Below are positions 1 through 56,480 of a stretch of DNA of 56,480 nucleotides, piece by piece. A program made the position numbers and the translations under genes. The first letter of the stretch is position 1. Each line of letters begins with the position of its first letter. This DNA comes from Actinomycetota bacterium (GTDB taxonomy: Bacteria; Actinomycetota; Humimicrobiia; Humimicrobiales; Humimicrobiaceae): the NCBI GenBank assembly GCA_028717265.1, contig JAQUOE010000007.1, positions 1 through 56,480 of the forward strand. Reading direction: 5' to 3'. Under the pieces are notes generated by a model. It saw only the letters and a list, made by a program, of their open reading frames with translations, was not told the DNA's origin and did no database searches.

Positions 1-30
1 ATAACTGCATAGCATATAATAAAAAGAAAA

Positions 31-1263
31 CTAAAAAATAAACCCTGTTATGCTTTTATTGCGCCGGGAATTCCTGGAGATTAATTTCTCAAAAGCTTCT
101 ACGGTATCTTTGATGCTGTTATTCCAGGAAAATACTTCTTCAACCCTTTTCCTGTTTAATTCTCCAAGTTTCCTGGCTTCATCCGGATTTTCAATTGCCC
201 ATATCATTTTAGCCGCCAGATTCTCCACCCTGTTATCAGCCGCATAAATTCCGCCTTCCCCCAAAAACCTGCGGTTATTCTTTCCTTCGAAACAAACTAC
301 AGGAAGTCCGGCCCCCATATAGTTTATAACTTTTCCGCTTGCTTCCCCTGCTTTGTCCACTTTTGGCTCCACTGCTATATCGCTCACGAGAAGGTAATCA
401 GGAAGTTTAAAATAATCGACCATACCTGTAAAATGAACTTTTTTTTCGACTCCCATCTCTTTTACTTTTTCAGCTGTTTCTTCAACCGGATAACCTACTA
501 TCAGAAAGTGAGCATCCTTTATTTTTTCCAGCACCATGGGGATTGCAGAGACAAGGTTGCCGATTCCCTTTGCTTCGAGAAGTGCCCCGGTAAATATTAC
601 AAGAGGCGCATCTGCCGGTACCCCGAGCTTTTCTTTGAATCCTTTCTCCGGGGTTTTATTGAAAAAATCGGTATGGACCCCGTCTATAACAACTCTGATC
701 TTATCAGGGCTGATATGAAATCTGTTTTTTATAATATCTCCATTGGATACCGAGCTGCATATGAAAAAATCGGGCATCTTGCAAATAAGTTTCTCCAGAG
801 TGTGGAAAAACCACCTAATCACTTTTCTACCCTTGATCCATTTGAATGTATCCAGCTCAGAAGTGAGGCTCCCCTGGACATCGAACACAAGAGGAATTCT
901 CCCGAAGGTTAACAGGTATTTAATAAGACCCCCCACGAATGCTCCCTCGTGAAGATGACCGTATATAATATCAGGTTTTTCTTTAAAATATACAGCTGCC
1001 GCTTTAAAAAACAGGAGGATATCTATATAGAATTTATGTATTGAGGGGCCCGCTTCCAGTTTCTTATACCATGGGATGTTTATTATCCTTCTTATATCCA
1101 GGCCCTCCAGACCCCGGCCATTATGATAGGTCACTATGATATTGCGGTAACCATAATTTGACAGCGCCTTCATTTCCCCGAGTATCCTCATATGACAGCC
1201 TCTGTCGGCAAAAAAGGGAGTCGGCACTATATTCAGAATTTTCTTATTTTTTCCTTTTTCCAT
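31..1263 (-). CDS. GT4-family glycosyltransferase
   Basis: A 410-residue cytoplasmic glycosyltransferase of the GT-B fold, family GT4 type, probably adding a sugar from a nucleotide donor to a surface polysaccharide or glycolipid. The N-terminal half has the GT4-like start (VPTPFFADRGCHMRI) where acceptor-binding loops lie. The C-terminal half has the donor-binding region with the E-x7-E type pattern (EPKVDKAGEASGKVINYMGAG) followed by GLPVV. The ATG at 1263 sits directly before the conserved first strand. It is the left-most gene of a leftward polysaccharide region that also has a UDP-sugar epimerase, a CapD-like dehydratase and an initiating sugar transferase. Donor and acceptor cannot be read from the sequence. 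The family call is firm. Confidence 0.85.
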   Translation of the reverse strand: MEKGKNKKILNIVPTPFFADRGCHMRILGEMKALSNYGYRNIIVTYHNGRGLEGLDIRRIINIPWYKKLEAGPSIHKFYIDILLFFKAAAVYFKEKPDIIYGHLHEGAFVGGLIKYLLTFGRIPLVFDVQGSLTSELDTFKWIKGRKVIRWFFHTLEKLICKMPDFFICSSVSNGDIIKNRFHISPDKIRVVIDGVHTDFFNKTPEKGFKEKLGVPADAPLVIFTGALLEAKGIGNLVSAIPMVLEKIKDAHFLIVGYPVEETAEKVKEMGVEKKVHFTGMVDYFKLPDYLLVSDIAVEPKVDKAGEASGKVINYMGAGLPVVCFEGKNNRRFLGEGGIYAADNRVENLAAKMIWAIENPDEARKLGELNRKRVEEVFSWNNSIKDTVEAFEKLISRNSRRNKSITGFIF

Positions 1264-1497
1264 CGATTCATATCATTTCTAAATAACTCTAATGTCGAGC
1301 TCTGTTTTAATTTATTCAGACATATTATTCTTATTTTTTCTTAAGGCTTCTTTCTTTTTCAATTTAAATTATAAAGGATTTTTATAGATAATAAATAGAA
1401 ATGTAATTAGTTTAAAGATAGAATAATTTCGAAGCTTTTTTTGATGCCCGTCTATTATATTTTGTTTTTATCAAGAAAATTAAGTAAAATTAAATGT

Positions 1498-1887
1498 ATG
1501 GATGAAAATAAATTAAGAAAATTAAATAAAATATTTAAGCAATATAAAAGTCTTAAACTGGTTTATCTTTTTGGGTCACGGGTTACAGGGAAAACCGGAC
1601 CTCTTTCCGACTATGATTTTGCATTTTATATAGACGAAGAAAAGAAAAAAGCAAATTACACTGCTCTTGAAATTGAAGGCAAGATCAGCACTCTTTTAGC
1701 TACGGAAAGAGTGGATTCAGTAATTATAAATTATATAGATGCACCCGAACTCAAGTATTCCATAATAAAAGATGGCAAGATTATTTATGAAATAGAGCCA
1801 TACAAGCTTTTTATTGAACCTAAAATATTAAATGAATATTTTGATTTTCGTTTTTTATTAAGAAAATATCAATTAACAAAGACTTAA
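1498..1887 (+). CDS. mntA: MntA-like nucleotidyltransferase antitoxin
   Basis: A 129-residue minimal nucleotidyltransferase (MNT). It has the polymerase-beta-type signature: G26-S27 then D38-x-D40 (GSRVTGKTGPLSDYDF), and a third acidic residue in the ERVDSVIIN segment, so all three catalytic aspartates appear present. In HEPN-MNT toxin-antitoxin pairs the MNT protein neutralises the HEPN ribonuclease by adding AMP to its active-site tyrosine. The partner gene follows after 6 bp. The frame is open from a TTG at 1441, but the ATG at 1498 gives the normal family N-terminus and I chose it. The gene is AT-richer than its neighbours and sits in a polysaccharide locus, which suggests mobility. Confidence 0.85.
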   Translation: MDENKLRKLNKIFKQYKSLKLVYLFGSRVTGKTGPLSDYDFAFYIDEEKKKANYTALEIEGKISTLLATERVDSVIINYIDAPELKYSIIKDGKIIYEIEPYKLFIEPKILNEYFDFRFLLRKYQLTKT

Positions 1888-1893
1888 TATATT

Positions 1894-2307
1894 ATGACCG
1901 GACTGGATGTAATCGAAAAAGGTATAAGTAATATAAGAAAATATCTGTCTATTCTTAACAACTATAAAGATATATCAATAGAAAATTTACTAAATGACTT
2001 AACTTTACGTGGTGCCGTCGAGAGATATTTATACCTTGCAGTTCAAGCAACTATCGATCTTGCAGAAGCAATAATTTCATATAATGAATTAAGACGCCCG
2101 GCAACATTTTCCGAAACGTTTGAGATTTTGAATGAACATAATATGATTTCAAAAGAAGTAAAAACAAGCATGATCCAGATGACGAGATTTAGAAACCATA
2201 TCACACACGATTATGGTGATATTGATTATAATATCGTTTATGACATCCTGATAAACCGTCTGATAGACATAGATTCATTTTTGGAAGAAATATCTAAAAA
2301 ATTATAA
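1894..2307 (+). CDS. hepT: HepT-like HEPN ribonuclease toxin
   Basis: A 137-residue, all-helical HEPN-domain protein. It carries the RX4HXY motif near the C-terminus: R100, H105 and Y107 in RNHITHDY. R and H form the RNase active site of HEPN dimers, and the Tyr is the residue AMPylated by the MntA partner. It follows mntA by 6 bp on the same strand, so the two form one toxin-antitoxin operon (type VII, HEPN-MNT). Length and motif are normal for HepT. It faces the epimerase gene convergently, with about 100 bp between and no clear GC-rich terminator stem. Confidence 0.85.
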   Translation: MTGLDVIEKGISNIRKYLSILNNYKDISIENLLNDLTLRGAVERYLYLAVQATIDLAEAIISYNELRRPATFSETFEILNEHNMISKEVKTSMIQMTRFRNHITHDYGDIDYNIVYDILINRLIDIDSFLEEISKKL

Positions 2308-2413
2308 TATTCGTATCATTTCAAATAAGAATAACCCAATAAAAATCATTCTAAGAGTATAGGCAATGTATTATTTCTTTATTGTATTTATGAAAAAATA
2401 ATAGCCAGAAGGT

Positions 2414-3334
2414 TTATTGATTTTTAAACCAGTTGTATGTTATTTTCAGGCCCTCGCCGAGAGACATTCGGGGCTGCCAGCCCAGTATTTTCTTAGCCAG
2501 TCCATAAGAAAGCTGGCTTCTCCTTTGTTCCCCTTCCCTGGAAGGGCCATGAACTTCTTCGACATCGCTTTCCCCGGATACTTCTCTAAGGATCTTAAAA
2601 AGCTCCATCACTGTGGTTTCTTTCTCTGTCCCCACATTCATCGATCCGGTAAAATCGCTTTCCATTGCCCTTATATTTACATCAACGACGTCTCTAACAT
2701 AAACGTAATCTCTGGTCTGGAGACCATCCCCGTTAATGGTGGGATTTTCCCCCTTAATGATCTTACTGGAAAATATTGCCACTACTCCTGCTTCTCCATA
2801 TGGATCCTGCCTGGGTCCATATATATTTCCATATCTCAGGGATATATAATTAAGGCCATAAGTTTTATAAAAATAATAAAGGTAATTTTCGGTCGTAAGT
2901 TTTGCCACTCCGTAAGGTGAGATTGGTCTTGTTGGATGTTCTTCATCCGCCGGAAAATATTTTTGTTCCCCGTAAACCGTTCCCCCGCTTGATGCAAATA
3001 TTATCTTTTTTACATTATAAGTGTGACAGGCCTGAATCACGTTAAGACCGCCTATCACATTTATGTCCGCATCCATTAAGGGATCTTCTACCGATACCCT
3101 GACCGAAAGCTGAGCGGCATTGTGAATTACTACATCAGGTTTTTCGGCTTTGAATATACTGTATAGTTTCTTACTTCTGATATCGCACCTGTAAAATCCT
3201 GCTTCCTCCGGAATGTTTTCTTTCTTTCCGTTTGAAAGATCGTCAACTATCGCCACTTCATGTTTTTTCTCCAGAAGACCATCTGCCACATTCGAACCTA
3301 TGAATCCCGCGCCGCCAGTTATAAGTATTTTCAA
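2414..3334 (-). CDS. NAD-dependent epimerase/dehydratase (UDP-glucose 4-epimerase-like)
   Basis: A 306-residue extended short-chain dehydrogenase. The NAD-binding Rossmann motif is at the extreme N-terminus (GGAGFIGSN). A serine/threonine-rich strand (ASSGGTVYG) precedes the catalytic Tyr-x3-Lys (YGVAK), and RYGNIYGPRQ follows, the usual substrate-domain signature of GalE-like UDP-sugar 4-epimerases. It would interconvert UDP-hexoses for polysaccharide synthesis, in line with the glycosyltransferases on both sides. Exact substrate (Glc/Gal, GlcNAc/GalNAc or uronic acid) is not determinable. The ATG at 3334 starts right at the Rossmann strand and is secure. Confidence 0.88.
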   Translation of the reverse strand: MKILITGGAGFIGSNVADGLLEKKHEVAIVDDLSNGKKENIPEEAGFYRCDIRSKKLYSIFKAEKPDVVIHNAAQLSVRVSVEDPLMDADINVIGGLNVIQACHTYNVKKIIFASSGGTVYGEQKYFPADEEHPTRPISPYGVAKLTTENYLYYFYKTYGLNYISLRYGNIYGPRQDPYGEAGVVAIFSSKIIKGENPTINGDGLQTRDYVYVRDVVDVNIRAMESDFTGSMNVGTEKETTVMELFKILREVSGESDVEEVHGPSREGEQRRSQLSYGLAKKILGWQPRMSLGEGLKITYNWFKNQ

Positions 3335-3364
3335 ATCATTCTCCTTATGAAGTTTATTTACTTT

Positions 3365-3400
3365 ATTATATATTTTTATCCATATTATATATTTTTATCC
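3365..3400. repeat. Two 17-bp direct repeats upstream of the epimerase gene
   Basis: The 17-bp string ATTATATATTTTTATCC occurs at 3365-3381 and again at 3384-3400, a 19-bp period. It lies in the 118-bp gap between the GerMN gene and the epimerase start, so it may be part of a promoter or operator for the epimerase. No protein or RNA function is claimed. Confidence 0.6.
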
Positions 3401-3452
3401 GGTTATTTAAAATTGACCGGTGGACCGGCTTTATATTTGAACAGTTTTTATA

Positions 3453-4376
3453 TCATAACTGTTCTTCTCCCGGCTGTTCTTCTTCCGGCTGATTTTCATC
3501 TGGCTGATCCTCATTCGATTGATCTTCATCTGTCTGCTCTTCTTTTATATACTCCGTATTTCTAATAGCCGGGATAGAGAGATCTATATTTCCATAAACT
3601 TTGATCCTTATACCTTCTATATAAAAAATGACACCTTCTATTTCGGGAATTTCAGTAAGTGTGTTTACTATGGAATAAATTATATATTCGTCCAAAATCC
3701 TTGTATCCAGGCTATTTTCCAGGAATTCCTGGGAGAGATCTATTTTGGCCGTATTCTCATAGGTTTCGGAATCAAGCAGTTTTGTGCCCGCAGGAATCAC
3801 GGGAAAGTGATATGATTTGGAAGGTCCCTTCAGCAGCTCCTGGACAGCATTCTTTACGGCGTTATCGGGACTTCCCGCACTTATGGTTCTCTTCTCGGAA
3901 ACCAATTTCTTCTCTTCACCGAGTCCGGAAAAATAAAAATTGATTTTCAGGGTATCGTCATATGCTTCTTCTTCCTCATCATCGTTGCCTGTAAGTGCTA
4001 AAAAGAAGTTCTTGATCCTCTGCCATAAAGACAGGCCGTTTATAGTCTCATCGCTATCATCCGAAACTTCACCTGAATTAGTTTCCGCCTCTGCAGTATT
4101 CCCTTCCCCGCTCTCAGCGGAATCACCGGCCTGAACGGACTGCCCTGCTGCATCAACTGTATTATTCGCTTCAGTATCCGTTAAAGCCGTTTCCCCTTCT
4201 GCGGCCAGGTTTTCAGCAGGAGGAGAAGAGAATTTACTTTTTATAAAATCAGGATTATCTATGCTGTAAAATATGAAGAATCCCACTGTTATAAGAAGGA
4301 CCATGATCATGGTAAATTTTACGATCGGTCTGAGGCCTTTTTTTCTTTTTTTTGACTGCTTGTTTGCAGAATTCAT
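3453..4376 (-). CDS. Membrane-anchored GerMN-domain protein with acidic repeat tail
   Basis: A 307-residue protein with a basic N-terminus, one membrane helix at about residues 22-43, a low-complexity Ala/Glu/Thr/Ser linker, and a GerMN domain at about residues 143-275 (starting near LKINFYFSG). GerMN domains occur in GerM and other envelope proteins of sporulating and non-sporulating Gram-positive bacteria and are thought to bind cell-wall components. Topology predicts the domain outside the cell. After it comes a tail of about 30 residues built from a five-residue acidic repeat (see the repeat at 3459-3548). A TTG start at 4388 is possible; neither start has a clear ribosome site, and I prefer the ATG at 4376. 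There is no lipobox. Its role is unknown; the envelope context is the only clue. Confidence 0.8.
   Translation of the reverse strand: MNSANKQSKKRKKGLRPIVKFTMIMVLLITVGFFIFYSIDNPDFIKSKFSSPPAENLAAEGETALTDTEANNTVDAAGQSVQAGDSAESGEGNTAEAETNSGEVSDDSDETINGLSLWQRIKNFFLALTGNDDEEEEAYDDTLKINFYFSGLGEEKKLVSEKRTISAGSPDNAVKNAVQELLKGPSKSYHFPVIPAGTKLLDSETYENTAKIDLSQEFLENSLDTRILDEYIIYSIVNTLTEIPEIEGVIFYIEGIRIKVYGNIDLSIPAIRNTEYIKEEQTDEDQSNEDQPDENQPEEEQPGEEQL
3459..3548 (-). repeat. Six tandem 15-bp units coding an acidic pentapeptide tail
   Basis: Six imperfect 15-bp units run end to end (3459, 3474, 3489, 3504, 3519, 3534) and keep the reading frame of the GerMN protein. Each codes five residues of the type E/D-x-Q-x-E, such as EDQPD and EEQPG. 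The units differ by a few bases, which suggests growth by slippage followed by drift. Confidence 0.85.
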
Positions 4377-4544
4377 GGAATCAAACAAAATTTTGTAAAA
4401 CTATCATAAAAAAATGCACATGCGATCCTATCAAAGATATTATATATAACTACGATTAGTTTTAAAACAACGCAGGATCTTCCATTGAAGCAGGGGACCT
4501 CGTATCAACCGGAACTCCTTCCGATATAGAAGTTTTTATATTAT

Positions 4545-5558
4545 TTAATCTATCTTATAAACTCTGATGAGACTTGCTTCCGGCGGGCAATAGAACCTGA
4601 ACTGTGAATATTTTCCCTCCCCCAGACCCCGGGTCACATAAAGAACCAGTGTCCTCAAATAAAAAAGTCCCGAAGCAAATTTTGTCTTTATCTTACACCC
4701 TGAAATTATTGCCCCCGCCAGAGGTAGCCTTACCTGTCCGCCGTGGGTATGCCCGCTGAAAATAATATCGGTTTTTTTACTCGCAAGATTGATTATAGAA
4801 TCGGTATCCGGAGTATGCATGATCACTATGCGTAATTTACCGTTGTTATTTATTTCATGGATCTTCGTTTCACTTAATGCAAATACCTTCCTGTAATCAA
4901 ATTTTTCTACCGGTTCCATCCTGCTTATCGGATCGATATGACTGAAAGCTCTTCCGATATCGATTTTCTTCACTATCGGGTCATCGAGACCGATAATCTC
5001 GATACTGTTTATGCCGGCAGCGTTTAATTCAATCTTTCTGCTTTCATTTATTAAAGCTTCAATGCCAATACTCTTCAGCCTTTTTACCATATTATCAATA
5101 TCATTTTCTTTCCTGTAGCTCTTTTTCCTCTTAAACATATTTCTAACAAACTCTATCAGAGCTTTATCGTAATGATCATGAACCCCAAAAATGGCATACT
5201 TTCCCAATTTCGCTTTAAGAGGACCGAGCATTTCAATCATGTATTCCGTACTGACGCTGTTTCCTATCAGGTCCCCGGTAATAAAAATAAGATCCACATT
5301 CATTCCGGCAAGACTCTGAACGAATTTGAATAATTTTTTTCCTTTGAAATTCTTTCTTAGGTGAAAATCGGATAAATGCAAGATAGTAAGCAGAGGTTTT
5401 CCGGATTTATACTCCTCCGTTGCAGGTGATGATTTTTCCTTTATAAATATATTCACATTCGATAGACCGAAATGAGTTGGCTCATATCTGAATGCATATA
5501 AAAATAACAATATAAGCGCTGCTGCAGCCGGTAAACTTATATAAATAATCCAGTACAT
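4545..5558 (-). CDS. Membrane-anchored metallophosphoesterase
   Basis: A 337-residue calcineurin-like phosphoesterase with an N-terminal membrane helix (residues about 4-23). Metal-site motifs are visible: D64 and H66 in LHLSDFHL, D96 in ITGDL, the late H in IMHTPD, and the closing GHTHGGQ. The fourth motif, usually GNHD, reads GVHD (residues 125-128), so the metal-ligand/catalytic Asn is replaced by Val. The layout resembles the YkuE group of envelope phosphoesterases, some of which act on UDP-diacylglucosamine or lipid substrates. An insert at about residues 140-240 lies between the GVHD motif and the late His motif. Whether activity survives the substitution is unclear. Confidence 0.82.
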   Translation of the reverse strand: MYWIIYISLPAAAALILLFLYAFRYEPTHFGLSNVNIFIKEKSSPATEEYKSGKPLLTILHLSDFHLRKNFKGKKLFKFVQSLAGMNVDLIFITGDLIGNSVSTEYMIEMLGPLKAKLGKYAIFGVHDHYDKALIEFVRNMFKRKKSYRKENDIDNMVKRLKSIGIEALINESRKIELNAAGINSIEIIGLDDPIVKKIDIGRAFSHIDPISRMEPVEKFDYRKVFALSETKIHEINNNGKLRIVIMHTPDTDSIINLASKKTDIIFSGHTHGGQVRLPLAGAIISGCKIKTKFASGLFYLRTLVLYVTRGLGEGKYSQFRFYCPPEASLIRVYKID

Positions 5559-5673
5559 ATTCAGGTTCCCTCTCCGGTCATATTTCCCATGAGTCTTTAG
5601 TTTAAAAATCTATAAGATAATATCATAAATTTTCCATAATTTAATCCTCATATCAAATATAGCCATGTAATTG

Positions 5674-5702
5674 TTGACATAATGATTTCAACATATTAAT
5701 AT
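5674..5702 (+). promoter_or_regulatory. Putative promoter of the first vapBC operon
   Basis: A consensus -35 TTGACA at 5674-5679 is followed after 17 bp by TAATAT (5697-5702) as a weak -10. The -10 overlaps the palindromic repeats at 5695-5724, as expected for an autoregulated toxin-antitoxin promoter. A start of transcription here would give a leader of about 50 nt before vapB. Confidence 0.45.
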
Positions 5703-5724
5703 TAATAATATTAATATTAATAAT
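5695..5724. repeat. Tandem palindromic repeat, likely VapB operator
   Basis: Two perfect 15-bp copies of ATTAATATTAATAAT lie head to tail (5695-5709 and 5710-5724). Each contains the perfect 12-bp palindrome ATTAATATTAAT. Ribbon-helix-helix antitoxins bind short palindromes in tandem, so this is a good candidate for the autoregulatory operator of the vapBC pair that starts at 5763. Confidence 0.55.
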
Positions 5725-5762
5725 ATGACGATTTACATCGCAGGTAATGAGGTATCCCTAAA

Positions 5763-5999
5763 ATGGATAAAGAGAGAACATCCATACTTTTAGAAAAAGA
5801 TGTCATGCTAAAATTAAAGACTCTGGCCAAAACTGCTAACAAATCTACTTCCTTTGTGATCAGAGAAGCCGTGACTGAATATGTGACCAAAAAAACACCA
5901 AAGAAAAATTTCAATATAATAGGAATTGTAAACAGCGGTGACTCTCATTTTGCTGAAAATGATGAAGGGTATTTAAAGAATAACTATGGGAAGGATTGA
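5763..5999 (+). CDS. vapB: Ribbon-helix-helix antitoxin (VapB type)
   Basis: A 78-residue protein with an N-terminal CopG/Arc-type ribbon-helix-helix: a short strand (RTSILLEKDV), then two helices ending in the SFVIREAVTEYV segment. The domain would dimerise and bind the palindromic operator upstream. The C-terminal 30 residues are the likely toxin-wrapping segment. GAGG about 10 nt before the ATG serves as the ribosome site. The stop is separated by a single base from the preferred start of the PIN toxin gene, the normal vapBC arrangement. Confidence 0.8.
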   Translation: MDKERTSILLEKDVMLKLKTLAKTANKSTSFVIREAVTEYVTKKTPKKNFNIIGIVNSGDSHFAENDEGYLKNNYGKD

Positions 6000-6000
6000 G

Positions 6001-6414
6001 ATGCAAATTATTCTGGATACCAGTGCTGTCATTGGCTTAATGGATAAAAAATATATAAAACATGAATATCTAAAAAAAATATTTATGGGAAAAGATAATT
6101 TGTATATCCTGCCTTCCACAACTATTGGCGAGATATGTTATATGCTAAATAGTAGATTTGGAAATAAAATCGAACTTATTTTCCTGCAAGAAATCATAAA
6201 GAGCAGTTTCCAGCTTGAACTTCTTAAAGATACTGATATCCTGAGAATTATAGAAGTACTAAAAAAGTATGATACCCTTGATATCGGTTATGTAGATGCT
6301 TCAATAGTTGCTATAGCGGAGCGTCTTAAGATAAATAAGATTCTCACACTGGATAGGAAACATTTTGAGATAATTATACCAAGAGGATTTGACCGTTTTG
6401 ATATATTGATATAA
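6001..6414 (+). CDS. vapC: PIN-domain ribonuclease toxin (VapC type)
   Basis: A 137-residue PIN-domain protein. The acidic metal-binding residues are in place: D6 in the first strand (IILDTSAV), E in TIGEICYML, D in YVDASIVAIAE, and D in LTLDRKHF. VapC toxins cleave tRNA or rRNA and are held inactive by the VapB antitoxin. An in-frame ATG at 5986 would overlap vapB, but GGAAGG lies the right distance before the ATG at 6001, and that start gives the standard PIN N-terminus. Target RNA cannot be predicted. Confidence 0.83.
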   Translation: MQIILDTSAVIGLMDKKYIKHEYLKKIFMGKDNLYILPSTTIGEICYMLNSRFGNKIELIFLQEIIKSSFQLELLKDTDILRIIEVLKKYDTLDIGYVDASIVAIAERLKINKILTLDRKHFEIIIPRGFDRFDILI

Positions 6415-6512
6415 AAATTCTCCTGCTCTGCAGATGGTCAATCTTAATCGTGATAGCAAAATAAATTTATAGGACCTTTCGAAAATTTTTATATTTTAGT
6501 GAAAGATAAAAT

Positions 6513-7409
6513 TTGAAAATGATCTTACTAATCGGTGCAACAGGTTTTTTGGGACCACCTGTACTGAAGAAGTTGCTGGAAACCGGTTATGAGGCGAGTT
6601 GCCTTATAAGAACTGACAGCAATATAACCGGTCTTCTGGACACGGCAAAATCGGCAGGAAAAAAGATTTTATTCAGTTCCGGAACACTCCGGAGTTCCGA
6701 TTCAATAATTTCAGCGTTAAAAAAAGCAGATAGTGTGATTTATATGGTTGATCTGGAACATACCGATCTTCTCGAAAATTTTCTGAACGCCGCCAGGCGT
6801 GCGGGAATTAAAAGGGCTGTTTTTATTAGTTCCACAACCGTATTGATTCCGCAGAACAGCATGGCAAAGAGCCGGAAAATAAATTCAGAAAAACTGATAG
6901 CCGGCTCGGAACTTGATTATACTATCCTGAGGCCCACGATGATTTACGGGTCAAAGGATGACAATAATTTTTCAAAAATGATCAGGTTCATAAAAAAGAG
7001 AGGGTTTTTTGTAATTTTCGGAAACGGAAATAATCTTATCCAGCCGATATATATAGAAGATGTGGCGGATTCCATTACCAGGGTTATTGATAGTAAGAAT
7101 ACCTGCAGCAAAATCTATAACATTGCCGGTAAAGATTCTTTAAAATATAGAGATATGCTGGATATTGTCAGAAGCAAACTAAAAAAGAATTTTAAGATCA
7201 TAAAGCTCCCATTGCAATTCAGCAAACTCTTAATATCCATATATGCCAAGATTTCCGGAAATCCTTCTCTCACTCCCGGACAGATAGAAAGGATGGGAAT
7301 CGACAAAGTTTATTCATTCCATGAAGCAGCAGCTGACTTTGATTTCTCCCCGGTAAGCTTTGAGGACGGCATAGAAAGACTGATAAAAAAACTTGAGGTT
7401 AAAAATTGA
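6513..7409 (+). CDS. NAD(P)-binding atypical SDR (NmrA/epimerase-like)
   Basis: A 298-residue Rossmann-fold protein starting with GATGFLG. It resembles the atypical short-chain dehydrogenases (NmrA-like, NDUFA9-like, sugar epimerase-like): YTILRPTMIYG follows the central sheet and QPIYIEDVADSI is the usual late motif. The canonical Tyr-x3-Lys pair is not obvious, which is common in this branch and leaves catalysis uncertain. The TTG at 6513 has GAAAG at good spacing; the ATG two codons later (6519) is the alternative. It runs toward the sugar transferase convergently with a 56-bp gap. It may act in nucleotide-sugar or lipid metabolism, but the substrate is unknown. Confidence 0.78.
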   Translation: MKMILLIGATGFLGPPVLKKLLETGYEASCLIRTDSNITGLLDTAKSAGKKILFSSGTLRSSDSIISALKKADSVIYMVDLEHTDLLENFLNAARRAGIKRAVFISSTTVLIPQNSMAKSRKINSEKLIAGSELDYTILRPTMIYGSKDDNNFSKMIRFIKKRGFFVIFGNGNNLIQPIYIEDVADSITRVIDSKNTCSKIYNIAGKDSLKYRDMLDIVRSKLKKNFKIIKLPLQFSKLLISIYAKISGNPSLTPGQIERMGIDKVYSFHEAAADFDFSPVSFEDGIERLIKKLEVKN

Positions 7410-7465
7410 TGGCCGGAGCGTATATTCGCAATAAAGCTTACTTCAGGCTTACTTAAAAAATGACA

Positions 7466-8038
7466 TCAGTTTCCGCCCTTGCCGGTAAGTGCAGCCTTTA
7501 CCGTAACCAAAAATATTTTTATATCCAGCCATATCGAAGCATCTCTGATATAAAGCTGGTCATACATGACTTTATCCGGAATCGAGAGTGCATCTCTCCC
7601 GCTGATCTGCGCGAGTCCGCTTACTCCCGGCCTGACCCTGTCGACCCCTTTTTCCTTGCGCAACCTTATCAAAAGCTCTTGATTGTGAAGCGCAGGTCTT
7701 GGCCCCACAAAGCTCATATCACCCTTTAATATATTTATTAGCTGAGGGACTTCATCTATACTCAATCTCCTGAGTATTGTCCCGATTCTTGTATTCAGAC
7801 TTTTCTGGTCCCTCAATCTGTCCGTAGGGATATCAGGAGTACCTTCTTTCATGGTCCTGAATTTATAGATAGTAAAATATCTGCTGTTCAGGCCGACTCT
7901 TTTCTGCCTGTATATGACTCTTCCGGAAGAATCGATTTTAATGATTAAAGGAATTATAACCCAGAAAGGAATGAAGAGAATAATAAAAATTATTGAAAGT
8001 ATTATATCAAAATTTCTCTTTGTGATTCTATAAAACAT
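7466..8038 (-). CDS. Initiating sugar-phosphate transferase (bacterial sugar transferase family)
   Basis: A 190-residue monotopic phosphoglycosyltransferase of the WcaJ/WbaP-catalytic-domain/PglC family. It would move a sugar phosphate from a UDP-sugar to undecaprenyl phosphate, the first step of a lipid-linked glycan. One hydrophobic N-terminal re-entrant or membrane segment (residues about 9-32) is followed by IYRQKRVG, YKFRTM, LRRLSIDEVPQL, MSFVGPRPAL and RPGVSGLAQISGR, the full family signature including the D-E pair. It lacks the extra N-terminal membrane domain of WbaP; that role may be filled by the CapD-like gene just upstream (24 bp). An upstream TTG at 8047 is possible; the ATG at 8038 is preferred. 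Confidence 0.88.
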   Translation of the reverse strand: MFYRITKRNFDIILSIIFIILFIPFWVIIPLIIKIDSSGRVIYRQKRVGLNSRYFTIYKFRTMKEGTPDIPTDRLRDQKSLNTRIGTILRRLSIDEVPQLINILKGDMSFVGPRPALHNQELLIRLRKEKGVDRVRPGVSGLAQISGRDALSIPDKVMYDQLYIRDASIWLDIKIFLVTVKAALTGKGGN

Positions 8039-8062
8039 AATCTGCAACTGCCCATTCTGCTG

Positions 8063-9973
8063 CTATTCATATAATCTGGACCACATCTTATTTTCATCGA
8101 AATGAGGGACTATTTTTTTCAGATCTTTGAATAATCCCCTGTAATCATCGATCTGTATCTCTTTTTCGATATTGAAAAGTATATTTGTTATTTCATCCTT
8201 TTTTAAATTATTGATACTGCTATTATATTTCGCTTTGAATATTTGTTTGAATTCCGTTGGAATAAGTTCCTCATTTTCACCGGTAAGTTCTTCATCCATT
8301 TTTTCGCCATCCCTCGGACCTGTATATTTTATTTCGATATCTTTGCCCGGTTCCATTCCGTAGATCCTTATCATATTTTTGGCAAGATCTAGTATGTTTA
8401 TCGGTTCCCCCATATCGAGTACATATATTTCTCCGCCTTTCCCCATTATACAGGCCTGAATAACCAGCTGCGATGCTTCCGGTATTGTCATAAAATATCT
8501 CTTCATATTGGGATGAGTTACTCTAACGGGACCGCCGGATTGTATTTGTGCCTTAAAGAGAGGAACCACGCTCCCCATACTGCCAAGGACATTGCCAAAC
8601 CTTACGATCATAAATCTGGTGCCTTTTACGTCGGTCAGGGTCTGTAAATATTGTTCGGAAAGCAGTTTCGAGATCCCCATCACATTCTGGGGTTTTACGG
8701 CCTTATCCGTGGAAAGTAATACAAATCTCTTCACGCCAAACTCTATGGAAAGTTTTGCAAGTATTTTGGTTCCGAGATAATTATTCTGAATAGCTGCCTT
8801 TGGATTCAGCTGCATCAGCGGCACATGCTTATATGCAGCTGCGTGAAATAATATATCGGGTTTATATTTCTTAAAAACACTCCTTAGGGCCTGCTTGTTT
8901 CTTATATCAATGACCGCGGGAACCGTAGAAACAAAGGCGAACTTATTGTCAAGTTCTTCCAATATCAAAAATAAATTATTTTCCGAATGATCCACCAGTA
9001 TTATCTTTTCGGGCCTGAACCTTATGATCTGTCTGCATATTTCGGATCCTATCGATCCTCCTGCCCCGGTCACCATAATGACCTTGTCCTTTATCTCGGA
9101 TACTACCTCCGGGATCTTTATATTTATTGCTTCTCTTCCGAGAATATCTTCAATCTCTATATCCCTTACCTGATAGAGATAGACTTTCCCGTCAATGACT
9201 TCGTACAGGCTAGGCAGGGTTTTGCAATTTACACCGTATTCTCTGGCTTTGACTGCGACTTCTTTTCTTACGCTGCCGGAAGCGGAAGGCATGGCTATTA
9301 TTACTTCGTCAACGGAATAATCCTTGATCACACTTTCCATCCTGGATATCGGTCCCAGGACACTTATCCCGTGTATTTTATTTTTTATTTTCGAATAGTC
9401 ATCATCCAGAAATCCGATGGGCATATATTCGCTGTTCTTTTGTCTGATCATTTCCCTGACAATCATTTCTCCGGCATCGCCGGCCCCGACAATCAATACC
9501 CGCTTTTTCCTCATGACAGTACTTCCGAATTTCAATTCATTAAAAAATCTCTCTGAAAATCTTGATAATATTATCAGTGTAAGGGTAAGCAGATAATCAA
9601 TGACAAATATGCCTCTTGGGAAAAAGGGGAAGTCAAAATTTATATTGAAAATCGATATTGGAAAACTTAAGATATAAAAAATGACCGCAATGATTACCGA
9701 ACCGAGAGTGACAGATTCGAGTATGGCTATCATATCTTTTAATGAAGCATATTTCCAGACTCTTCTGTATACTCCAAAAAACCAGAGCATGGGAATCTTG
9801 ACCAGTATCACAATCAAGATGTACCAGCCCATAAAATCAGAAAGCCGGGAAAAAAAACCCTGATTATCGCCTATCTGACCCCTTAAAAAAAAGGAGATCA
9901 CAAATGATGTAAATATTATTAAAGCATCAAATATAAGCTGCCCTGTTATTTTGAATGCAGTTTTGCTTCGCAT
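8063..9973 (-). CDS. CapD/FlaA1-type membrane nucleotide-sugar 4,6-dehydratase
   Basis: A 636-residue protein of the WbpM/CapD/PglF class. Four or more membrane helices fill residues 1-145. A CoA-binding-like Rossmann domain starts at about 160 (IVGAGDAGEM), and the dehydratase SDR domain starts at about 299 (MVTGAGGSIGSE). The latter has LSTDKAV followed by the M-G-x3-K pattern (NVMGISK) typical of this group in place of Y-x3-K. It makes UDP-4-keto-6-deoxy sugars, precursors of rare amino sugars such as QuiNAc or bacillosamine. It probably feeds the sugar transferase directly downstream. The murA-LCP-capD-transferase order on one strand points to a glycan attached to the wall. Confidence 0.9.
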   Translation of the reverse strand: MRSKTAFKITGQLIFDALIIFTSFVISFFLRGQIGDNQGFFSRLSDFMGWYILIVILVKIPMLWFFGVYRRVWKYASLKDMIAILESVTLGSVIIAVIFYILSFPISIFNINFDFPFFPRGIFVIDYLLTLTLIILSRFSERFFNELKFGSTVMRKKRVLIVGAGDAGEMIVREMIRQKNSEYMPIGFLDDDYSKIKNKIHGISVLGPISRMESVIKDYSVDEVIIAMPSASGSVRKEVAVKAREYGVNCKTLPSLYEVIDGKVYLYQVRDIEIEDILGREAINIKIPEVVSEIKDKVIMVTGAGGSIGSEICRQIIRFRPEKIILVDHSENNLFLILEELDNKFAFVSTVPAVIDIRNKQALRSVFKKYKPDILFHAAAYKHVPLMQLNPKAAIQNNYLGTKILAKLSIEFGVKRFVLLSTDKAVKPQNVMGISKLLSEQYLQTLTDVKGTRFMIVRFGNVLGSMGSVVPLFKAQIQSGGPVRVTHPNMKRYFMTIPEASQLVIQACIMGKGGEIYVLDMGEPINILDLAKNMIRIYGMEPGKDIEIKYTGPRDGEKMDEELTGENEELIPTEFKQIFKAKYNSSINNLKKDEITNILFNIEKEIQIDDYRGLFKDLKKIVPHFDENKMWSRLYE

Positions 9974-10008
9974 CGATTGATTTAAAATAAAATTTAATTA
10001 AATAAAAA

Positions 10009-12072
10009 TTACTGCATAATATCTTTGTAATCTTCCCCTACTATCAATATCAGATCTGCTGCAGCCCCGTAAAAACCCCAGGTTTTATTATATGCATAAA
10101 TCTCTAAATTATCAAAAATCAATGCCAGCTGCCCGGCTTTTTCCCGGTTGCCGGAATTATACAAAACTACGGTTTTCTCAAAATCGAATGTTTCTGCATT
10201 GGATATCGAAAGGACTTTGAATCCATTGCTTTTCAGATAATTCTTGATTTCAACTGCCGCCCCGCTGATACCATTTCCATTATATATTTTTACTGTCGTA
10301 TTTTTAGCTGCTGCCTTATAAAGATCCCTGCCGACATCTATATTCACTTCCAGAGGGATCACACCTTTTTCCGAGAACCAGGTGACCCTTTCATGAACCA
10401 TATCAAACTGCAGTATATATCTGCCTGCTTTATCCGGAGCTTTGATCTTTATCTCTACTTCCGCCTCTTCACCATAAGAAATATCATAGGTTAGCAGTCC
10501 CCTGCTGCCATCCCAGGTAAATATCTCTCCCGTATCCCTGTCGATCCAGTGTGTGCCAAGAGCAACTCTTTCCTTGCCGGAGAAGCCCCAGTTCAAAAAA
10601 CCATTATTTTTTACCCTGATTACAGTATCAAATTCTTCTCCGGTATCGAGATAATTCGGAGTATCACCGGTATCATTATATTGAGCAGAATAAGATAGAT
10701 CTATGGATATAAACTTTTCCAGAGGGGGAACTCCCTGAAAAGAAAACCAGGTCACACCTTCCTGTACAAGATCTATCTGCAAAATATATTCACCGGGCTT
10801 TGAAGGAGATAACACAGTCAGATCAAAAACTACGTCATCACCGACATTGACTCCATCTTCCGATATAATACTTCTCCTGCCGTCAAAGACCACTGTTTCT
10901 TTGTTGTTGAAATCTATCCAGTGATAGCCCAGGTAAACAGGATTGCCGCCATTCTTGTTCCAGCTTAGAGCTCCTGTGTTTTTTACTCTGATTTTATATT
11001 TATACCGTGTATTTATGGTCATTGAAGACGATATTTCATCCACCTCCGAATATTCCGCATTGTAGATGCTGGCAGGTTCCCCGTTTATGATTCTCTGCCA
11101 CATGGCTCTTGCCTCTTCAACATCCGGAATCTGGACACTTACGGTCCCATCCTTTATCCAATCCGAACGTGAAGGGATGATTGCCGTTCTAAAATTTTCC
11201 GAATTAAAAGAAAGGATAGCTTTTGAATATCTGAGAATGGTTAAAACGTCAAGGTCCGTTTTTGTAGTTTCCACCAGAATATTAAAATAGTAAGGAACGT
11301 TTGAAAGATATTTTATATTTAATTTTTGTTTCAGCAGTTCCCTGAATAACTGCTGCTGCCTCTGAATCCTCCCTATGTCCCCGAGTTCCGTAGATCTGCT
11401 CCTTGTGTATGACAGAGCCTGTTCGCCGGTAAGATGATGGTCGCCTGATGCAAAATTGGCACCGCTTTTGGGATCCACTATGGGCCTCTCGATAGTTATG
11501 TCTACTCCTCCCAGGGCATCGATCAGCTCTACGAATCCCTCAAAGTCAAGAGTTATATAATGGTTTATTTCCGCTCCCAGAAAAGAATTAATCGTCCTTA
11601 TCATAAGCTCTTCTCCGCCATATGCATAAGCAGCGTTTATTTTATCTTCGCCATGGCCGGGTATTTCTACAAGGGTATCTCTGGGAATCGAAAGAAGACT
11701 GCCCGTATTTTCCTCGGGATCCAGATGAAATAGCATTATGATATCGGCCCTGCCGGCATCATTTTCAGCATCTCTGGTATCCCGTCCCAATACAAGGATT
11801 GTAACGGGTTCCTCCGGGGATTCTATTGGGGCAAGTATATTCTCAATTTCAGTAGTGTTAAGCGAATTAATGGCCCTGTTCATCGAATTGATGTAAATAA
11901 AGAAACCGGCTGTTCCTGCGGCTCCGATAAGAATAATGGAAGAGACGACAATTATGATTATCCTTGCATACAGGGGTAATTTCTTAAATCCTCTTCGTTT
12001 TGTGCTGTCTGCACTTTTTTTATTCTTTTTTTCTACTCTGTTTTTATTTCTCTTAATTCTAAAAAAATTCAA
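10009..12072 (-). CDS. LytR-CpsA-Psr family protein with two Ig-like repeats and LytR_C domain
   Basis: A 687-residue envelope protein. A basic N-terminus leads into one membrane helix (about 36-62). The LCP catalytic domain follows at about 88-330 with its Arg/Asp motifs (GRDTRD, SIPRDT, YTRSRSTELGDIGRIQRQQQ). LCP enzymes transfer lipid-linked glycans to peptidoglycan. Unusually, two repeats of about 124 residues (337-460 and 461-585) come next, sharing RVKN-G, LG-HWID, PG-YILQ and VTWFS motifs like NBR1-type Ig domains. A LytR_C domain (586-687) closes the protein. The start is a TTG backed by AGGAGT at ideal distance. It is placed between murA and capD, so it likely attaches the polysaccharide made by this locus. 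Confidence 0.88.
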   Translation of the reverse strand: MNFFRIKRNKNRVEKKNKKSADSTKRRGFKKLPLYARIIIIVVSSIILIGAAGTAGFFIYINSMNRAINSLNTTEIENILAPIESPEEPVTILVLGRDTRDAENDAGRADIIMLFHLDPEENTGSLLSIPRDTLVEIPGHGEDKINAAYAYGGEELMIRTINSFLGAEINHYITLDFEGFVELIDALGGVDITIERPIVDPKSGANFASGDHHLTGEQALSYTRSRSTELGDIGRIQRQQQLFRELLKQKLNIKYLSNVPYYFNILVETTKTDLDVLTILRYSKAILSFNSENFRTAIIPSRSDWIKDGTVSVQIPDVEEARAMWQRIINGEPASIYNAEYSEVDEISSSMTINTRYKYKIRVKNTGALSWNKNGGNPVYLGYHWIDFNNKETVVFDGRRSIISEDGVNVGDDVVFDLTVLSPSKPGEYILQIDLVQEGVTWFSFQGVPPLEKFISIDLSYSAQYNDTGDTPNYLDTGEEFDTVIRVKNNGFLNWGFSGKERVALGTHWIDRDTGEIFTWDGSRGLLTYDISYGEEAEVEIKIKAPDKAGRYILQFDMVHERVTWFSEKGVIPLEVNIDVGRDLYKAAAKNTTVKIYNGNGISGAAVEIKNYLKSNGFKVLSISNAETFDFEKTVVLYNSGNREKAGQLALIFDNLEIYAYNKTWGFYGAAADLILIVGEDYKDIMQ

Positions 12073-12108
12073 ATGGTAAACTCCTAAAATAATCTTCTTG
12101 TTTTTTTT

Positions 12109-13389
12109 CTAATTTATTTTTCTTATATCTGCACCGATACCGCGTAATTTCTCTTCGAAATCTTCATAACCTCTTCTTATGTGATTTATATCGCTTACCT
12201 CCGTGGATCCTTCTGCAGCCAGTCCTGCCAGAACCATTGCTGCTCCGGCACGAAGATCGAATGATCTTACAGGTGCTCCTGATAACTTCCCGACCCCTTT
12301 TATTACGGCACGGTGACCATCGATCTTTATATTTGCTCCCATTCTATTCAATTCATCTACATACATAAATCTGTTTTCGAATACATTCTCGGTCACTATG
12401 GAAATACCGGGGGTAATAGTAAGCAATACCGTGATTATCGGCTGCAAATCCGTAGGGAAACCGGGAAACGGAAGAGTGCTGATGTTGACAGGTTTGTACG
12501 CTTTTTGGGATCTATCTATTCTTATATTATTTTCATCGATAATGGAAATATTTACACCGATTTCCTTTAATTTGAGATAAAATACTTCAAGATTTTTCCA
12601 TCTTGCATTTTCGATTTCTATTTTGTCGCCGCATAAACCTGCCACGGTCATGAAAGTGCCTGCTTCGATGCTGTCCGGCATTACTTCATAATCTGTTCCG
12701 TTAAGATTCGCGACACCATTTATTACGATATGATCGGTGCCGGATCCCTGTATTTCCGCGCCCATCGAGTTCAAAAAGGAGGTGAGGTCGGATATCTCCG
12801 GTTCCCTTGCCGCATTATTGATAATCGTTTCGCCGCTTGCGAGACATGCTGCCATTATTATATTTTCAGTGGCTCCTCTGGATGGAAAATCCAGGTTTAT
12901 TATATTCCCGGAAAGCCCGGTACCGTTTTTATCCCTTTTAATATGGCAATTAATATATCCATGTTCCACGAAATATTTCGCACCCATTTCTTCGAAGCCT
13001 TTCAGATGAAGATCTATTTGTCTCGAGCCAATATTGCACCCTCCCGGGACAGCAACCCTGACCTCCCCGAACTTGCTCAGAAGCGGCCCCGCAACCAGTA
13101 TGGAAGCCCGCATCTTTCTTACAAGTTCATAAGGCGCTTCATAGCAATCAATACCCTTAGGGTCTATTTCGATTACCTTATTTTTTGTATCTACCTTTAC
13201 GCTGGTCCCAAGGGTTCTGAGTACATCCACCATAGTATTTACATCTTCTATTCCCGGGACATTTCTTAAAGTGGTCTTACCATCGGCAAGAATCGATGCC
13301 GCCATCAATTTCAACGTAGAATTCTTAGCACCGCTTATTTTTACTTTGCCGGATAGAATTTTCCCGCCATTTATAATGAATTTTTCCAT
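12109..13389 (-). CDS. murA: UDP-N-acetylglucosamine 1-carboxyvinyltransferase
   Basis: A 426-residue cytoplasmic enzyme adding enolpyruvate from PEP to UDP-GlcNAc, the first committed step of peptidoglycan synthesis. The K-N pair of the first motif (SGAKNSTLK) and the mobile catalytic loop with Cys118 (PGGCNIGSRQID) are present. That Cys is the residue alkylated by fosfomycin, so the enzyme is predicted to be of the sensitive Cys type rather than the Asp type. Length is standard. AAGGAGGGA lies upstream, about 16 nt from the ATG, a little far. It lies between the dCMP deaminase and LCP genes on the same strand and is probably cotranscribed with them. Confidence 0.96.
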   Translation of the reverse strand: MEKFIINGGKILSGKVKISGAKNSTLKLMAASILADGKTTLRNVPGIEDVNTMVDVLRTLGTSVKVDTKNKVIEIDPKGIDCYEAPYELVRKMRASILVAGPLLSKFGEVRVAVPGGCNIGSRQIDLHLKGFEEMGAKYFVEHGYINCHIKRDKNGTGLSGNIINLDFPSRGATENIIMAACLASGETIINNAAREPEISDLTSFLNSMGAEIQGSGTDHIVINGVANLNGTDYEVMPDSIEAGTFMTVAGLCGDKIEIENARWKNLEVFYLKLKEIGVNISIIDENNIRIDRSQKAYKPVNISTLPFPGFPTDLQPIITVLLTITPGISIVTENVFENRFMYVDELNRMGANIKIDGHRAVIKGVGKLSGAPVRSFDLRAGAAMVLAGLAAEGSTEVSDINHIRRGYEDFEEKLRGIGADIRKIN

Positions 13390-13472
13390 AAAAACAAAAA
13401 AAATCCCTCCTTGATAAAAAGTAAACGCTATTATAACAAATAAAAATGAATTAAAAAATAAGAGTCGTTTCG

Positions 13473-13928
13473 TTAAAAATCCAGCCTTACCAGTTCGACT
13501 CCCGCTTCAACAAGCAGTTCTATCGCAAGAGGATCGGGGTAATCTTCGAAATAATATATCTTTTTGATTCCGGAGTTTATTATCATTTTGGCACAAAGGG
13601 CACAGGGCTGATTCGTTGAGTAAATGACCGAATCTCTTATCTGTACTCCGTGATAAGCTGATTGAAGGATCGCATTTTGCTCGGCATGCAGGCCGCGGCA
13701 AATCTCGTGCCTCTCACCGGAGGGTACGCCCATCTCTTCCCGGAGGCACATCCCGATTTCAATACAATTTTTTACTCTCATCGGGGCGCCGTTATAACCC
13801 GTAGTAAGAATTCTTTTATCCTTGACGATTATGGCGCCGACTTTTCTTCTGAGACATGTCGATCTTGTCGCTACCTGCTTTGTTATCGATACAAAATATT
13901 CATCCCATGTTGGCCGGGTAATCACCAT
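13473..13928 (-). CDS. dCMP deaminase (ComEB-like zinc deaminase)
   Basis: A 151-residue zinc-dependent cytidine/deoxycytidylate deaminase. The zinc site is complete: H81-A-E83 with the proton-shuttling Glu, and P108-C109-x2-C112. Extra Cys/His residues at about 55-75 ([19 protein letters not shown]) match the second metal/allosteric region of dCMP deaminases. It converts dCMP to dUMP for dTTP synthesis. It is the first gene of a leftward run leading into murA and is divergent from sua5. ComEB of Bacillus is the same family, but no competence genes are nearby. Confidence 0.9.
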
Positions 13929-14116
13929 TTTAATATATCTTCTTACTTTAATAATTTGATTTTACTCATTATTCTGCCTGAGTCGGTTCTCTAAATATAC
14001 TAAAGCTTATCGCGTAAAATGCCAAGTATTTTATGGATGGTCCTTTTAGCGAAATCCGTAATTTTTTTTATATAAAAAATATTATATACTTAAAAAAAGG
14101 ATGGCTTTACTTCTTT

Positions 14117-14743
14117 ATGGACACTTTAAAAATTAACGCACCGGAGAAAATAAATAAAAATTTTGCCGGTAAAATTGCAAAACTTTTAGTGGAAGGGAAA
14201 ATAGTGATCCTGCCTACCGGTACTGTCTATGGATTAAGCTGCAAATATGATAACAGAGATTCAATCGGCAAAATATGTAAAATAAAAAAAAGAAATAAAA
14301 ATCAGCCTTTCATAATACTCATTTCAAGACCGGAAGGTTTAAAAAAACTGGTTTCGGATATTAATCCTGCCGCAGCGGAAATAATAAAAAAATTCTGGGA
14401 TTTAAAAGAGCCAAAACCCCTTACTCTGATTTTCAAAAAAAACAAATCACTTGAAAGTTTTATCACAGCCGGCAGTCCGAATATCGCGATCAGGCTCGCG
14501 GATACAGGATTTCTAAGGGAAATAATAAACATATGCGGCCCGATTACGTCTACAAGCGCGACTATTTCCGGAATAAAGACATATCCTAAAAAAATAGGGG
14601 ACATACCCGCGGAAATCAGAAAACAGGTGGACCTGATAGTCGAAAATACTTCTTCTCTTATCGGAGTTGAATCAACCATCGTCGATGTGACGGGGGAAAC
14701 TCCCTTTCTGGTAAGGGAAGGTGTGGTAAAAATAGTTTTTTGA
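14117..14743 (+). CDS. tsaC: L-threonylcarbamoyladenylate synthase (Sua5/YwlC/TsaC)
   Basis: A 208-residue YrdC-domain protein. It makes threonylcarbamoyl-AMP from threonine, bicarbonate and ATP for the t6A37 modification of ANN-decoding tRNAs. Seen motifs: PTGTVYGL (usually PT-D/E-TVYGL), KIKKRNKNQPF for nucleotide binding, and TSTSATISG. It lacks the extra C-terminal Sua5 domain, so it is the short TsaC-like form. The frame is open further upstream to 14033, but the ATG at 14117 gives the family N-terminus. It is followed by rpiB and glyA, a neighbourhood common in Gram-positive genomes. Confidence 0.92.
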   Translation: MDTLKINAPEKINKNFAGKIAKLLVEGKIVILPTGTVYGLSCKYDNRDSIGKICKIKKRNKNQPFIILISRPEGLKKLVSDINPAAAEIIKKFWDLKEPKPLTLIFKKNKSLESFITAGSPNIAIRLADTGFLREIINICGPITSTSATISGIKTYPKKIGDIPAEIRKQVDLIVENTSSLIGVESTIVDVTGETPFLVREGVVKIVF

Positions 14744-14765
14744 TATAAAAACCCCTGAATATTTT

Positions 14766-14793
14766 TTGAATATCCGTTTAATTGGAATATAAT
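14766..14793 (+). promoter_or_regulatory. Putative promoter for rpiB-glyA
   Basis: TTGAAT (14766-14771) and a perfect TATAAT (14788-14793) are spaced by 16 bp in the gap between sua5 and rpiB. The predicted start near 14800 would leave a leader of about 70 nt. Confidence 0.5.
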
Positions 14794-14870
14794 ATTTAAG
14801 GATTCGGGGATTGCAAATTATGGTATTATGGTAAATGCATTCTCAAAACTACAAAGAAAGAAGTTATTAT

Positions 14871-15332
14871 ATGAAAATAGTAATTGGTTCGGATCACGCA
14901 GGTTATAATTATAAGGCTGCACTTATCGAGTTGCTCGGTTCAATGGGGCACACAGTGCAGGATATCGGCACCGACAGCTGTAAAGGCGTAGATTACCCCG
15001 ATTTTGCGGAAAAAGGTGCGAAAATCGTTGCCTGCGGACAGGCCGATATTGGAATTCTTATATGCGGGTCAGGGATTGGAATGGATATCGTAGCCAATAA
15101 AATAAAGGGCATAAGATCCGCTGTATGCTGGAATGAAGAAACTGCAAAACTTGCCCGCAACCATAACAGTGCGAATATATTATGCCTGGGAGAAAGATTC
15201 TTATCGCTTGAAGAGTGTATCGAAATAATAAAAGCTTTTATAAATACGCCTCTGAGCTATGAAGAGCGCCATATCCGAAGGGTCAATAAAATAATAGAGA
15301 TAGAAGAAAGGAATCAAACCTGTAATGACTAA
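14871..15332 (+). CDS. rpiB: Ribose-5-phosphate isomerase B
   Basis: A 153-residue RpiB/LacAB-family isomerase interconverting ribose 5-phosphate and ribulose 5-phosphate in the pentose phosphate pathway. It shows the N-terminal GSDHAGY, the active-site ICGSGIGM loop with the catalytic Cys, and ARNHNSANILCLGERF near the C-terminus. An ATG at 14835 is in frame, but the one at 14871 follows a purine-rich AAGAAAGAAG ribosome site and opens the conserved first strand. The stop overlaps the glyA start by 8 bp, indicating translational coupling. Confidence 0.95.
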   Translation: MKIVIGSDHAGYNYKAALIELLGSMGHTVQDIGTDSCKGVDYPDFAEKGAKIVACGQADIGILICGSGIGMDIVANKIKGIRSAVCWNEETAKLARNHNSANILCLGERFLSLEECIEIIKAFINTPLSYEERHIRRVNKIIEIEERNQTCND

Positions 15333-16593
15333 TCTTAAAAAACACGAAAATCATACCCTGAGTTCAGAAATAGATACCGGGATAAAAAAGATAATAGAAA
15401 AAGAATTGGAGAGACAGAAAAGTCAGATTATTCTTATAGCTTCCGAAAATTTTACTTCGCAGGAAGTCATAAGGACAATGGGATCCGTACTTACCAACAA
15501 ATATGCCGAGGGATACCCCGGCTGCAGATATTACGCAGGGTGCGAAAATGTCGACGAGGCCGAAAGGTTAGCCATAGAAAGGGCCAACAAATTATTTGGT
15601 TCCGATTACTGCAATGTTCAACCTCACAGCGGGGTAAGCGCCAATCTTGCGATATTTTTAGGTATTTTAAACTGCGGGGATAAAATCCTGAGTATGAATC
15701 TAAGAGACGGCGGCCACCTTTCTCACGGACATAAACAAAACTTAAGCGGCAGATATTACGAAATACATAAATATTGTGTGAATCCGGAAACTGAAATGAT
15801 AGATTATGAAGATGTAAGGAACATCGCAAAGAAAGTAATGCCCAAATTAATAATATGCGGGGCGAGTTCCTATTCGAGAATAATCGATTTTAAAAAATTC
15901 CGTGAAATTGCCGATGAAGTGGGCTCTTACCTGATGGCTGATACTGCCCATATCGCAGGACTTATGGTGTCAGGTTTTCACCCCGATTCAGTAAGTGTGG
16001 CCGATTTTACCACTGCCACCACCCACAAAACATTAAGGGGCCCAAGAGGCGGACTAATCATTGCCGATAAAAAATATGCTGCGCTAATAGACAGGTCAGT
16101 TTTCCCCGGTGTTCAGGGAGGCCCCATGATGCATATCATTGCTGCCAAGGCTGTAGCCTTCAGAGAAGCTTTAAAGGACTCCTTTAAAGATTACAGCAAA
16201 CGTATCATCGAGAATTCAAAGGCCCTGTGTGAGTATATGAAAAATGAAGGTTTCAGAATAGTATCAGGCGGAACCGACAATCATCTTTTCGTTGTGGATC
16301 TAACCAGCAAGGGACTTACGGGTCATGAGGCTCTTGGGGTTCTGACTTCAGTCGGGATAATAATAAATAAAAATGTGATTCCCTTCGATAAACTGGCTCC
16401 CACAATAACCAGCGGCATAAGAATCGGTACTCCTGCCGTTACCACGCAGGGAATGGGTATCGGAGAAATGTACAAAATAGGGGAACTTATTTCATCGGCT
16501 CTTAAAAACAGAGAAAACAATACTAAACTCAAGGAAATCGCCAGAGAAGTAAAAAGTCTCGCGGAAGACTTTCCTGTTTATACAAAGGGATAG
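15325..16593 (+). CDS. glyA: Serine hydroxymethyltransferase
   Basis: A 422-residue PLP enzyme interconverting serine and glycine with transfer of a one-carbon unit to tetrahydrofolate. The PLP lysine is K235 in TTHKTLRGPRGG. ENFTSQEV near residue 41 and the EGYPGCRYYAG segment are the usual folate/substrate motifs. Length and order are normal. It overlaps rpiB by 8 bp. It ends only 17 bp before the convergent V-ATPase subunit D gene, with no room for a GC-rich terminator between them. Confidence 0.97.
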   Translation: MTNLKKHENHTLSSEIDTGIKKIIEKELERQKSQIILIASENFTSQEVIRTMGSVLTNKYAEGYPGCRYYAGCENVDEAERLAIERANKLFGSDYCNVQPHSGVSANLAIFLGILNCGDKILSMNLRDGGHLSHGHKQNLSGRYYEIHKYCVNPETEMIDYEDVRNIAKKVMPKLIICGASSYSRIIDFKKFREIADEVGSYLMADTAHIAGLMVSGFHPDSVSVADFTTATTHKTLRGPRGGLIIADKKYAALIDRSVFPGVQGGPMMHIIAAKAVAFREALKDSFKDYSKRIIENSKALCEYMKNEGFRIVSGGTDNHLFVVDLTSKGLTGHEALGVLTSVGIIINKNVIPFDKLAPTITSGIRIGTPAVTTQGMGIGEMYKIGELISSALKNRENNTKLKEIAREVKSLAEDFPVYTKG

Positions 16594-16610
16594 ATATAAA
16601 GGGATAAAAA

Positions 16611-17231
16611 TCAGTGGCTTCTTACAATATCTTTCACTTTCATTAGCCTTACTGTGTTTGAACGCTCATTCTCTTCCAATTTCATTGTTATGAATTTTAT
16701 GGTCTCGCTTATACCGGGTATTAATTTATACTCAAGGGCATTTACCCTTCTTCTGGTTTCTTCCATCTCCACAGCCATGAGCTGTACCGATTTTTCCTTT
16801 TCTGCAAGGTTCAAAAGATCATCCAGGAATTTATCGAAATCAGTAAGAGCTATATCCATTTCACCGGACATATTCATGTAACCATAAGGCAGTATGCTGC
16901 CGCTTACTTCCCTCGTATATACGGGTACATTGACACTTATTATGTTTCTCCTGCTGCCCGATACTGAAATCTTCTTTGCGGTAAGCAGTAATGACTGTTC
17001 CGTGGCGCAGGGACCCATTCCGGCCTTTGCAAGCACGAATTTTTCCAGTATGGATTGGAACTTCATTTCTATCGAGAATCTCAATGTTTTGACTTCATCG
17101 ATTGCCGCCAGCAGCTGCCTCATCAGTTCATCTCTTTTATCTTTAAGCAGTTTGTGTCCCCTCAGGGCAAGATTCAATCTCTTTTTTAGCCGGAGAAGCT
17201 CCATCCTGGTTGCATTTACATTTGCGAGCAT
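16611..17231 (-). CDS. ntpD: V-type ATP synthase subunit D
   Basis: A 206-residue central-stalk subunit. The N-terminal VNATRMELLRLKKRL start and long N- and C-terminal helices forming the rotor coiled coil are typical of V/A-ATPase subunit D. It turns inside the A3B3 head and couples it to the membrane rotor. It is the last gene of the nine-gene operon, 9 bp after subunit B, matching the order of the Enterococcus hirae ntp operon. Confidence 0.95.
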   Translation of the reverse strand: MLANVNATRMELLRLKKRLNLALRGHKLLKDKRDELMRQLLAAIDEVKTLRFSIEMKFQSILEKFVLAKAGMGPCATEQSLLLTAKKISVSGSRRNIISVNVPVYTREVSGSILPYGYMNMSGEMDIALTDFDKFLDDLLNLAEKEKSVQLMAVEMEETRRRVNALEYKLIPGISETIKFITMKLEENERSNTVRLMKVKDIVRSH

Positions 17232-17240
17232 TTAGATCCT

Positions 17241-18635
17241 TTAACCTTCTTCTTTTTCAGTTTTGAATTTTTCGAGGTATATATCCAGGTACTCGGTCCT
17301 TATTCTCTTTAATTCTTCCCTTGGAAATATCGTGAGCAGTTTCCATCCAAGATCAAGTGTCCGGTCTATGCTTCTATTTTCGTGTTCACCCTGAGAGACA
17401 TACTCCTTTTCGAATCTTTCGGCAAACCTGAGATACAGCTTATCCATATCGGTCAGTGCCGCTTCTCCCAGTATTACCGCAAGTTCTTCCACTTCTTTCC
17501 CTCTTGCATATGCTGCATACAATTGATTAAACATATCCATATGATCCTCTCTTGTCTTTCCCTGGCCTATTCCTTTATCCTTGAGTCTGGAAAGCGACGG
17601 CAGCACGTCTATCGGAGGGGATAATTTTTTCTTATAGAGTGATCTTGAAAGTATGATCTGGCCCTCGGTTATATACCCCGTAAGGTCGGGAATAGGATGA
17701 GTTTTATCGTCTTCGGGCATGGTGAGTATCGGAATCTGGGTTATGGAACCTTTCTTTCCTTTTATCCTGCCTGCTCTTTCATAAATAGTTGCAAGGTCGG
17801 TATAGAGATATCCCGGATAACCCCTTCTTCCGGGAATTTCTTTTCTTGCGGCCGATACTTCTTTTAATGCCTCGCAGTAATTGGTCATATCGGTAAGAAT
17901 CACAAGTACATGCATATCTTTTTCGAATGCAAGATATTCGGCACAGGTAAGACCCACCCTGGGAGTCGCAATCCTTTCTATGGCAGGATCATTGGCAAGG
18001 TTCAGAACAAGGACCGATCTGCCTATGGCGCCCGTTTCCCTGAAATCATTTATGAAATATTCTGATTCTTCAAAAGTAATTCCTATAGCTATAAAAACTA
18101 CCGCAAACTCTTCCTTCTCGGTCAAAACCATTGCCTGTCTTGCAATTTGTGCGGCTATCCGGTTATGGGGAAGACCCGATCCTGAGAATATGGGCAGTTT
18201 CTGGCCTCTCACCAGAGTATTCAGGCCATCTATTGCGGATAGACCGGTCTGAATAAACTCATTGGGATAATCCCTGGCAAAGGGATTGATTGGCGCCCCG
18301 TTTATGTCCAGACTTTTTTCAGGAATTATTTTATCCTTCTCTGTTTTTGGTTTTCCGAGACCGTTAAAAACTTTACCGAGTATATCGGGAGATACGTACA
18401 TATGTATACCCTTGCCTAAAAAACTGACCCTTGTATTCCTGGAATCTATCCCGGAAGTACCTTCGAAAACCTGAACCAGTGCGTTATCTCTATCGACCTC
18501 AAGCACCTTCCCGCTTCTTATGGTCCCGTTAGATAGCTTTATATCAACAAGTTCTTCATATTTCACTCCTTCGACACCTTCCACGAGGAGCAGGGGTCCG
18601 GAGATATTCGCAATACTTTTATATTCTTTTAACAT
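17241..18635 (-). CDS. ntpB: V-type ATP synthase subunit B
   Basis: A 464-residue non-catalytic head subunit. As expected for B it has no Walker A motif, reading [11 protein letters not shown] at that place, followed by the family segments [13 protein letters not shown]-like and [12 protein letters not shown]. It forms the A3B3 hexamer with subunit A, contributing an arginine to the catalytic interface. It lies 2 bp after subunit A. Length is normal. Confidence 0.96.
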
Positions 18636-18637
18636 CT

Positions 18638-20398
18638 TTACTCCTCTGTCATAGAAGAAAATTCTTTGTCAATATCTTCCTTGATTTTATCGATACTGCT
18701 TATTTCCTCATTTTTGATATATTTCATCCTGGCTATCTTATCTTTGATCTTCATATTCTCTATGGCTTTGATTTCAATATTCATTTTCAAGTAATTATCT
18801 GCCTGATTATAGAAATATATGATTGTATCTATCATCTTATATTGTTTCTCAATAGGCGTGTACGTATCCACTTCATGATAAGCTATCTGATGCAAAAAAT
18901 CCTCTCTTAACATTCTGGCCGTAAGCAGGATCAATCTGTCCGGTCCGGACAGGGCATCGACTCCTACGAGTCGGACAATTTCTTCCAGCTCCGATTCCTT
19001 TTCAAGGATCCTCATTGCTTCTGCCTGAAGGTCGAAATAATCATCCTTTACATTTTTAGTGACATAATCCTTTATATTTTCGATATAAAGAGAGTAAGAA
19101 GAGAGCCATGATATTGCCGGGAAATGTCTTGCGTAAGCAAGACGGTCCTCGAGTGACCAGAAGACCTTGACGACCCTCAGTGTTGCCTGAACCACGGGAT
19201 CGGAAAGATCGCCTCCGGGAGGAGATACGGCACCAATGACAGAAAGAGCTCCCTGCCTCTCCTTGCCGCTCGATAGACAGACTACCATGCCTGCTCTTTC
19301 GTAAAATGAAGCAAGCCTCGCTCCGAGATACGCCGGATATCCTTCTTCTCCCGGCATCTCTTCCAATCTTCCGGAAATCTCCCTCATCGCTTCCGCCCAT
19401 CTTGAAGTCGAGACAGCCATTAGCGCAACCGAATACCCCATATCCCTGAAATATTCCGCTATTGTTATTCCTGTGTAAACAGATGCTTCCCTTGCTGCAA
19501 CAGGCATATTCGAAGTATTGGCAATAAGAACCGTTCTCTGCATCAAAGGGGCACCCGATCTGGGATCGGTAAGTTCGGGGAATTCCATAAGGACCTCCGT
19601 CATTTCATTGCCTCTTTCACCGCAGCCTATATAAACTATGATTTCGGCATTGGCCCACCTGGCAAGCTGGTGCTGGACGACTGTCTTACCCGAACCAAAT
19701 GGTCCCGGAATACATGCTGTGCCGCCTCTGGCAATGGGGAAAAACATATCTATTACCCTCTGGCCCGTGAATAAAGGCATATCCGGACTGATCTTATTAA
19801 TATATGGCCTGGGTTCTCTGACCGGCCATCTCTGCATCATCTTGATTTCCCTGTCGCCGTTTGCATCCTTTAAGATTGCTATAGTGTTTTCGACCGTAAA
19901 CTCGCCTTTTTCTATCGATTTGACCTCTCCGGATATTCCGGGTGGAACCATGATGTAATGCCTTACTATTTCAGTCTCATTGACAAATCCCAGGAAATCA
20001 CCGGCGCTTACCATATCACCCTTTTTTACCACTGGTTCGAATTTCCATTTACGTTCCCTGCGGAGTGCTGCAGCAGAGACGCCTCTTGCAATAAAATTTC
20101 CCGTATTCTTATAAATTTCATCAAGAGGCCTCTGGATACCATCATAGATAGATTGCAGCAGACCCGGCCCGAGCTCCACCATAAGTGGCCCGCCGGTAGG
20201 ATATACCGGTTCGCCGACTCCGATGCCTCCTGTTTCCTCATAAACCTGTATCGAAGCAAGGTCCCCGTTGAATTCTATTATTTCTCCCATTAATCTCTTA
20301 TCGGAAACGTAGACAACATCGAACATTTTTGAACCTGCCATATTCCCGGCTACAACCAGCGGGCCCGCTACCTTGACGATTTTTCCTGAATCATCCAT
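18638..20398 (-). CDS. ntpA: V-type ATP synthase catalytic subunit A
   Basis: A 586-residue catalytic subunit. The P-loop is at residues 232-239 (GPFGSGKT). The bulge domain between the N-terminal barrel and the P-loop, the hallmark separating A subunits from F-type beta, is present (about 110-190). [11 protein letters not shown], holding the catalytic Glu, follows. It hydrolyses or makes ATP in alternation with subunit B. It directly abuts the subunit F gene, whose stop ends at 20399. Confidence 0.97.
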
Positions 20399-20746
20399 TT
20401 ACTCGCTCCTATTTCTCTCTTCAGCCATAATATCCGCCCCCACGGCTTTTATTATTGCTCTTCTTAAATTTTTAACGGCATAATTGTTTCTTTTCCCCAA
20501 TCCGGGAATCACCACTATGGAAGGCTGCGTTTCGTTTGCATATTCCCTGACTAAGCTATCAAGTTTTGATGCAATAGTTTCCGTCATAAAAATAATTCCG
20601 TAGCCTTCCGATACGATCTGCTTTAATTTCTCTTCTGCTTCTGAAATCTTATCGATATCACCGTTTACAGAAAAAGTATCAATACCAGCCGCTTTGAACA
20701 TAGATATAATGTCTTTTTCACCAAATGCAGCAACCTTGATGTCCAT
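20399..20746 (-). CDS. ntpG: V-type ATP synthase subunit F
   Basis: A 115-residue small central-stalk subunit, ntpG in the E. hirae naming. It begins with KVAAFGEKD, where the family usually has a D at the GD position. A flavodoxin-like alternation of strands and helices contains GIIFMTE and VVIPGLG. It binds subunit D and tunes activity. It sits between C and A with no spacer to either. Confidence 0.9.
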   Translation of the reverse strand: MDIKVAAFGEKDIISMFKAAGIDTFSVNGDIDKISEAEEKLKQIVSEGYGIIFMTETIASKLDSLVREYANETQPSIVVIPGLGKRNNYAVKNLRRAIIKAVGADIMAEERNRSE

Positions 20747-21763
20747 TTAAACCTTTACTTTATTCCTTATTTTTTCTTTATCTATACCATAAAAAATACC
20801 GGTATATATAATATTCAAATATCTCAATTCGTTTTTTTTCCTGAAAAAAAATTGGAAAATTTTTTCAGGATTTGAAACTGTAAATTTCAAGGGATCAAAA
20901 AAATCCATAAGGAACCGGCCCTCGCTTTTTTTAAAGGAAGAAAATGTCTTCCCGGAATTCAGGGTATGTATTCCTTTTGCTATCATGTCTGAATAATCTG
21001 TCCATTCCAGTTCTTTTACTAAAAAATCAAGATTTTCGCTCTCAAATCTTTTTAATGAATTTTTTGACAAAAATCCATTTTCATATATGAAATTATCAAA
21101 ATTCAAATCTTCTTCGAGATATTTATTTCTACAGATGTTTTGAATATTGTATATGTCAATAATATGTCTCAAATAATCGGTAATAAATTGCCTTTTTATT
21201 TTTTTGGCAGAATCGAACATCTTGCTTAAATAAAATTTTTCAATTTCGAGTTCCATGAGCCGGTAATTTTTTTGTACTCCTGCAATTTCTACCGCAAAAC
21301 TGAATACCTCTGAAATCGATTGATCAATTTCTTTATAATTTTCTTTCAATGCGGCTTCTCTCAGAGTCTGATATGAATCTGATATGGGAATGAAAAGATT
21401 TTCCAGATCCATATCGAGAACGATCGATTTAATAACCACTTTTAAATTATGCAGGTTCTCTTCAAGGAAAAGGATTCCGATTATCGGTTTATGCTCGTCC
21501 CTTAACCTCTCATTAAGAAATTTAACAGTATTGCCGTACTCGCTGAGAACGATTCTGTCAAAATTTCCGGAATCTTCCAGATCATCTAAGTATTTTGAAT
21601 AAACCGTATCCCTCAATGTCTTGATAAACTCATCCGTTCCCCCGGACATCAGCAGCTTCTCAATTCTATTTTCATCCAGAAATTCAGTTTCTCTTTTCTT
21701 TAACTCTGCGCATGTGAAAAGATAGTCGCTGTCATCACTTATATCATAATCTATCCGTACCAA
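20747..21763 (-). CDS. ntpC: V-type ATP synthase subunit C (AC39-like)
   Basis: A 338-residue, largely helical protein of the V-ATPase subunit C/AC39 (d) family, the funnel linking the D/F stalk to the proteolipid ring. It opens with the YLFTCAELKKRE segment, as in other prokaryotic C subunits, and has repeated helical pairs. It diverges more than its neighbours, which is normal for this subunit. Operon position, size and composition support the call. Confidence 0.88.
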   Translation of the reverse strand: MVRIDYDISDDSDYLFTCAELKKRETEFLDENRIEKLLMSGGTDEFIKTLRDTVYSKYLDDLEDSGNFDRIVLSEYGNTVKFLNERLRDEHKPIIGILFLEENLHNLKVVIKSIVLDMDLENLFIPISDSYQTLREAALKENYKEIDQSISEVFSFAVEIAGVQKNYRLMELEIEKFYLSKMFDSAKKIKRQFITDYLRHIIDIYNIQNICRNKYLEEDLNFDNFIYENGFLSKNSLKRFESENLDFLVKELEWTDYSDMIAKGIHTLNSGKTFSSFKKSEGRFLMDFFDPLKFTVSNPEKIFQFFFRKKNELRYLNIIYTGIFYGIDKEKIRNKVKV

Positions 21764-22339
21764 TTATTGCTTCTCCTTACCAAACAGGTACAATGCCGTA
21801 TCCATCCTTATATCGTCAATATTCGCATCAATGAAACTCTCGGGAGTTATATTGTATTCTGCTTTCCCTTTTATTATCCTGATGCCTTTTTTGAAATCAG
21901 GTTTTCCTTCAACTTTTTTCAAACTTTTTATAGATTCGATCATCTTATCATCGATATTTACTTCTTCGCTTCCAATCTGATAGAAACCTCCATCAACATC
22001 CAATTCTCCAAGTGTTTTCTTAAGAAATTTTTCATAATCTTTCCTGCCGGGATCCGCAAGCTTTTGCCGGGCCCGGTCAATAGTATCTTCGACCAGACCG
22101 ATCTTATACATGAGCATCTTTTGATTAATCCCGGATTTCGCTCTGGATAATTCGATATTCAGGACTTCTTTTTGTTTTTCCCATGCTTCCAGTTTTCCGC
22201 TCCGGTGTATGTCTTTTGCCTTTTTTTCGGCATCTTCTATTATTGCACGTGCTTTCCCCCGGGCCTCTTCCAATATTTTATCCTTTTCCTTCCGGGCATC
22301 ATCCAGAACTTTTTTCGAAACATTATCTAATTCTGCCAT
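21764..22339 (-). CDS. ntpE: V-type ATP synthase subunit E (peripheral stalk)
   Basis: A 191-residue peripheral-stalk subunit. A long charged N-terminal helix (residues 1-85, rich in A, E and K) would pair with subunit G/H as a coiled coil. The C-terminal globular part (about 90-191) contacts subunit B. It abuts subunit C and follows K by 11 bp, as in the ntp order. Confidence 0.9.
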   Translation of the reverse strand: MAELDNVSKKVLDDARKEKDKILEEARGKARAIIEDAEKKAKDIHRSGKLEAWEKQKEVLNIELSRAKSGINQKMLMYKIGLVEDTIDRARQKLADPGRKDYEKFLKKTLGELDVDGGFYQIGSEEVNIDDKMIESIKSLKKVEGKPDFKKGIRIIKGKAEYNITPESFIDANIDDIRMDTALYLFGKEKQ

Positions 22340-22350
22340 AACTTTACCTG

Positions 22351-22815
22351 CTAAAACTGGACCATATTATTAAGGAAGAAAGTTATAAGGAGACCAAGTA
22401 CGGCATAGGTTTCCACCAGTGCCGCAAATACGACTCCCTTCATAACTTCTTTGGACCTTTTGGCCGCCAGACTGATACCGGCTGCACAAACTTTACCCTG
22501 ATATATGCCTGAAAACAGTCCCGCAAATCCTACAGGCAGAGCTGCAAAGAATAACTGCATTCCCTGCGTCAGAGTTTCAATGCTCGTAATTTTTCCGATA
22601 ATCAAAAAAGCAGCGACTATTCCATAAAATCCCTGTGTTCCCGGAAGCACCACCAGCAAGAACATGCTCCCGAAACGTGTAGGATCTTCCGAAAGGACTC
22701 CAGCGGCAGCTTTGGCAGGATAACTAATTCCTATGGATGAACCAATCCCGGCCAAAATGACTGCCAGTCCCGCGCCAAACCCCGCCATTACCATACCAAG
22801 TGATGAATCCGACAT
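22351..22815 (-). CDS. ntpK: V-type ATP synthase proteolipid subunit K with Na+-site residues
   Basis: A 154-residue rotor-ring proteolipid with four membrane helices arising from a hairpin duplication. Only the second hairpin has the ion-carrying Glu (E135 in ALVETYAV). The residues that bind Na+ in Enterococcus hirae NtpK all have counterparts: L57, T60, Q61, Y64 (LPGTQGFYG), Q106 (IYQGK) and E135. A Na+-translocating ATPase is therefore likely. One Glu per four helices implies a low ion/ATP ratio, usual for a pump rather than a synthase. The frame is open to a TTG at 22833, but AGGAGG sits just before the ATG at 22815, which settles the start. Confidence 0.94.
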   Translation of the reverse strand: MSDSSLGMVMAGFGAGLAVILAGIGSSIGISYPAKAAAGVLSEDPTRFGSMFLLVVLPGTQGFYGIVAAFLIIGKITSIETLTQGMQLFFAALPVGFAGLFSGIYQGKVCAAGISLAAKRSKEVMKGVVFAALVETYAVLGLLITFFLNNMVQF

Positions 22816-22829
22816 TTTTCCTCCTATTG

Positions 22830-24824
22830 TCAATCTACTATTGTTATATATTTATGTTCATCTTTTAAGGCTTCAAACGGCCTTCCGCCGCCTGCATAAA
22901 ATTTCGGAAAGAATTCCACATATTGAAGCCTCATCGTATGAACGAAACCGCCAAGAATGCTTATTCCTATATTAAAAATATGCCCGAATAAAAAAATTAT
23001 GATCAAAAGGACGATCCCAATAACCGGGATCGAAACAAACTGAAATGCTATTTTATTAATAGCCACGCCAATACCTGCCGTCACCATTCCCAGTGCCATA
23101 AGTCTCAGATATGAAAGGAAATCACCTAAATAGGAAGTGATCCCGCCGACTATGGTAAGATTTAAAAATCCTATGAATATCCTGAATCCCCAGCTTTTTT
23201 CATTTCTTGCCCCGAAGAAAATTATGACCAGCCCGCTGACAAGCAAGGGCCATATAAGGATTTTTGATATGCCGGCCGGAAATAGAGGTTCCGAAACCAG
23301 CTGCATGCTTACTGCCATACCGGTCGAAAGAAACATCACGATAAGCGATGCGATTATAACTATCCATGGAAGCCCATCCAGAAATGCTCCTTCCCAATTT
23401 TTTCTTTTCAGGTTATCAAAAAATCTGATAAAAAGGCCAAAAAAGACCTGAACGACTCCCAGAATCAATGCCAGTCTAAAAAAATTCATGGACCCTTCAT
23501 TGGAGTTGATCGGATCTCCAAGAATTGCCATTCTCCTGAAAGTATCACCGATACCCAGATGAGAAGGCAGATCGCCAAACCATCCATTAAAAATAACTCC
23601 GCCAAATATTGCAAAAATCGCTCCCATGAAAATCAACATAAGGAATTTTTTCATTTTTCTCATCCTGAAAGCTAAAATCAATGCAAGTGTTGCAATTATG
23701 AACCCATACCCTGCATCCGTTAAGCAAAGACCCAGGAATAAAGCAAAGAATAACGAAATAAACGGCGTGGGGTCAATCTCAAAATATCTCGGCATACCAT
23801 AAAGTTCCACTATCATCTCGAAAGGTTTAAATAATGGTTTATTTTCAAGAATAATAGGGATATTTTCATCTTTATCCGCCTGAATCTCTACTACTTTTGC
23901 AGCTTTGAAATCTTCGATTATAGAAATAATTCGTTTCTTATCCGTCTGCTTTACCCATGCGGTATGAAAAGATACGGAATCAGTAGAGAAGCCTGATTCT
24001 ATGGCTCTTTCTATTTCCAATTTATTTTCGATGTAGTCAAGATAAACGGTCAATGGTTTTTTATATTCTCCGGATATTTTCTTAATTTCCGACTGCAGTT
24101 GTTTTTTCCTGTGTTCATCAAGATCGATACCCTTTTTAATCTTTTCAATATTCTCCTTTATGGTACCGGTATAACCTGTTATATCGGATTCCTCGAAAGA
24201 AATACCGGCGATGTACTCTTCGACATTTTTTCTAAACTGATTATGATAGGCAAGGATTACACAGCTTGCATTTCCGCTTTCGGATAATATTTCATATGAA
24301 ATATTATTTTTATCAAGGTTTTTTATGGCATCTTCGAACTTATTTTTTTCATATCTCAATATTCCCAATTTTATAGTATAGATACCCCCACCGGCTATAT
24401 CCTCAAGATTACCTTTGTAGCAGGACCAAAAATTCAATTTGCTGATTTTTAACCTCGAATCCGTGATCCTTGTATCCAGATTTTCAATTTCTTCCTGGAT
24501 GCTTAAGATATTGTTTGCAATTTCTTCGAAATTTTCGCTCTCAAGGATTCTTTCATATTCCGTTTTACCTATTATTATTTTTCCGGCCCGCGACGCAATT
24601 TTTTTTAGTTTTTTATCCTCAGAATCATTAAGAATATCCAGAGCTCCCCGGACACCGGTATCGTGTTCAGAAATCATATCGGAAGGAGGGATATCCAGAT
24701 CGATCTTACCCGTATACGGTTTTAGTTCGATAGCGATTTGAGTTTTTTGTAATTTTTTAAGAACAGCTTCCGTATCGGATTTATGTGTCACAATAAAGAG
24801 TTTATTTAGTCTAGCAACTGCCAT
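22830..24824 (-). CDS. ntpI: V-type ATP synthase subunit I (a subunit)
   Basis: A 664-residue stator subunit. The N-terminal half (1-330) is soluble with coiled-coil arms that hold the peripheral stalks. The C-terminal half has about eight membrane helices beginning near FISLFFALFLGLCLTDAGYG. The essential half-channel Arg is in YLRLMALGMV. The ATG overlaps the stop of the preceding subunit H gene by one base (TAATG), indicating coupling. Length is normal. Confidence 0.95.
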   Translation of the reverse strand: MAVARLNKLFIVTHKSDTEAVLKKLQKTQIAIELKPYTGKIDLDIPPSDMISEHDTGVRGALDILNDSEDKKLKKIASRAGKIIIGKTEYERILESENFEEIANNILSIQEEIENLDTRITDSRLKISKLNFWSCYKGNLEDIAGGGIYTIKLGILRYEKNKFEDAIKNLDKNNISYEILSESGNASCVILAYHNQFRKNVEEYIAGISFEESDITGYTGTIKENIEKIKKGIDLDEHRKKQLQSEIKKISGEYKKPLTVYLDYIENKLEIERAIESGFSTDSVSFHTAWVKQTDKKRIISIIEDFKAAKVVEIQADKDENIPIILENKPLFKPFEMIVELYGMPRYFEIDPTPFISLFFALFLGLCLTDAGYGFIIATLALILAFRMRKMKKFLMLIFMGAIFAIFGGVIFNGWFGDLPSHLGIGDTFRRMAILGDPINSNEGSMNFFRLALILGVVQVFFGLFIRFFDNLKRKNWEGAFLDGLPWIVIIASLIVMFLSTGMAVSMQLVSEPLFPAGISKILIWPLLVSGLVIIFFGARNEKSWGFRIFIGFLNLTIVGGITSYLGDFLSYLRLMALGMVTAGIGVAINKIAFQFVSIPVIGIVLLIIIFLFGHIFNIGISILGGFVHTMRLQYVEFFPKFYAGGGRPFEALKDEHKYITIVD

Positions 24825-25135
24825 TAATCTAAAATCCTTTGAATTATTGTTTTGATAGCATTCTCACGGTTAGCTTCGGAAATATTCTTTATTTCTACTA
24901 TCTTCCGGTCGAAATCTTTCTCCATTTTCACAGTTTCCAGAGCTGCTTCTTTTTTTGCCTTTACGTCTGCCTCCGCAAGCATGGTTTTTACTTCTTTATC
25001 GGCTCCTTTTATGATTTCTTCGGCATTCCTGTATGCTTCTTCTATGATGCCGGTATATTCTTTTTTGGACGCAGCAATGATTTCGTTTGCTTTTTTTTCT
25101 GTTTTTTTTATTTGATCAATGATATCGTCAATCAT
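24824..25135 (-). CDS. ntpF: V-type ATP synthase subunit G/H (peripheral stalk)
   Basis: A 103-residue, nearly all-helical, charged protein (rich in E, K, A, I). It fits the small peripheral-stalk subunit called NtpF, G or H that pairs with subunit E. It is the first gene of the operon and overlaps subunit I by one base. Sequence conservation in this family is poor, so the call rests on size, helical character and position. AAGGAGGGG lies about 20 nt upstream of the ATG, rather far. Confidence 0.85.
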   Translation of the reverse strand: MIDDIIDQIKKTEKKANEIIAASKKEYTGIIEEAYRNAEEIIKGADKEVKTMLAEADVKAKKEAALETVKMEKDFDRKIVEIKNISEANRENAIKTIIQRILD

Positions 25136-25186
25136 ATTTAAATAGCTTTTAAACCCCTCCTTGAAAAACCTTTTACCCCGTAATTA

Positions 25187-25215
25187 TAAATAAATCATAT
25201 CAGGCCCGCTGTCAA
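25187..25215 (-). promoter_or_regulatory. Weak candidate promoter for the V-ATPase operon
   Basis: Reading leftward, a consensus TTGACA (25210-25215) lies 17 bp from TATTTA (25187-25192). A better -10, TATAAT (25183-25188), overlaps it but at 21-bp spacing. It lies in the 103-bp gap between the start of the operon and the end of sppA. Confidence 0.35.
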
Positions 25216-25238
25216 ATTTCTTATTCCCTTAAAATATA

Positions 25239-26129
25239 TCAGAATATCTTCCTGGCAACCGAATCGGTAAAATAACCCAGAATCATATCCACAAGAGAAT
25301 AGCCGGTTTCCTGTCTTATGACAACCGGTTCCCCTTTTATCCCGCCAAGTTCCGCAGCTATATTTATGGCATCTTTATAATTGCCGATACCATCGATTAA
25401 ACCGAGTTCAAGCGCTTCTGTTCCCAAAAAAACCCATCCTGTCGCAAGTTCCTCTACTTTACTTATTTCCATATTTCTGGCTTCGGCAACATCGGATATA
25501 AATTGCCGATAAATCTCTTTTACCTGGGCCTCAAGTAATTTCCGTTCCTCCGCAGTGATGGGCCGATCGGAACTTCCTATATCTTTATACTTACCCTCTT
25601 TTATGGTTGTATATTTTATACCAAGCTTTTCATAAAGATCCTCGTAATTGGGAATCTGCATTATTACTCCGATACTGCCAACCGACGAAGACCTGTTTGC
25701 AATTATTTTGTCCGCGGCGCTTGATATATAATATGCTCCGGAAGCGCAGGTCTCACTGACCGATACTACAACCGGTTTTTCCGCCTTTACGATTTCTTCA
25801 TATATTTCCTGAGAAGCGGAAGGACTTCCGCCAGGACTGTTTACCCTTATCAGAATGGCCTTTACACCGGGATTTTTTTCCGCTGCATCAAGCTGGCTGA
25901 TTATATATTCGGGCGTGACCGTTTCCCCGCTTAACAACCCCGAATATTGTTCCGCTGAAATAACGCCTTCCAGTCTTATCTCATAAACCGAATCGCCTGT
26001 GCTGTAGGCAGTGCTGCCAAAACTTCTGCTGAAGAAGCCGATTAAAAAACAACCCGCAGAGAACATAAATAATACAAAAATACAAAGAATAACAATGCCT
26101 GCTATTTTTCCCGTACTTGGTCTTGTCAA
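25239..26129 (-). CDS. sppA: Signal peptide peptidase SppA
   Basis: A 296-residue single-domain SppA of the short Gram-positive type, a membrane-anchored serine/lysine protease degrading leftover signal peptides. A membrane helix fills about residues 10-33. The catalytic Ser is S130 (CASGAYYIS) and the general base is probably K182 (KYKDIGS). NSPGG near residue 97 forms the oxyanion region. The start is a TTG supported by GGGAG about 10 nt upstream; no earlier start exists. The gene stands alone between the V-ATPase operon and a glycosidase gene. Confidence 0.92.
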   Translation of the reverse strand: MTRPSTGKIAGIVILCIFVLFMFSAGCFLIGFFSRSFGSTAYSTGDSVYEIRLEGVISAEQYSGLLSGETVTPEYIISQLDAAEKNPGVKAILIRVNSPGGSPSASQEIYEEIVKAEKPVVVSVSETCASGAYYISSAADKIIANRSSSVGSIGVIMQIPNYEDLYEKLGIKYTTIKEGKYKDIGSSDRPITAEERKLLEAQVKEIYRQFISDVAEARNMEISKVEELATGWVFLGTEALELGLIDGIGNYKDAINIAAELGGIKGEPVVIRQETGYSLVDMILGYFTDSVARKIF

Positions 26130-26331
26130 AATAAGTACTCCCTGTAATTATTTAAAAAATAAAAATAAACCTTTAAAGCCGAATTTCAATATGCAAGTAA
26201 TCGCTTCCGGCTTTTTCAAAATCTAAAAAAAAACGATTTTTATTTTAGCAATAATATAATAATTATAAAATAGCTTCAAATGATTTATATGCTTTTCTAT
26301 TGCTTTCAAATTAAAAATGTTTTGACATCTG

Positions 26332-27546
26332 TCAATATTTCAGCAATTGATTGGAACTCGAGATCCTGTGATAATATTCTCCGGATCTTTTTATCTTTCT
26401 CTCCAGACCGGGCGAATTATAATCAACCGATACGAGCCCGAATCTTCTGGTGAACCCGTGCGCAAGTTCGTAATTATCGAAGGTCGACCAGTGGAAATAG
26501 CCTCTGACATCCATGCCTTCATCTATGGCTTTTTTTATTTGATACAGGTGGCCGTAAATACTCTCTACCCTCAAATCATCATTATTCGTACAGATCCCAT
26601 TTTCAGTTATGATTATGGGTTTCCTGTATTTATTATGGAATTTTTTAATAAGCTCATAGATGCCGGGCGGATAGATCTCCCACATGTCATCATGCTTTAG
26701 ACCCATGCTTTCCAGAAACTTTCTGCCCCTGTCTTCGTACGCTATACCCATAAATTTAGATATAAGTATTCTTCCATAGTAGCTGAACCCTATATAATCG
26801 ACCTTCCCATCCTTTACGAACATCTCGTGAACATGCTCAAACATAAGATAATCCATAAACCATTTGAGAAAATTCTGCCATAAAGAATTCCTGCGCAGGG
26901 GCTGAAGGAACATATTTGCCTGCGATATACCTACGTTTATATGCGGATATTTTTCTTTGACATAATCGTATACTGTTCTGTGTGCCTTACACATATTTTT
27001 TAAAACTATGTTTCTGAGGAGAGGATTGAATCTTCTGGGAGGAAATTCTTTTAGAATATATGCCATGGTCGCATATGCGCCTGGTTCATTGAATGTATTG
27101 ATATAATCAATATAATCCGAAAATATTTCGAGCACTTTTTTTACGTAATCAAAATAAATCCCGACGGACTGCCGGACCGTCCATCCCCCGATCCCCGTCA
27201 GCCATAAGGGATTGGAAAAATGATTCAGGACCAGCATGGTCTTTTTATTTTCTTTCCTGAGAGCTTCAAATATTTCTTTATAATGAGCCGAGGCTTCGTT
27301 ATCCAGGGGGCCGAAAGCCTCTTTCTGCAGCCTGGACCAATCCATACTGAACCTGTAAGCATTTCCCAGATATTGTATATACCTCAGGTCCTCTTTATAT
27401 TTGCCGTAATGATCTATCGCGGCATCAAGTTTCGTACCATCGGCTCCCGTAAAGTTTTTCCATTCGGTCTCGCCGGCACCCTCTATCTGAAAGGCAGATG
27501 TCGCCGTTCCCAAAAGAAAATTTTTTGGAAAATTGAACGAATCCAT
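26332..27546 (-). CDS. Glycoside hydrolase family 1 beta-glycosidase
   Basis: A 404-residue retaining beta-glycosidase. It shows the GH1 N-terminal signature (FLLGTATSAFQIEG), the acid/base E154 in TFNEPG and the nucleophile E315 in ITENG, with the C-terminal GYFHWSTFDNYE barrel strand. It is cytoplasmic (no signal peptide) and probably cleaves beta-glucosides or beta-galactosides taken up as disaccharides. It is about 40 residues shorter than usual GH1 enzymes, mostly in loops, with all catalytic parts kept. It is transcribed away from the GT2 gene across a repeat-rich 147-bp gap. Confidence 0.92.
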   Translation of the reverse strand: MDSFNFPKNFLLGTATSAFQIEGAGETEWKNFTGADGTKLDAAIDHYGKYKEDLRYIQYLGNAYRFSMDWSRLQKEAFGPLDNEASAHYKEIFEALRKENKKTMLVLNHFSNPLWLTGIGGWTVRQSVGIYFDYVKKVLEIFSDYIDYINTFNEPGAYATMAYILKEFPPRRFNPLLRNIVLKNMCKAHRTVYDYVKEKYPHINVGISQANMFLQPLRRNSLWQNFLKWFMDYLMFEHVHEMFVKDGKVDYIGFSYYGRILISKFMGIAYEDRGRKFLESMGLKHDDMWEIYPPGIYELIKKFHNKYRKPIIITENGICTNNDDLRVESIYGHLYQIKKAIDEGMDVRGYFHWSTFDNYELAHGFTRRFGLVSVDYNSPGLERKIKRSGEYYHRISSSNQLLKY

Positions 27547-27590
27547 TTTATAAAATTCAAGTCTATATTCAATAAATGATTTATAATTAT

Positions 27591-27678
27591 ATCAATTATA
27601 TTGATTTACTTGTAATTTATAATTACATACCTTAAGATTATATAACAATTCTAATTTATAATAATTCTAATTTATAAT
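27591..27678. promoter_or_regulatory. Palindrome- and repeat-rich divergent intergenic region
   Basis: Between the divergent GH1 and GT2 genes lie an inverted repeat with ATCAA/TTGAT arms (27591-27605), a 15-bp inverted repeat GTAATT-TAT-AATTAC (27612-27626), and a perfect 16-bp tandem repeat AATTCTAATTTATAAT (27647-27662 and 27663-27678). The density of symmetric elements suggests operator sites for one or both genes. No regulator gene is adjacent. Confidence 0.45.
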
Positions 27679-27693
27679 TTTTCTCAAACGAAT

Positions 27694-28905
27694 ATGTTCA
27701 TAATATATCAATATACCATAACTGCAATCCTCGGGCTGTTCCTGATCAATTTTATTATCAATAGTATTGTACTGAAAAAAACATCAAAATACTGCCTTCC
27801 GGGATCCTTTAAAAAAAATCCTCCGCTTGTATCGGTAATGATCCCTGCGAGAAATGAAGCGGAAAATATCAAAAGATGTTTGAGATCACTGCTTAAACAG
27901 GATTATCCTAATATGGAAATACTGGTGCTGGATGATAATTCCATCGATGGCACTTCAGCGTCTGTAAAAGAAATGGCGGAAAAAGATGAAAGGATAAAAC
28001 TTATTTCCGGCAAACCCTTAAAAAAGGGATGGCTGGGAAAATGTTATGCCTGCTGGCAGTTATCCAAACATGCAAAAGGCAAATACTTCATCTTTACCGA
28101 TGCCGATACATTGCATTTCGAAAATTCTGTTTCCAGTGCAATCGGCTGCCTTTACTTTAACAGACTGGATGCGATGTCCTCGATTCCGAGACAGATAATG
28201 GTAACGATACACGAAAGATTATTGATCATCTGGGTTCATTTTGGCATCATGGCCCTTCTGCCGCTATATCTTATAAACAAATCGAAAGGCCCGTTGTTCA
28301 GTACCGCGAACGGACAATTTATGTTATTTAAAAGGGAAGTTTACATAAAAATCGGAGGGCATAGATCCATAAAAAATAAAATTCTTGAAGATATCCATAT
28401 ATCAAAGATGGTAAAAAAACACGGATATAAGTTTATGGTTTTCGATGGCAGCGGAAATATAAACTGCAGGATGTATAGAAGCTACAGCGATTTAATAAGA
28501 GGATTTTCAAAATTTATGTTTGCTGCCTTTGACTTCAAACTATTCACAATGGTAATAGTTATTATACTTATTATTGTATTATTTTTAATCCCATTCATAC
28601 TGCTGCCCCTGGGAGTTTTATTTTTTGACTGGCCGGAAATAATAATAAATCTTACTATACTGCAAGTCTTTTTCCTTCTTATCATGAGGATCATGCTTGC
28701 CATTAAAGTCAGAAACAGGGTATTTGATGCGTTTCTCCATCCATTTTCAATGATATATGTGGTACTCATCTGTTTCAATTCCATTTTCCAGACCAAATTT
28801 GGCGAAGGAGTAAACTGGAAAGATAGAAGATACGATGTCTATGGCGAAGACAATCTGGAGCTTATCGGCGATGACAGCGATAAAGAGATTAACTTTCTTT
28901 CTTAA
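27694..28905 (+). CDS. Membrane GT2-family glycosyltransferase
   Basis: A 403-residue glycosyltransferase. An N-terminal membrane helix (about 5-25) precedes the GT2 catalytic domain (about 45-270), with VSVMIPARNE, LDDNSIDG, the DxD-type TDADT and a late E-D pair (ILEDIH). Three or so C-terminal membrane helices follow (about 280-370). The arrangement resembles CrtQ-type and other membrane GT2 enzymes that glycosylate lipids or carotenoids. The C-terminal half of processive synthases (QxxRW) is not obvious. The acceptor is unknown. Its last 17 bp overlap the convergent apgM-like gene. Confidence 0.85.
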   Translation: MFIIYQYTITAILGLFLINFIINSIVLKKTSKYCLPGSFKKNPPLVSVMIPARNEAENIKRCLRSLLKQDYPNMEILVLDDNSIDGTSASVKEMAEKDERIKLISGKPLKKGWLGKCYACWQLSKHAKGKYFIFTDADTLHFENSVSSAIGCLYFNRLDAMSSIPRQIMVTIHERLLIIWVHFGIMALLPLYLINKSKGPLFSTANGQFMLFKREVYIKIGGHRSIKNKILEDIHISKMVKKHGYKFMVFDGSGNINCRMYRSYSDLIRGFSKFMFAAFDFKLFTMVIVIILIIVLFLIPFILLPLGVLFFDWPEIIINLTILQVFFLLIMRIMLAIKVRNRVFDAFLHPFSMIYVVLICFNSIFQTKFGEGVNWKDRRYDVYGEDNLELIGDDSDKEINFLS

Positions 28906-30106
28906 AGAAATGATCCGCTAACCTGTGTCCTTCTTGAAAATAAAGGCCGCTTTCTTTTGCTGAAAATTCGTCAAATTTCCTGTGCCTGCCGTCTGTCCGT
29001 ACAGTGCTGTCGTAAATCATAAACGGTACAGGTTCGGAGGTATGGGTCCTCACCGATATGGGAGTATAATGGTCGGGGAGTATCATCATCCTGTAACGGG
29101 TACCCTGCTTATCCAGGGCTTCTTTTATCGGTCCTATGACTTTGCTGTCAATTATTTCGATGGATCTCACTTTATCTCCTGTATTTCCATGGTGGCTGCA
29201 TTCATCCGTGGCTTCCAGGTGCAGATATACGAAATCCTTTCCGCTCCGGAGCTCATTTATGGCTGCATCGGCTTTCCCCCCGAAATTCGTTTGCATGGTC
29301 CCGGTGGCACCCTTTACCTCAACCGGCTCGAGGCCGGCTAAAATACCGATACCTTTTAACAGGTCGACAGCAGATATTATCGAACCCCTTAATTTATATT
29401 TTTCATAAAAACTGTCCAGCGCAATCTTTTTACCTTCTCCCCATATCCATATCGAGTTCGCGGGATTCAGGCCCCTTTTTATCCGTTTTTTATTAATGAT
29501 ATGTTCATTCAGCAGGCTGCCGCTCTTCGTCATCATATCCAGAAGAACGCCGCTGTCCGGACCTGCGGGTAAAAACGCGGAAATTTTTTTACCAGGTATG
29601 TCATGAGGGGGAGTAAGAATATTTCCGCCCGTACCGCCTTCCCATACAATAATATGCCTGTAGCTTACTCCCGGATAAAATTTTATTTTTTCGGTCCCGA
29701 TCCTGCTGCCGATATATTCGATAAGAATTGCGGACTCACCGGTAGAAATATCGCCGGCACTATGATCCAGCATAACCTTATCAGCGTAATTATCTTCTCC
29801 GGATAATGTGATGAGATTGCACCGGAATACCACATCGTTTTCCGAAAGATCGATACCAAGACTTGCCGCTTCGAGAGGCGAACGTCCTGCATGATATTTT
29901 CCGGGGTCATATCCCAGTACGGTCAGGTTCGCGACATCGCTTCCCGGCGCCATTCCTTCCGGAATCGTCCTTACCGTACCCATTTCGCTATTTCCGGCAA
30001 TATTATCCATGGCCGGGGTTTTCGCATATTGCAGAGGAGTTCTGTTCCCCAGCTCTGCTATCCTGTAATCTGCCATTCCGTCTATAAGTATTATTATATA
30101 TTTCAT
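28889..30106 (-). CDS. ApgM-like protein, probable homoserine kinase (ThrB_IPGAM type)
   Basis: A 405-residue alkaline-phosphatase-superfamily protein of the archaeal-type, cofactor-independent phosphoglycerate mutase family (COG3635). It has the N-terminal LIDGMAD metal site, the nucleophile segment APGSDVANLTVLGYDP, EATDECSHHGN, and the late LPDHYTP. It follows thrC by 60 bp at the end of an argS-lysA-hom-thrC run with no thrB. Family members in such positions have been proposed as alternative homoserine kinases, and I favour that role; plain phosphoglycerate mutase remains possible. The frame extends upstream to 30148, but the ATG at 30106 opens the conserved first strand. Confidence 0.82.
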   Translation of the reverse strand: MKYIIILIDGMADYRIAELGNRTPLQYAKTPAMDNIAGNSEMGTVRTIPEGMAPGSDVANLTVLGYDPGKYHAGRSPLEAASLGIDLSENDVVFRCNLITLSGEDNYADKVMLDHSAGDISTGESAILIEYIGSRIGTEKIKFYPGVSYRHIIVWEGGTGGNILTPPHDIPGKKISAFLPAGPDSGVLLDMMTKSGSLLNEHIINKKRIKRGLNPANSIWIWGEGKKIALDSFYEKYKLRGSIISAVDLLKGIGILAGLEPVEVKGATGTMQTNFGGKADAAINELRSGKDFVYLHLEATDECSHHGNTGDKVRSIEIIDSKVIGPIKEALDKQGTRYRMMILPDHYTPISVRTHTSEPVPFMIYDSTVRTDGRHRKFDEFSAKESGLYFQEGHRLADHFFKKES

Positions 30107-30166
30107 ATTGACTCGATTCTTAGCTCCAAAAGATAAATCTCTCCACATGCCGCTTTTGAAAGAATT

Positions 30167-31657
30167 TTAAATTCCAAGAATACCGGATATGACATCTCTC
30201 ATCTGGTCCGTCCTGCAAACAGTTTTATGAAGGATCTCTCTCTTCTCCAGATCTTTCAAAGCGGCCGGGATCTTTAAACCGGAAATCTCTGAAATTACTT
30301 TGATCAATGAAAATTCATCCATACCGGTATATTTCGCATCTATTGCCTTTGCCACACTGCCCGGGAATTTAAATGGGCTTGCTGTGGAAGCGATGACAGT
30401 TTTTGCCGTGTCGCCGCTCTTTTCCGCATATTTACGGTAAACATTGTATCCCACAGCGGTATGGGTATCTATCAGATAGTTGAAATTTAAAAATAGATCC
30501 TTTATTGTCTCAAATGTTTCCTTATCCGTGGCAAAGCCCCCATAAAAATCCGCCATCTTGTCCTTCATACCGGCAGTTATTTCAAATTTCCCCTGTATAT
30601 TCAGATTGTTTATAAGATCATTTAATATATCCGGGTTACTTCCGGAGATATCATACAGCAAGCGTTCCAGATTGCTGGAAACCAGAATATCCATCGAAGG
30701 GGAACTGGTAACGATCAGCTTCCTTCTCCTGTCATATATCCCACTGTTTATGAAATCATAAAGTACGTTGTTTTCATTGGAGGCACATATGAGCCTGCCT
30801 ACAGGAAGTCCCATTTTCTTCGAATAGTATGCTGCCAGGATGTTCCCAAAATTTCCTGTCGGGACCGCGACATTGATGATTTCATCCTTCTCTATTTTGC
30901 CTGTCCTTGCAAGAGTCAGATAAGCATTTACATAATAGACCACCTGGGGTATGAGCCTTCCGATATTTATAGAATTAGCCGAGGAAAATATATATCCATT
31001 ATCATCCAAGATCCTGTTGAACGCCGCATCGGAAAAAATTTCTTTAACTCCCCTCTGGGCATCATCAAAATTTCCCTTGATCGTCACGACGCAGGTATTG
31101 TTCCCCCCCTGGGTATTCATATGCCTTTCCTGGATCCTGCTCACTCCATCTTCAGGAAAGAAAACTATTATTCTTGTTCCTTCGACATCGGCAAAACCTT
31201 CCAGTGCCGCTTTACCGGTATCTCCTGAAGTCGCGGTAAGTACCACTATCTCCTTATCGATATCATTCTTTGCTGCAGCTATTTTTAACAGGTGCGGAAG
31301 CACAGCAAGAGCTATATCCTTGAAGGCGAGAGTGGGCCCGTGATAAAGCTCGAGAAAAAAAGCTCCGCCTTTTTCAACAAGCGGTACAATTCCTGAGTCA
31401 TCGAATTTGCTGTCGTAAGCTTTTTCTATGCAATATTTGAGTTCCTCTTCCGTAAAATCAGTAAAGAACCTGCTCATTATATATAATGCAAGGTCCTTAT
31501 ACTCCATCTTTAGAAGGCTGTCCCGGGACAGATCGATCCGGGGAATTGTATCGGGGACATAAAGCCCTCCATCGGAAGCTATGCCCTTTACTATTGCCCT
31601 GGAAGAACTTATGGGACCACTGATTCCTCTGGTACTTCTGTAATATAACTCAGACAT
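30167..31657 (-). CDS. thrC: Threonine synthase
   Basis: A 496-residue PLP enzyme converting O-phosphohomoserine to threonine. The PLP lysine is in GPTLAFKDIAL, and the phosphate-binding loop is LTATSGDTGKAALEG. Its length and N-terminal helical domain match the long (E. coli/yeast-like) threonine synthase class. It follows hom by 77 bp and precedes the apgM-like gene that could supply its substrate. Confidence 0.95.
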   Translation of the reverse strand: MSELYYRSTRGISGPISSSRAIVKGIASDGGLYVPDTIPRIDLSRDSLLKMEYKDLALYIMSRFFTDFTEEELKYCIEKAYDSKFDDSGIVPLVEKGGAFFLELYHGPTLAFKDIALAVLPHLLKIAAAKNDIDKEIVVLTATSGDTGKAALEGFADVEGTRIIVFFPEDGVSRIQERHMNTQGGNNTCVVTIKGNFDDAQRGVKEIFSDAAFNRILDDNGYIFSSANSINIGRLIPQVVYYVNAYLTLARTGKIEKDEIINVAVPTGNFGNILAAYYSKKMGLPVGRLICASNENNVLYDFINSGIYDRRRKLIVTSSPSMDILVSSNLERLLYDISGSNPDILNDLINNLNIQGKFEITAGMKDKMADFYGGFATDKETFETIKDLFLNFNYLIDTHTAVGYNVYRKYAEKSGDTAKTVIASTASPFKFPGSVAKAIDAKYTGMDEFSLIKVISEISGLKIPAALKDLEKREILHKTVCRTDQMRDVISGILGI

Positions 31658-31734
31658 TTTTCTCTGTTTATTATTAATCTATTTGACTTATGGATCCGCC
31701 GGGAATGTTTTTATAACAAATAAAGCCTGAGTGA

Positions 31735-33069
31735 TTAACTTAAATCTTCAACCCTGATCACGCTCAGGACCTCATTTACGACATCAAGTTCAGAAATATC
31801 TTTTATCGATTTGGACAAATTTTTATTGACCACTTCATGTGTAATAAATATGAGCCCTGCGCTTTTCTTTTTGTCTCTCTGTTTCTGAACCATTGATTCG
31901 ATACTGACCGAATTCTTACCGAATACTTCCGCAATCCTTGCCAGCACACCGGGTTTATCAACTACATCCATAAGGATATAAAATTTGCTTACGGTATCAT
32001 CGATTGATTTGAACTTTTTATTTTCAAAACAGCTGCAGCCATAGATTATCCCTTTTTTGTTCCTGTCAAAGTTACGGGCGATTTTTACAATGTCGCCTAC
32101 TACGGAACTTGCAGTGGGTCTGTCCCCGGCACCTCTTCCGTAGCTCATCATCTCTCCGACATAATTGCCATAAACGTAAACTGCATTGAATGTGTCTTCG
32201 ATTGAGGCGAGTATGTGGTCCGCAGGTATCAATGCGGGATGAACCCTTACGCTTATTTCACTGTTTTCTTCGATCCCGATCGCAAGAAGCTTAATTCTAT
32301 AACCCATATCCAGCGCATTTCTTATATCATCGGATGACACGCCGGTTATTCCCTCTTTATATACATCCTTCAGCGTGACTCTTGAATTGAAAGCTATGGA
32401 ACTTAAGATTGCCAGCTTGCATGCTGAATCATAACCTTCTATATCAGACGATGGATTTGATTTCTCTGCATATCCCAGTTCCTGCGCTTTCTTAAGGGCT
32501 TCATCAAATGACAGGTTGTCTTTCTCCATACGGGTAAGGATATAATTTGTGGTTCCATTTACTATCCCTATGATTTCGTTTATATTATTTGAGGCCAGAG
32601 AAGATTTAAGGGGCCCTATTATAGGTATCCCGCCTCCCACGCTTGCCTCAAACAATAGATCTACATTGTTTTTTTCCGCTGCTGCAAATAAATCTCCTCC
32701 TTTGTTGGCAAGCAGGTCCTTATTTGCGGTGACCACATATTTTCCCGAACTCAGAGCTTCATGGACATAGTCATAAGCAGGATCTATCCCTCCGACAAGC
32801 TCAACCACGATATCGATACTTTCATCCTGCAGGACATCGCTGGCGCTGCTGCTTATTTTTATATCCTTAAGTCCCGCCAGAGAAGAGGAATCGATTTTCT
32901 TTAAATCCTTCTCGGCGATCCTTGCAATATTTATATTCTTTTTTATCTTCTTTGCAAGGTAGTCCCTCTGTTCCCTGATAAGGGAATAAACACAGCTTGC
33001 AATGTAGCCAAAGCCTATTATTCCGATATTTATATCTTCAATTTTTTTATCTTTTATATAATCCGACAT
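31735..33069 (-). CDS. hom: Homoserine dehydrogenase with ACT domain
   Basis: A 444-residue enzyme reducing aspartate semialdehyde to homoserine. It has a nucleotide-binding domain (GIIGFGYIA), the catalytic domain with GIVNGTTNYILTRM, and a C-terminal ACT domain (about 365-444) for threonine feedback. The dinucleotide motif is GxGxxA (Ala at residue 24) rather than the usual GxGxxG. The start overlaps the end of lysA by 23 bp, so the two are translationally coupled. The ACT domain implies that flux is controlled by threonine. Confidence 0.94.
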   Translation of the reverse strand: MSDYIKDKKIEDINIGIIGFGYIASCVYSLIREQRDYLAKKIKKNINIARIAEKDLKKIDSSSLAGLKDIKISSSASDVLQDESIDIVVELVGGIDPAYDYVHEALSSGKYVVTANKDLLANKGGDLFAAAEKNNVDLLFEASVGGGIPIIGPLKSSLASNNINEIIGIVNGTTNYILTRMEKDNLSFDEALKKAQELGYAEKSNPSSDIEGYDSACKLAILSSIAFNSRVTLKDVYKEGITGVSSDDIRNALDMGYRIKLLAIGIEENSEISVRVHPALIPADHILASIEDTFNAVYVYGNYVGEMMSYGRGAGDRPTASSVVGDIVKIARNFDRNKKGIIYGCSCFENKKFKSIDDTVSKFYILMDVVDKPGVLARIAEVFGKNSVSIESMVQKQRDKKKSAGLIFITHEVVNKNLSKSIKDISELDVVNEVLSVIRVEDLS

Positions 33070-34375
33070 CTTTTATCACCAAATCCTTATAAGTTTGTCT
33101 TTTTATCCAGACCCAGCTGTCACCGTTTTCCACAGCTGCTACCGCACTCTTTGGCTGGCTGTTATAATTGCTCGATAGAGAGTAGCAGTAGCCGCCGGTA
33201 GTTGCTACGACTATAAAATCGCCACTTGAAACCTGTGGTAATTTTATATCGTTTATTATCACATCCCCGCTTTCACAATGTTTTCCGACTATCGAATAAT
33301 TCATTTTATTGCCGTCCGGCGTATCTGTGCCGTCTCCCATCTTATTTGCAACATATGCACTGTATCTGGCCTGATAAAGCATCGGCCTTATATTATCGGA
33401 CATACCGCCATCTATTAAAATGTATTTTTTTGACTCATTGATTTCCTTTATCCCGCCGACTTCATATAACGTCACGCCGGCACTTCCAATAATGGATCTT
33501 CCCGGTTCCAGGTACAATTTTTCAATTTTGACGCCGTACTTTTTCTGACATTTCTTTACTGAGTCATATATTAAATTTGACAGATCCTCTATGCCCGGGG
33601 GCCTTTCTTCGGAAACATATTGTATTCCCAGCCCGCCGCCGATATTTATCCGCTTTATCCTTATATCCAGCTTATCTTTTATCATTTTGATAAATTTCAT
33701 CATAGCTTCGATTAGTTCTCTGTAGCATGACAGATTGAATATCTGGGAACCTATATGCGCAGTGATCCCGGTAAGTTCCAGATTTTTATACTCGCTGATT
33801 TTTTTTACCGCTTCGAATGCAGCATTATTATGCAGGCCGAATCCGAATTTGGAATTAATCTTACCGGTCTGAATATATTCATGGGTATCGGCTTTTATTC
33901 CGGGATTGATCCTTAACATGATATTTTGCTTTAAGTTACTTTTTTCGCATAATTCTCCCAGAGCTTTCAGTTCCGTGAAATTATCCACCATGAAATGCCC
34001 GACTTTATTTTCCAATCCATACCGGATTTCTTCATAAGATTTGTTATTTCCGTGAAAATATATCTCCTCAGCTGGAAAGCCGCTGTTCAGGGCGATGAAA
34101 AGTTCTCCGCCTGTGGACACGTCTATTCCCAGACCTTCCTTTTCCATAAGCTGGCACATTGCTGTGCATATAAATGCTTTAGCGGCATAACTCATATGTA
34201 CTTCAAGATCGGCAAAAGTAAAATTCTTCTTATAGTTCCTGCACTGATTTTTTATTGTGGCGATATCAATAATATACAGCGGGGTCTCATATTCTTCTTT
34301 CAACTTCACAACGTCATTGCCGCCTATTACCAGGTGCCCTTCCCTGTTGATTTCCGCGGTGATCGGAAGTATCAT
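33047..34375 (-). CDS. lysA: Diaminopimelate decarboxylase
   Basis: A 442-residue fold-type III PLP enzyme making lysine from meso-diaminopimelate. The PLP lysine is K66 (MSYAAKAF). HIGSQI, GGGLGIQY, EPGRSI and the active-site HCESGDV are all present, so it is the decarboxylase proper. It lies between argS and hom. The 113-bp gap before it holds no recognisable lysine riboswitch. Confidence 0.95.
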   Translation of the reverse strand: MILPITAEINREGHLVIGGNDVVKLKEEYETPLYIIDIATIKNQCRNYKKNFTFADLEVHMSYAAKAFICTAMCQLMEKEGLGIDVSTGGELFIALNSGFPAEEIYFHGNNKSYEEIRYGLENKVGHFMVDNFTELKALGELCEKSNLKQNIMLRINPGIKADTHEYIQTGKINSKFGFGLHNNAAFEAVKKISEYKNLELTGITAHIGSQIFNLSCYRELIEAMMKFIKMIKDKLDIRIKRINIGGGLGIQYVSEERPPGIEDLSNLIYDSVKKCQKKYGVKIEKLYLEPGRSIIGSAGVTLYEVGGIKEINESKKYILIDGGMSDNIRPMLYQARYSAYVANKMGDGTDTPDGNKMNYSIVGKHCESGDVIINDIKLPQVSSGDFIVVATTGGYCYSLSSNYNSQPKSAVAAVENGDSWVWIKRQTYKDLVIKDVGLYKR

Positions 34376-34488
34376 TTTTATCCTCTCTCAAATTTAAATT
34401 TTTTATTAATTAATTTTTCTTTTTATTAATTGGTTACAGAGTCAATTAAATTATTTAATCAAATATTAATCAAGATATTTCTATTGTG

Positions 34489-36183
34489 CTACATTTTTTG
34501 AGGGGCGCTTACACCAAGAAGTTTCAATGCATTCCGGAGTACCTGTCTTACCAGCAGGATCAAAACAAACCTGTCCTCATCGACCGCGGCTCTGTCCCCG
34601 TCATCGTTTACCACTCTGAAATTATTATAGAAATAATGAAATCCGGTAGCCAATCTGTAAAGATACTGGGTAACGAGATACGGGGCATTGCTCCTGCAGC
34701 TATTATATATTATATCAGGATACAAAATCATTATTTTTGCCAGCTGTCTCTCGCTCCTGCTCTTAAATTCTATTTTTGATGTATCTATTTTATCAAGGCT
34801 GCAGCTGCCTGATTCAATATCACCAGGGCCGCTTTCTTTTATTTTCTCTAAAATACTTTCGATTCTTGCATGCGCATATTGCACATAATAAACAGGATTT
34901 TGATTCGATTTCTGTTTTGCAAGGCTCACATCAAAATCCATGGGAGTATCGAAGGAATTCATACTGAAAAAATACCTTACCGCATCTTTTCCCACTTCTT
35001 CAATAAGGTCTCTTAAAGGATAGAGTTTGCCTTTCCTTCTGGACATTTTCAGAGTCTTCCCTCTGTCCACTATTTTTACCATCTGCCCTATTATTATTTC
35101 CAGTCTATCTTCTGCCAGTCCCATTGCTTTTCCTATAGACTTAAGTCTATCAACATAACCATGGTGATCGGCCCCGAGGACATATACCAGTTTGTCATAC
35201 CCTCTCTTTATTTTATCCATCAGATATAATATGTCGGAAGCAAAGTAAGAAGGGCTCCCATCCTTTCTTATTACTACCCTGTCCTTATCGTCCGCATACC
35301 GGGAAACTTTGAACCATAAGGCCCCATCTTTCTCGTAAACCATATCCTTATTCTTTAAATCAGTTATCAATTTCTCCAGATTCGAGTTTTCATACAGCCA
35401 GCTTTCATAAAACCACCGGTCATACCGGACACCCATTAATTCCAGAGTCTCGCATATATACGAAACCATCATCCTGATTATTTCTTTCTTAAAAGGTCCT
35501 GTTTCTACTTCTTTTATCCCGCTTTTTTCAACTATAAAGCGGCCGTTATGTTCGCTGATGAGCCTATCCACTGCCAGGGACACCGATTCTTCCGGATATC
35601 CGTTTTCGGGATAACTGGTAATCCTGCCAGAATGTCCGAGGTATATGCACTTTGCGCAATCACTGAATTTATCCGCCTGTGTGCCGTAATCATTGACATA
35701 ATATTCTCTGAAAACCTCATATCCGTTTGCGGCATAAATATTTGCCAGGCTGTCTCCCAGCGCTCCCCACCTGCCGTGCCCAACATGAAGATTGCCGGTG
35801 GGATTGGAGCTTACATATTCAAGCTGTACCCTTACTCCTTCCCCGCTCCGGTTGGACCCGAATTTTTCCTTATATTCTATTATGTTTTTCAGGTTTTCTT
35901 TTATGAACCCGTCTTTCAAATTAAAATTAACGAATCCCGGTTTTACTATATTTACATCTTTGATTTGATCCCATCCGGAAATCAATTCTTTTTCAATCTT
36001 TGATGCAATTTCAAAAGGATTTTTATTTAGAATCGGAGCAAGCACCATTGCGGCATTGGTCGAGAGATCGCCGAACTTTTCATTCTTCGGTTCTTCAACG
36101 GTCAGGTTATTTAAATTTGATTTGATCCCCGCGAGTCCGCCGGCATAATCCTTGATTTTTTGTTTTAATTCATTTATTACCAT
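34489..36183 (-). CDS. argS: Arginyl-tRNA synthetase
   Basis: A 564-residue class I aminoacyl-tRNA synthetase. An N-terminal arginyl-specific domain (about 1-100) precedes the HIGH motif in the form HVGHGR, the KMSKS loop appears as KMSRRKG, and a C-terminal helical anticodon-binding domain ends at the stop. The frame is open up to 36237, but that extension runs into the tRNA-Thr gene. The ATG at 36183, nine bases after GTGAAAG, is the start. It heads an argS-lysA-hom-thrC order known from Actinobacteria. Confidence 0.96.
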   Translation of the reverse strand: MVINELKQKIKDYAGGLAGIKSNLNNLTVEEPKNEKFGDLSTNAAMVLAPILNKNPFEIASKIEKELISGWDQIKDVNIVKPGFVNFNLKDGFIKENLKNIIEYKEKFGSNRSGEGVRVQLEYVSSNPTGNLHVGHGRWGALGDSLANIYAANGYEVFREYYVNDYGTQADKFSDCAKCIYLGHSGRITSYPENGYPEESVSLAVDRLISEHNGRFIVEKSGIKEVETGPFKKEIIRMMVSYICETLELMGVRYDRWFYESWLYENSNLEKLITDLKNKDMVYEKDGALWFKVSRYADDKDRVVIRKDGSPSYFASDILYLMDKIKRGYDKLVYVLGADHHGYVDRLKSIGKAMGLAEDRLEIIIGQMVKIVDRGKTLKMSRRKGKLYPLRDLIEEVGKDAVRYFFSMNSFDTPMDFDVSLAKQKSNQNPVYYVQYAHARIESILEKIKESGPGDIESGSCSLDKIDTSKIEFKSRSERQLAKIMILYPDIIYNSCRSNAPYLVTQYLYRLATGFHYFYNNFRVVNDDGDRAAVDEDRFVLILLVRQVLRNALKLLGVSAPQKM

Positions 36184-36201
36184 TATTTTTTCTTTCACTG
36201 G

Positions 36202-36274
36202 AGCCGACGACCGGACTTGAACCGGTAACCTGCTCATTACGAATGAGCTGCTCTACCAATTGAGCTACATCGGC
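36202..36274 (-). tRNA. tRNA-Thr (anticodon CGT)
   Basis: A 73-nt cloverleaf on the minus strand. The acceptor stem GCCGATG pairs with CGTCGGC (one T-G pair). The D arm is GCTC/GAGC, the anticodon stem GCTCA/TGAGC closes the loop TTCGTAA with anticodon CGT (reads ACG, Thr), and the T arm is ACCGG/CCGGT with loop TTCAAGT. The discriminator is T and no CCA is encoded. It sits between ricT and argS in the same direction, so it may be cut from a longer transcript. Confidence 0.95.
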
Positions 36275-36299
36275 CGATAAATCGGATAAAAAAGCGTTT

Positions 36300-37181
36300 C
36301 TAATTATTTTCGCCCTCGACTTTGTCCCTGCCTTCCGGTCTGGCTTCTTCGCCGGTATCTCCCCTGATTTCTACTCTTTCATTGGTTACTTCTACTTCGG
36401 AAAAAAGAACGGATTTTCTGGTCTGGCTGTCAAATTCCACTATTAAAGACTTTTTTAAAGGTTCATATCCGCAGACTCCGCCGCAGCCAAGAGCGCACTT
36501 TACTTTTATTCCTCTTTCCGGCGCTTTTTCCATAAATTCTTTATATGAGTCGTATTCATATTTCAAGCAGCACATGAGTCTCCCGCATATCCCGGATATT
36601 TTAAAGGGATTTAAGGGAAGATTCTGATCCTTTGCCATTTTTATTGAAATCGATTCAAAGTCTGTCAAAAAACTCTTGCAGCACAGGTTCATTCCACAGG
36701 GACCCAGCCCACCCACTATCTTCGCTTCATCTCTTACGCCTATCTGCCTGAGTTCTATTCTGATTTTAAAATGAGTGGCAAGTTCCTTTACCATCTCTCT
36801 GAAGTCCACTCTTTTTTCGGAAGTAAAGAAAAAAATCATCTTGCTCTTATCGAACATCACATGAACATTTATCAGCTTCATTTGAAGATTGTATTTTTTG
36901 GAAAGCTGACTGAATTTTTTGGAACCTTTATCTTCCTTGTCGCGGTTAAGTTCGTCGACAGATAGATCATAATATGTGGCTTTTCTTATCACTCTGTTTA
37001 ATGGAGTGGTGATATCGCTTTCGCTTATATCCACCGAAGGCACCACTACTTCGCCGATTTCCTTTGCCTCTTCATCTATATGACATATTACCTTATCCCC
37101 CATTTCAAGTTTTAATCCGGCAGGGTCAAAGTAGTGTACCGTATCATTTTTTCTAAACATTATACCCACAATTAAAGACAT
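36300..37181 (-). CDS. ricT: PSP1-domain protein RicT (YaaT)
   Basis: A 293-residue PSP1-family protein. In Bacillus, RicT (YaaT) works with RicA and RicF, carries Fe-S clusters, and controls RNase Y-dependent mRNA maturation. The Cys-rich core is clear: GPCGMNLCC, then ICGRLMCCLKYE, plus a later CALGCGGVCGY stretch. A GTG at 37190 overlaps holB, but GAGGTG placed 6 nt before the ATG at 37181 supports the latter. It follows holB without a gap, as in the tmk-holB-yaaT block of Firmicutes. Confidence 0.93.
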   Translation of the reverse strand: MSLIVGIMFRKNDTVHYFDPAGLKLEMGDKVICHIDEEAKEIGEVVVPSVDISESDITTPLNRVIRKATYYDLSVDELNRDKEDKGSKKFSQLSKKYNLQMKLINVHVMFDKSKMIFFFTSEKRVDFREMVKELATHFKIRIELRQIGVRDEAKIVGGLGPCGMNLCCKSFLTDFESISIKMAKDQNLPLNPFKISGICGRLMCCLKYEYDSYKEFMEKAPERGIKVKCALGCGGVCGYEPLKKSLIVEFDSQTRKSVLFSEVEVTNERVEIRGDTGEEARPEGRDKVEGENN

Positions 37182-37186
37182 GACTT

Positions 37187-38257
37187 TCACCTCTTATCAG
37201 TATATATATTCTGAAATTGAAGGAAAATGTTATCCAGTGCCAGCTCCGAGTTGATAGAATAATTAAGATAACCTCTATTTCCTTCTACTGTTTCAATCAA
37301 TTCAAAAATTTTTTCTATTCTGACATCACCGGCATACTTGCCTATAAAAGAAAAATTATTAGAAAAATTCAGACTTTCCCGGCCGGCACCCAATTTTACT
37401 GCAAGTATATCTTCGAGCCAGGCAGATATTATATCAAAAACCCTGCTTATACCCAAATTATGGAACTTGCTTATTTTCCTTTTATGCTTCGATTTTAAAA
37501 TCTCCATATATTTGTTTATATCACTTTTTTCAAAATCACTTCTTTTTAATTCAAAAAAGTCTTTCTCCAGATCCGTTTTAACGGCAGCCTCCATTTTTTT
37601 TAGTATTTCAATCACTCTTAAAGTCAAATCAATGGCAACTGCAGGAGTTCCTCTCCGACCTCCCCTGAGGATACTTTTAATGCCTTCATCCAGATATTTA
37701 TCCATTACTTCGAAATCGGCTTTTCCCCTGGCATCTTCGTCAAATTTGAAATTCCAGTTATAAACCAGACATCTGGATACGACCGTGGGAAGCACTACCG
37801 ATATGTCCTCGGTAAGCAATAAAAATATGCTGTCTCCATCGGGAGGATCTTCCAGAGTTTTCAGCAGCCTGCTGCCGGCTTCCTGATTCATAAGCTCAGC
37901 TTCTCTGATAATACATATTTTTTTCCCGGGAATATAAGAGCTTAATCCCATGAACTTCTGCAGCCTGGCGATTTCTTCTATCCTTAATATATTCCCTTCG
38001 GGTTCTATAATCAGGACATTGGGATAGACGCCTTTTACTACGTTTCTGCAGACAACACAATTCCCGCACCCTTTTTGGGGACAACTGACGGATGCCGCAA
38101 AATCCAGGGCGAGCCTGTAAAGAAGTTCTGCATCATTTCCGTAAAAAAGATAAGCATGGGAAACATTGTCGCTTTCTATCATTTTCGAAAGCAACTTAAT
38201 ATTCGACCGGTTAGCATTGTCTTCGGTCAGGAAATCGATATCTTCCAGTATTTTCAT
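37187..38257 (-). CDS. holB: DNA polymerase III delta-prime subunit
   Basis: A 356-residue clamp-loader subunit. The zinc module has C59, C64, C67 and C70. The Walker A site is degenerate (FYGNDAELL), as expected for a delta-prime subunit. The SRC motif (TVVSRC) is present as the arginine finger of the pentameric clamp loader. It overlaps tmk by 4 bp (ATGA) and precedes ricT by 5 bp, so the three genes are coupled. Confidence 0.92.
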   Translation of the reverse strand: MKILEDIDFLTEDNANRSNIKLLSKMIESDNVSHAYLFYGNDAELLYRLALDFAASVSCPQKGCGNCVVCRNVVKGVYPNVLIIEPEGNILRIEEIARLQKFMGLSSYIPGKKICIIREAELMNQEAGSRLLKTLEDPPDGDSIFLLLTEDISVVLPTVVSRCLVYNWNFKFDEDARGKADFEVMDKYLDEGIKSILRGGRRGTPAVAIDLTLRVIEILKKMEAAVKTDLEKDFFELKRSDFEKSDINKYMEILKSKHKRKISKFHNLGISRVFDIISAWLEDILAVKLGAGRESLNFSNNFSFIGKYAGDVRIEKIFELIETVEGNRGYLNYSINSELALDNIFLQFQNIYTDKR

Positions 38258-38892
38258 CTCTTTTTTTCCAGATATGCACGAACCCTGTTCTTTATCTCTT
38301 CGGAAATATTCCCGATACTGCCTTCGCCGTCAATAACCACGATCCTTCCTTTGTTTTTCTTTGCAATATCAAGATAACCTCTGTATATCTTTTCCTTGAA
38401 ACTATCCTTTTCGAGCTCGATCCTGTCAGTTTTTTTATCGGCGGCATACATCCTCTTCTTGCCTTTGCTCACTTTTACTGACAGTAAAAAAGTTATATCC
38501 GGCACCACTCCGCCGGTGGCCCACAGGTTCATCTTTAGAATTTCTTTCTCTCCCAGCCCCCTGGCTATGCCTTGATACACCACTGTCGAATCAAAGAATC
38601 TGTCGCATAATACAATTTTTCCTTCTTTTAAAGCCGGCGCTATTACTTCTGATACCAGTTCGGCCCTGGAAGCCAGAAAGAGAAGTGTTTCGGCTCCGGG
38701 AGATATATCATGATTTTCTTTATCAAGAAGGATCTCCCTGATCTTCCTGCCAATTTTCGTCCCGCCGGGCTCGATAGTGGTAACTACATCAAATCCCAGA
38801 TTTTTAAGATAATCGCTTAAAATCTTCATCTGGGTAGTTTTTCCGGAGCCGTCGGGACCCTCAAAGGTTATGAATAATCCCTTTTTTTTCAT
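38254..38892 (-). CDS. tmk: Thymidylate kinase
   Basis: A 212-residue kinase converting dTMP to dTDP. The P-loop is GPDGSGKTT, the DR-x motif is DRFFDS, and the lid region follows at about 150. A TTG three codons upstream (38901) is possible; the ATG at 38892 gives the family N-terminus, with AGG at suitable distance. It is the first gene of the leftward tmk-holB-ricT-tRNA-argS-lysA-hom-thrC run. The 62 bp before it separate it from a vapBC pair in the same direction. Confidence 0.95.
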   Translation of the reverse strand: MKKKGLFITFEGPDGSGKTTQMKILSDYLKNLGFDVVTTIEPGGTKIGRKIREILLDKENHDISPGAETLLFLASRAELVSEVIAPALKEGKIVLCDRFFDSTVVYQGIARGLGEKEILKMNLWATGGVVPDITFLLSVKVSKGKKRMYAADKKTDRIELEKDSFKEKIYRGYLDIAKKNKGRIVVIDGEGSIGNISEEIKNRVRAYLEKKR

Positions 38893-38964
38893 AAGAATCA
38901 ACCTGCTTCCGCATGATTAAAATATCCTGAATAATAATATCTTAATAATGGGATTTTTTAAACT

Positions 38965-39435
38965 TTAATACAGATTTTTGAATTCATGCAGCAGAAAAAC
39001 AGGATAGTTTTCTTTCCCGGATCTCTCTTTTAATTTGCTATCGGCTGTTATTAGCGGACAATCAAGTGATTGCGACAATGCAAGATATAAAGAGTCATAA
39101 ATGGAGCTACTGATTTTTCTCGATATTTCAAAAGCCTTCTTTTGAATAGATATGTCTGTATTGATAATAAAAACAATATCGTTTAATTCCGACAGCATAT
39201 CGGCTATTTTGCCATAAGGGATTTTTGGCTTAAAAATAAAAAAGTTTAAAACTTCATAAACCATCAAATCCGGTGAAGCAATAATGATTTCATCTCCAAT
39301 GACTTTTTCATGAATATAATCGGCGACTTCAAGATCGGACTCATTTTCGAAATAATACCATTTTATGATTACAGAGGCATCAAGAACATATTTTCTCTTG
39401 ATATCTTCTTTGATTACAAATTCCTTTAATTCCAT
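38965..39435 (-). CDS. vapC: PIN-domain ribonuclease toxin (VapC type)
   Basis: A 156-residue PIN-domain protein with the four acidic residues in order: D in VLDASVI, E in YEVLNFF, D in SIYDSLYLAL, and D in LITADSKLKE. It belongs to the COG4113-like VapC subgroup (the SIYDSLYLALS helix). Unlike the toxin at 6001, it has about 15 extra residues before the first strand. It starts on the base next to the antitoxin stop. Probable RNase toxin. Confidence 0.85.
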   Translation of the reverse strand: MELKEFVIKEDIKRKYVLDASVIIKWYYFENESDLEVADYIHEKVIGDEIIIASPDLMVYEVLNFFIFKPKIPYGKIADMLSELNDIVFIINTDISIQKKAFEISRKISSSIYDSLYLALSQSLDCPLITADSKLKERSGKENYPVFLLHEFKNLY

Positions 39436-39735
39436 CTATTTTCCCATAATCCTTTTCTCTATCTCTTTCCCGCGTTCCGATCTCATTTTTCTCAACTCTT
39501 CGACCACATCCATCTCTTTTTTTGTTGAGATGAGTTTCGTTATCTCCTGCCTCGTATTTTTCAATCTGTTTATTGCATCTTTTTTACGTTCCAATGCCAG
39601 CACAGACTCTATAGTATTGAAATAATTCTTTGCCGCATCGATTATAAACTGCGACCTTGTAATATTCTTGATTTTTTTATATCTGTCAATTTCTGTCAGA
39701 AAATCTTCGGGAATCGATACATTGATTTTTACCAT
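39436..39735 (-). CDS. vapB: Ribbon-helix-helix antitoxin (VapB type)
   Basis: A 99-residue protein. The N-terminal strand KINVSIPEDFL is followed by helices containing ITRSQFIIDAAKNYF, a CopG/Arc fold. Residues 50-99 form a charged helix likely to wrap the PIN toxin. It abuts the toxin gene with no spacer. The 163-bp gap upstream presumably holds the promoter; no palindrome like that of the first vapBC pair was evident. Confidence 0.8.
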   Translation of the reverse strand: MVKINVSIPEDFLTEIDRYKKIKNITRSQFIIDAAKNYFNTIESVLALERKKDAINRLKNTRQEITKLISTKKEMDVVEELRKMRSERGKEIEKRIMGK

Positions 39736-39898
39736 CGCCGTTTACCCACCTTTTAAAATATTTTACAGTAAAATTATATTATTATTTTTATGACCTGTAA
39801 ACATTATTTTATACCTGTTCAGATGTAAATTCAGGGGTAAAAGTGGAGATAAAATAAATACAATAGAAAACAAAAGCAATTATATAAGCAGATTTATC

Positions 39899-42800
39899 TT
39901 ATTTTTTATTCTTCATGTATTGTCTGGCCTGGTACATAAAAGCTTCCAGGCGGGTTTCGGTGGTTTCCTGTTCCAGTCCGTCAAAGGCAAGATTGAGCCA
40001 TGGTATCCTGTACTCTTCTCTTATCCTTTTTGATACGGCATTGACGATATTTCCCGGGATGCAGGTAAAAGGCAGGACGTTGATGATCCCATCGGCACCA
40101 TTTTTGATCCAGTCCACCGATTTCCCTATACTCAGAGCCGCTTCCCCGAACCATTTGATTATGTAAGGTTCCGCATTTTCCCAGACTTCATAAATATCGG
40201 TTTCTTTGCTTTCCCTCAGGAAGCCTTCCAGCGGTTTTTCCAGCCTTCGGTGGCAGTACTGCAGAATTTTATAAAGCATCCTGTTGGAAATATAGAATCT
40301 TACACCTCTCGCAAAATCGCCGGTGTTCTCAGTAAATTCTCTGTAACCATTGCCATCATCCCCCTCATGGCCATTCGGGCTGAATAACTTCATGATCTTG
40401 TAATAAAGATCCGTCTCCTTGGTTATAATATCTATTTTCCTCGTAGCAGTAGTATGAAAGGGCCATTCTCCGAATGCAGGAATCTCGACTTCCCCGCCCT
40501 GTGCCTCGACTCTTCTTATAATCTCATTATTGCTGTAAGGATGGTTCCTGACAAATATCTCGCCCACTATGCCGATCCGCGGCTTATCGGTCTTTTTAAC
40601 CGGTATATTCTCAAAATCCTTTCTGGCCTCCTTAAGGATATTTACCATCTTACCGAGAGTTTTTGCAAGAGAATAATTTTCCACGACCCTGCATACATCT
40701 TCGATATACTTATTATAAATCTTTTCTGTTTTCCCCTTTTCCAGCTCATATGGCCTCGTCTGCCTCAGCATCTTATTCAGGTAATCGACCGTAAAAATAC
40801 CGAACATCCCTTTTGTTATCAGTACGAGCCCATTTAATCCTCCCATATCATATTCTTTGTAAAACTGCCCGCTTTCCGGAGCGCCCGGAGCGATAATCGG
40901 CACATCTCCATAACCCAGTTCTTTGATTATTATTTTCTGCATTTTATTGTACTGTCCGAAACGGCATGGTCCGTATGTCTGAGCCATCAGAAAGGCGGAT
41001 TTCTTTGGATCATTATGTTTTAACGTCTTTATGATATCTCCCGTGGTTATGATAAAAGGATAGCATTCGCTTCCAAGCGTATATTTTCTCCCCAATTCCA
41101 GGGTCTCATCATCCGAATAAAGCATCTCGGCATCGATGCCTGCAGCTCTGAAAGCAGATTTTATGACCACCGCACCATCGCTCATATATGGAATATATAT
41201 CGTCCTCCCCTGGCTCTTTTTGAACACGGCATCCCGGGTTTTCGGTTTTTCCGGCTCCTGCGAAAAATCCTTTTTGTTTCTAACATTCATCAGGGAATCG
41301 ATGAATGCCTCGCATCTGGTTATTACTCCCGCGCCCGCGGAATGTTCATCTACTTCAAGCTTTAAAAATGGCTTGTTTATTTCCCTTTCAAAATACTGAA
41401 ATATAAAAGAATCGGGTCCACAGCCAAAGTTGGTGATATAAACCGGGTACAGTCTCCTGTCTTTGTTGATAACTTTTGCCGCACTCATGATCCTGTCCCC
41501 GAATTCCCAGTAAAGGTTTGGCCATTCCTTCGAAAGATCGATTGAATCGATGGGAAGATAATCAAGAGGCATCACCTTAAAGCCGAGTTCTCTTAATTTT
41601 TTTGGGACATCCATGCTGATTGCGCGGTCGCAGCTGTTATACGACCTGCTCGATATGACTATCGCAATTTCATCTTCCCCGAGACTCGAGAGCACTTCTT
41701 TGCCTCTCTTTTTGACGGATTTGTAAAATTTATTCTGGGCGATATATGCCTCTTTTATTGCCTTTTTTATGGATTTTTTATCCCTGCCAAGCTCTTTTCC
41801 CAGGCCGGTCAGCTGTTTTTCCTTTATATACTCTTTAAAACTAAAATTAAGAATAGGAGTCAGTACCTTTACGTCTCCCGTATCCATAGCGGACTTTACA
41901 ATCGACCAGGTTCCCTGTATGAATGGGCATGGATAACTTCCGGTTCTATCTCCCTTGATATTGCTTTTTTTAGTCGGCATGTCCCTGGTGGTAGGCAGAA
42001 AAAGATAATCGACATTCTTTTCCAGAAGGTTCCTGGCATGGCCCAGAGTGGTCTTCATCGGAAAACACGTCTCGGCTACCGAGTACTGCAGGCCGTCGTT
42101 GATTATCTTTTTATTTGTTTTATCCGACAGGATGAAATCAAAGCCAAGTTCCGAAAAGAAAGCGTTCCAGAACGGATAGAATTCATGGGTGAGCATAGCA
42201 TAGGGCATACCCACTTTCGGCGCCCCCGGATTATCTTTAGGCTTATAGGAATTTAAAAGAAAATTTTCACGCTCTTCAAAATAATCGGGTATATCGTTTT
42301 TGACGGTTTCTCCCTTTTCATATTTTTCACATCTGCCGCCATAATACAGCGCAGGCTGCCCTTTGATGGAAATCCTTTTTATTTCGCACATATTGGGACA
42401 GCCCCTGCACTCAAAAGAGCTGTGGGAATAGCTTACTCCGGCTATATTTTCGAATCCCCTGAATTTAGTCTTCGCAGGTGAACTTTCAAGTACCCTGATT
42501 GCCGTCCCGATTGCTCCGGTTACTTCATGATTTTCAGGTACAATCACTCCTTTGCCCAGATAATTCTCGAAAGCAGCTATGACTGATTTATTGAATGCAA
42601 CCGCACCCTGGAAAAATATCCTGTCTCCTATCTTCTTTCTCCCCACTACCCTATTTATGTAATTCATTGCAATGGAATAAGCAAGACCGGCCAGGATATC
42701 TTCGATTGCGGCTCCCTTCTGATAATGGGAATAAACATTTGTTTCCATAAAAACCGTACAGCGCTCTCCGAGATTCAAAGGCTTTTCCGCTTTAAGCGCC

Positions 42801-44182
42801 ATATCGCCGAAATCTTCTATTTTTATATCGAACCTCTCTGCCTGCTCCTCCAGGAATGAGCCCGTACCGGCGGCACAGACCTTATTCATCTCGAAATCTA
42901 CCACCACTCCGTTTTCCAGTGATATGAATTTCGAATCCTGTCCGCCAATTTCAAATATCGTATCTACCGAGCTGTCGATATCCGCCGCAGCCGTAGCCTG
43001 GGCAGTTATTTCATTTATCACTATATCCGCACCCACGAAATCACCGATAAGATATCTTCCGGAACCGGTGGTTCCGACGCCCACAACATTGATCCTTCCC
43101 CCTACTCTGGACCCTATGATTTCGATACCTTTTCGTACCGCTTCTATCGGCCTTCCGGCTGTCCTTAAATAAACTTTTTCGATAAGTCTTTTATTGCTGT
43201 CTATCGCCACTACATTTGTGCTTATTGAACCCACATCGATTCCGATATAGGCATCGACTTTCCTGCCGTTGAAATCATACTCGGTGATCTTGCCTTCGGG
43301 AAGCTTTGATCTGGAAAGAACCAGCGGAGCAAGGGTCTCACTTTTATACTTGAAATTCTTCAAATAATCGTCCAATTTATCCGCCAATACGGATATGTCC
43401 AGGTACTGCTGCGATGTTTTAGAGACAATACTTAAAGCGGCACCAATGGCACCAATAGATGCCCGGTGTTCCGGAATTATTACCTTTTCTCCCAGCACAT
43501 CTTCAAAAGCCTTTACCATGGCTGCATTGAAGGATACTCCACCGCAAAAGATTATGGGGGGTATGAATTTTTTACCCCTGACAATTCCCGATTTGAAGCT
43601 TCTTGCCATCGCATAACACAGGCCGAGGATTATATCCTCATCGCTTGCCGCCTCCTGCTGAAGGTGGATCATATCCGATTTTGCGAATACGCTGCATCTT
43701 CCGGCAATAGTCGAAGGTGTTTTAGATTTTAATGCCAGCCCGGCAAATTCTTCTATTGTCAGCCCGAACCTGGAAGCCTGCTGATCGAGAAAAGAACCTG
43801 TTCCTGCCGCACATAACTCATTCATGGCATAATCGCCATAAGCAAGATCTATGAATTTGGAATCCTGACCCCCGATTTCTATGACCGTTTTTGCATCCCG
43901 GTACAGGAGCCGCACGGCGCCGACTATGGCTTCTATCTCATTTACAAAATCAAGGCCCAGCATCAGGGCCAGTTCCTTCCCTCCTGAACCAGTAATACCG
44001 ATGCCTGCTATTTTATCTCCGTAACCGGTTTTATATATTGACTCTATATCCTCTTTAACAAGCTGAACCGGTTCTCCGAGGTGCCTTGTATAAGGAAGGA
44101 TTTCCACTATTTCCTTTTTTTCATTTATAATTGCTCTGTTGACACTGATTGATCCAATGTCGTAGCCTATATAAAAGCTCAC
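39899..44182 (-). CDS. Fused double activase / 2-hydroxyacyl-CoA-dehydratase-like giant protein
   Basis: A 1427-residue cytoplasmic protein. Residues 1-255 and 311-566 are two ASKHA ATPase domains of the BcrA/BadF/HgdC activator family. Each has its Fe-S cysteine pair (C124 in ELCAAGTGSF and C163; C436 in VCAAGTGSF and C475) and the IGGQDSKF loop. A cysteine cluster follows (C592, C595, C599, C618), then a DUF2229 domain (from about 660) and an HgdB-like part from about 1050 to the end with GSECYPF and YGPCRFGQ. Activators of this family fire single electrons, driven by ATP, into dehydratase or double-cubane partners. The fusion, known in anaerobic Clostridia, has no settled substrate. Start is GTG with GGAT upstream. 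Confidence 0.9.
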   Translation of the reverse strand: MSFYIGYDIGSISVNRAIINEKKEIVEILPYTRHLGEPVQLVKEDIESIYKTGYGDKIAGIGITGSGGKELALMLGLDFVNEIEAIVGAVRLLYRDAKTVIEIGGQDSKFIDLAYGDYAMNELCAAGTGSFLDQQASRFGLTIEEFAGLALKSKTPSTIAGRCSVFAKSDMIHLQQEAASDEDIILGLCYAMARSFKSGIVRGKKFIPPIIFCGGVSFNAAMVKAFEDVLGEKVIIPEHRASIGAIGAALSIVSKTSQQYLDISVLADKLDDYLKNFKYKSETLAPLVLSRSKLPEGKITEYDFNGRKVDAYIGIDVGSISTNVVAIDSNKRLIEKVYLRTAGRPIEAVRKGIEIIGSRVGGRINVVGVGTTGSGRYLIGDFVGADIVINEITAQATAAADIDSSVDTIFEIGGQDSKFISLENGVVVDFEMNKVCAAGTGSFLEEQAERFDIKIEDFGDMALKAEKPLNLGERCTVFMETNVYSHYQKGAAIEDILAGLAYSIAMNYINRVVGRKKIGDRIFFQGAVAFNKSVIAAFENYLGKGVIVPENHEVTGAIGTAIRVLESSPAKTKFRGFENIAGVSYSHSSFECRGCPNMCEIKRISIKGQPALYYGGRCEKYEKGETVKNDIPDYFEERENFLLNSYKPKDNPGAPKVGMPYAMLTHEFYPFWNAFFSELGFDFILSDKTNKKIINDGLQYSVAETCFPMKTTLGHARNLLEKNVDYLFLPTTRDMPTKKSNIKGDRTGSYPCPFIQGTWSIVKSAMDTGDVKVLTPILNFSFKEYIKEKQLTGLGKELGRDKKSIKKAIKEAYIAQNKFYKSVKKRGKEVLSSLGEDEIAIVISSRSYNSCDRAISMDVPKKLRELGFKVMPLDYLPIDSIDLSKEWPNLYWEFGDRIMSAAKVINKDRRLYPVYITNFGCGPDSFIFQYFEREINKPFLKLEVDEHSAGAGVITRCEAFIDSLMNVRNKKDFSQEPEKPKTRDAVFKKSQGRTIYIPYMSDGAVVIKSAFRAAGIDAEMLYSDDETLELGRKYTLGSECYPFIITTGDIIKTLKHNDPKKSAFLMAQTYGPCRFGQYNKMQKIIIKELGYGDVPIIAPGAPESGQFYKEYDMGGLNGLVLITKGMFGIFTVDYLNKMLRQTRPYELEKGKTEKIYNKYIEDVCRVVENYSLAKTLGKMVNILKEARKDFENIPVKKTDKPRIGIVGEIFVRNHPYSNNEIIRRVEAQGGEVEIPAFGEWPFHTTATRKIDIITKETDLYYKIMKLFSPNGHEGDDGNGYREFTENTGDFARGVRFYISNRMLYKILQYCHRRLEKPLEGFLRESKETDIYEVWENAEPYIIKWFGEAALSIGKSVDWIKNGADGIINVLPFTCIPGNIVNAVSKRIREEYRIPWLNLAFDGLEQETTETRLEAFMYQARQYMKNKK

Positions 44183-44560
44183 TGCTGATCCACTTATCCT
44201 TTCTAAATCAGTTTGGTGTTATATAACTTAAGAAACCTGACTAATGGAAGTCTGGCTGTTTAAAATCGTTAAAGTTCCGTTAAATAAACCAACTTTTACC
44301 AATAATTCTACATGCTAACATATTAGTTATAAACGTCAATAAATCCGTTTCAGTTTCATTTCATTCACGTATATTCATGTATAGGGATCATCTCCTGTCA
44401 GATTTAACAGTTAAATAGGTTAAAATATTGATTTTTTAACATCTGCGGCCGCCGGCAGCTTAAAATGTTTGGCAGAGATACTTAACAGAAATATTAGGAT
44501 GAGATATAATAACCTCTTTAAAAATATACTGGCTGAATCTTTGCAAGAAAGCAGCTTTTT
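44183..44560. other. Divergent intergenic region with repeated GTTAAA hexamers
   Basis: This 378-bp stretch without a gene separates the giant activase (leftward) from the AAA ATPase operon (rightward). It contains six GTTAAA/TTTAAC hexamers: 44268 and 44279 as direct copies (CGTTAAA-GTTC-CGTTAAA), 44403/44410 as a 13-bp inverted repeat, and 44419/44435 as a wider inverted pair. A GC-rich island with a GCGGCCGC core lies at about 44444. The rightward promoter is at 44482-44510. No clear -35 was found for the leftward gene, though TATATAAC lies near 44220. No RNA gene or CIRCE heat-shock operator was found. Confidence 0.6.
44482..44510 (+). promoter_or_regulatory. Promoter of the AAA-GrpE-Hsp70 operon
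   Basis: TTAACA (44482-44487, one mismatch to consensus) and a perfect TATAAT (44505-44510) are separated by exactly 17 bp. They lie about 50 bp before the ATG of the AAA ATPase gene. This is the best vegetative-type promoter seen in the window. Confidence 0.7.
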
Positions 44561-46684
44561 ATGAAACCGAAACTCAAAGCTTATGGCAGGGTGGACCTTG
44601 ATGGAACCCACCGGGCCGTGATTGAGACAGATTCAATAGAATATAAACCTTTAACAGATCTCGCTCAGGGCAAACCCTGTTTTTTAAAGATTCAAAATAA
44701 CAGTAAAATATGCGGCTGTATACTTTCGGAAGTCAGGCCCTCCAGTGAAAACAGGATTTATCTTGATAGATTCAAGATGAAACACCTGCAGATCCGTGAC
44801 GGTGATGAGATAAGTATAGATGAGATCGAACCGGCCCCCGCTATAAAAGTGGAACTCAGCGCATCAACCAATCTGTCAGAAAGAGATATCGCCCGCTTCA
44901 TAGGAAAGCCCGTGGCCAAGGGTGAAAAAACCGCTCTTTATACATTCAGCGGTGAACCAAGATTGATTTTAGTGAGTGATACCAGACCGGCCGAAATCGT
45001 CATCATAGGTGCCGATACGGATATAAAAACTGCAGGCATGGTAGATGAGAAAGTGCCGCTCTCATATAATGATATAGGAGGACTCTCCCGTGAAATCAAA
45101 CAGTTAAGAGAGATTATCGAATATCCCCTGCGTTTCCCGGAAATTTTTGAAAAACTCGGTGTGTCACAACCCAGGGGTGTCATTCTGTACGGTCCTCCCG
45201 GCACGGGTAAAACTCTGATAGTAAGAACACTGGCAAATGAAGTCGGGGCAAAGTTCTATACGCTCAGCGGTCCCGAGGTTTTCAGCATGTGGTATGGTGA
45301 AAGCGAGAAGAAGCTGCGCCTGTTATTCGAAGAAGCACAAAAGAACGCTCCCTCTATAATTTTGATAGACGAACTGGATGCAATAGCTTCTAAGCGGGAA
45401 AAATCCTATGGGGAGATGGAAAAGAGAATAGTCACCAGCCTGCTGACGCTTATGGACGGCCTGATACAGCTAAAGGGAGTCGTTGTAGTGGCGACCACAA
45501 ACAGGATAAACTCCATAGACCCGGCCCTCAGAAGAGAGGGAAGGTTCGGCCATGAAATAAATATCGGCGTGCCTGATTCAAAAGGACGAAAAGAAATTCT
45601 GGCCATACATACACATAAAATACCTCTTTCGGCAGATGTCGATCTGGATCTCATTGCAGAAAAAACAGTTGGTTTCGTTGGAGCGGACATCAAATACTTA
45701 TGCCGCGAAGCTGCCTATAACGCGCTGAGGCGCACATTCCCCGAAGATGCTTTTGAAAAAGGTAAAATAATTCCGGATACCGATCTCGAGGTATCACAGC
45801 TTGATTTTGAAAATGCACTTCCGAATATTTCACCATCCGCAATCAAAGAATTTTTAATCGAGATTCCGAAAGTTTCCTGGGAAGATATAGGAGGACTGGG
45901 AGAAGTCAAAAGACTGCTGATAGAAAATATAGTATATGGCATCACCAAAAGAGAAGTATTTAAAAAAGTGGGAGTCAAACCGGCAAAAGGATTACTTCTT
46001 TACGGACCCCCGGGAACTGGAAAAACACTTCTGGCGAAAGCAGTTGCCAGCCAGTGCGGTGCAAACTTCATAACTGTAAAAGGTCCGGAAATACGCTCCA
46101 AATGGGTAGGCGAATCGGAAGAGAGGATCAGGTTTCTATTTGCCAAGGCAAGGGAAGCATCCCCATGCGTAATTTTCTTTGACGAGATCGATGCCGCCGT
46201 GCCATCCAGGGGACATGATACCAGCGGGGTTACCGATACCATAGTAAATCAGATATTATCGGAAATGGATGGCATCGAAAGCGCAGAGGGAGTCTTTGTC
46301 ATGGGAGCAACCAACAGAGTGGAACTCCTTGATCCGGCAGTTTTAAGGCCGGGCAGGTTTGATTATCACATAGAGGTTCCGCTTCCGGATCCTGAAGCAA
46401 GAGAATCCATACTGAACATCTGTCTTAAAGACAAGCCCCTGTCAAAGGACATTGATCTTAAAACTCTGACTCGGGATACAAAAGGATTTTCGGGCGCGGA
46501 AATCAGTGAAATATGCCGCGAGGCGATATGGGATGCGATACGTGATGCAGATTACGATCCGGATAAGGTAAAGGTTACCATGGATCACCTTAAAAGATCT
46601 GCCGGCAAAGTCAGCCAGACCAGAGATGACATTAAACCAAAGCAAGTCGGTTTTAGCGCCGCTAATACAAAAAAACAAAACTAG
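44561..46684 (+). CDS. CDC48/VCP-like double AAA+ ATPase
   Basis: A 707-residue protein with an N-terminal double-psi-barrel-like substrate domain (1-165) and two AAA modules. D1 has Walker A at 211-218, Walker B IILIDE (266-271) and arginine finger R325/R328. D2 has Walker A at 482-489, Walker B VIFFDE (537-542) and R596/R599. Both modules look active. Pore loops are MWYG (D1) and KWVG (D2), aromatic in both rings, which fits substrate threading. Such proteins are hexameric unfoldases or segregases. It heads a set of at least five rightward genes, 3 bp before the GrpE-like gene. It lacks the cytoplasmic tail that recruits cofactors in eukaryotes. Confidence 0.93.
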   Translation: MKPKLKAYGRVDLDGTHRAVIETDSIEYKPLTDLAQGKPCFLKIQNNSKICGCILSEVRPSSENRIYLDRFKMKHLQIRDGDEISIDEIEPAPAIKVELSASTNLSERDIARFIGKPVAKGEKTALYTFSGEPRLILVSDTRPAEIVIIGADTDIKTAGMVDEKVPLSYNDIGGLSREIKQLREIIEYPLRFPEIFEKLGVSQPRGVILYGPPGTGKTLIVRTLANEVGAKFYTLSGPEVFSMWYGESEKKLRLLFEEAQKNAPSIILIDELDAIASKREKSYGEMEKRIVTSLLTLMDGLIQLKGVVVVATTNRINSIDPALRREGRFGHEINIGVPDSKGRKEILAIHTHKIPLSADVDLDLIAEKTVGFVGADIKYLCREAAYNALRRTFPEDAFEKGKIIPDTDLEVSQLDFENALPNISPSAIKEFLIEIPKVSWEDIGGLGEVKRLLIENIVYGITKREVFKKVGVKPAKGLLLYGPPGTGKTLLAKAVASQCGANFITVKGPEIRSKWVGESEERIRFLFAKAREASPCVIFFDEIDAAVPSRGHDTSGVTDTIVNQILSEMDGIESAEGVFVMGATNRVELLDPAVLRPGRFDYHIEVPLPDPEARESILNICLKDKPLSKDIDLKTLTRDTKGFSGAEISEICREAIWDAIRDADYDPDKVKVTMDHLKRSAGKVSQTRDDIKPKQVGFSAANTKKQN

Positions 46685-46687
46685 CGA

Positions 46688-47419
46688 ATGGAGATTATCG
46701 AAACATTGCCGCTCATACTGACATCTTTTATAAGTCCATCAAGATTAATGGGCATGACCATTTCGGGATTGATCCTGTTCCCTTTGATGATCACTGCCGC
46801 TTTTTTAATCACAGCAGGAACAGCGCTCATAATATTTTTTGTGAATAAAAAGTCAAAGGCTGCCGCCGGACAATCTCTGCAGGAAAATGCTGATTCCGAA
46901 ACCGGTTCCTCGTTTTTGAAGCTGCGCGGCAATCTGGAGAAAATAACCGGGCAAATCCAGGAAATCGGTTCACAGCTTGATAATCTCCGGCTGGACCTGG
47001 AAGACTATGCAGCCGAAGGCCTTAAAAACGAGGAGGAGCTGAAAGAAAAATATCACAGAATGGCAGACAACCTGTTTCTTTTGCTCGATCATTTCGAAAT
47101 CCATAAAAAGAGCGGTAAAAAATCCGGCAAAATAGACTGGTTCTATGAAAAAACCCGCTGGGTACTTGAACAGGAAGGAATCGAAGAGATCCCGGCCGCC
47201 AGAGGGGACAGTTTTAATGGAATTTATCATCAGGCAGTAAGCAGCCATCCGCACAAACTCCCGGACGGCACCATTCTGGAAATTTCATCAAAAGGCTACT
47301 ATGTAAAAGGCAAAACCGGAAAGGATGACATCATCTTCAGGCCCGTCAGGGTGATCGTCAGCAGCGGACCGCAAAAAGAAAACAATCCGAAAAATAAAAA
47401 AGAGGTAAAAGATGAATGA
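46688..47419 (+). CDS. Membrane-anchored GrpE-like protein
   Basis: A 243-residue protein. A hydrophobic segment at about 22-52 should anchor it. A charged coiled coil covers about 75-125, as in GrpE dimers, then a helix with LLLDHFEI. The segment at about 163-226 resembles the GrpE beta head: GIEEIP, DSFNGIYHQAV, LPDGTILE, GYYVKG and RPVRVIVS line up with the usual GxExI, FDPxxHEAV, PDGTVxE, GYxxxD and RPAxVxVS. I infer a nucleotide exchange factor for the Hsp70 encoded next, with an 8-bp overlap between the genes. A membrane anchor is not normal for GrpE. The head motifs are recognisable but degenerate, so function is inferred. Confidence 0.75.
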   Translation: MEIIETLPLILTSFISPSRLMGMTISGLILFPLMITAAFLITAGTALIIFFVNKKSKAAAGQSLQENADSETGSSFLKLRGNLEKITGQIQEIGSQLDNLRLDLEDYAAEGLKNEEELKEKYHRMADNLFLLLDHFEIHKKSGKKSGKIDWFYEKTRWVLEQEGIEEIPAARGDSFNGIYHQAVSSHPHKLPDGTILEISSKGYYVKGKTGKDDIIFRPVRVIVSSGPQKENNPKNKKEVKDE

Positions 47420-49385
47420 GGCAATCGGTATAGATCTCGGGACCTATAATTCAGCAGCGGCATTTGCTATGGGAAGAGAGAACGTTGTAATGATAAAAAG
47501 CAAATACGGAAGGACCATATATGGAAGCGGAAAGAACTTCCCATCCTTCGTATTATTTGATTATAACGGCAGAAAGCAAACAGTCGGGTTGCTTGCCAGG
47601 GCAAACAGGAGAGATCCGAAAATACTCATATGGGGCGTAAAAAGGCTGGTCGGTCTTTCCTACGACGAGGCGGAGAGAAGAGGCGAACTTAACCGGTTTC
47701 ATTACGATATCGAAAAAGGACCCGGCGGAGGCATCCTGATAAAGGTCGGGGAAGAACGGTATACCCCTTCTCATATACTGGAATTCATACTCGCCGAAAT
47801 CAAGGAAGATGCAGAAAACAGTAAAGTGAATCCAAATCTGGGCAGGACCATAGAAAATGCAGTGATAAGCGTCCCGGCGTATTTTGATGCCACAAGGACA
47901 GGTCTTATAAAGGCAGCAGCCGAAAATGTAGGTTTTAAAAAAGTAGATACGATTGCCGAACCTACTGCGGCCGCTATCCAGTATGCCGCTCATGGCCTGG
48001 ATATAAAAGAACAATCTTATATTCTGGCATTCGACATAGGAGCAGGAACACTTGATATCACGGTTATGCTCATACTTAATGAAGGAGGGGACCTTATTCC
48101 CGGAGAAGTCTGCACATCGGGAAACGAAGCACTGGGCGGTATTGATATCGACGATCTTTTAACAGATTATCTTACCGATAAATATAAACTTAAACTGGAA
48201 GAGGATCCGGATTTAAAGGCAACATTCGCAGAAGAAGTCGAAAAAGCCAAGGTAAATCTATCATCGCTGGAATCTGTCCCTTTCAGTCTCCCCGATCAGC
48301 GAACCGTTTATTTAAGCCAAAAAGAAATAGAAAACGTGCTTAACACCAGAAATGCATCGGACAAAGATAAAAAGTCTTTCCTGGAAAAATGCCGTGGTCC
48401 GATAAGAGTGGCACTGGATTCAGCCGGGATAGGCGCCGGGGATCTGGATCATGTTCTTTTTGTCGGGGGGCCCACTTATATGCCATGTATCCGCAGCATG
48501 GTAAAGGATGAATTAAAAAACCTTGGAGCCTCACCTCAACTTTTACAGGAACTCGGGAGCTTTGATAAAGAAAAATTGAGCACGGTAAATCCAATGGAAT
48601 GTGTCGCAAGAGGTGCGAGCCTGAGAGCCGGAGAATTCGTAAAAAGAGGTCCGACAACCGATCCCAATGGATATGGCACCGTTTTCCAGGTTGGCGGAGG
48701 AATAGCCGATTTTTTCTGCACGATAATACCACCCAATTCAAATTATCCGATAACCAGGGTAAAAAATATCGTATATTCCAATCCGGATATGCTTCATGTC
48801 ACAGTTCCTCTGGTCAGAAAAAGAAAATACGATAAAGAATACAGATACTGCAATCTCGGATATTATGATTTCTACGTGAAACCAACCGGAAAGAGACCGG
48901 GGATCAAAATAACACTGGAGCTGAATAACAATAAGGACCTGATCGCAACATTCACGGATGAGGTGACCTCGGAATCAATCAGATTCGAGAAATTAAATCA
49001 ACTGGAAGGAAATGACGTAATACTGCAGGAAGAAAGAGAACCAATGCCGATCCCCGTAGATTCAAGCAGCAAAAGTATGGGTGGATCCATACCGGATTTT
49101 GGCGGCGGTCCAAAATTTAACTGGACAAAAGAGAAACTTGAAAAAGCCATCCATGTAGCCGGCAAGGTAATAGATGATCTTGCAGCTAATTCAAGAGATA
49201 ATAAGGTCATGTTGAAGAAAGAAGAACTGGTAAGTCTTATAAGAAATAATCCTGAACCGGATAAGCATACAAATATTATTTTAAACAGGACGCTTGAGCT
49301 TTTAAATCTCCTGAATAATGCGAAGATAATATCCGGAAATGACTTCAACGATTATTCCAAAAAAATCAAAGAAATAGAATACTGA
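47412..49385 (+). CDS. Hsp70-family chaperone (DnaK paralog)
   Basis: A 657-residue Hsp70. The nucleotide domain (1-400) has phosphate-1 IDLGTYNS (7-14), the catalytic-Lys region GVKRLVG (K77), VPAYFDATR, AEPTAAA, phosphate-2 FDIGAGTLD (207-215) and the adenosine motif FVGGPTYMP. A divergent beta substrate domain (about 420-540) and helical lid (about 570-657) follow. Differences from housekeeping DnaK, such as GTYNSAAAF for GTTNS and the absence of the DVTPLSLG linker-region motif, mark it as a paralog. It overlaps the GrpE-like gene and precedes a TPR protein. No DnaJ is encoded nearby. It probably works with the AAA ATPase and GrpE-like protein. Confidence 0.9.
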   Translation: MNEAIGIDLGTYNSAAAFAMGRENVVMIKSKYGRTIYGSGKNFPSFVLFDYNGRKQTVGLLARANRRDPKILIWGVKRLVGLSYDEAERRGELNRFHYDIEKGPGGGILIKVGEERYTPSHILEFILAEIKEDAENSKVNPNLGRTIENAVISVPAYFDATRTGLIKAAAENVGFKKVDTIAEPTAAAIQYAAHGLDIKEQSYILAFDIGAGTLDITVMLILNEGGDLIPGEVCTSGNEALGGIDIDDLLTDYLTDKYKLKLEEDPDLKATFAEEVEKAKVNLSSLESVPFSLPDQRTVYLSQKEIENVLNTRNASDKDKKSFLEKCRGPIRVALDSAGIGAGDLDHVLFVGGPTYMPCIRSMVKDELKNLGASPQLLQELGSFDKEKLSTVNPMECVARGASLRAGEFVKRGPTTDPNGYGTVFQVGGGIADFFCTIIPPNSNYPITRVKNIVYSNPDMLHVTVPLVRKRKYDKEYRYCNLGYYDFYVKPTGKRPGIKITLELNNNKDLIATFTDEVTSESIRFEKLNQLEGNDVILQEEREPMPIPVDSSSKSMGGSIPDFGGGPKFNWTKEKLEKAIHVAGKVIDDLAANSRDNKVMLKKEELVSLIRNNPEPDKHTNIILNRTLELLNLLNNAKIISGNDFNDYSKKIKEIEY

Positions 49386-49442
49386 TGCTAACGGTAATTC
49401 TATAAGCCGCACATCAATTGGTAAAACAGAAGTGAAAGAAAA

Positions 49443-50981
49443 GTGGAATCAGCTGAAGGCAAAAAAATAATTAAGCTGGTAAATGAGCTAAAGTACGAAG
49501 AAGCTCTGGGAATAGATTTCGGGGTGCCCCGAAAGACAATAAATGAAGCCCACATGAGATTGTTTTACAGGTTCGGTGATTCGGTAGATGTTCAAACTGC
49601 TCTTGATCAGGCAAAAAGTATTCTTATAGAAGAAGATGACTCAAAAAAAGGTATACGATTCTATAATCTGGGCCGGTACAGCGATGCTCTGCCATGTCTC
49701 GAAAGAGCATTCAAGAGCCGCGGCAATGAAACGGATTCTCACTGGATGGGAGCGGCTCTTTATAGATTGGGCCGTTACAGCGAAGCACTGATATATTTTG
49801 AGAAAGCATTTAAACTGCGTGGAGATGAATCCAACAATTGCTGGATGGGCATCACTCTCTCCAATCTGGGACGGTATGAAGAATCTCTGCCCTATCTCGA
49901 GAAAGCAGTGAAACTTCGCGGAAACTGGATTGATTATAACTGGCTCGGAACCACGCTTTCAAGACTAAGACGTTACGGAGAAGCGCTGCCTTATCTTAAA
50001 AAATCTTTAGAACTGCAAACCAACAAATCAGATGTATCAAATTACCACTGGATCGGCAATACCCTTTTCAATCAGGGCCTTTACAGCGAGGCGCTGTCTT
50101 ATTTCAAGAAAGCAGCCGAATTGCGGGGAGACGAGACGGATAAGTACTGGTTAAATACCACCCTTACAAAACTCGGCCGCATTAAAGATAGTTCAAAAAT
50201 CGATACCCAAAAAAATTCAGTAAACGGGACATATAAGAAATTATCTTTCAGGCCGGAAGATTTAACCGGATTTCAGGATATCATCGACAGGGTAAAGATC
50301 ACACCGCGGGTTGATGCAAGAGATAACTTCGAAAAAGGTAAGGAATTCTATAATCACGATCAATATAAGGAGGCGCTGCCCTATTTTGAAAAAGGGGTAA
50401 AACTGCGGGGAAACTGGCTGGATTATAACTGGCTCGGTGCCACTCTTTTCAAACTAAAGCGCTATGAGGAAGCACTGGATAATCTAAAAAAATCACTTGA
50501 ACTCCAGGACGATAAAAAAAATATGTCGAATTACAACTGGCTCGGAACCGTGTTCTTCAATATGGAGCGTTATGAAGAGGCACTTCCTTATTTCGAGAAA
50601 GCGTTGAAATTACGCGGTAATGGATCAGATTACAACTGGGTCGGCAGTACTCTTTCAAAACTGAACCGTAATAAAGACGCACTGCCATATCTCCGGAAAG
50701 CAGTGAAGCTTCGTGGAGATTGGCTCGACTACAACTGGCTCGGCTCTACCCTTTCCAGGTTAAAACACTATAAGGAAGCACTGGATATTCTAAAAAAATC
50801 ACTTGAACTCCAGGGCAATAAATCAGATATATCGAATTACAACTGGCTCGGTACCACCTTATATTATATGGGCAGATACGAAGAAGCGCTTCCGTATTTT
50901 AAAAAAGCCCTTGAACTAAGGGGAGATGAAACAGATGAGCGATGGGTCGAGCTTACATACGAAAAATTAAACTCCCGCTAA
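49443..50981 (+). CDS. TPR-repeat protein with nested superrepeats
   Basis: A 512-residue soluble protein made largely of tetratricopeptide-like repeats. The unit is 33 residues with pattern LRG-N/D-x3-DYNWLG-x-TL-x6-Y-x-EALPY, alternating with 36-residue units carrying LQ-x2-KSD-x-SNY. Two arrays (about 60-250 and 295-505) are joined by a linker (about 250-290) that has no clear repeat. Many copies are close in sequence, implying recent duplication. TPR proteins bind partners and often serve Hsp70 systems as adaptors, which fits the position after the Hsp70 gene. The start is GTG, 4 nt after GTGAAAG. No signal peptide is seen. Confidence 0.88.
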   Translation: MESAEGKKIIKLVNELKYEEALGIDFGVPRKTINEAHMRLFYRFGDSVDVQTALDQAKSILIEEDDSKKGIRFYNLGRYSDALPCLERAFKSRGNETDSHWMGAALYRLGRYSEALIYFEKAFKLRGDESNNCWMGITLSNLGRYEESLPYLEKAVKLRGNWIDYNWLGTTLSRLRRYGEALPYLKKSLELQTNKSDVSNYHWIGNTLFNQGLYSEALSYFKKAAELRGDETDKYWLNTTLTKLGRIKDSSKIDTQKNSVNGTYKKLSFRPEDLTGFQDIIDRVKITPRVDARDNFEKGKEFYNHDQYKEALPYFEKGVKLRGNWLDYNWLGATLFKLKRYEEALDNLKKSLELQDDKKNMSNYNWLGTVFFNMERYEEALPYFEKALKLRGNGSDYNWVGSTLSKLNRNKDALPYLRKAVKLRGDWLDYNWLGSTLSRLKHYKEALDILKKSLELQGNKSDISNYNWLGTTLYYMGRYEEALPYFKKALELRGDETDERWVELTYEKLNSR

Positions 50982-51062
50982 AATATTCTGTTTAATGCCA
51001 ACTTTTCCTACAACATTAGTTTTCAATATGTTAGAATTGTCCATGAACAAGACAAAGAAATC

Positions 51063-51902
51063 ATGGCAAAACTAAGTTACTTCAAAATTTTAATAATTTT
51101 TATCCTGCTTCTCTTTGTAATCCCGCTTTTATCTTCCTGTGACCAGACTCTTATCAATGTCTTTACTGAAGTAAATTCCGATTATTCCGGAACCAGAACC
51201 ATCGATATAGCGGTAAAAACAGAATATCTGCAAAACAGCACGGCAATTTCAGGCCAAAACAAATCCCTTTCCGATAAAATACTGGAAAGCCTTCCGGAAG
51301 GAGAGTACCAGACATTCGATGAAGAGGGCTACACTCACTTCAGTTCCACTATAAGCTTTGAAGATATAAACTTCCTCCAGCATATTTCGATTGATAATTT
51401 CTCTGAGACCCCGCCTGAAAGATTCTATGCCAAACTGGAGAAAGTAAGCTATTTTTTTCATGATGAATATTTCTTCGAAGATTATGTAGATATGAAAATT
51501 GATGAGACACTGCTTGCCTCTTCGGATGCGAATTCCGACTACAGCAAGATCGCCGGCCTTGCGAAAGAGGACAGCAATATTTTGAATGTGACATATCAGG
51601 TAAAATTCCCGGTAAAAATAACCAGGCACAACGCAGATTTGATCGGTGATAGTAACATTGCCATATGGAACATAAAATATGGCGATGAGAAAAAAATATT
51701 TATAGAGGGCGATAAAACAAAACTGCTGACATACTTCCTGATCGTTATTTTAAGTTTTATCGGTTTATTCATAATCTTTATAATTATAATAATAATCTAT
51801 AACTCAAAAAGAAGTAAAAGACAGCCTCCTCCCAGGAAACCTCTATATTCCTATGATAATTACTTCAAAAGGGACAGGTATTTCGATACGGAAGATGAAT
51901 AA
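51063..51902 (+). CDS. Lipobox protein with C-terminal membrane helix
   Basis: A 279-residue envelope protein. The N-terminal hydrophobic signal ends in a lipobox (LLSSC, Cys26), so it is probably lipid-modified. The extracellular part (27-218) resembles LppM/DUF3153-type proteins weakly (a strand-rich start, TEVNSDYSGTRTIDI). A strong membrane helix (about 220-246) then leads to a short basic, Pro- and Tyr-rich cytoplasmic tail. The two anchors make a loop pinned at both ends, with a tail that could contact cytoplasmic partners. It follows the TPR gene by 81 bp and overlaps the fumarase beta gene by 8 bp. Function unknown. Confidence 0.78.
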   Translation: MAKLSYFKILIIFILLLFVIPLLSSCDQTLINVFTEVNSDYSGTRTIDIAVKTEYLQNSTAISGQNKSLSDKILESLPEGEYQTFDEEGYTHFSSTISFEDINFLQHISIDNFSETPPERFYAKLEKVSYFFHDEYFFEDYVDMKIDETLLASSDANSDYSKIAGLAKEDSNILNVTYQVKFPVKITRHNADLIGDSNIAIWNIKYGDEKKIFIEGDKTKLLTYFLIVILSFIGLFIIFIIIIIIYNSKRSKRQPPPRKPLYSYDNYFKRDRYFDTEDE

Positions 51903-52437
51903 ATATTTATCCACACCGCTTACGGAAGAAAAAATCAAAAAATTAAAAGCCGGGGATATCATATATCTGAGCGGAACCGTGTTCGGAGCGAGGGATGCCG
52001 CCCATAAAAGAATCATCGAAGCCATAAAGCAGGGTAAGAAATTACCTGTCGATCTAAAAGACGCCACATTGTTTTATACGGGCCCGGCACCGACTCCTCC
52101 GGGAAGAAAGAGCGGGAGCATAGGCCCCACCACAAGCGCCAGAATGGATGACCTTACCGAACCGGTGCTAAAATGCGGGGTCAGGGCAATGATAGGAAAG
52201 GGCAAAAGAAGCGATACCCTGAAGGAGCTCCTGAAGAAATACAAGTCTGTATATCTTGTATCGTTGGGTGGCGTTTCGGCATTTCTTTCGACGAAAGTAA
52301 AAAACATCAGGGTAGTTGCATATGCCGATCTCGGTGCCGAAGCGGTCCATGAGATAGAGGTAAAGGATCTGCCTTTGTTCGTGGCTTATGATATTTACGG
52401 TGGCGATATTTTCGAATCTGCTCTTCTTGTGGAGTGA
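51895..52437 (+). CDS. fumB: Class I fumarate hydratase, beta (C-terminal) subunit
   Basis: A 180-residue protein equal to the C-terminal domain of class I fumarase or L(+)-tartrate dehydratase beta. Seen motifs: LKAGDIIYLSGTVFGARDAAHKR, broken here only by family-typical changes, YTGPAP, GPTTSARMD and MIGKGKR. With the alpha subunit it interconverts fumarate and malate. A start at 51853 is in frame, but the ATG at 51895 gives the normal N-terminus and overlaps the upstream gene by 8 bp. The alpha gene lies on the opposite strand and the two 3' ends overlap by 43 bp. Confidence 0.9.
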   Translation: MNKYLSTPLTEEKIKKLKAGDIIYLSGTVFGARDAAHKRIIEAIKQGKKLPVDLKDATLFYTGPAPTPPGRKSGSIGPTTSARMDDLTEPVLKCGVRAMIGKGKRSDTLKELLKKYKSVYLVSLGGVSAFLSTKVKNIRVVAYADLGAEAVHEIEVKDLPLFVAYDIYGGDIFESALLVE

Positions 52438-53252
52438 CAGCCCATAAAAACCGCCAGCGGAAGCGATGCCATATGGCAGGGGGCATATTCTATATTGCAC
52501 GCCAGGGCCGTCGTCCTCCCGCCCAGACCCTGGGGACCGATCCCCGTCTTATTTACCGCATCGAATATTTTTTCCTCCATATCCTTATATCTTTTATCCG
52601 GATTTCTAACCTCGAGGTTTCTAAAACTGGCGAGCCGCGCAAGTACCGGCACCTCAGAAGATGACCCGCCTATTCCAATACCGATGATCACGGGCGGACA
52701 GCAGCGGGTGACATTATTTTTGACAAGATCAAGAACCAGATTTATTATCTCACTCTCACCGCTCGAGGGATTCAGCATATAAAGATAGGAACAGTTTTCA
52801 CTGCCTCCGCCTTTTAAATACACTTTCAGGTGAAGGCCAGGGGTAGAAGTGAAATTCGTGCTGATCACCGCCGGAGTATTGCCGGAAGTATTTTTTCTCT
52901 CGAATAACGGATCGGATACTACCGATTTTCTTAAATAACATCCGGTATAGGTATCCGCAACTGCCTGATTAAGGAGGGCATTCAGATTACCGCTGTCCTC
53001 GATGCAAATATCAGGTCCGATATCAAGATCCATATAAACAAGGCCGCAATCCTGACACAGCGGAAGTTTTTGTTCCCTGGCAATTTTTGCATTTTCTAAA
53101 ATAAGTTCCAGGATTTTTTGGGCTCCAGTACCGGTCTCTTTTTTAACGGCACCTTCCAGAGCTCTTATGATATCACCGGGAAGATTGAAACTTGCCTCAA
53201 TCAGAAGCTTCTTTGCTTCCCCGGTTATTTTTGTAATTTTTATACTTTTCAT
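52395..53252 (-). CDS. fumA: Class I fumarate hydratase, alpha (N-terminal) subunit
   Basis: A 285-residue protein carrying the [4Fe-4S] site of class I, oxygen-sensitive fumarase. Likely ligands are C66, C185 and C272; the first spacing (119) equals that in E. coli FumA. C66 lies in CQDCG, where the family usually has CQDTG, so an extra Cys (C69) sits beside the cluster. IGIGIGGSS is the conserved glycine loop. Tartrate dehydratase alpha is the alternative call. The start overlaps the end of topA by 56 bp. It is an unusual partner arrangement: alpha leftward, beta rightward. Confidence 0.9.
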   Translation of the reverse strand: MKSIKITKITGEAKKLLIEASFNLPGDIIRALEGAVKKETGTGAQKILELILENAKIAREQKLPLCQDCGLVYMDLDIGPDICIEDSGNLNALLNQAVADTYTGCYLRKSVVSDPLFERKNTSGNTPAVISTNFTSTPGLHLKVYLKGGGSENCSYLYMLNPSSGESEIINLVLDLVKNNVTRCCPPVIIGIGIGGSSSEVPVLARLASFRNLEVRNPDKRYKDMEEKIFDAVNKTGIGPQGLGGRTTALACNIEYAPCHMASLPLAVFMGCHSTRRADSKISPP

Positions 53253-55269
53253 CTTTTCCGGGACATTCCGGATTTATACATAGATCCCATGGCCTTCTTC
53301 CTTTGGTTATAATCTTTACCATGGGGTATTTACAATGTTTGCACTCCTCTCTGGTCGTGATAAGCAAACCCTTCTGAGGAAGCGAAAATGTCGTTGTGCA
53401 CTCAGGATAGGCGTTGCATCCCAGAAATCTCTTCCTTGTTTTTCTCGAGGTCCTGACGACCAGATCCCCGCTGCAATTCTCAGCAGGGCATTTTCCAACA
53501 ATCAGGTCCTCTTTTATCCCCTTCTTTATTTCCTGGGATATCTCTTCCTTCTCATTTTTAAGAACCGCCATGACCTCGCTTAACATTTTTCTGGAACGGC
53601 TGATCACGTCCTCCTTGGTCTCATCCCCGTTGACTATGCCGTCCATATACATCTCCAGTTCGGAGGTCATATCGGGAGAAGATATTTTTTCGGCGTGTTT
53701 TTTGAGCATCCGCACCACGGCAATTGCCTTTTCGGAGGGCTGGAGCGGATTGCCGCTTACATATCCCCTCTGAATCAGGTTTTGTATGATCGTGTGGCGC
53801 GTTGCCTTCGTTCCAAGACCCAGGTCCTCCATCTTTTCTACGAGCTTCCCCTGCGTGTATCTTGAAGGAGGCATAGTTTCCTTATCCAGCAAATCTTTAC
53901 CGGTAACTGTAAGCATCTGTTTTTCCTCGAGATGCGGGATGAACACATCCTTATATCTATAGTATGGATAAAACTTGATCCAGCTCGCCTCCACGGTATT
54001 GGAACCGCTGGCAATGAATATCTCTTCATTTATATCGATCGATGCCGTTATGTTCCTTACCTTTGCAGCCGGGAGCAGGGTACATATGAATCTTCTTACG
54101 ATCAGGTCATAAAGTTTCCATTCGTCTCCGTTCAGGCTGTCTTTTCCGGCAACAGTTGTGGGATATATCGGGGGATGGTCAGTCGACCTCTTTTTACCCC
54201 GGCTCGCCACAATCGTATCCTGCGAAAGAACCGCTTCGGACATCTCCCTGTATTGCCCGGAAGTGCCCAGCATCCTGACGATCTCTTTCAGGTCAATAGA
54301 AGAAGGATAAACCGTATTGTCGGTTCTGGGGTAGCTTATATAGCCGTTCATATACAGGCTTTCGGCAATACTTATTGTCTTTGATGCGGAAAAACCGATC
54401 GAACTTCCGCTCATTATAAGGGCGGTGGTATTAAGCGGCGCAAGAGGTTTTATTTCCCTGATGCTCTCCTTTACTCCGATTACCGTTCCCATGTCGCCCA
54501 GTTTGATATAAGCGGCCTGCGCATCATCTTTATTTAAAAATCTCTTTGTCTTATGGGTTGCCTCGAATTCCTCGCCGGACTGTGTTTTCAGCTTTACGCT
54601 TATGACCCAGTAAGGGGTCGGGACAAAAGATTTTATTTCCAGTTCCCTCTCCACGATCAGTGCAAGAGTCGGAGTCTGCACCCTTCCGACCGAAAGAAAT
54701 TTATCTTTTACCTGGTAGGTCGTAAGGGATATGAAACGGGTAAGTGTCGCTCCCCATATCAGGTCTATATCCTGTCTCGCCCTTCCCGCAAAGGCAAGGT
54801 TCAAATCGATTTTACCCGGTTTCGAAAACGCCTCATTTATATCTTTCGGAGTGATTGCCGAAAATTTTGCTCTCTTTGCGGCAGCAATCGTATTTTTTTC
54901 TTTGACGAGCTGCATCGCATCATAGCCGATAAGCTCGCCTTCCCTGTCATAGTCCGTGGCTATGATTATCTCGTCCGCATCGCCGGAGACTTTCACTAAT
55001 GCCTGGATTATTTTTTTCTGAATGGGAATTTTTTCTATCGGGGCGTCTATGAGCTCTATGGGATCCACTTTGAACCAGTTGGCATATTCTTTCGGATAAT
55101 CTACCTTGAGTATATGGCCCTTGAGCCCGATGACCTTGTAGTCTTCACCGCCGTGCTTGAAATGATGAATGGGAACACCGTATACTTTTTCCTCATCAAC
55201 GCCGTTTCCCGAAAGTATTTTTGCAATTCTGCCTGCAGCTATCTCTTTTTCGCTTATAATCAGTTTCAA
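53197..55269 (-). CDS. topA: DNA topoisomerase I, archaeal type
   Basis: A 690-residue type IA topoisomerase that relaxes negative supercoils. The Toprim domain has the N-terminal Glu (ISEKE) and DYDREGE (106-112). The active-site Tyr is Y313 in GYISYPRTDNTVYP, whose downstream residues match archaeal TopA more than the bacterial MRTDS form. Two C-terminal zinc ribbons follow (CPAENC...CNAYPEC from about 588 and CKHC...CINPEC to about 675). The start is a TTG with AAGGG 8 nt upstream. It is divergent from nadA and leads into fumA. Confidence 0.92.
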   Translation of the reverse strand: MKLIISEKEIAAGRIAKILSGNGVDEEKVYGVPIHHFKHGGEDYKVIGLKGHILKVDYPKEYANWFKVDPIELIDAPIEKIPIQKKIIQALVKVSGDADEIIIATDYDREGELIGYDAMQLVKEKNTIAAAKRAKFSAITPKDINEAFSKPGKIDLNLAFAGRARQDIDLIWGATLTRFISLTTYQVKDKFLSVGRVQTPTLALIVERELEIKSFVPTPYWVISVKLKTQSGEEFEATHKTKRFLNKDDAQAAYIKLGDMGTVIGVKESIREIKPLAPLNTTALIMSGSSIGFSASKTISIAESLYMNGYISYPRTDNTVYPSSIDLKEIVRMLGTSGQYREMSEAVLSQDTIVASRGKKRSTDHPPIYPTTVAGKDSLNGDEWKLYDLIVRRFICTLLPAAKVRNITASIDINEEIFIASGSNTVEASWIKFYPYYRYKDVFIPHLEEKQMLTVTGKDLLDKETMPPSRYTQGKLVEKMEDLGLGTKATRHTIIQNLIQRGYVSGNPLQPSEKAIAVVRMLKKHAEKISSPDMTSELEMYMDGIVNGDETKEDVISRSRKMLSEVMAVLKNEKEEISQEIKKGIKEDLIVGKCPAENCSGDLVVRTSRKTRKRFLGCNAYPECTTTFSLPQKGLLITTREECKHCKYPMVKIITKGRRPWDLCINPECPGKDEKYKNYKNNRGSKEASD

Positions 55270-55462
55270 AAAATTACCCTTACCGAAATATATAGATAAT
55301 TTATATTCTATTTAAATATATCTGAGTTTGAAATAATAACATTAAAAGAAAAATAAATAAAATATCGAAATCTTTTTTAAATCATAATAAAGTGCGTATT
55401 TTATTTTTACACTTGTTGTTCTACAATAACTTAGACGTTTTAATGGGTATGGGGAACAGAAT

Positions 55463-56377
55463 ATGAATTCGAATATCGAAATTATAGATAGTATTATCGA
55501 TCTGAAAGCGGAAAAGGAAGCCATAATACTGGCACATAATTATCAGATCGGCGAAGTGCAGGACATTGCGGATTTTGTGGGAGATTCCCTTCAATTAAGC
55601 ATAAAGGCATCCAGGGCACACGGCCAGATGATAGTATTCTGCGGGGTTCATTTCATGGCAGAAACCGCCAAGATATTATCCCCCGATAAAAAGGTCCTTC
55701 TCCCCGACAAAAACAGCGGATGCCCTATGGCCGATATGATCACTGCATCCCAGCTCCGGAAGCTGAAAGATGAGCACCCCGGCGCAGTGGTGGTATGTTA
55801 TGTAAACACCACAGCAAGAGTAAAGGCTCTGAGCGATATCTGCTGCACGTCTTCGAATGCGGTAAATGTCGTAAGGTCCATTCCCGAAAACAGGGAAATC
55901 ATTTTTATACCGGACAAGTATCTCGGAGATTATGTGCAGAGACAGACCGGCAGGAAGCTCATATTGTGGAACGGTTATTGTCCCGTCCACGCCATGATCG
56001 ATGTCCGGGATATCCTGGAAATTAAAAAAGAACATCCGAATGCAGCAGTATTGGTCCACCCCGAATGTACGCCGGAAGTCATAGATATTGCCGATAAAGT
56101 GGCCTCTACCGGAGGAATGTTAAAATACGTAAAAGCAAGCAGCAAAAAAGATTTTATAGTCGGGACGGAAATCGGAATAATACACAGAATGAAAAGGCAG
56201 AATCCTCATAAAAATTTCTATCCCGCTTCAGGCAGGACCATATGCCCCAATATGAAACTTATAAACCTGGAAAAGATATTCTGGTCACTCGAAGACGAGG
56301 TATATGAAGTAAAGGTACCGACGGATATTATAGAGAAAGCCAGAGCAGCAATTGACAGGATGATTGCCATAAAATAA
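55463..56377 (+). CDS. nadA: Quinolinate synthase
   Basis: A 304-residue [4Fe-4S] enzyme condensing iminoaspartate with dihydroxyacetone phosphate to quinolinate in NAD synthesis. Cluster ligands C87 (SGCPMAD), C173 (GYCPVH) and C261 (TICPNMK) are present, with the substrate motif LAHNYQ near the N-terminus. Its length matches the compact NadA class. GGGGA precedes the ATG. nadB begins 2 bp after the stop, so both would be made from one transcript. Confidence 0.96.
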   Translation: MNSNIEIIDSIIDLKAEKEAIILAHNYQIGEVQDIADFVGDSLQLSIKASRAHGQMIVFCGVHFMAETAKILSPDKKVLLPDKNSGCPMADMITASQLRKLKDEHPGAVVVCYVNTTARVKALSDICCTSSNAVNVVRSIPENREIIFIPDKYLGDYVQRQTGRKLILWNGYCPVHAMIDVRDILEIKKEHPNAAVLVHPECTPEVIDIADKVASTGGMLKYVKASSKKDFIVGTEIGIIHRMKRQNPHKNFYPASGRTICPNMKLINLEKIFWSLEDEVYEVKVPTDIIEKARAAIDRMIAIK

Positions 56378-56379
56378 CC

Positions 56380-56480
56380 ATGTTAAAAAGATATTTAATT
56401 AATCCGTTATCTTACCGGAAAATCCACAAATATTGTGACTGCATCGTTATTGGAAGCGGGATCGCCGGTCTTTCCACCGC
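56380..56480 (+). CDS. nadB: L-aspartate oxidase, 5' fragment cut by the window end
   Basis: An open frame of 33 codons from an ATG 2 bp after nadA runs to the window edge. It reads MLKRYLINP and then CDCIVIGSGIAGLSTA, the N-terminal FAD-binding GxGxxG motif of flavoproteins. In this position after nadA it is almost surely NadB, which oxidises aspartate to iminoaspartate for NadA. The rest of the gene lies outside the window. Confidence 0.8.
   Translation, partial: MLKRYLINPLSYRKIHKYCDCIVIGSGIAGLST

Follow-up and report, generated by a model that had tools for sequence, protein, structure and literature searches.

A GrpE-like protein with a predicted membrane anchor in a conserved Cdc48-like/Hsp70/TPR gene cassette

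We describe a bacterial four-gene cassette in which a GrpE-like protein with an N-terminal membrane helix (TM-GrpE) is encoded between a Cdc48-like ATPase and a divergent Hsp70, with a TPR-repeat protein downstream. The cassette lies in contig JAQUOE010000007.1 (assembly GCA_028717265.1) of an Actinomycetota bacterium from the Humimicrobiaceae, and the window, i.e., the whole stretch of DNA that was analysed, comprises its positions 1 to 56,480 (56,480 nucleotides). The family, fold, and anatomy of TM-GrpE, its anchor, and the conservation of the cassette are near certain. Going one step further, we think it likely that TM-GrpE is a dedicated, membrane-anchored exchange factor for the neighboring Hsp70, working with the Cdc48-like ATPase at the inner membrane. 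The pairing with this Hsp70, the exchange activity, the joint action with Cdc48, and the vWA sensing discussed below are what we infer.

Table 1. Features of the cassette in the window
Feature	Coordinates	Strand	Evidence or remark
Promoter-like site TTAACA-17-TATAAT	44482..44510	+	~50 nt upstream of first cassette gene; 11/12 consensus
Cdc48-like double AAA+ ATPase, 707 aa (gene 1)	44561..46684	+	PF00004 twice, 307 bits
TM-GrpE, 243 aa (gene 2)	46688..47419	+	PF01025, AlphaFold2, Foldseek, orthologs in 9/9 loci
TM helix codons, about residues 26-54	46763..46849	+	Kyte-Doolittle, AlphaFold2; followed by NKKSK
Long stalk helix codons, residues 74-141	46907..47110	+	AlphaFold2; aligns with GrpE stalk
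GrpE beta-domain head codons, residues 160-226	47165..47365	+	AlphaFold2 pLDDT 90-97; GrpE motifs
Divergent Hsp70, 657 aa, GTYNSA subfamily (gene 3)	47412..49385	+	PF00012, 204 bits; NBD, beta-sandwich, helical lid
TPR-repeat protein, 512 aa (gene 4)	49443..50981	+	PF07719/PF00515, 11 matched stretches

Family, fold, and membrane anchor of TM-GrpE

The TM-GrpE open reading frame starts with an ATG only 3 nt past the stop of the Cdc48-like gene and overlaps the Hsp70 frame by 8 nt; together, this gap and overlap point to translational coupling of the cassette genes. A preliminary description of this DNA had noticed the overlap and had read the C-terminal part of the product as a GrpE-like head following a coiled coil, citing three motifs (FNGIYHQAV, LPDGTILE, and RPVRVIVS). 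All three are present in the 243-aa frame in the GrpE order, the adjacency to Hsp70 recurs in 9 of 9 orthologous loci, and the head itself is borne out by the Pfam match, by a search with the family profile, and by the predicted fold and its structural neighbors. The match to PF01025 (53.8 bits, E 2.4e-14, cut-off 25.8) extends over residues 71-225, corresponding to profile positions 8-164 of 165, so the motifs are not there by chance. The six TM-anchored orthologs that were scanned (L058, L060, L062, L063, L065, and L066) exceed this cut-off as well. The NCBIfam GrpE equivalogs, for which the best score is 29.7 against a cut-off of 137, are far from being reached, and by these scores the window protein is thus a divergent GrpE paralogue and not the housekeeping GrpE.

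With the single sequence as query, the closest solved relative is Geobacillus GrpE (4ani, E 1.1e-4), and the profile of the family matches solved GrpE chains at far better significance (4ani, E 7.6e-15). The head motifs F...H.A, GTI.E, KGY, and R..V.VS are common to TM-GrpE and canonical GrpEs (loci with a minus-strand match were left out of this comparison), and those at the core of the head are retained in all ten anchored family members. In the alignment, the loop preceding the last head strands is longer in TM-GrpE than in canonical GrpE.

An AlphaFold2 model, for which the window and the fetched loci supplied 14 input sequences, consists of a first helix (residues 26-60), the stalk helix (74-141), a second helix (147-162), and the strands of the beta-domain (165-225), with a pLDDT of 90-97 for residues 150-230. 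Foldseek returned 12 PDB matches at E <= 0.001, all of them GrpE or human GrpEL1 and among them the DnaK-bound GrpE 1dkg, with the first unrelated match at E 0.86. The accompanying TM-scores, normalised by query length, reach a modest 0.3-0.4, as is expected when stalk, head, and membrane helix have no defined angle to one another. The model and the fold search agree on the structural hallmarks of a GrpE, namely a long stalk helix and a beta-domain head. Residues 160-230, on whose fold the preliminary description had staked its reading, take the GrpE fold and no other.

The protein has one strong membrane segment, with a mean Kyte-Doolittle value of 2.3 over the 21 residues 29-49 and a pLDDT of 88 over residues 31-50 of the first model helix. 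It had been proposed that a membrane helix replaces the free N-terminus of GrpE. The helix is indeed present, but what it replaces of canonical GrpE is no more than the flexible tail at the N-terminus, the stalk helix being kept. All ten anchored members have such a segment (Kyte-Doolittle 2.0-3.2), located 183-205 residues ahead of the C-terminus (194 in the window), and none was found in a control set of 29 GrpEs, drawn from related genomes and the window's own genome, where the maximum over 21 residues is 1.16. Lys and Arg are richer on the GrpE side of the helix in eight of the ten members; L058 and L062 show no charge difference between the two sides. Given this bias, the positive-inside rule, and the domain order, the C-terminal GrpE end of TM-GrpE, with NKKSK following its helix, is probably cytoplasmic.

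The anchored proteins come in two forms. The window protein and its Chloroflexi ortholog (L065, 256 aa) are composed of TM and GrpE, and the eight Deltaproteobacteria/Myxococcota proteins (450-534 aa) are built from a signal peptide, a domain of ~200 residues, a TM segment, and the GrpE head. In L062 (length counted from a probable start at 8632), VWA (48.1-50 bits, with a DTSES metal motif), TM, and GrpE (39.8 bits) are found in one open reading frame. The Pfam VWA match is weak in L058 (15.8 bits) and absent from the other Deltaproteobacteria/Myxococcota orthologs, and the best PDB match of a profile of the region is a weak one to the CLCA1 VWA domain (E 0.017). We therefore call the extracytoplasmic domain vWA-like: it would be a vWA domain that is clear in L062 and has drifted in the other members. 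In the window and Chloroflexi forms, this putative sensor is absent and the tether alone is kept.

The cassette, its Hsp70, and its distribution

The promoter-like site ahead of gene 1 is probably the operon promoter. It is among the two best of the region by consensus match alone, and the total of 17 such sites is not above that of shuffles (mean 14.3). The product of gene 1 is named Cdc48-like since it has two AAA domains but scores 723 bits with TIGR01243 (CDC48), below the cut-off of 802.65. The GC content of the cassette (0.43-0.46) is near that of the genes to its right, so composition gives no sign of an island. As for gene 4, the first ~60 residues of the TPR protein (YEEALG...INRAHIRRLH...REALNKAK; 49443-49634) recall helices I-II of J-domains, in the orthologs too. 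An hhalign comparison with J-domains, for which two of the four sequences were entered by hand, gave a probability of 34% (P 4e-4) for helices I-II only. Neither an HPD motif nor a Pfam match was found in this N-terminus; a degenerate J-like module is possible.

The Hsp70 of the cassette carries the signature GIDLGTYNSAAA and scores 205.8 with the DnaK equivalog TIGR02350, against a cut-off of 822.55; on this basis, it is a subfamily distinct from DnaK. Its model (pLDDT 85.5, pTM 0.83) shows the NBD, strands at residues 415-525, and helices at 573-656, and matches full-length DnaK in Foldseek (E 6e-38). It thus has the actin-like ATPase, the substrate-binding beta-sandwich, and the lid by which an Hsp70 is recognized, and the ATPase-site motifs DLGT, K77, E183, and GxGTxD are kept. 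In all 19 Hsp70s of the alignment, a Tyr follows the phosphate-loop Thr (GTYNS vs GTTNS), an invariance that is biased because the query was partly chosen on the GTYNS motif; this Tyr may alter nucleotide handling.

In DnaK, a loop of lobe IIB is part of the recognition of GrpE, and HscA, which is without that loop, is not known to use GrpE. According to the alignments, the same loop is about 9 residues shorter in the cassette Hsp70 than in DnaK. With this shortened loop and the longer head loop of TM-GrpE, the interface predicted for the cassette pair must differ from that in 1dkg. A joint change of the two loops is possible and would, in addition, keep the cassette pair apart from the housekeeping pair. 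The latter is present elsewhere in the host genome, with a second, soluble GrpE (contig C54, cut by the contig end) and a canonical DnaK (contig C21), and there are two clear J-proteins, one of them on the contig of DnaK. TM-GrpE and the cassette Hsp70 are, therefore, probably an extra, specialised pair.

When 84,980 species genomes were scanned with an Hsp70 query weighted toward its motifs, and the best few candidates per genome were scored, nine clear Hsp70 orthologs emerged: eight from Deltaproteobacteria/Myxococcota MAGs and one from a Chloroflexi MAG. (Rows 2-4 of the alignment behind this query are artificial, not real proteins, and served only to steer the choice of patterns.) They are 54-59% identical to the window protein over the first 411 residues and 47-50% over the full length. 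In all nine loci, the order Cdc48-like ATPase, GrpE with TM, Hsp70, and TPR protein is contiguous as in the window, with the Cdc48-like orthologs (51-65% identity) in the same position and a TPR ortholog downstream of Hsp70.

The orthologs reach about 1100-1250 bits, and no other Hsp70 goes beyond about 350, so that by score the subfamily has a sharp boundary and few members. In all, 10 carriers were found; the groups that contain them have 1 to 8 per 189-400 genomes. Profile searches at class and phylum level (again with the best few candidates per genome) re-found the same carriers and no new one, and in the 397 genomes of the window's phylum no Hsp70 ortholog at E <= 1e-54 was found besides that of the window's own genome. 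Scans of viral contigs gave no relatives, and a plasmid search gave distant DnaKs alone (about 30% identity). Scanning genomes with GrpE itself as query gave no hits; the patterns derived from it lay in variable parts of the protein. Two genomes from the class of the window (L091 and L092) have Cdc48 homologues that were set aside as not belonging to this cassette; they adjoin gas-vesicle-like genes (GvpL/F-like, as judged by eye).

More distant cassettes have an Hsp70 of 33-37% identity that still adjoins Cdc48. In L068, L069, L070, and (by alignment) L067, from Chloroflexi and Patescibacteria, a soluble GrpE-like protein is encoded between the two; its PF01025 score is above the cut-off in L069, just below it in L068, and weak in L070. 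In L071-L074, Cdc48 is directly beside Hsp70 with no GrpE gene in between, hence not every Cdc48-Hsp70 pair requires a GrpE. The simplest history would be that of an old Cdc48-Hsp70 pair that gained GrpE, then the membrane anchor, and then the vWA domain (or lost the latter afterward). The wider Cdc48-Hsp70 pairs with the GTYNS signature (L067-L070 and L071-L074) were seen in Chloroflexi, Patescibacteria, Verrucomicrobia, Deltaproteobacteria, and Fischerbacteria. Downstream of the Patescibacteria cassette L070 (6045-6680 of that locus), the stretch CKKCGGSGKDGKTRC resembles a DnaJ-type zinc motif; it has no Pfam match.

Proposed mechanism and competing explanations

The beta-domain of GrpE wedges the nucleotide cleft of Hsp70 open, whereupon ADP is released, and GrpE is described as the sole type of Hsp70 exchange factor known from bacteria (PMC4753570). 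Since the core head motifs are kept, nucleotide exchange on the neighboring Hsp70 is, as far as sequence can tell, the most likely activity of TM-GrpE. In our proposal, TM-GrpE would be held in the inner membrane by its one N-terminal helix, with stalk and head in the cytoplasm, and would act as both the exchange factor and the docking site for the Hsp70 of the overlapping gene. Hsp70 would capture clients, TM-GrpE would release ADP and client at the membrane, and the Cdc48-like ATPase, whose two AAA domains suggest a threading step, would thread or extract them. The TPR protein is a plausible adaptor, and the four products would then form a membrane-associated unfolding or remodelling machine. 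If so, bacteria would have an Hsp70-Cdc48 machine localised to the inner membrane, with a logic comparable to the Cdc48-driven extraction at the eukaryotic ER.

In the Deltaproteobacteria/Myxococcota, the extracytoplasmic vWA-like domain probably would bind a ligand or partner outside the membrane and so couple Hsp70 cycling to binding. With such a sensor-like domain facing outward in the relatives, something at the cell surface may position or control the chaperone machine. A more specific version, which we put forward tentatively, is a transmembrane signalling chaperone: an extracytoplasmic vWA receptor would set, via exchange by the GrpE head, the cycle of a private Hsp70 that feeds a Cdc48-type unfoldase at the inner membrane, with the window protein as the minimal, receptor-less form. 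The vWA-TM-GrpE proteins would then amount to a control of the chaperone cycle from outside the cell.

Three other explanations deserve attention. The GrpE-like head could be a mere tether that brings Hsp70 (and thereby Cdc48) to the membrane without speeding up ADP release, leaving exchange to the soluble GrpE of the host genome. The divergence of the head, its longer loop before the last strands, and the shortened IIB loop of Hsp70 would suit such a role; however, all ten anchored members preserve the core motifs of the head, beyond what a tether should need, and the GrpE is always beside its dedicated Hsp70, for which reasons we regard a tether without exchange as unlikely.

We give rather little credence to a second explanation, in which the cassette would be a defence-like module responding to stress or conflict and vWA, GrpE, Hsp70, Cdc48, and TPR make up a regulated signalling assembly, not a protein-repair machine. 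The patchy distribution (10 carriers, the window's genome standing alone among the 397 of its phylum) fits this idea, as does the recurrence of Hsp70 with GrpE, vWA, and TPR in the predicted conflict systems of Kaur et al. 2020 (PMC7159879). The cassette nevertheless has no effector domain and is flanked in the window by housekeeping genes (fumarase, topoisomerase). PADLOC made no specific defence call for it, matching only generic AAA (IetA, TRIP13) and TPR models and none for GrpE, Hsp70, or the vWA form.

Finally, the short window protein, with a helix near its N-terminus and a start codon that is a prediction, might be an ordinary soluble GrpE paralogue after removal of a signal peptide or correction of the start, but this is highly improbable, as the Chloroflexi and Deltaproteobacteria/Myxococcota members keep an internal TM besides an extra N-terminal hydrophobic segment, at a distance from the C-terminus that the window helix shares, a start at either of the following ATGs in frame (residues 21 and 23) would leave the helix in place, and a secreted GrpE would be apart from ATP and Hsp70. 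An anchored exchange factor thus remains our preferred reading.

Relation to known systems and the surrounding genes

TM-GrpE shares with the GrpE family (PF01025) the stalk helix, the second helix, the beta-domain head, the core motifs, and a gene adjacent to that of an Hsp70. It differs from canonical GrpE in its N-terminal membrane helix (vWA plus TM in the relatives), in scores far under the equivalog cut-offs, and in the longer loop before the last strands. Moreover, it clusters with Cdc48 and TPR genes and not with dnaJ, and it exists alongside a normal soluble GrpE. Escherichia coli DjlA, a membrane-anchored J-protein, is likewise a cochaperone that localises Hsp70 action at a bacterial inner membrane, but its J-domain stimulates the ATPase and is not an exchange factor.

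By its working principle, i.e., an Hsp70 exchange factor held by a TM helix, TM-GrpE is closest to yeast Snl1. This protein of the ER/nuclear membrane has an N-terminal TM helix and a cytosol-facing BAG domain, and was described in 2014 as the only exchange factor of Hsp70 known to be membrane-associated (PMC3962485). Snl1 is eukaryotic, however, its BAG domain is unrelated to GrpE, and it comes without a dedicated operon, Cdc48 partner, or vWA domain. Accessory Hsp70 and GrpE also occur in the neighborhoods of GAP1-N2 GTPase conflict systems, and vWA, TPR, and TM parts appear in the same study (Kaur et al. 2020, PMC7159879). Those systems are centred on a GTPase; the retrieved passages of that paper mention no vWA-TM-GrpE fusion, and the word Cdc48 is absent from it. 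Open-access literature on membrane GrpE, on vWA with GrpE, and on Cdc48 with Hsp70, GrpE, and TPR, outside which most subscription journals fall, yielded no description of the cassette. The GrpE family is known, and the TM-GrpE/Cdc48/Hsp70/TPR system is apparently undescribed.

The surroundings of the cassette offer some further observations. Between the cassette and the fumarase genes, an LppM-domain protein with a C-terminal TM helix is encoded on the forward strand (51063-51902), overlapping the next open reading frame by 50 nt; none was seen in the other cassette loci. On the reverse strand, positions 39899-44182 encode a 1427-aa protein with two BadF/BcrA ATPase domains and DUF2229, which is a giant fused CoA-dehydratase activase. 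Farther upstream and on the same strand (16611-24824), reading of the open reading frames reveals what appears to be a complete V/A-type ATPase operon in a bacterium.
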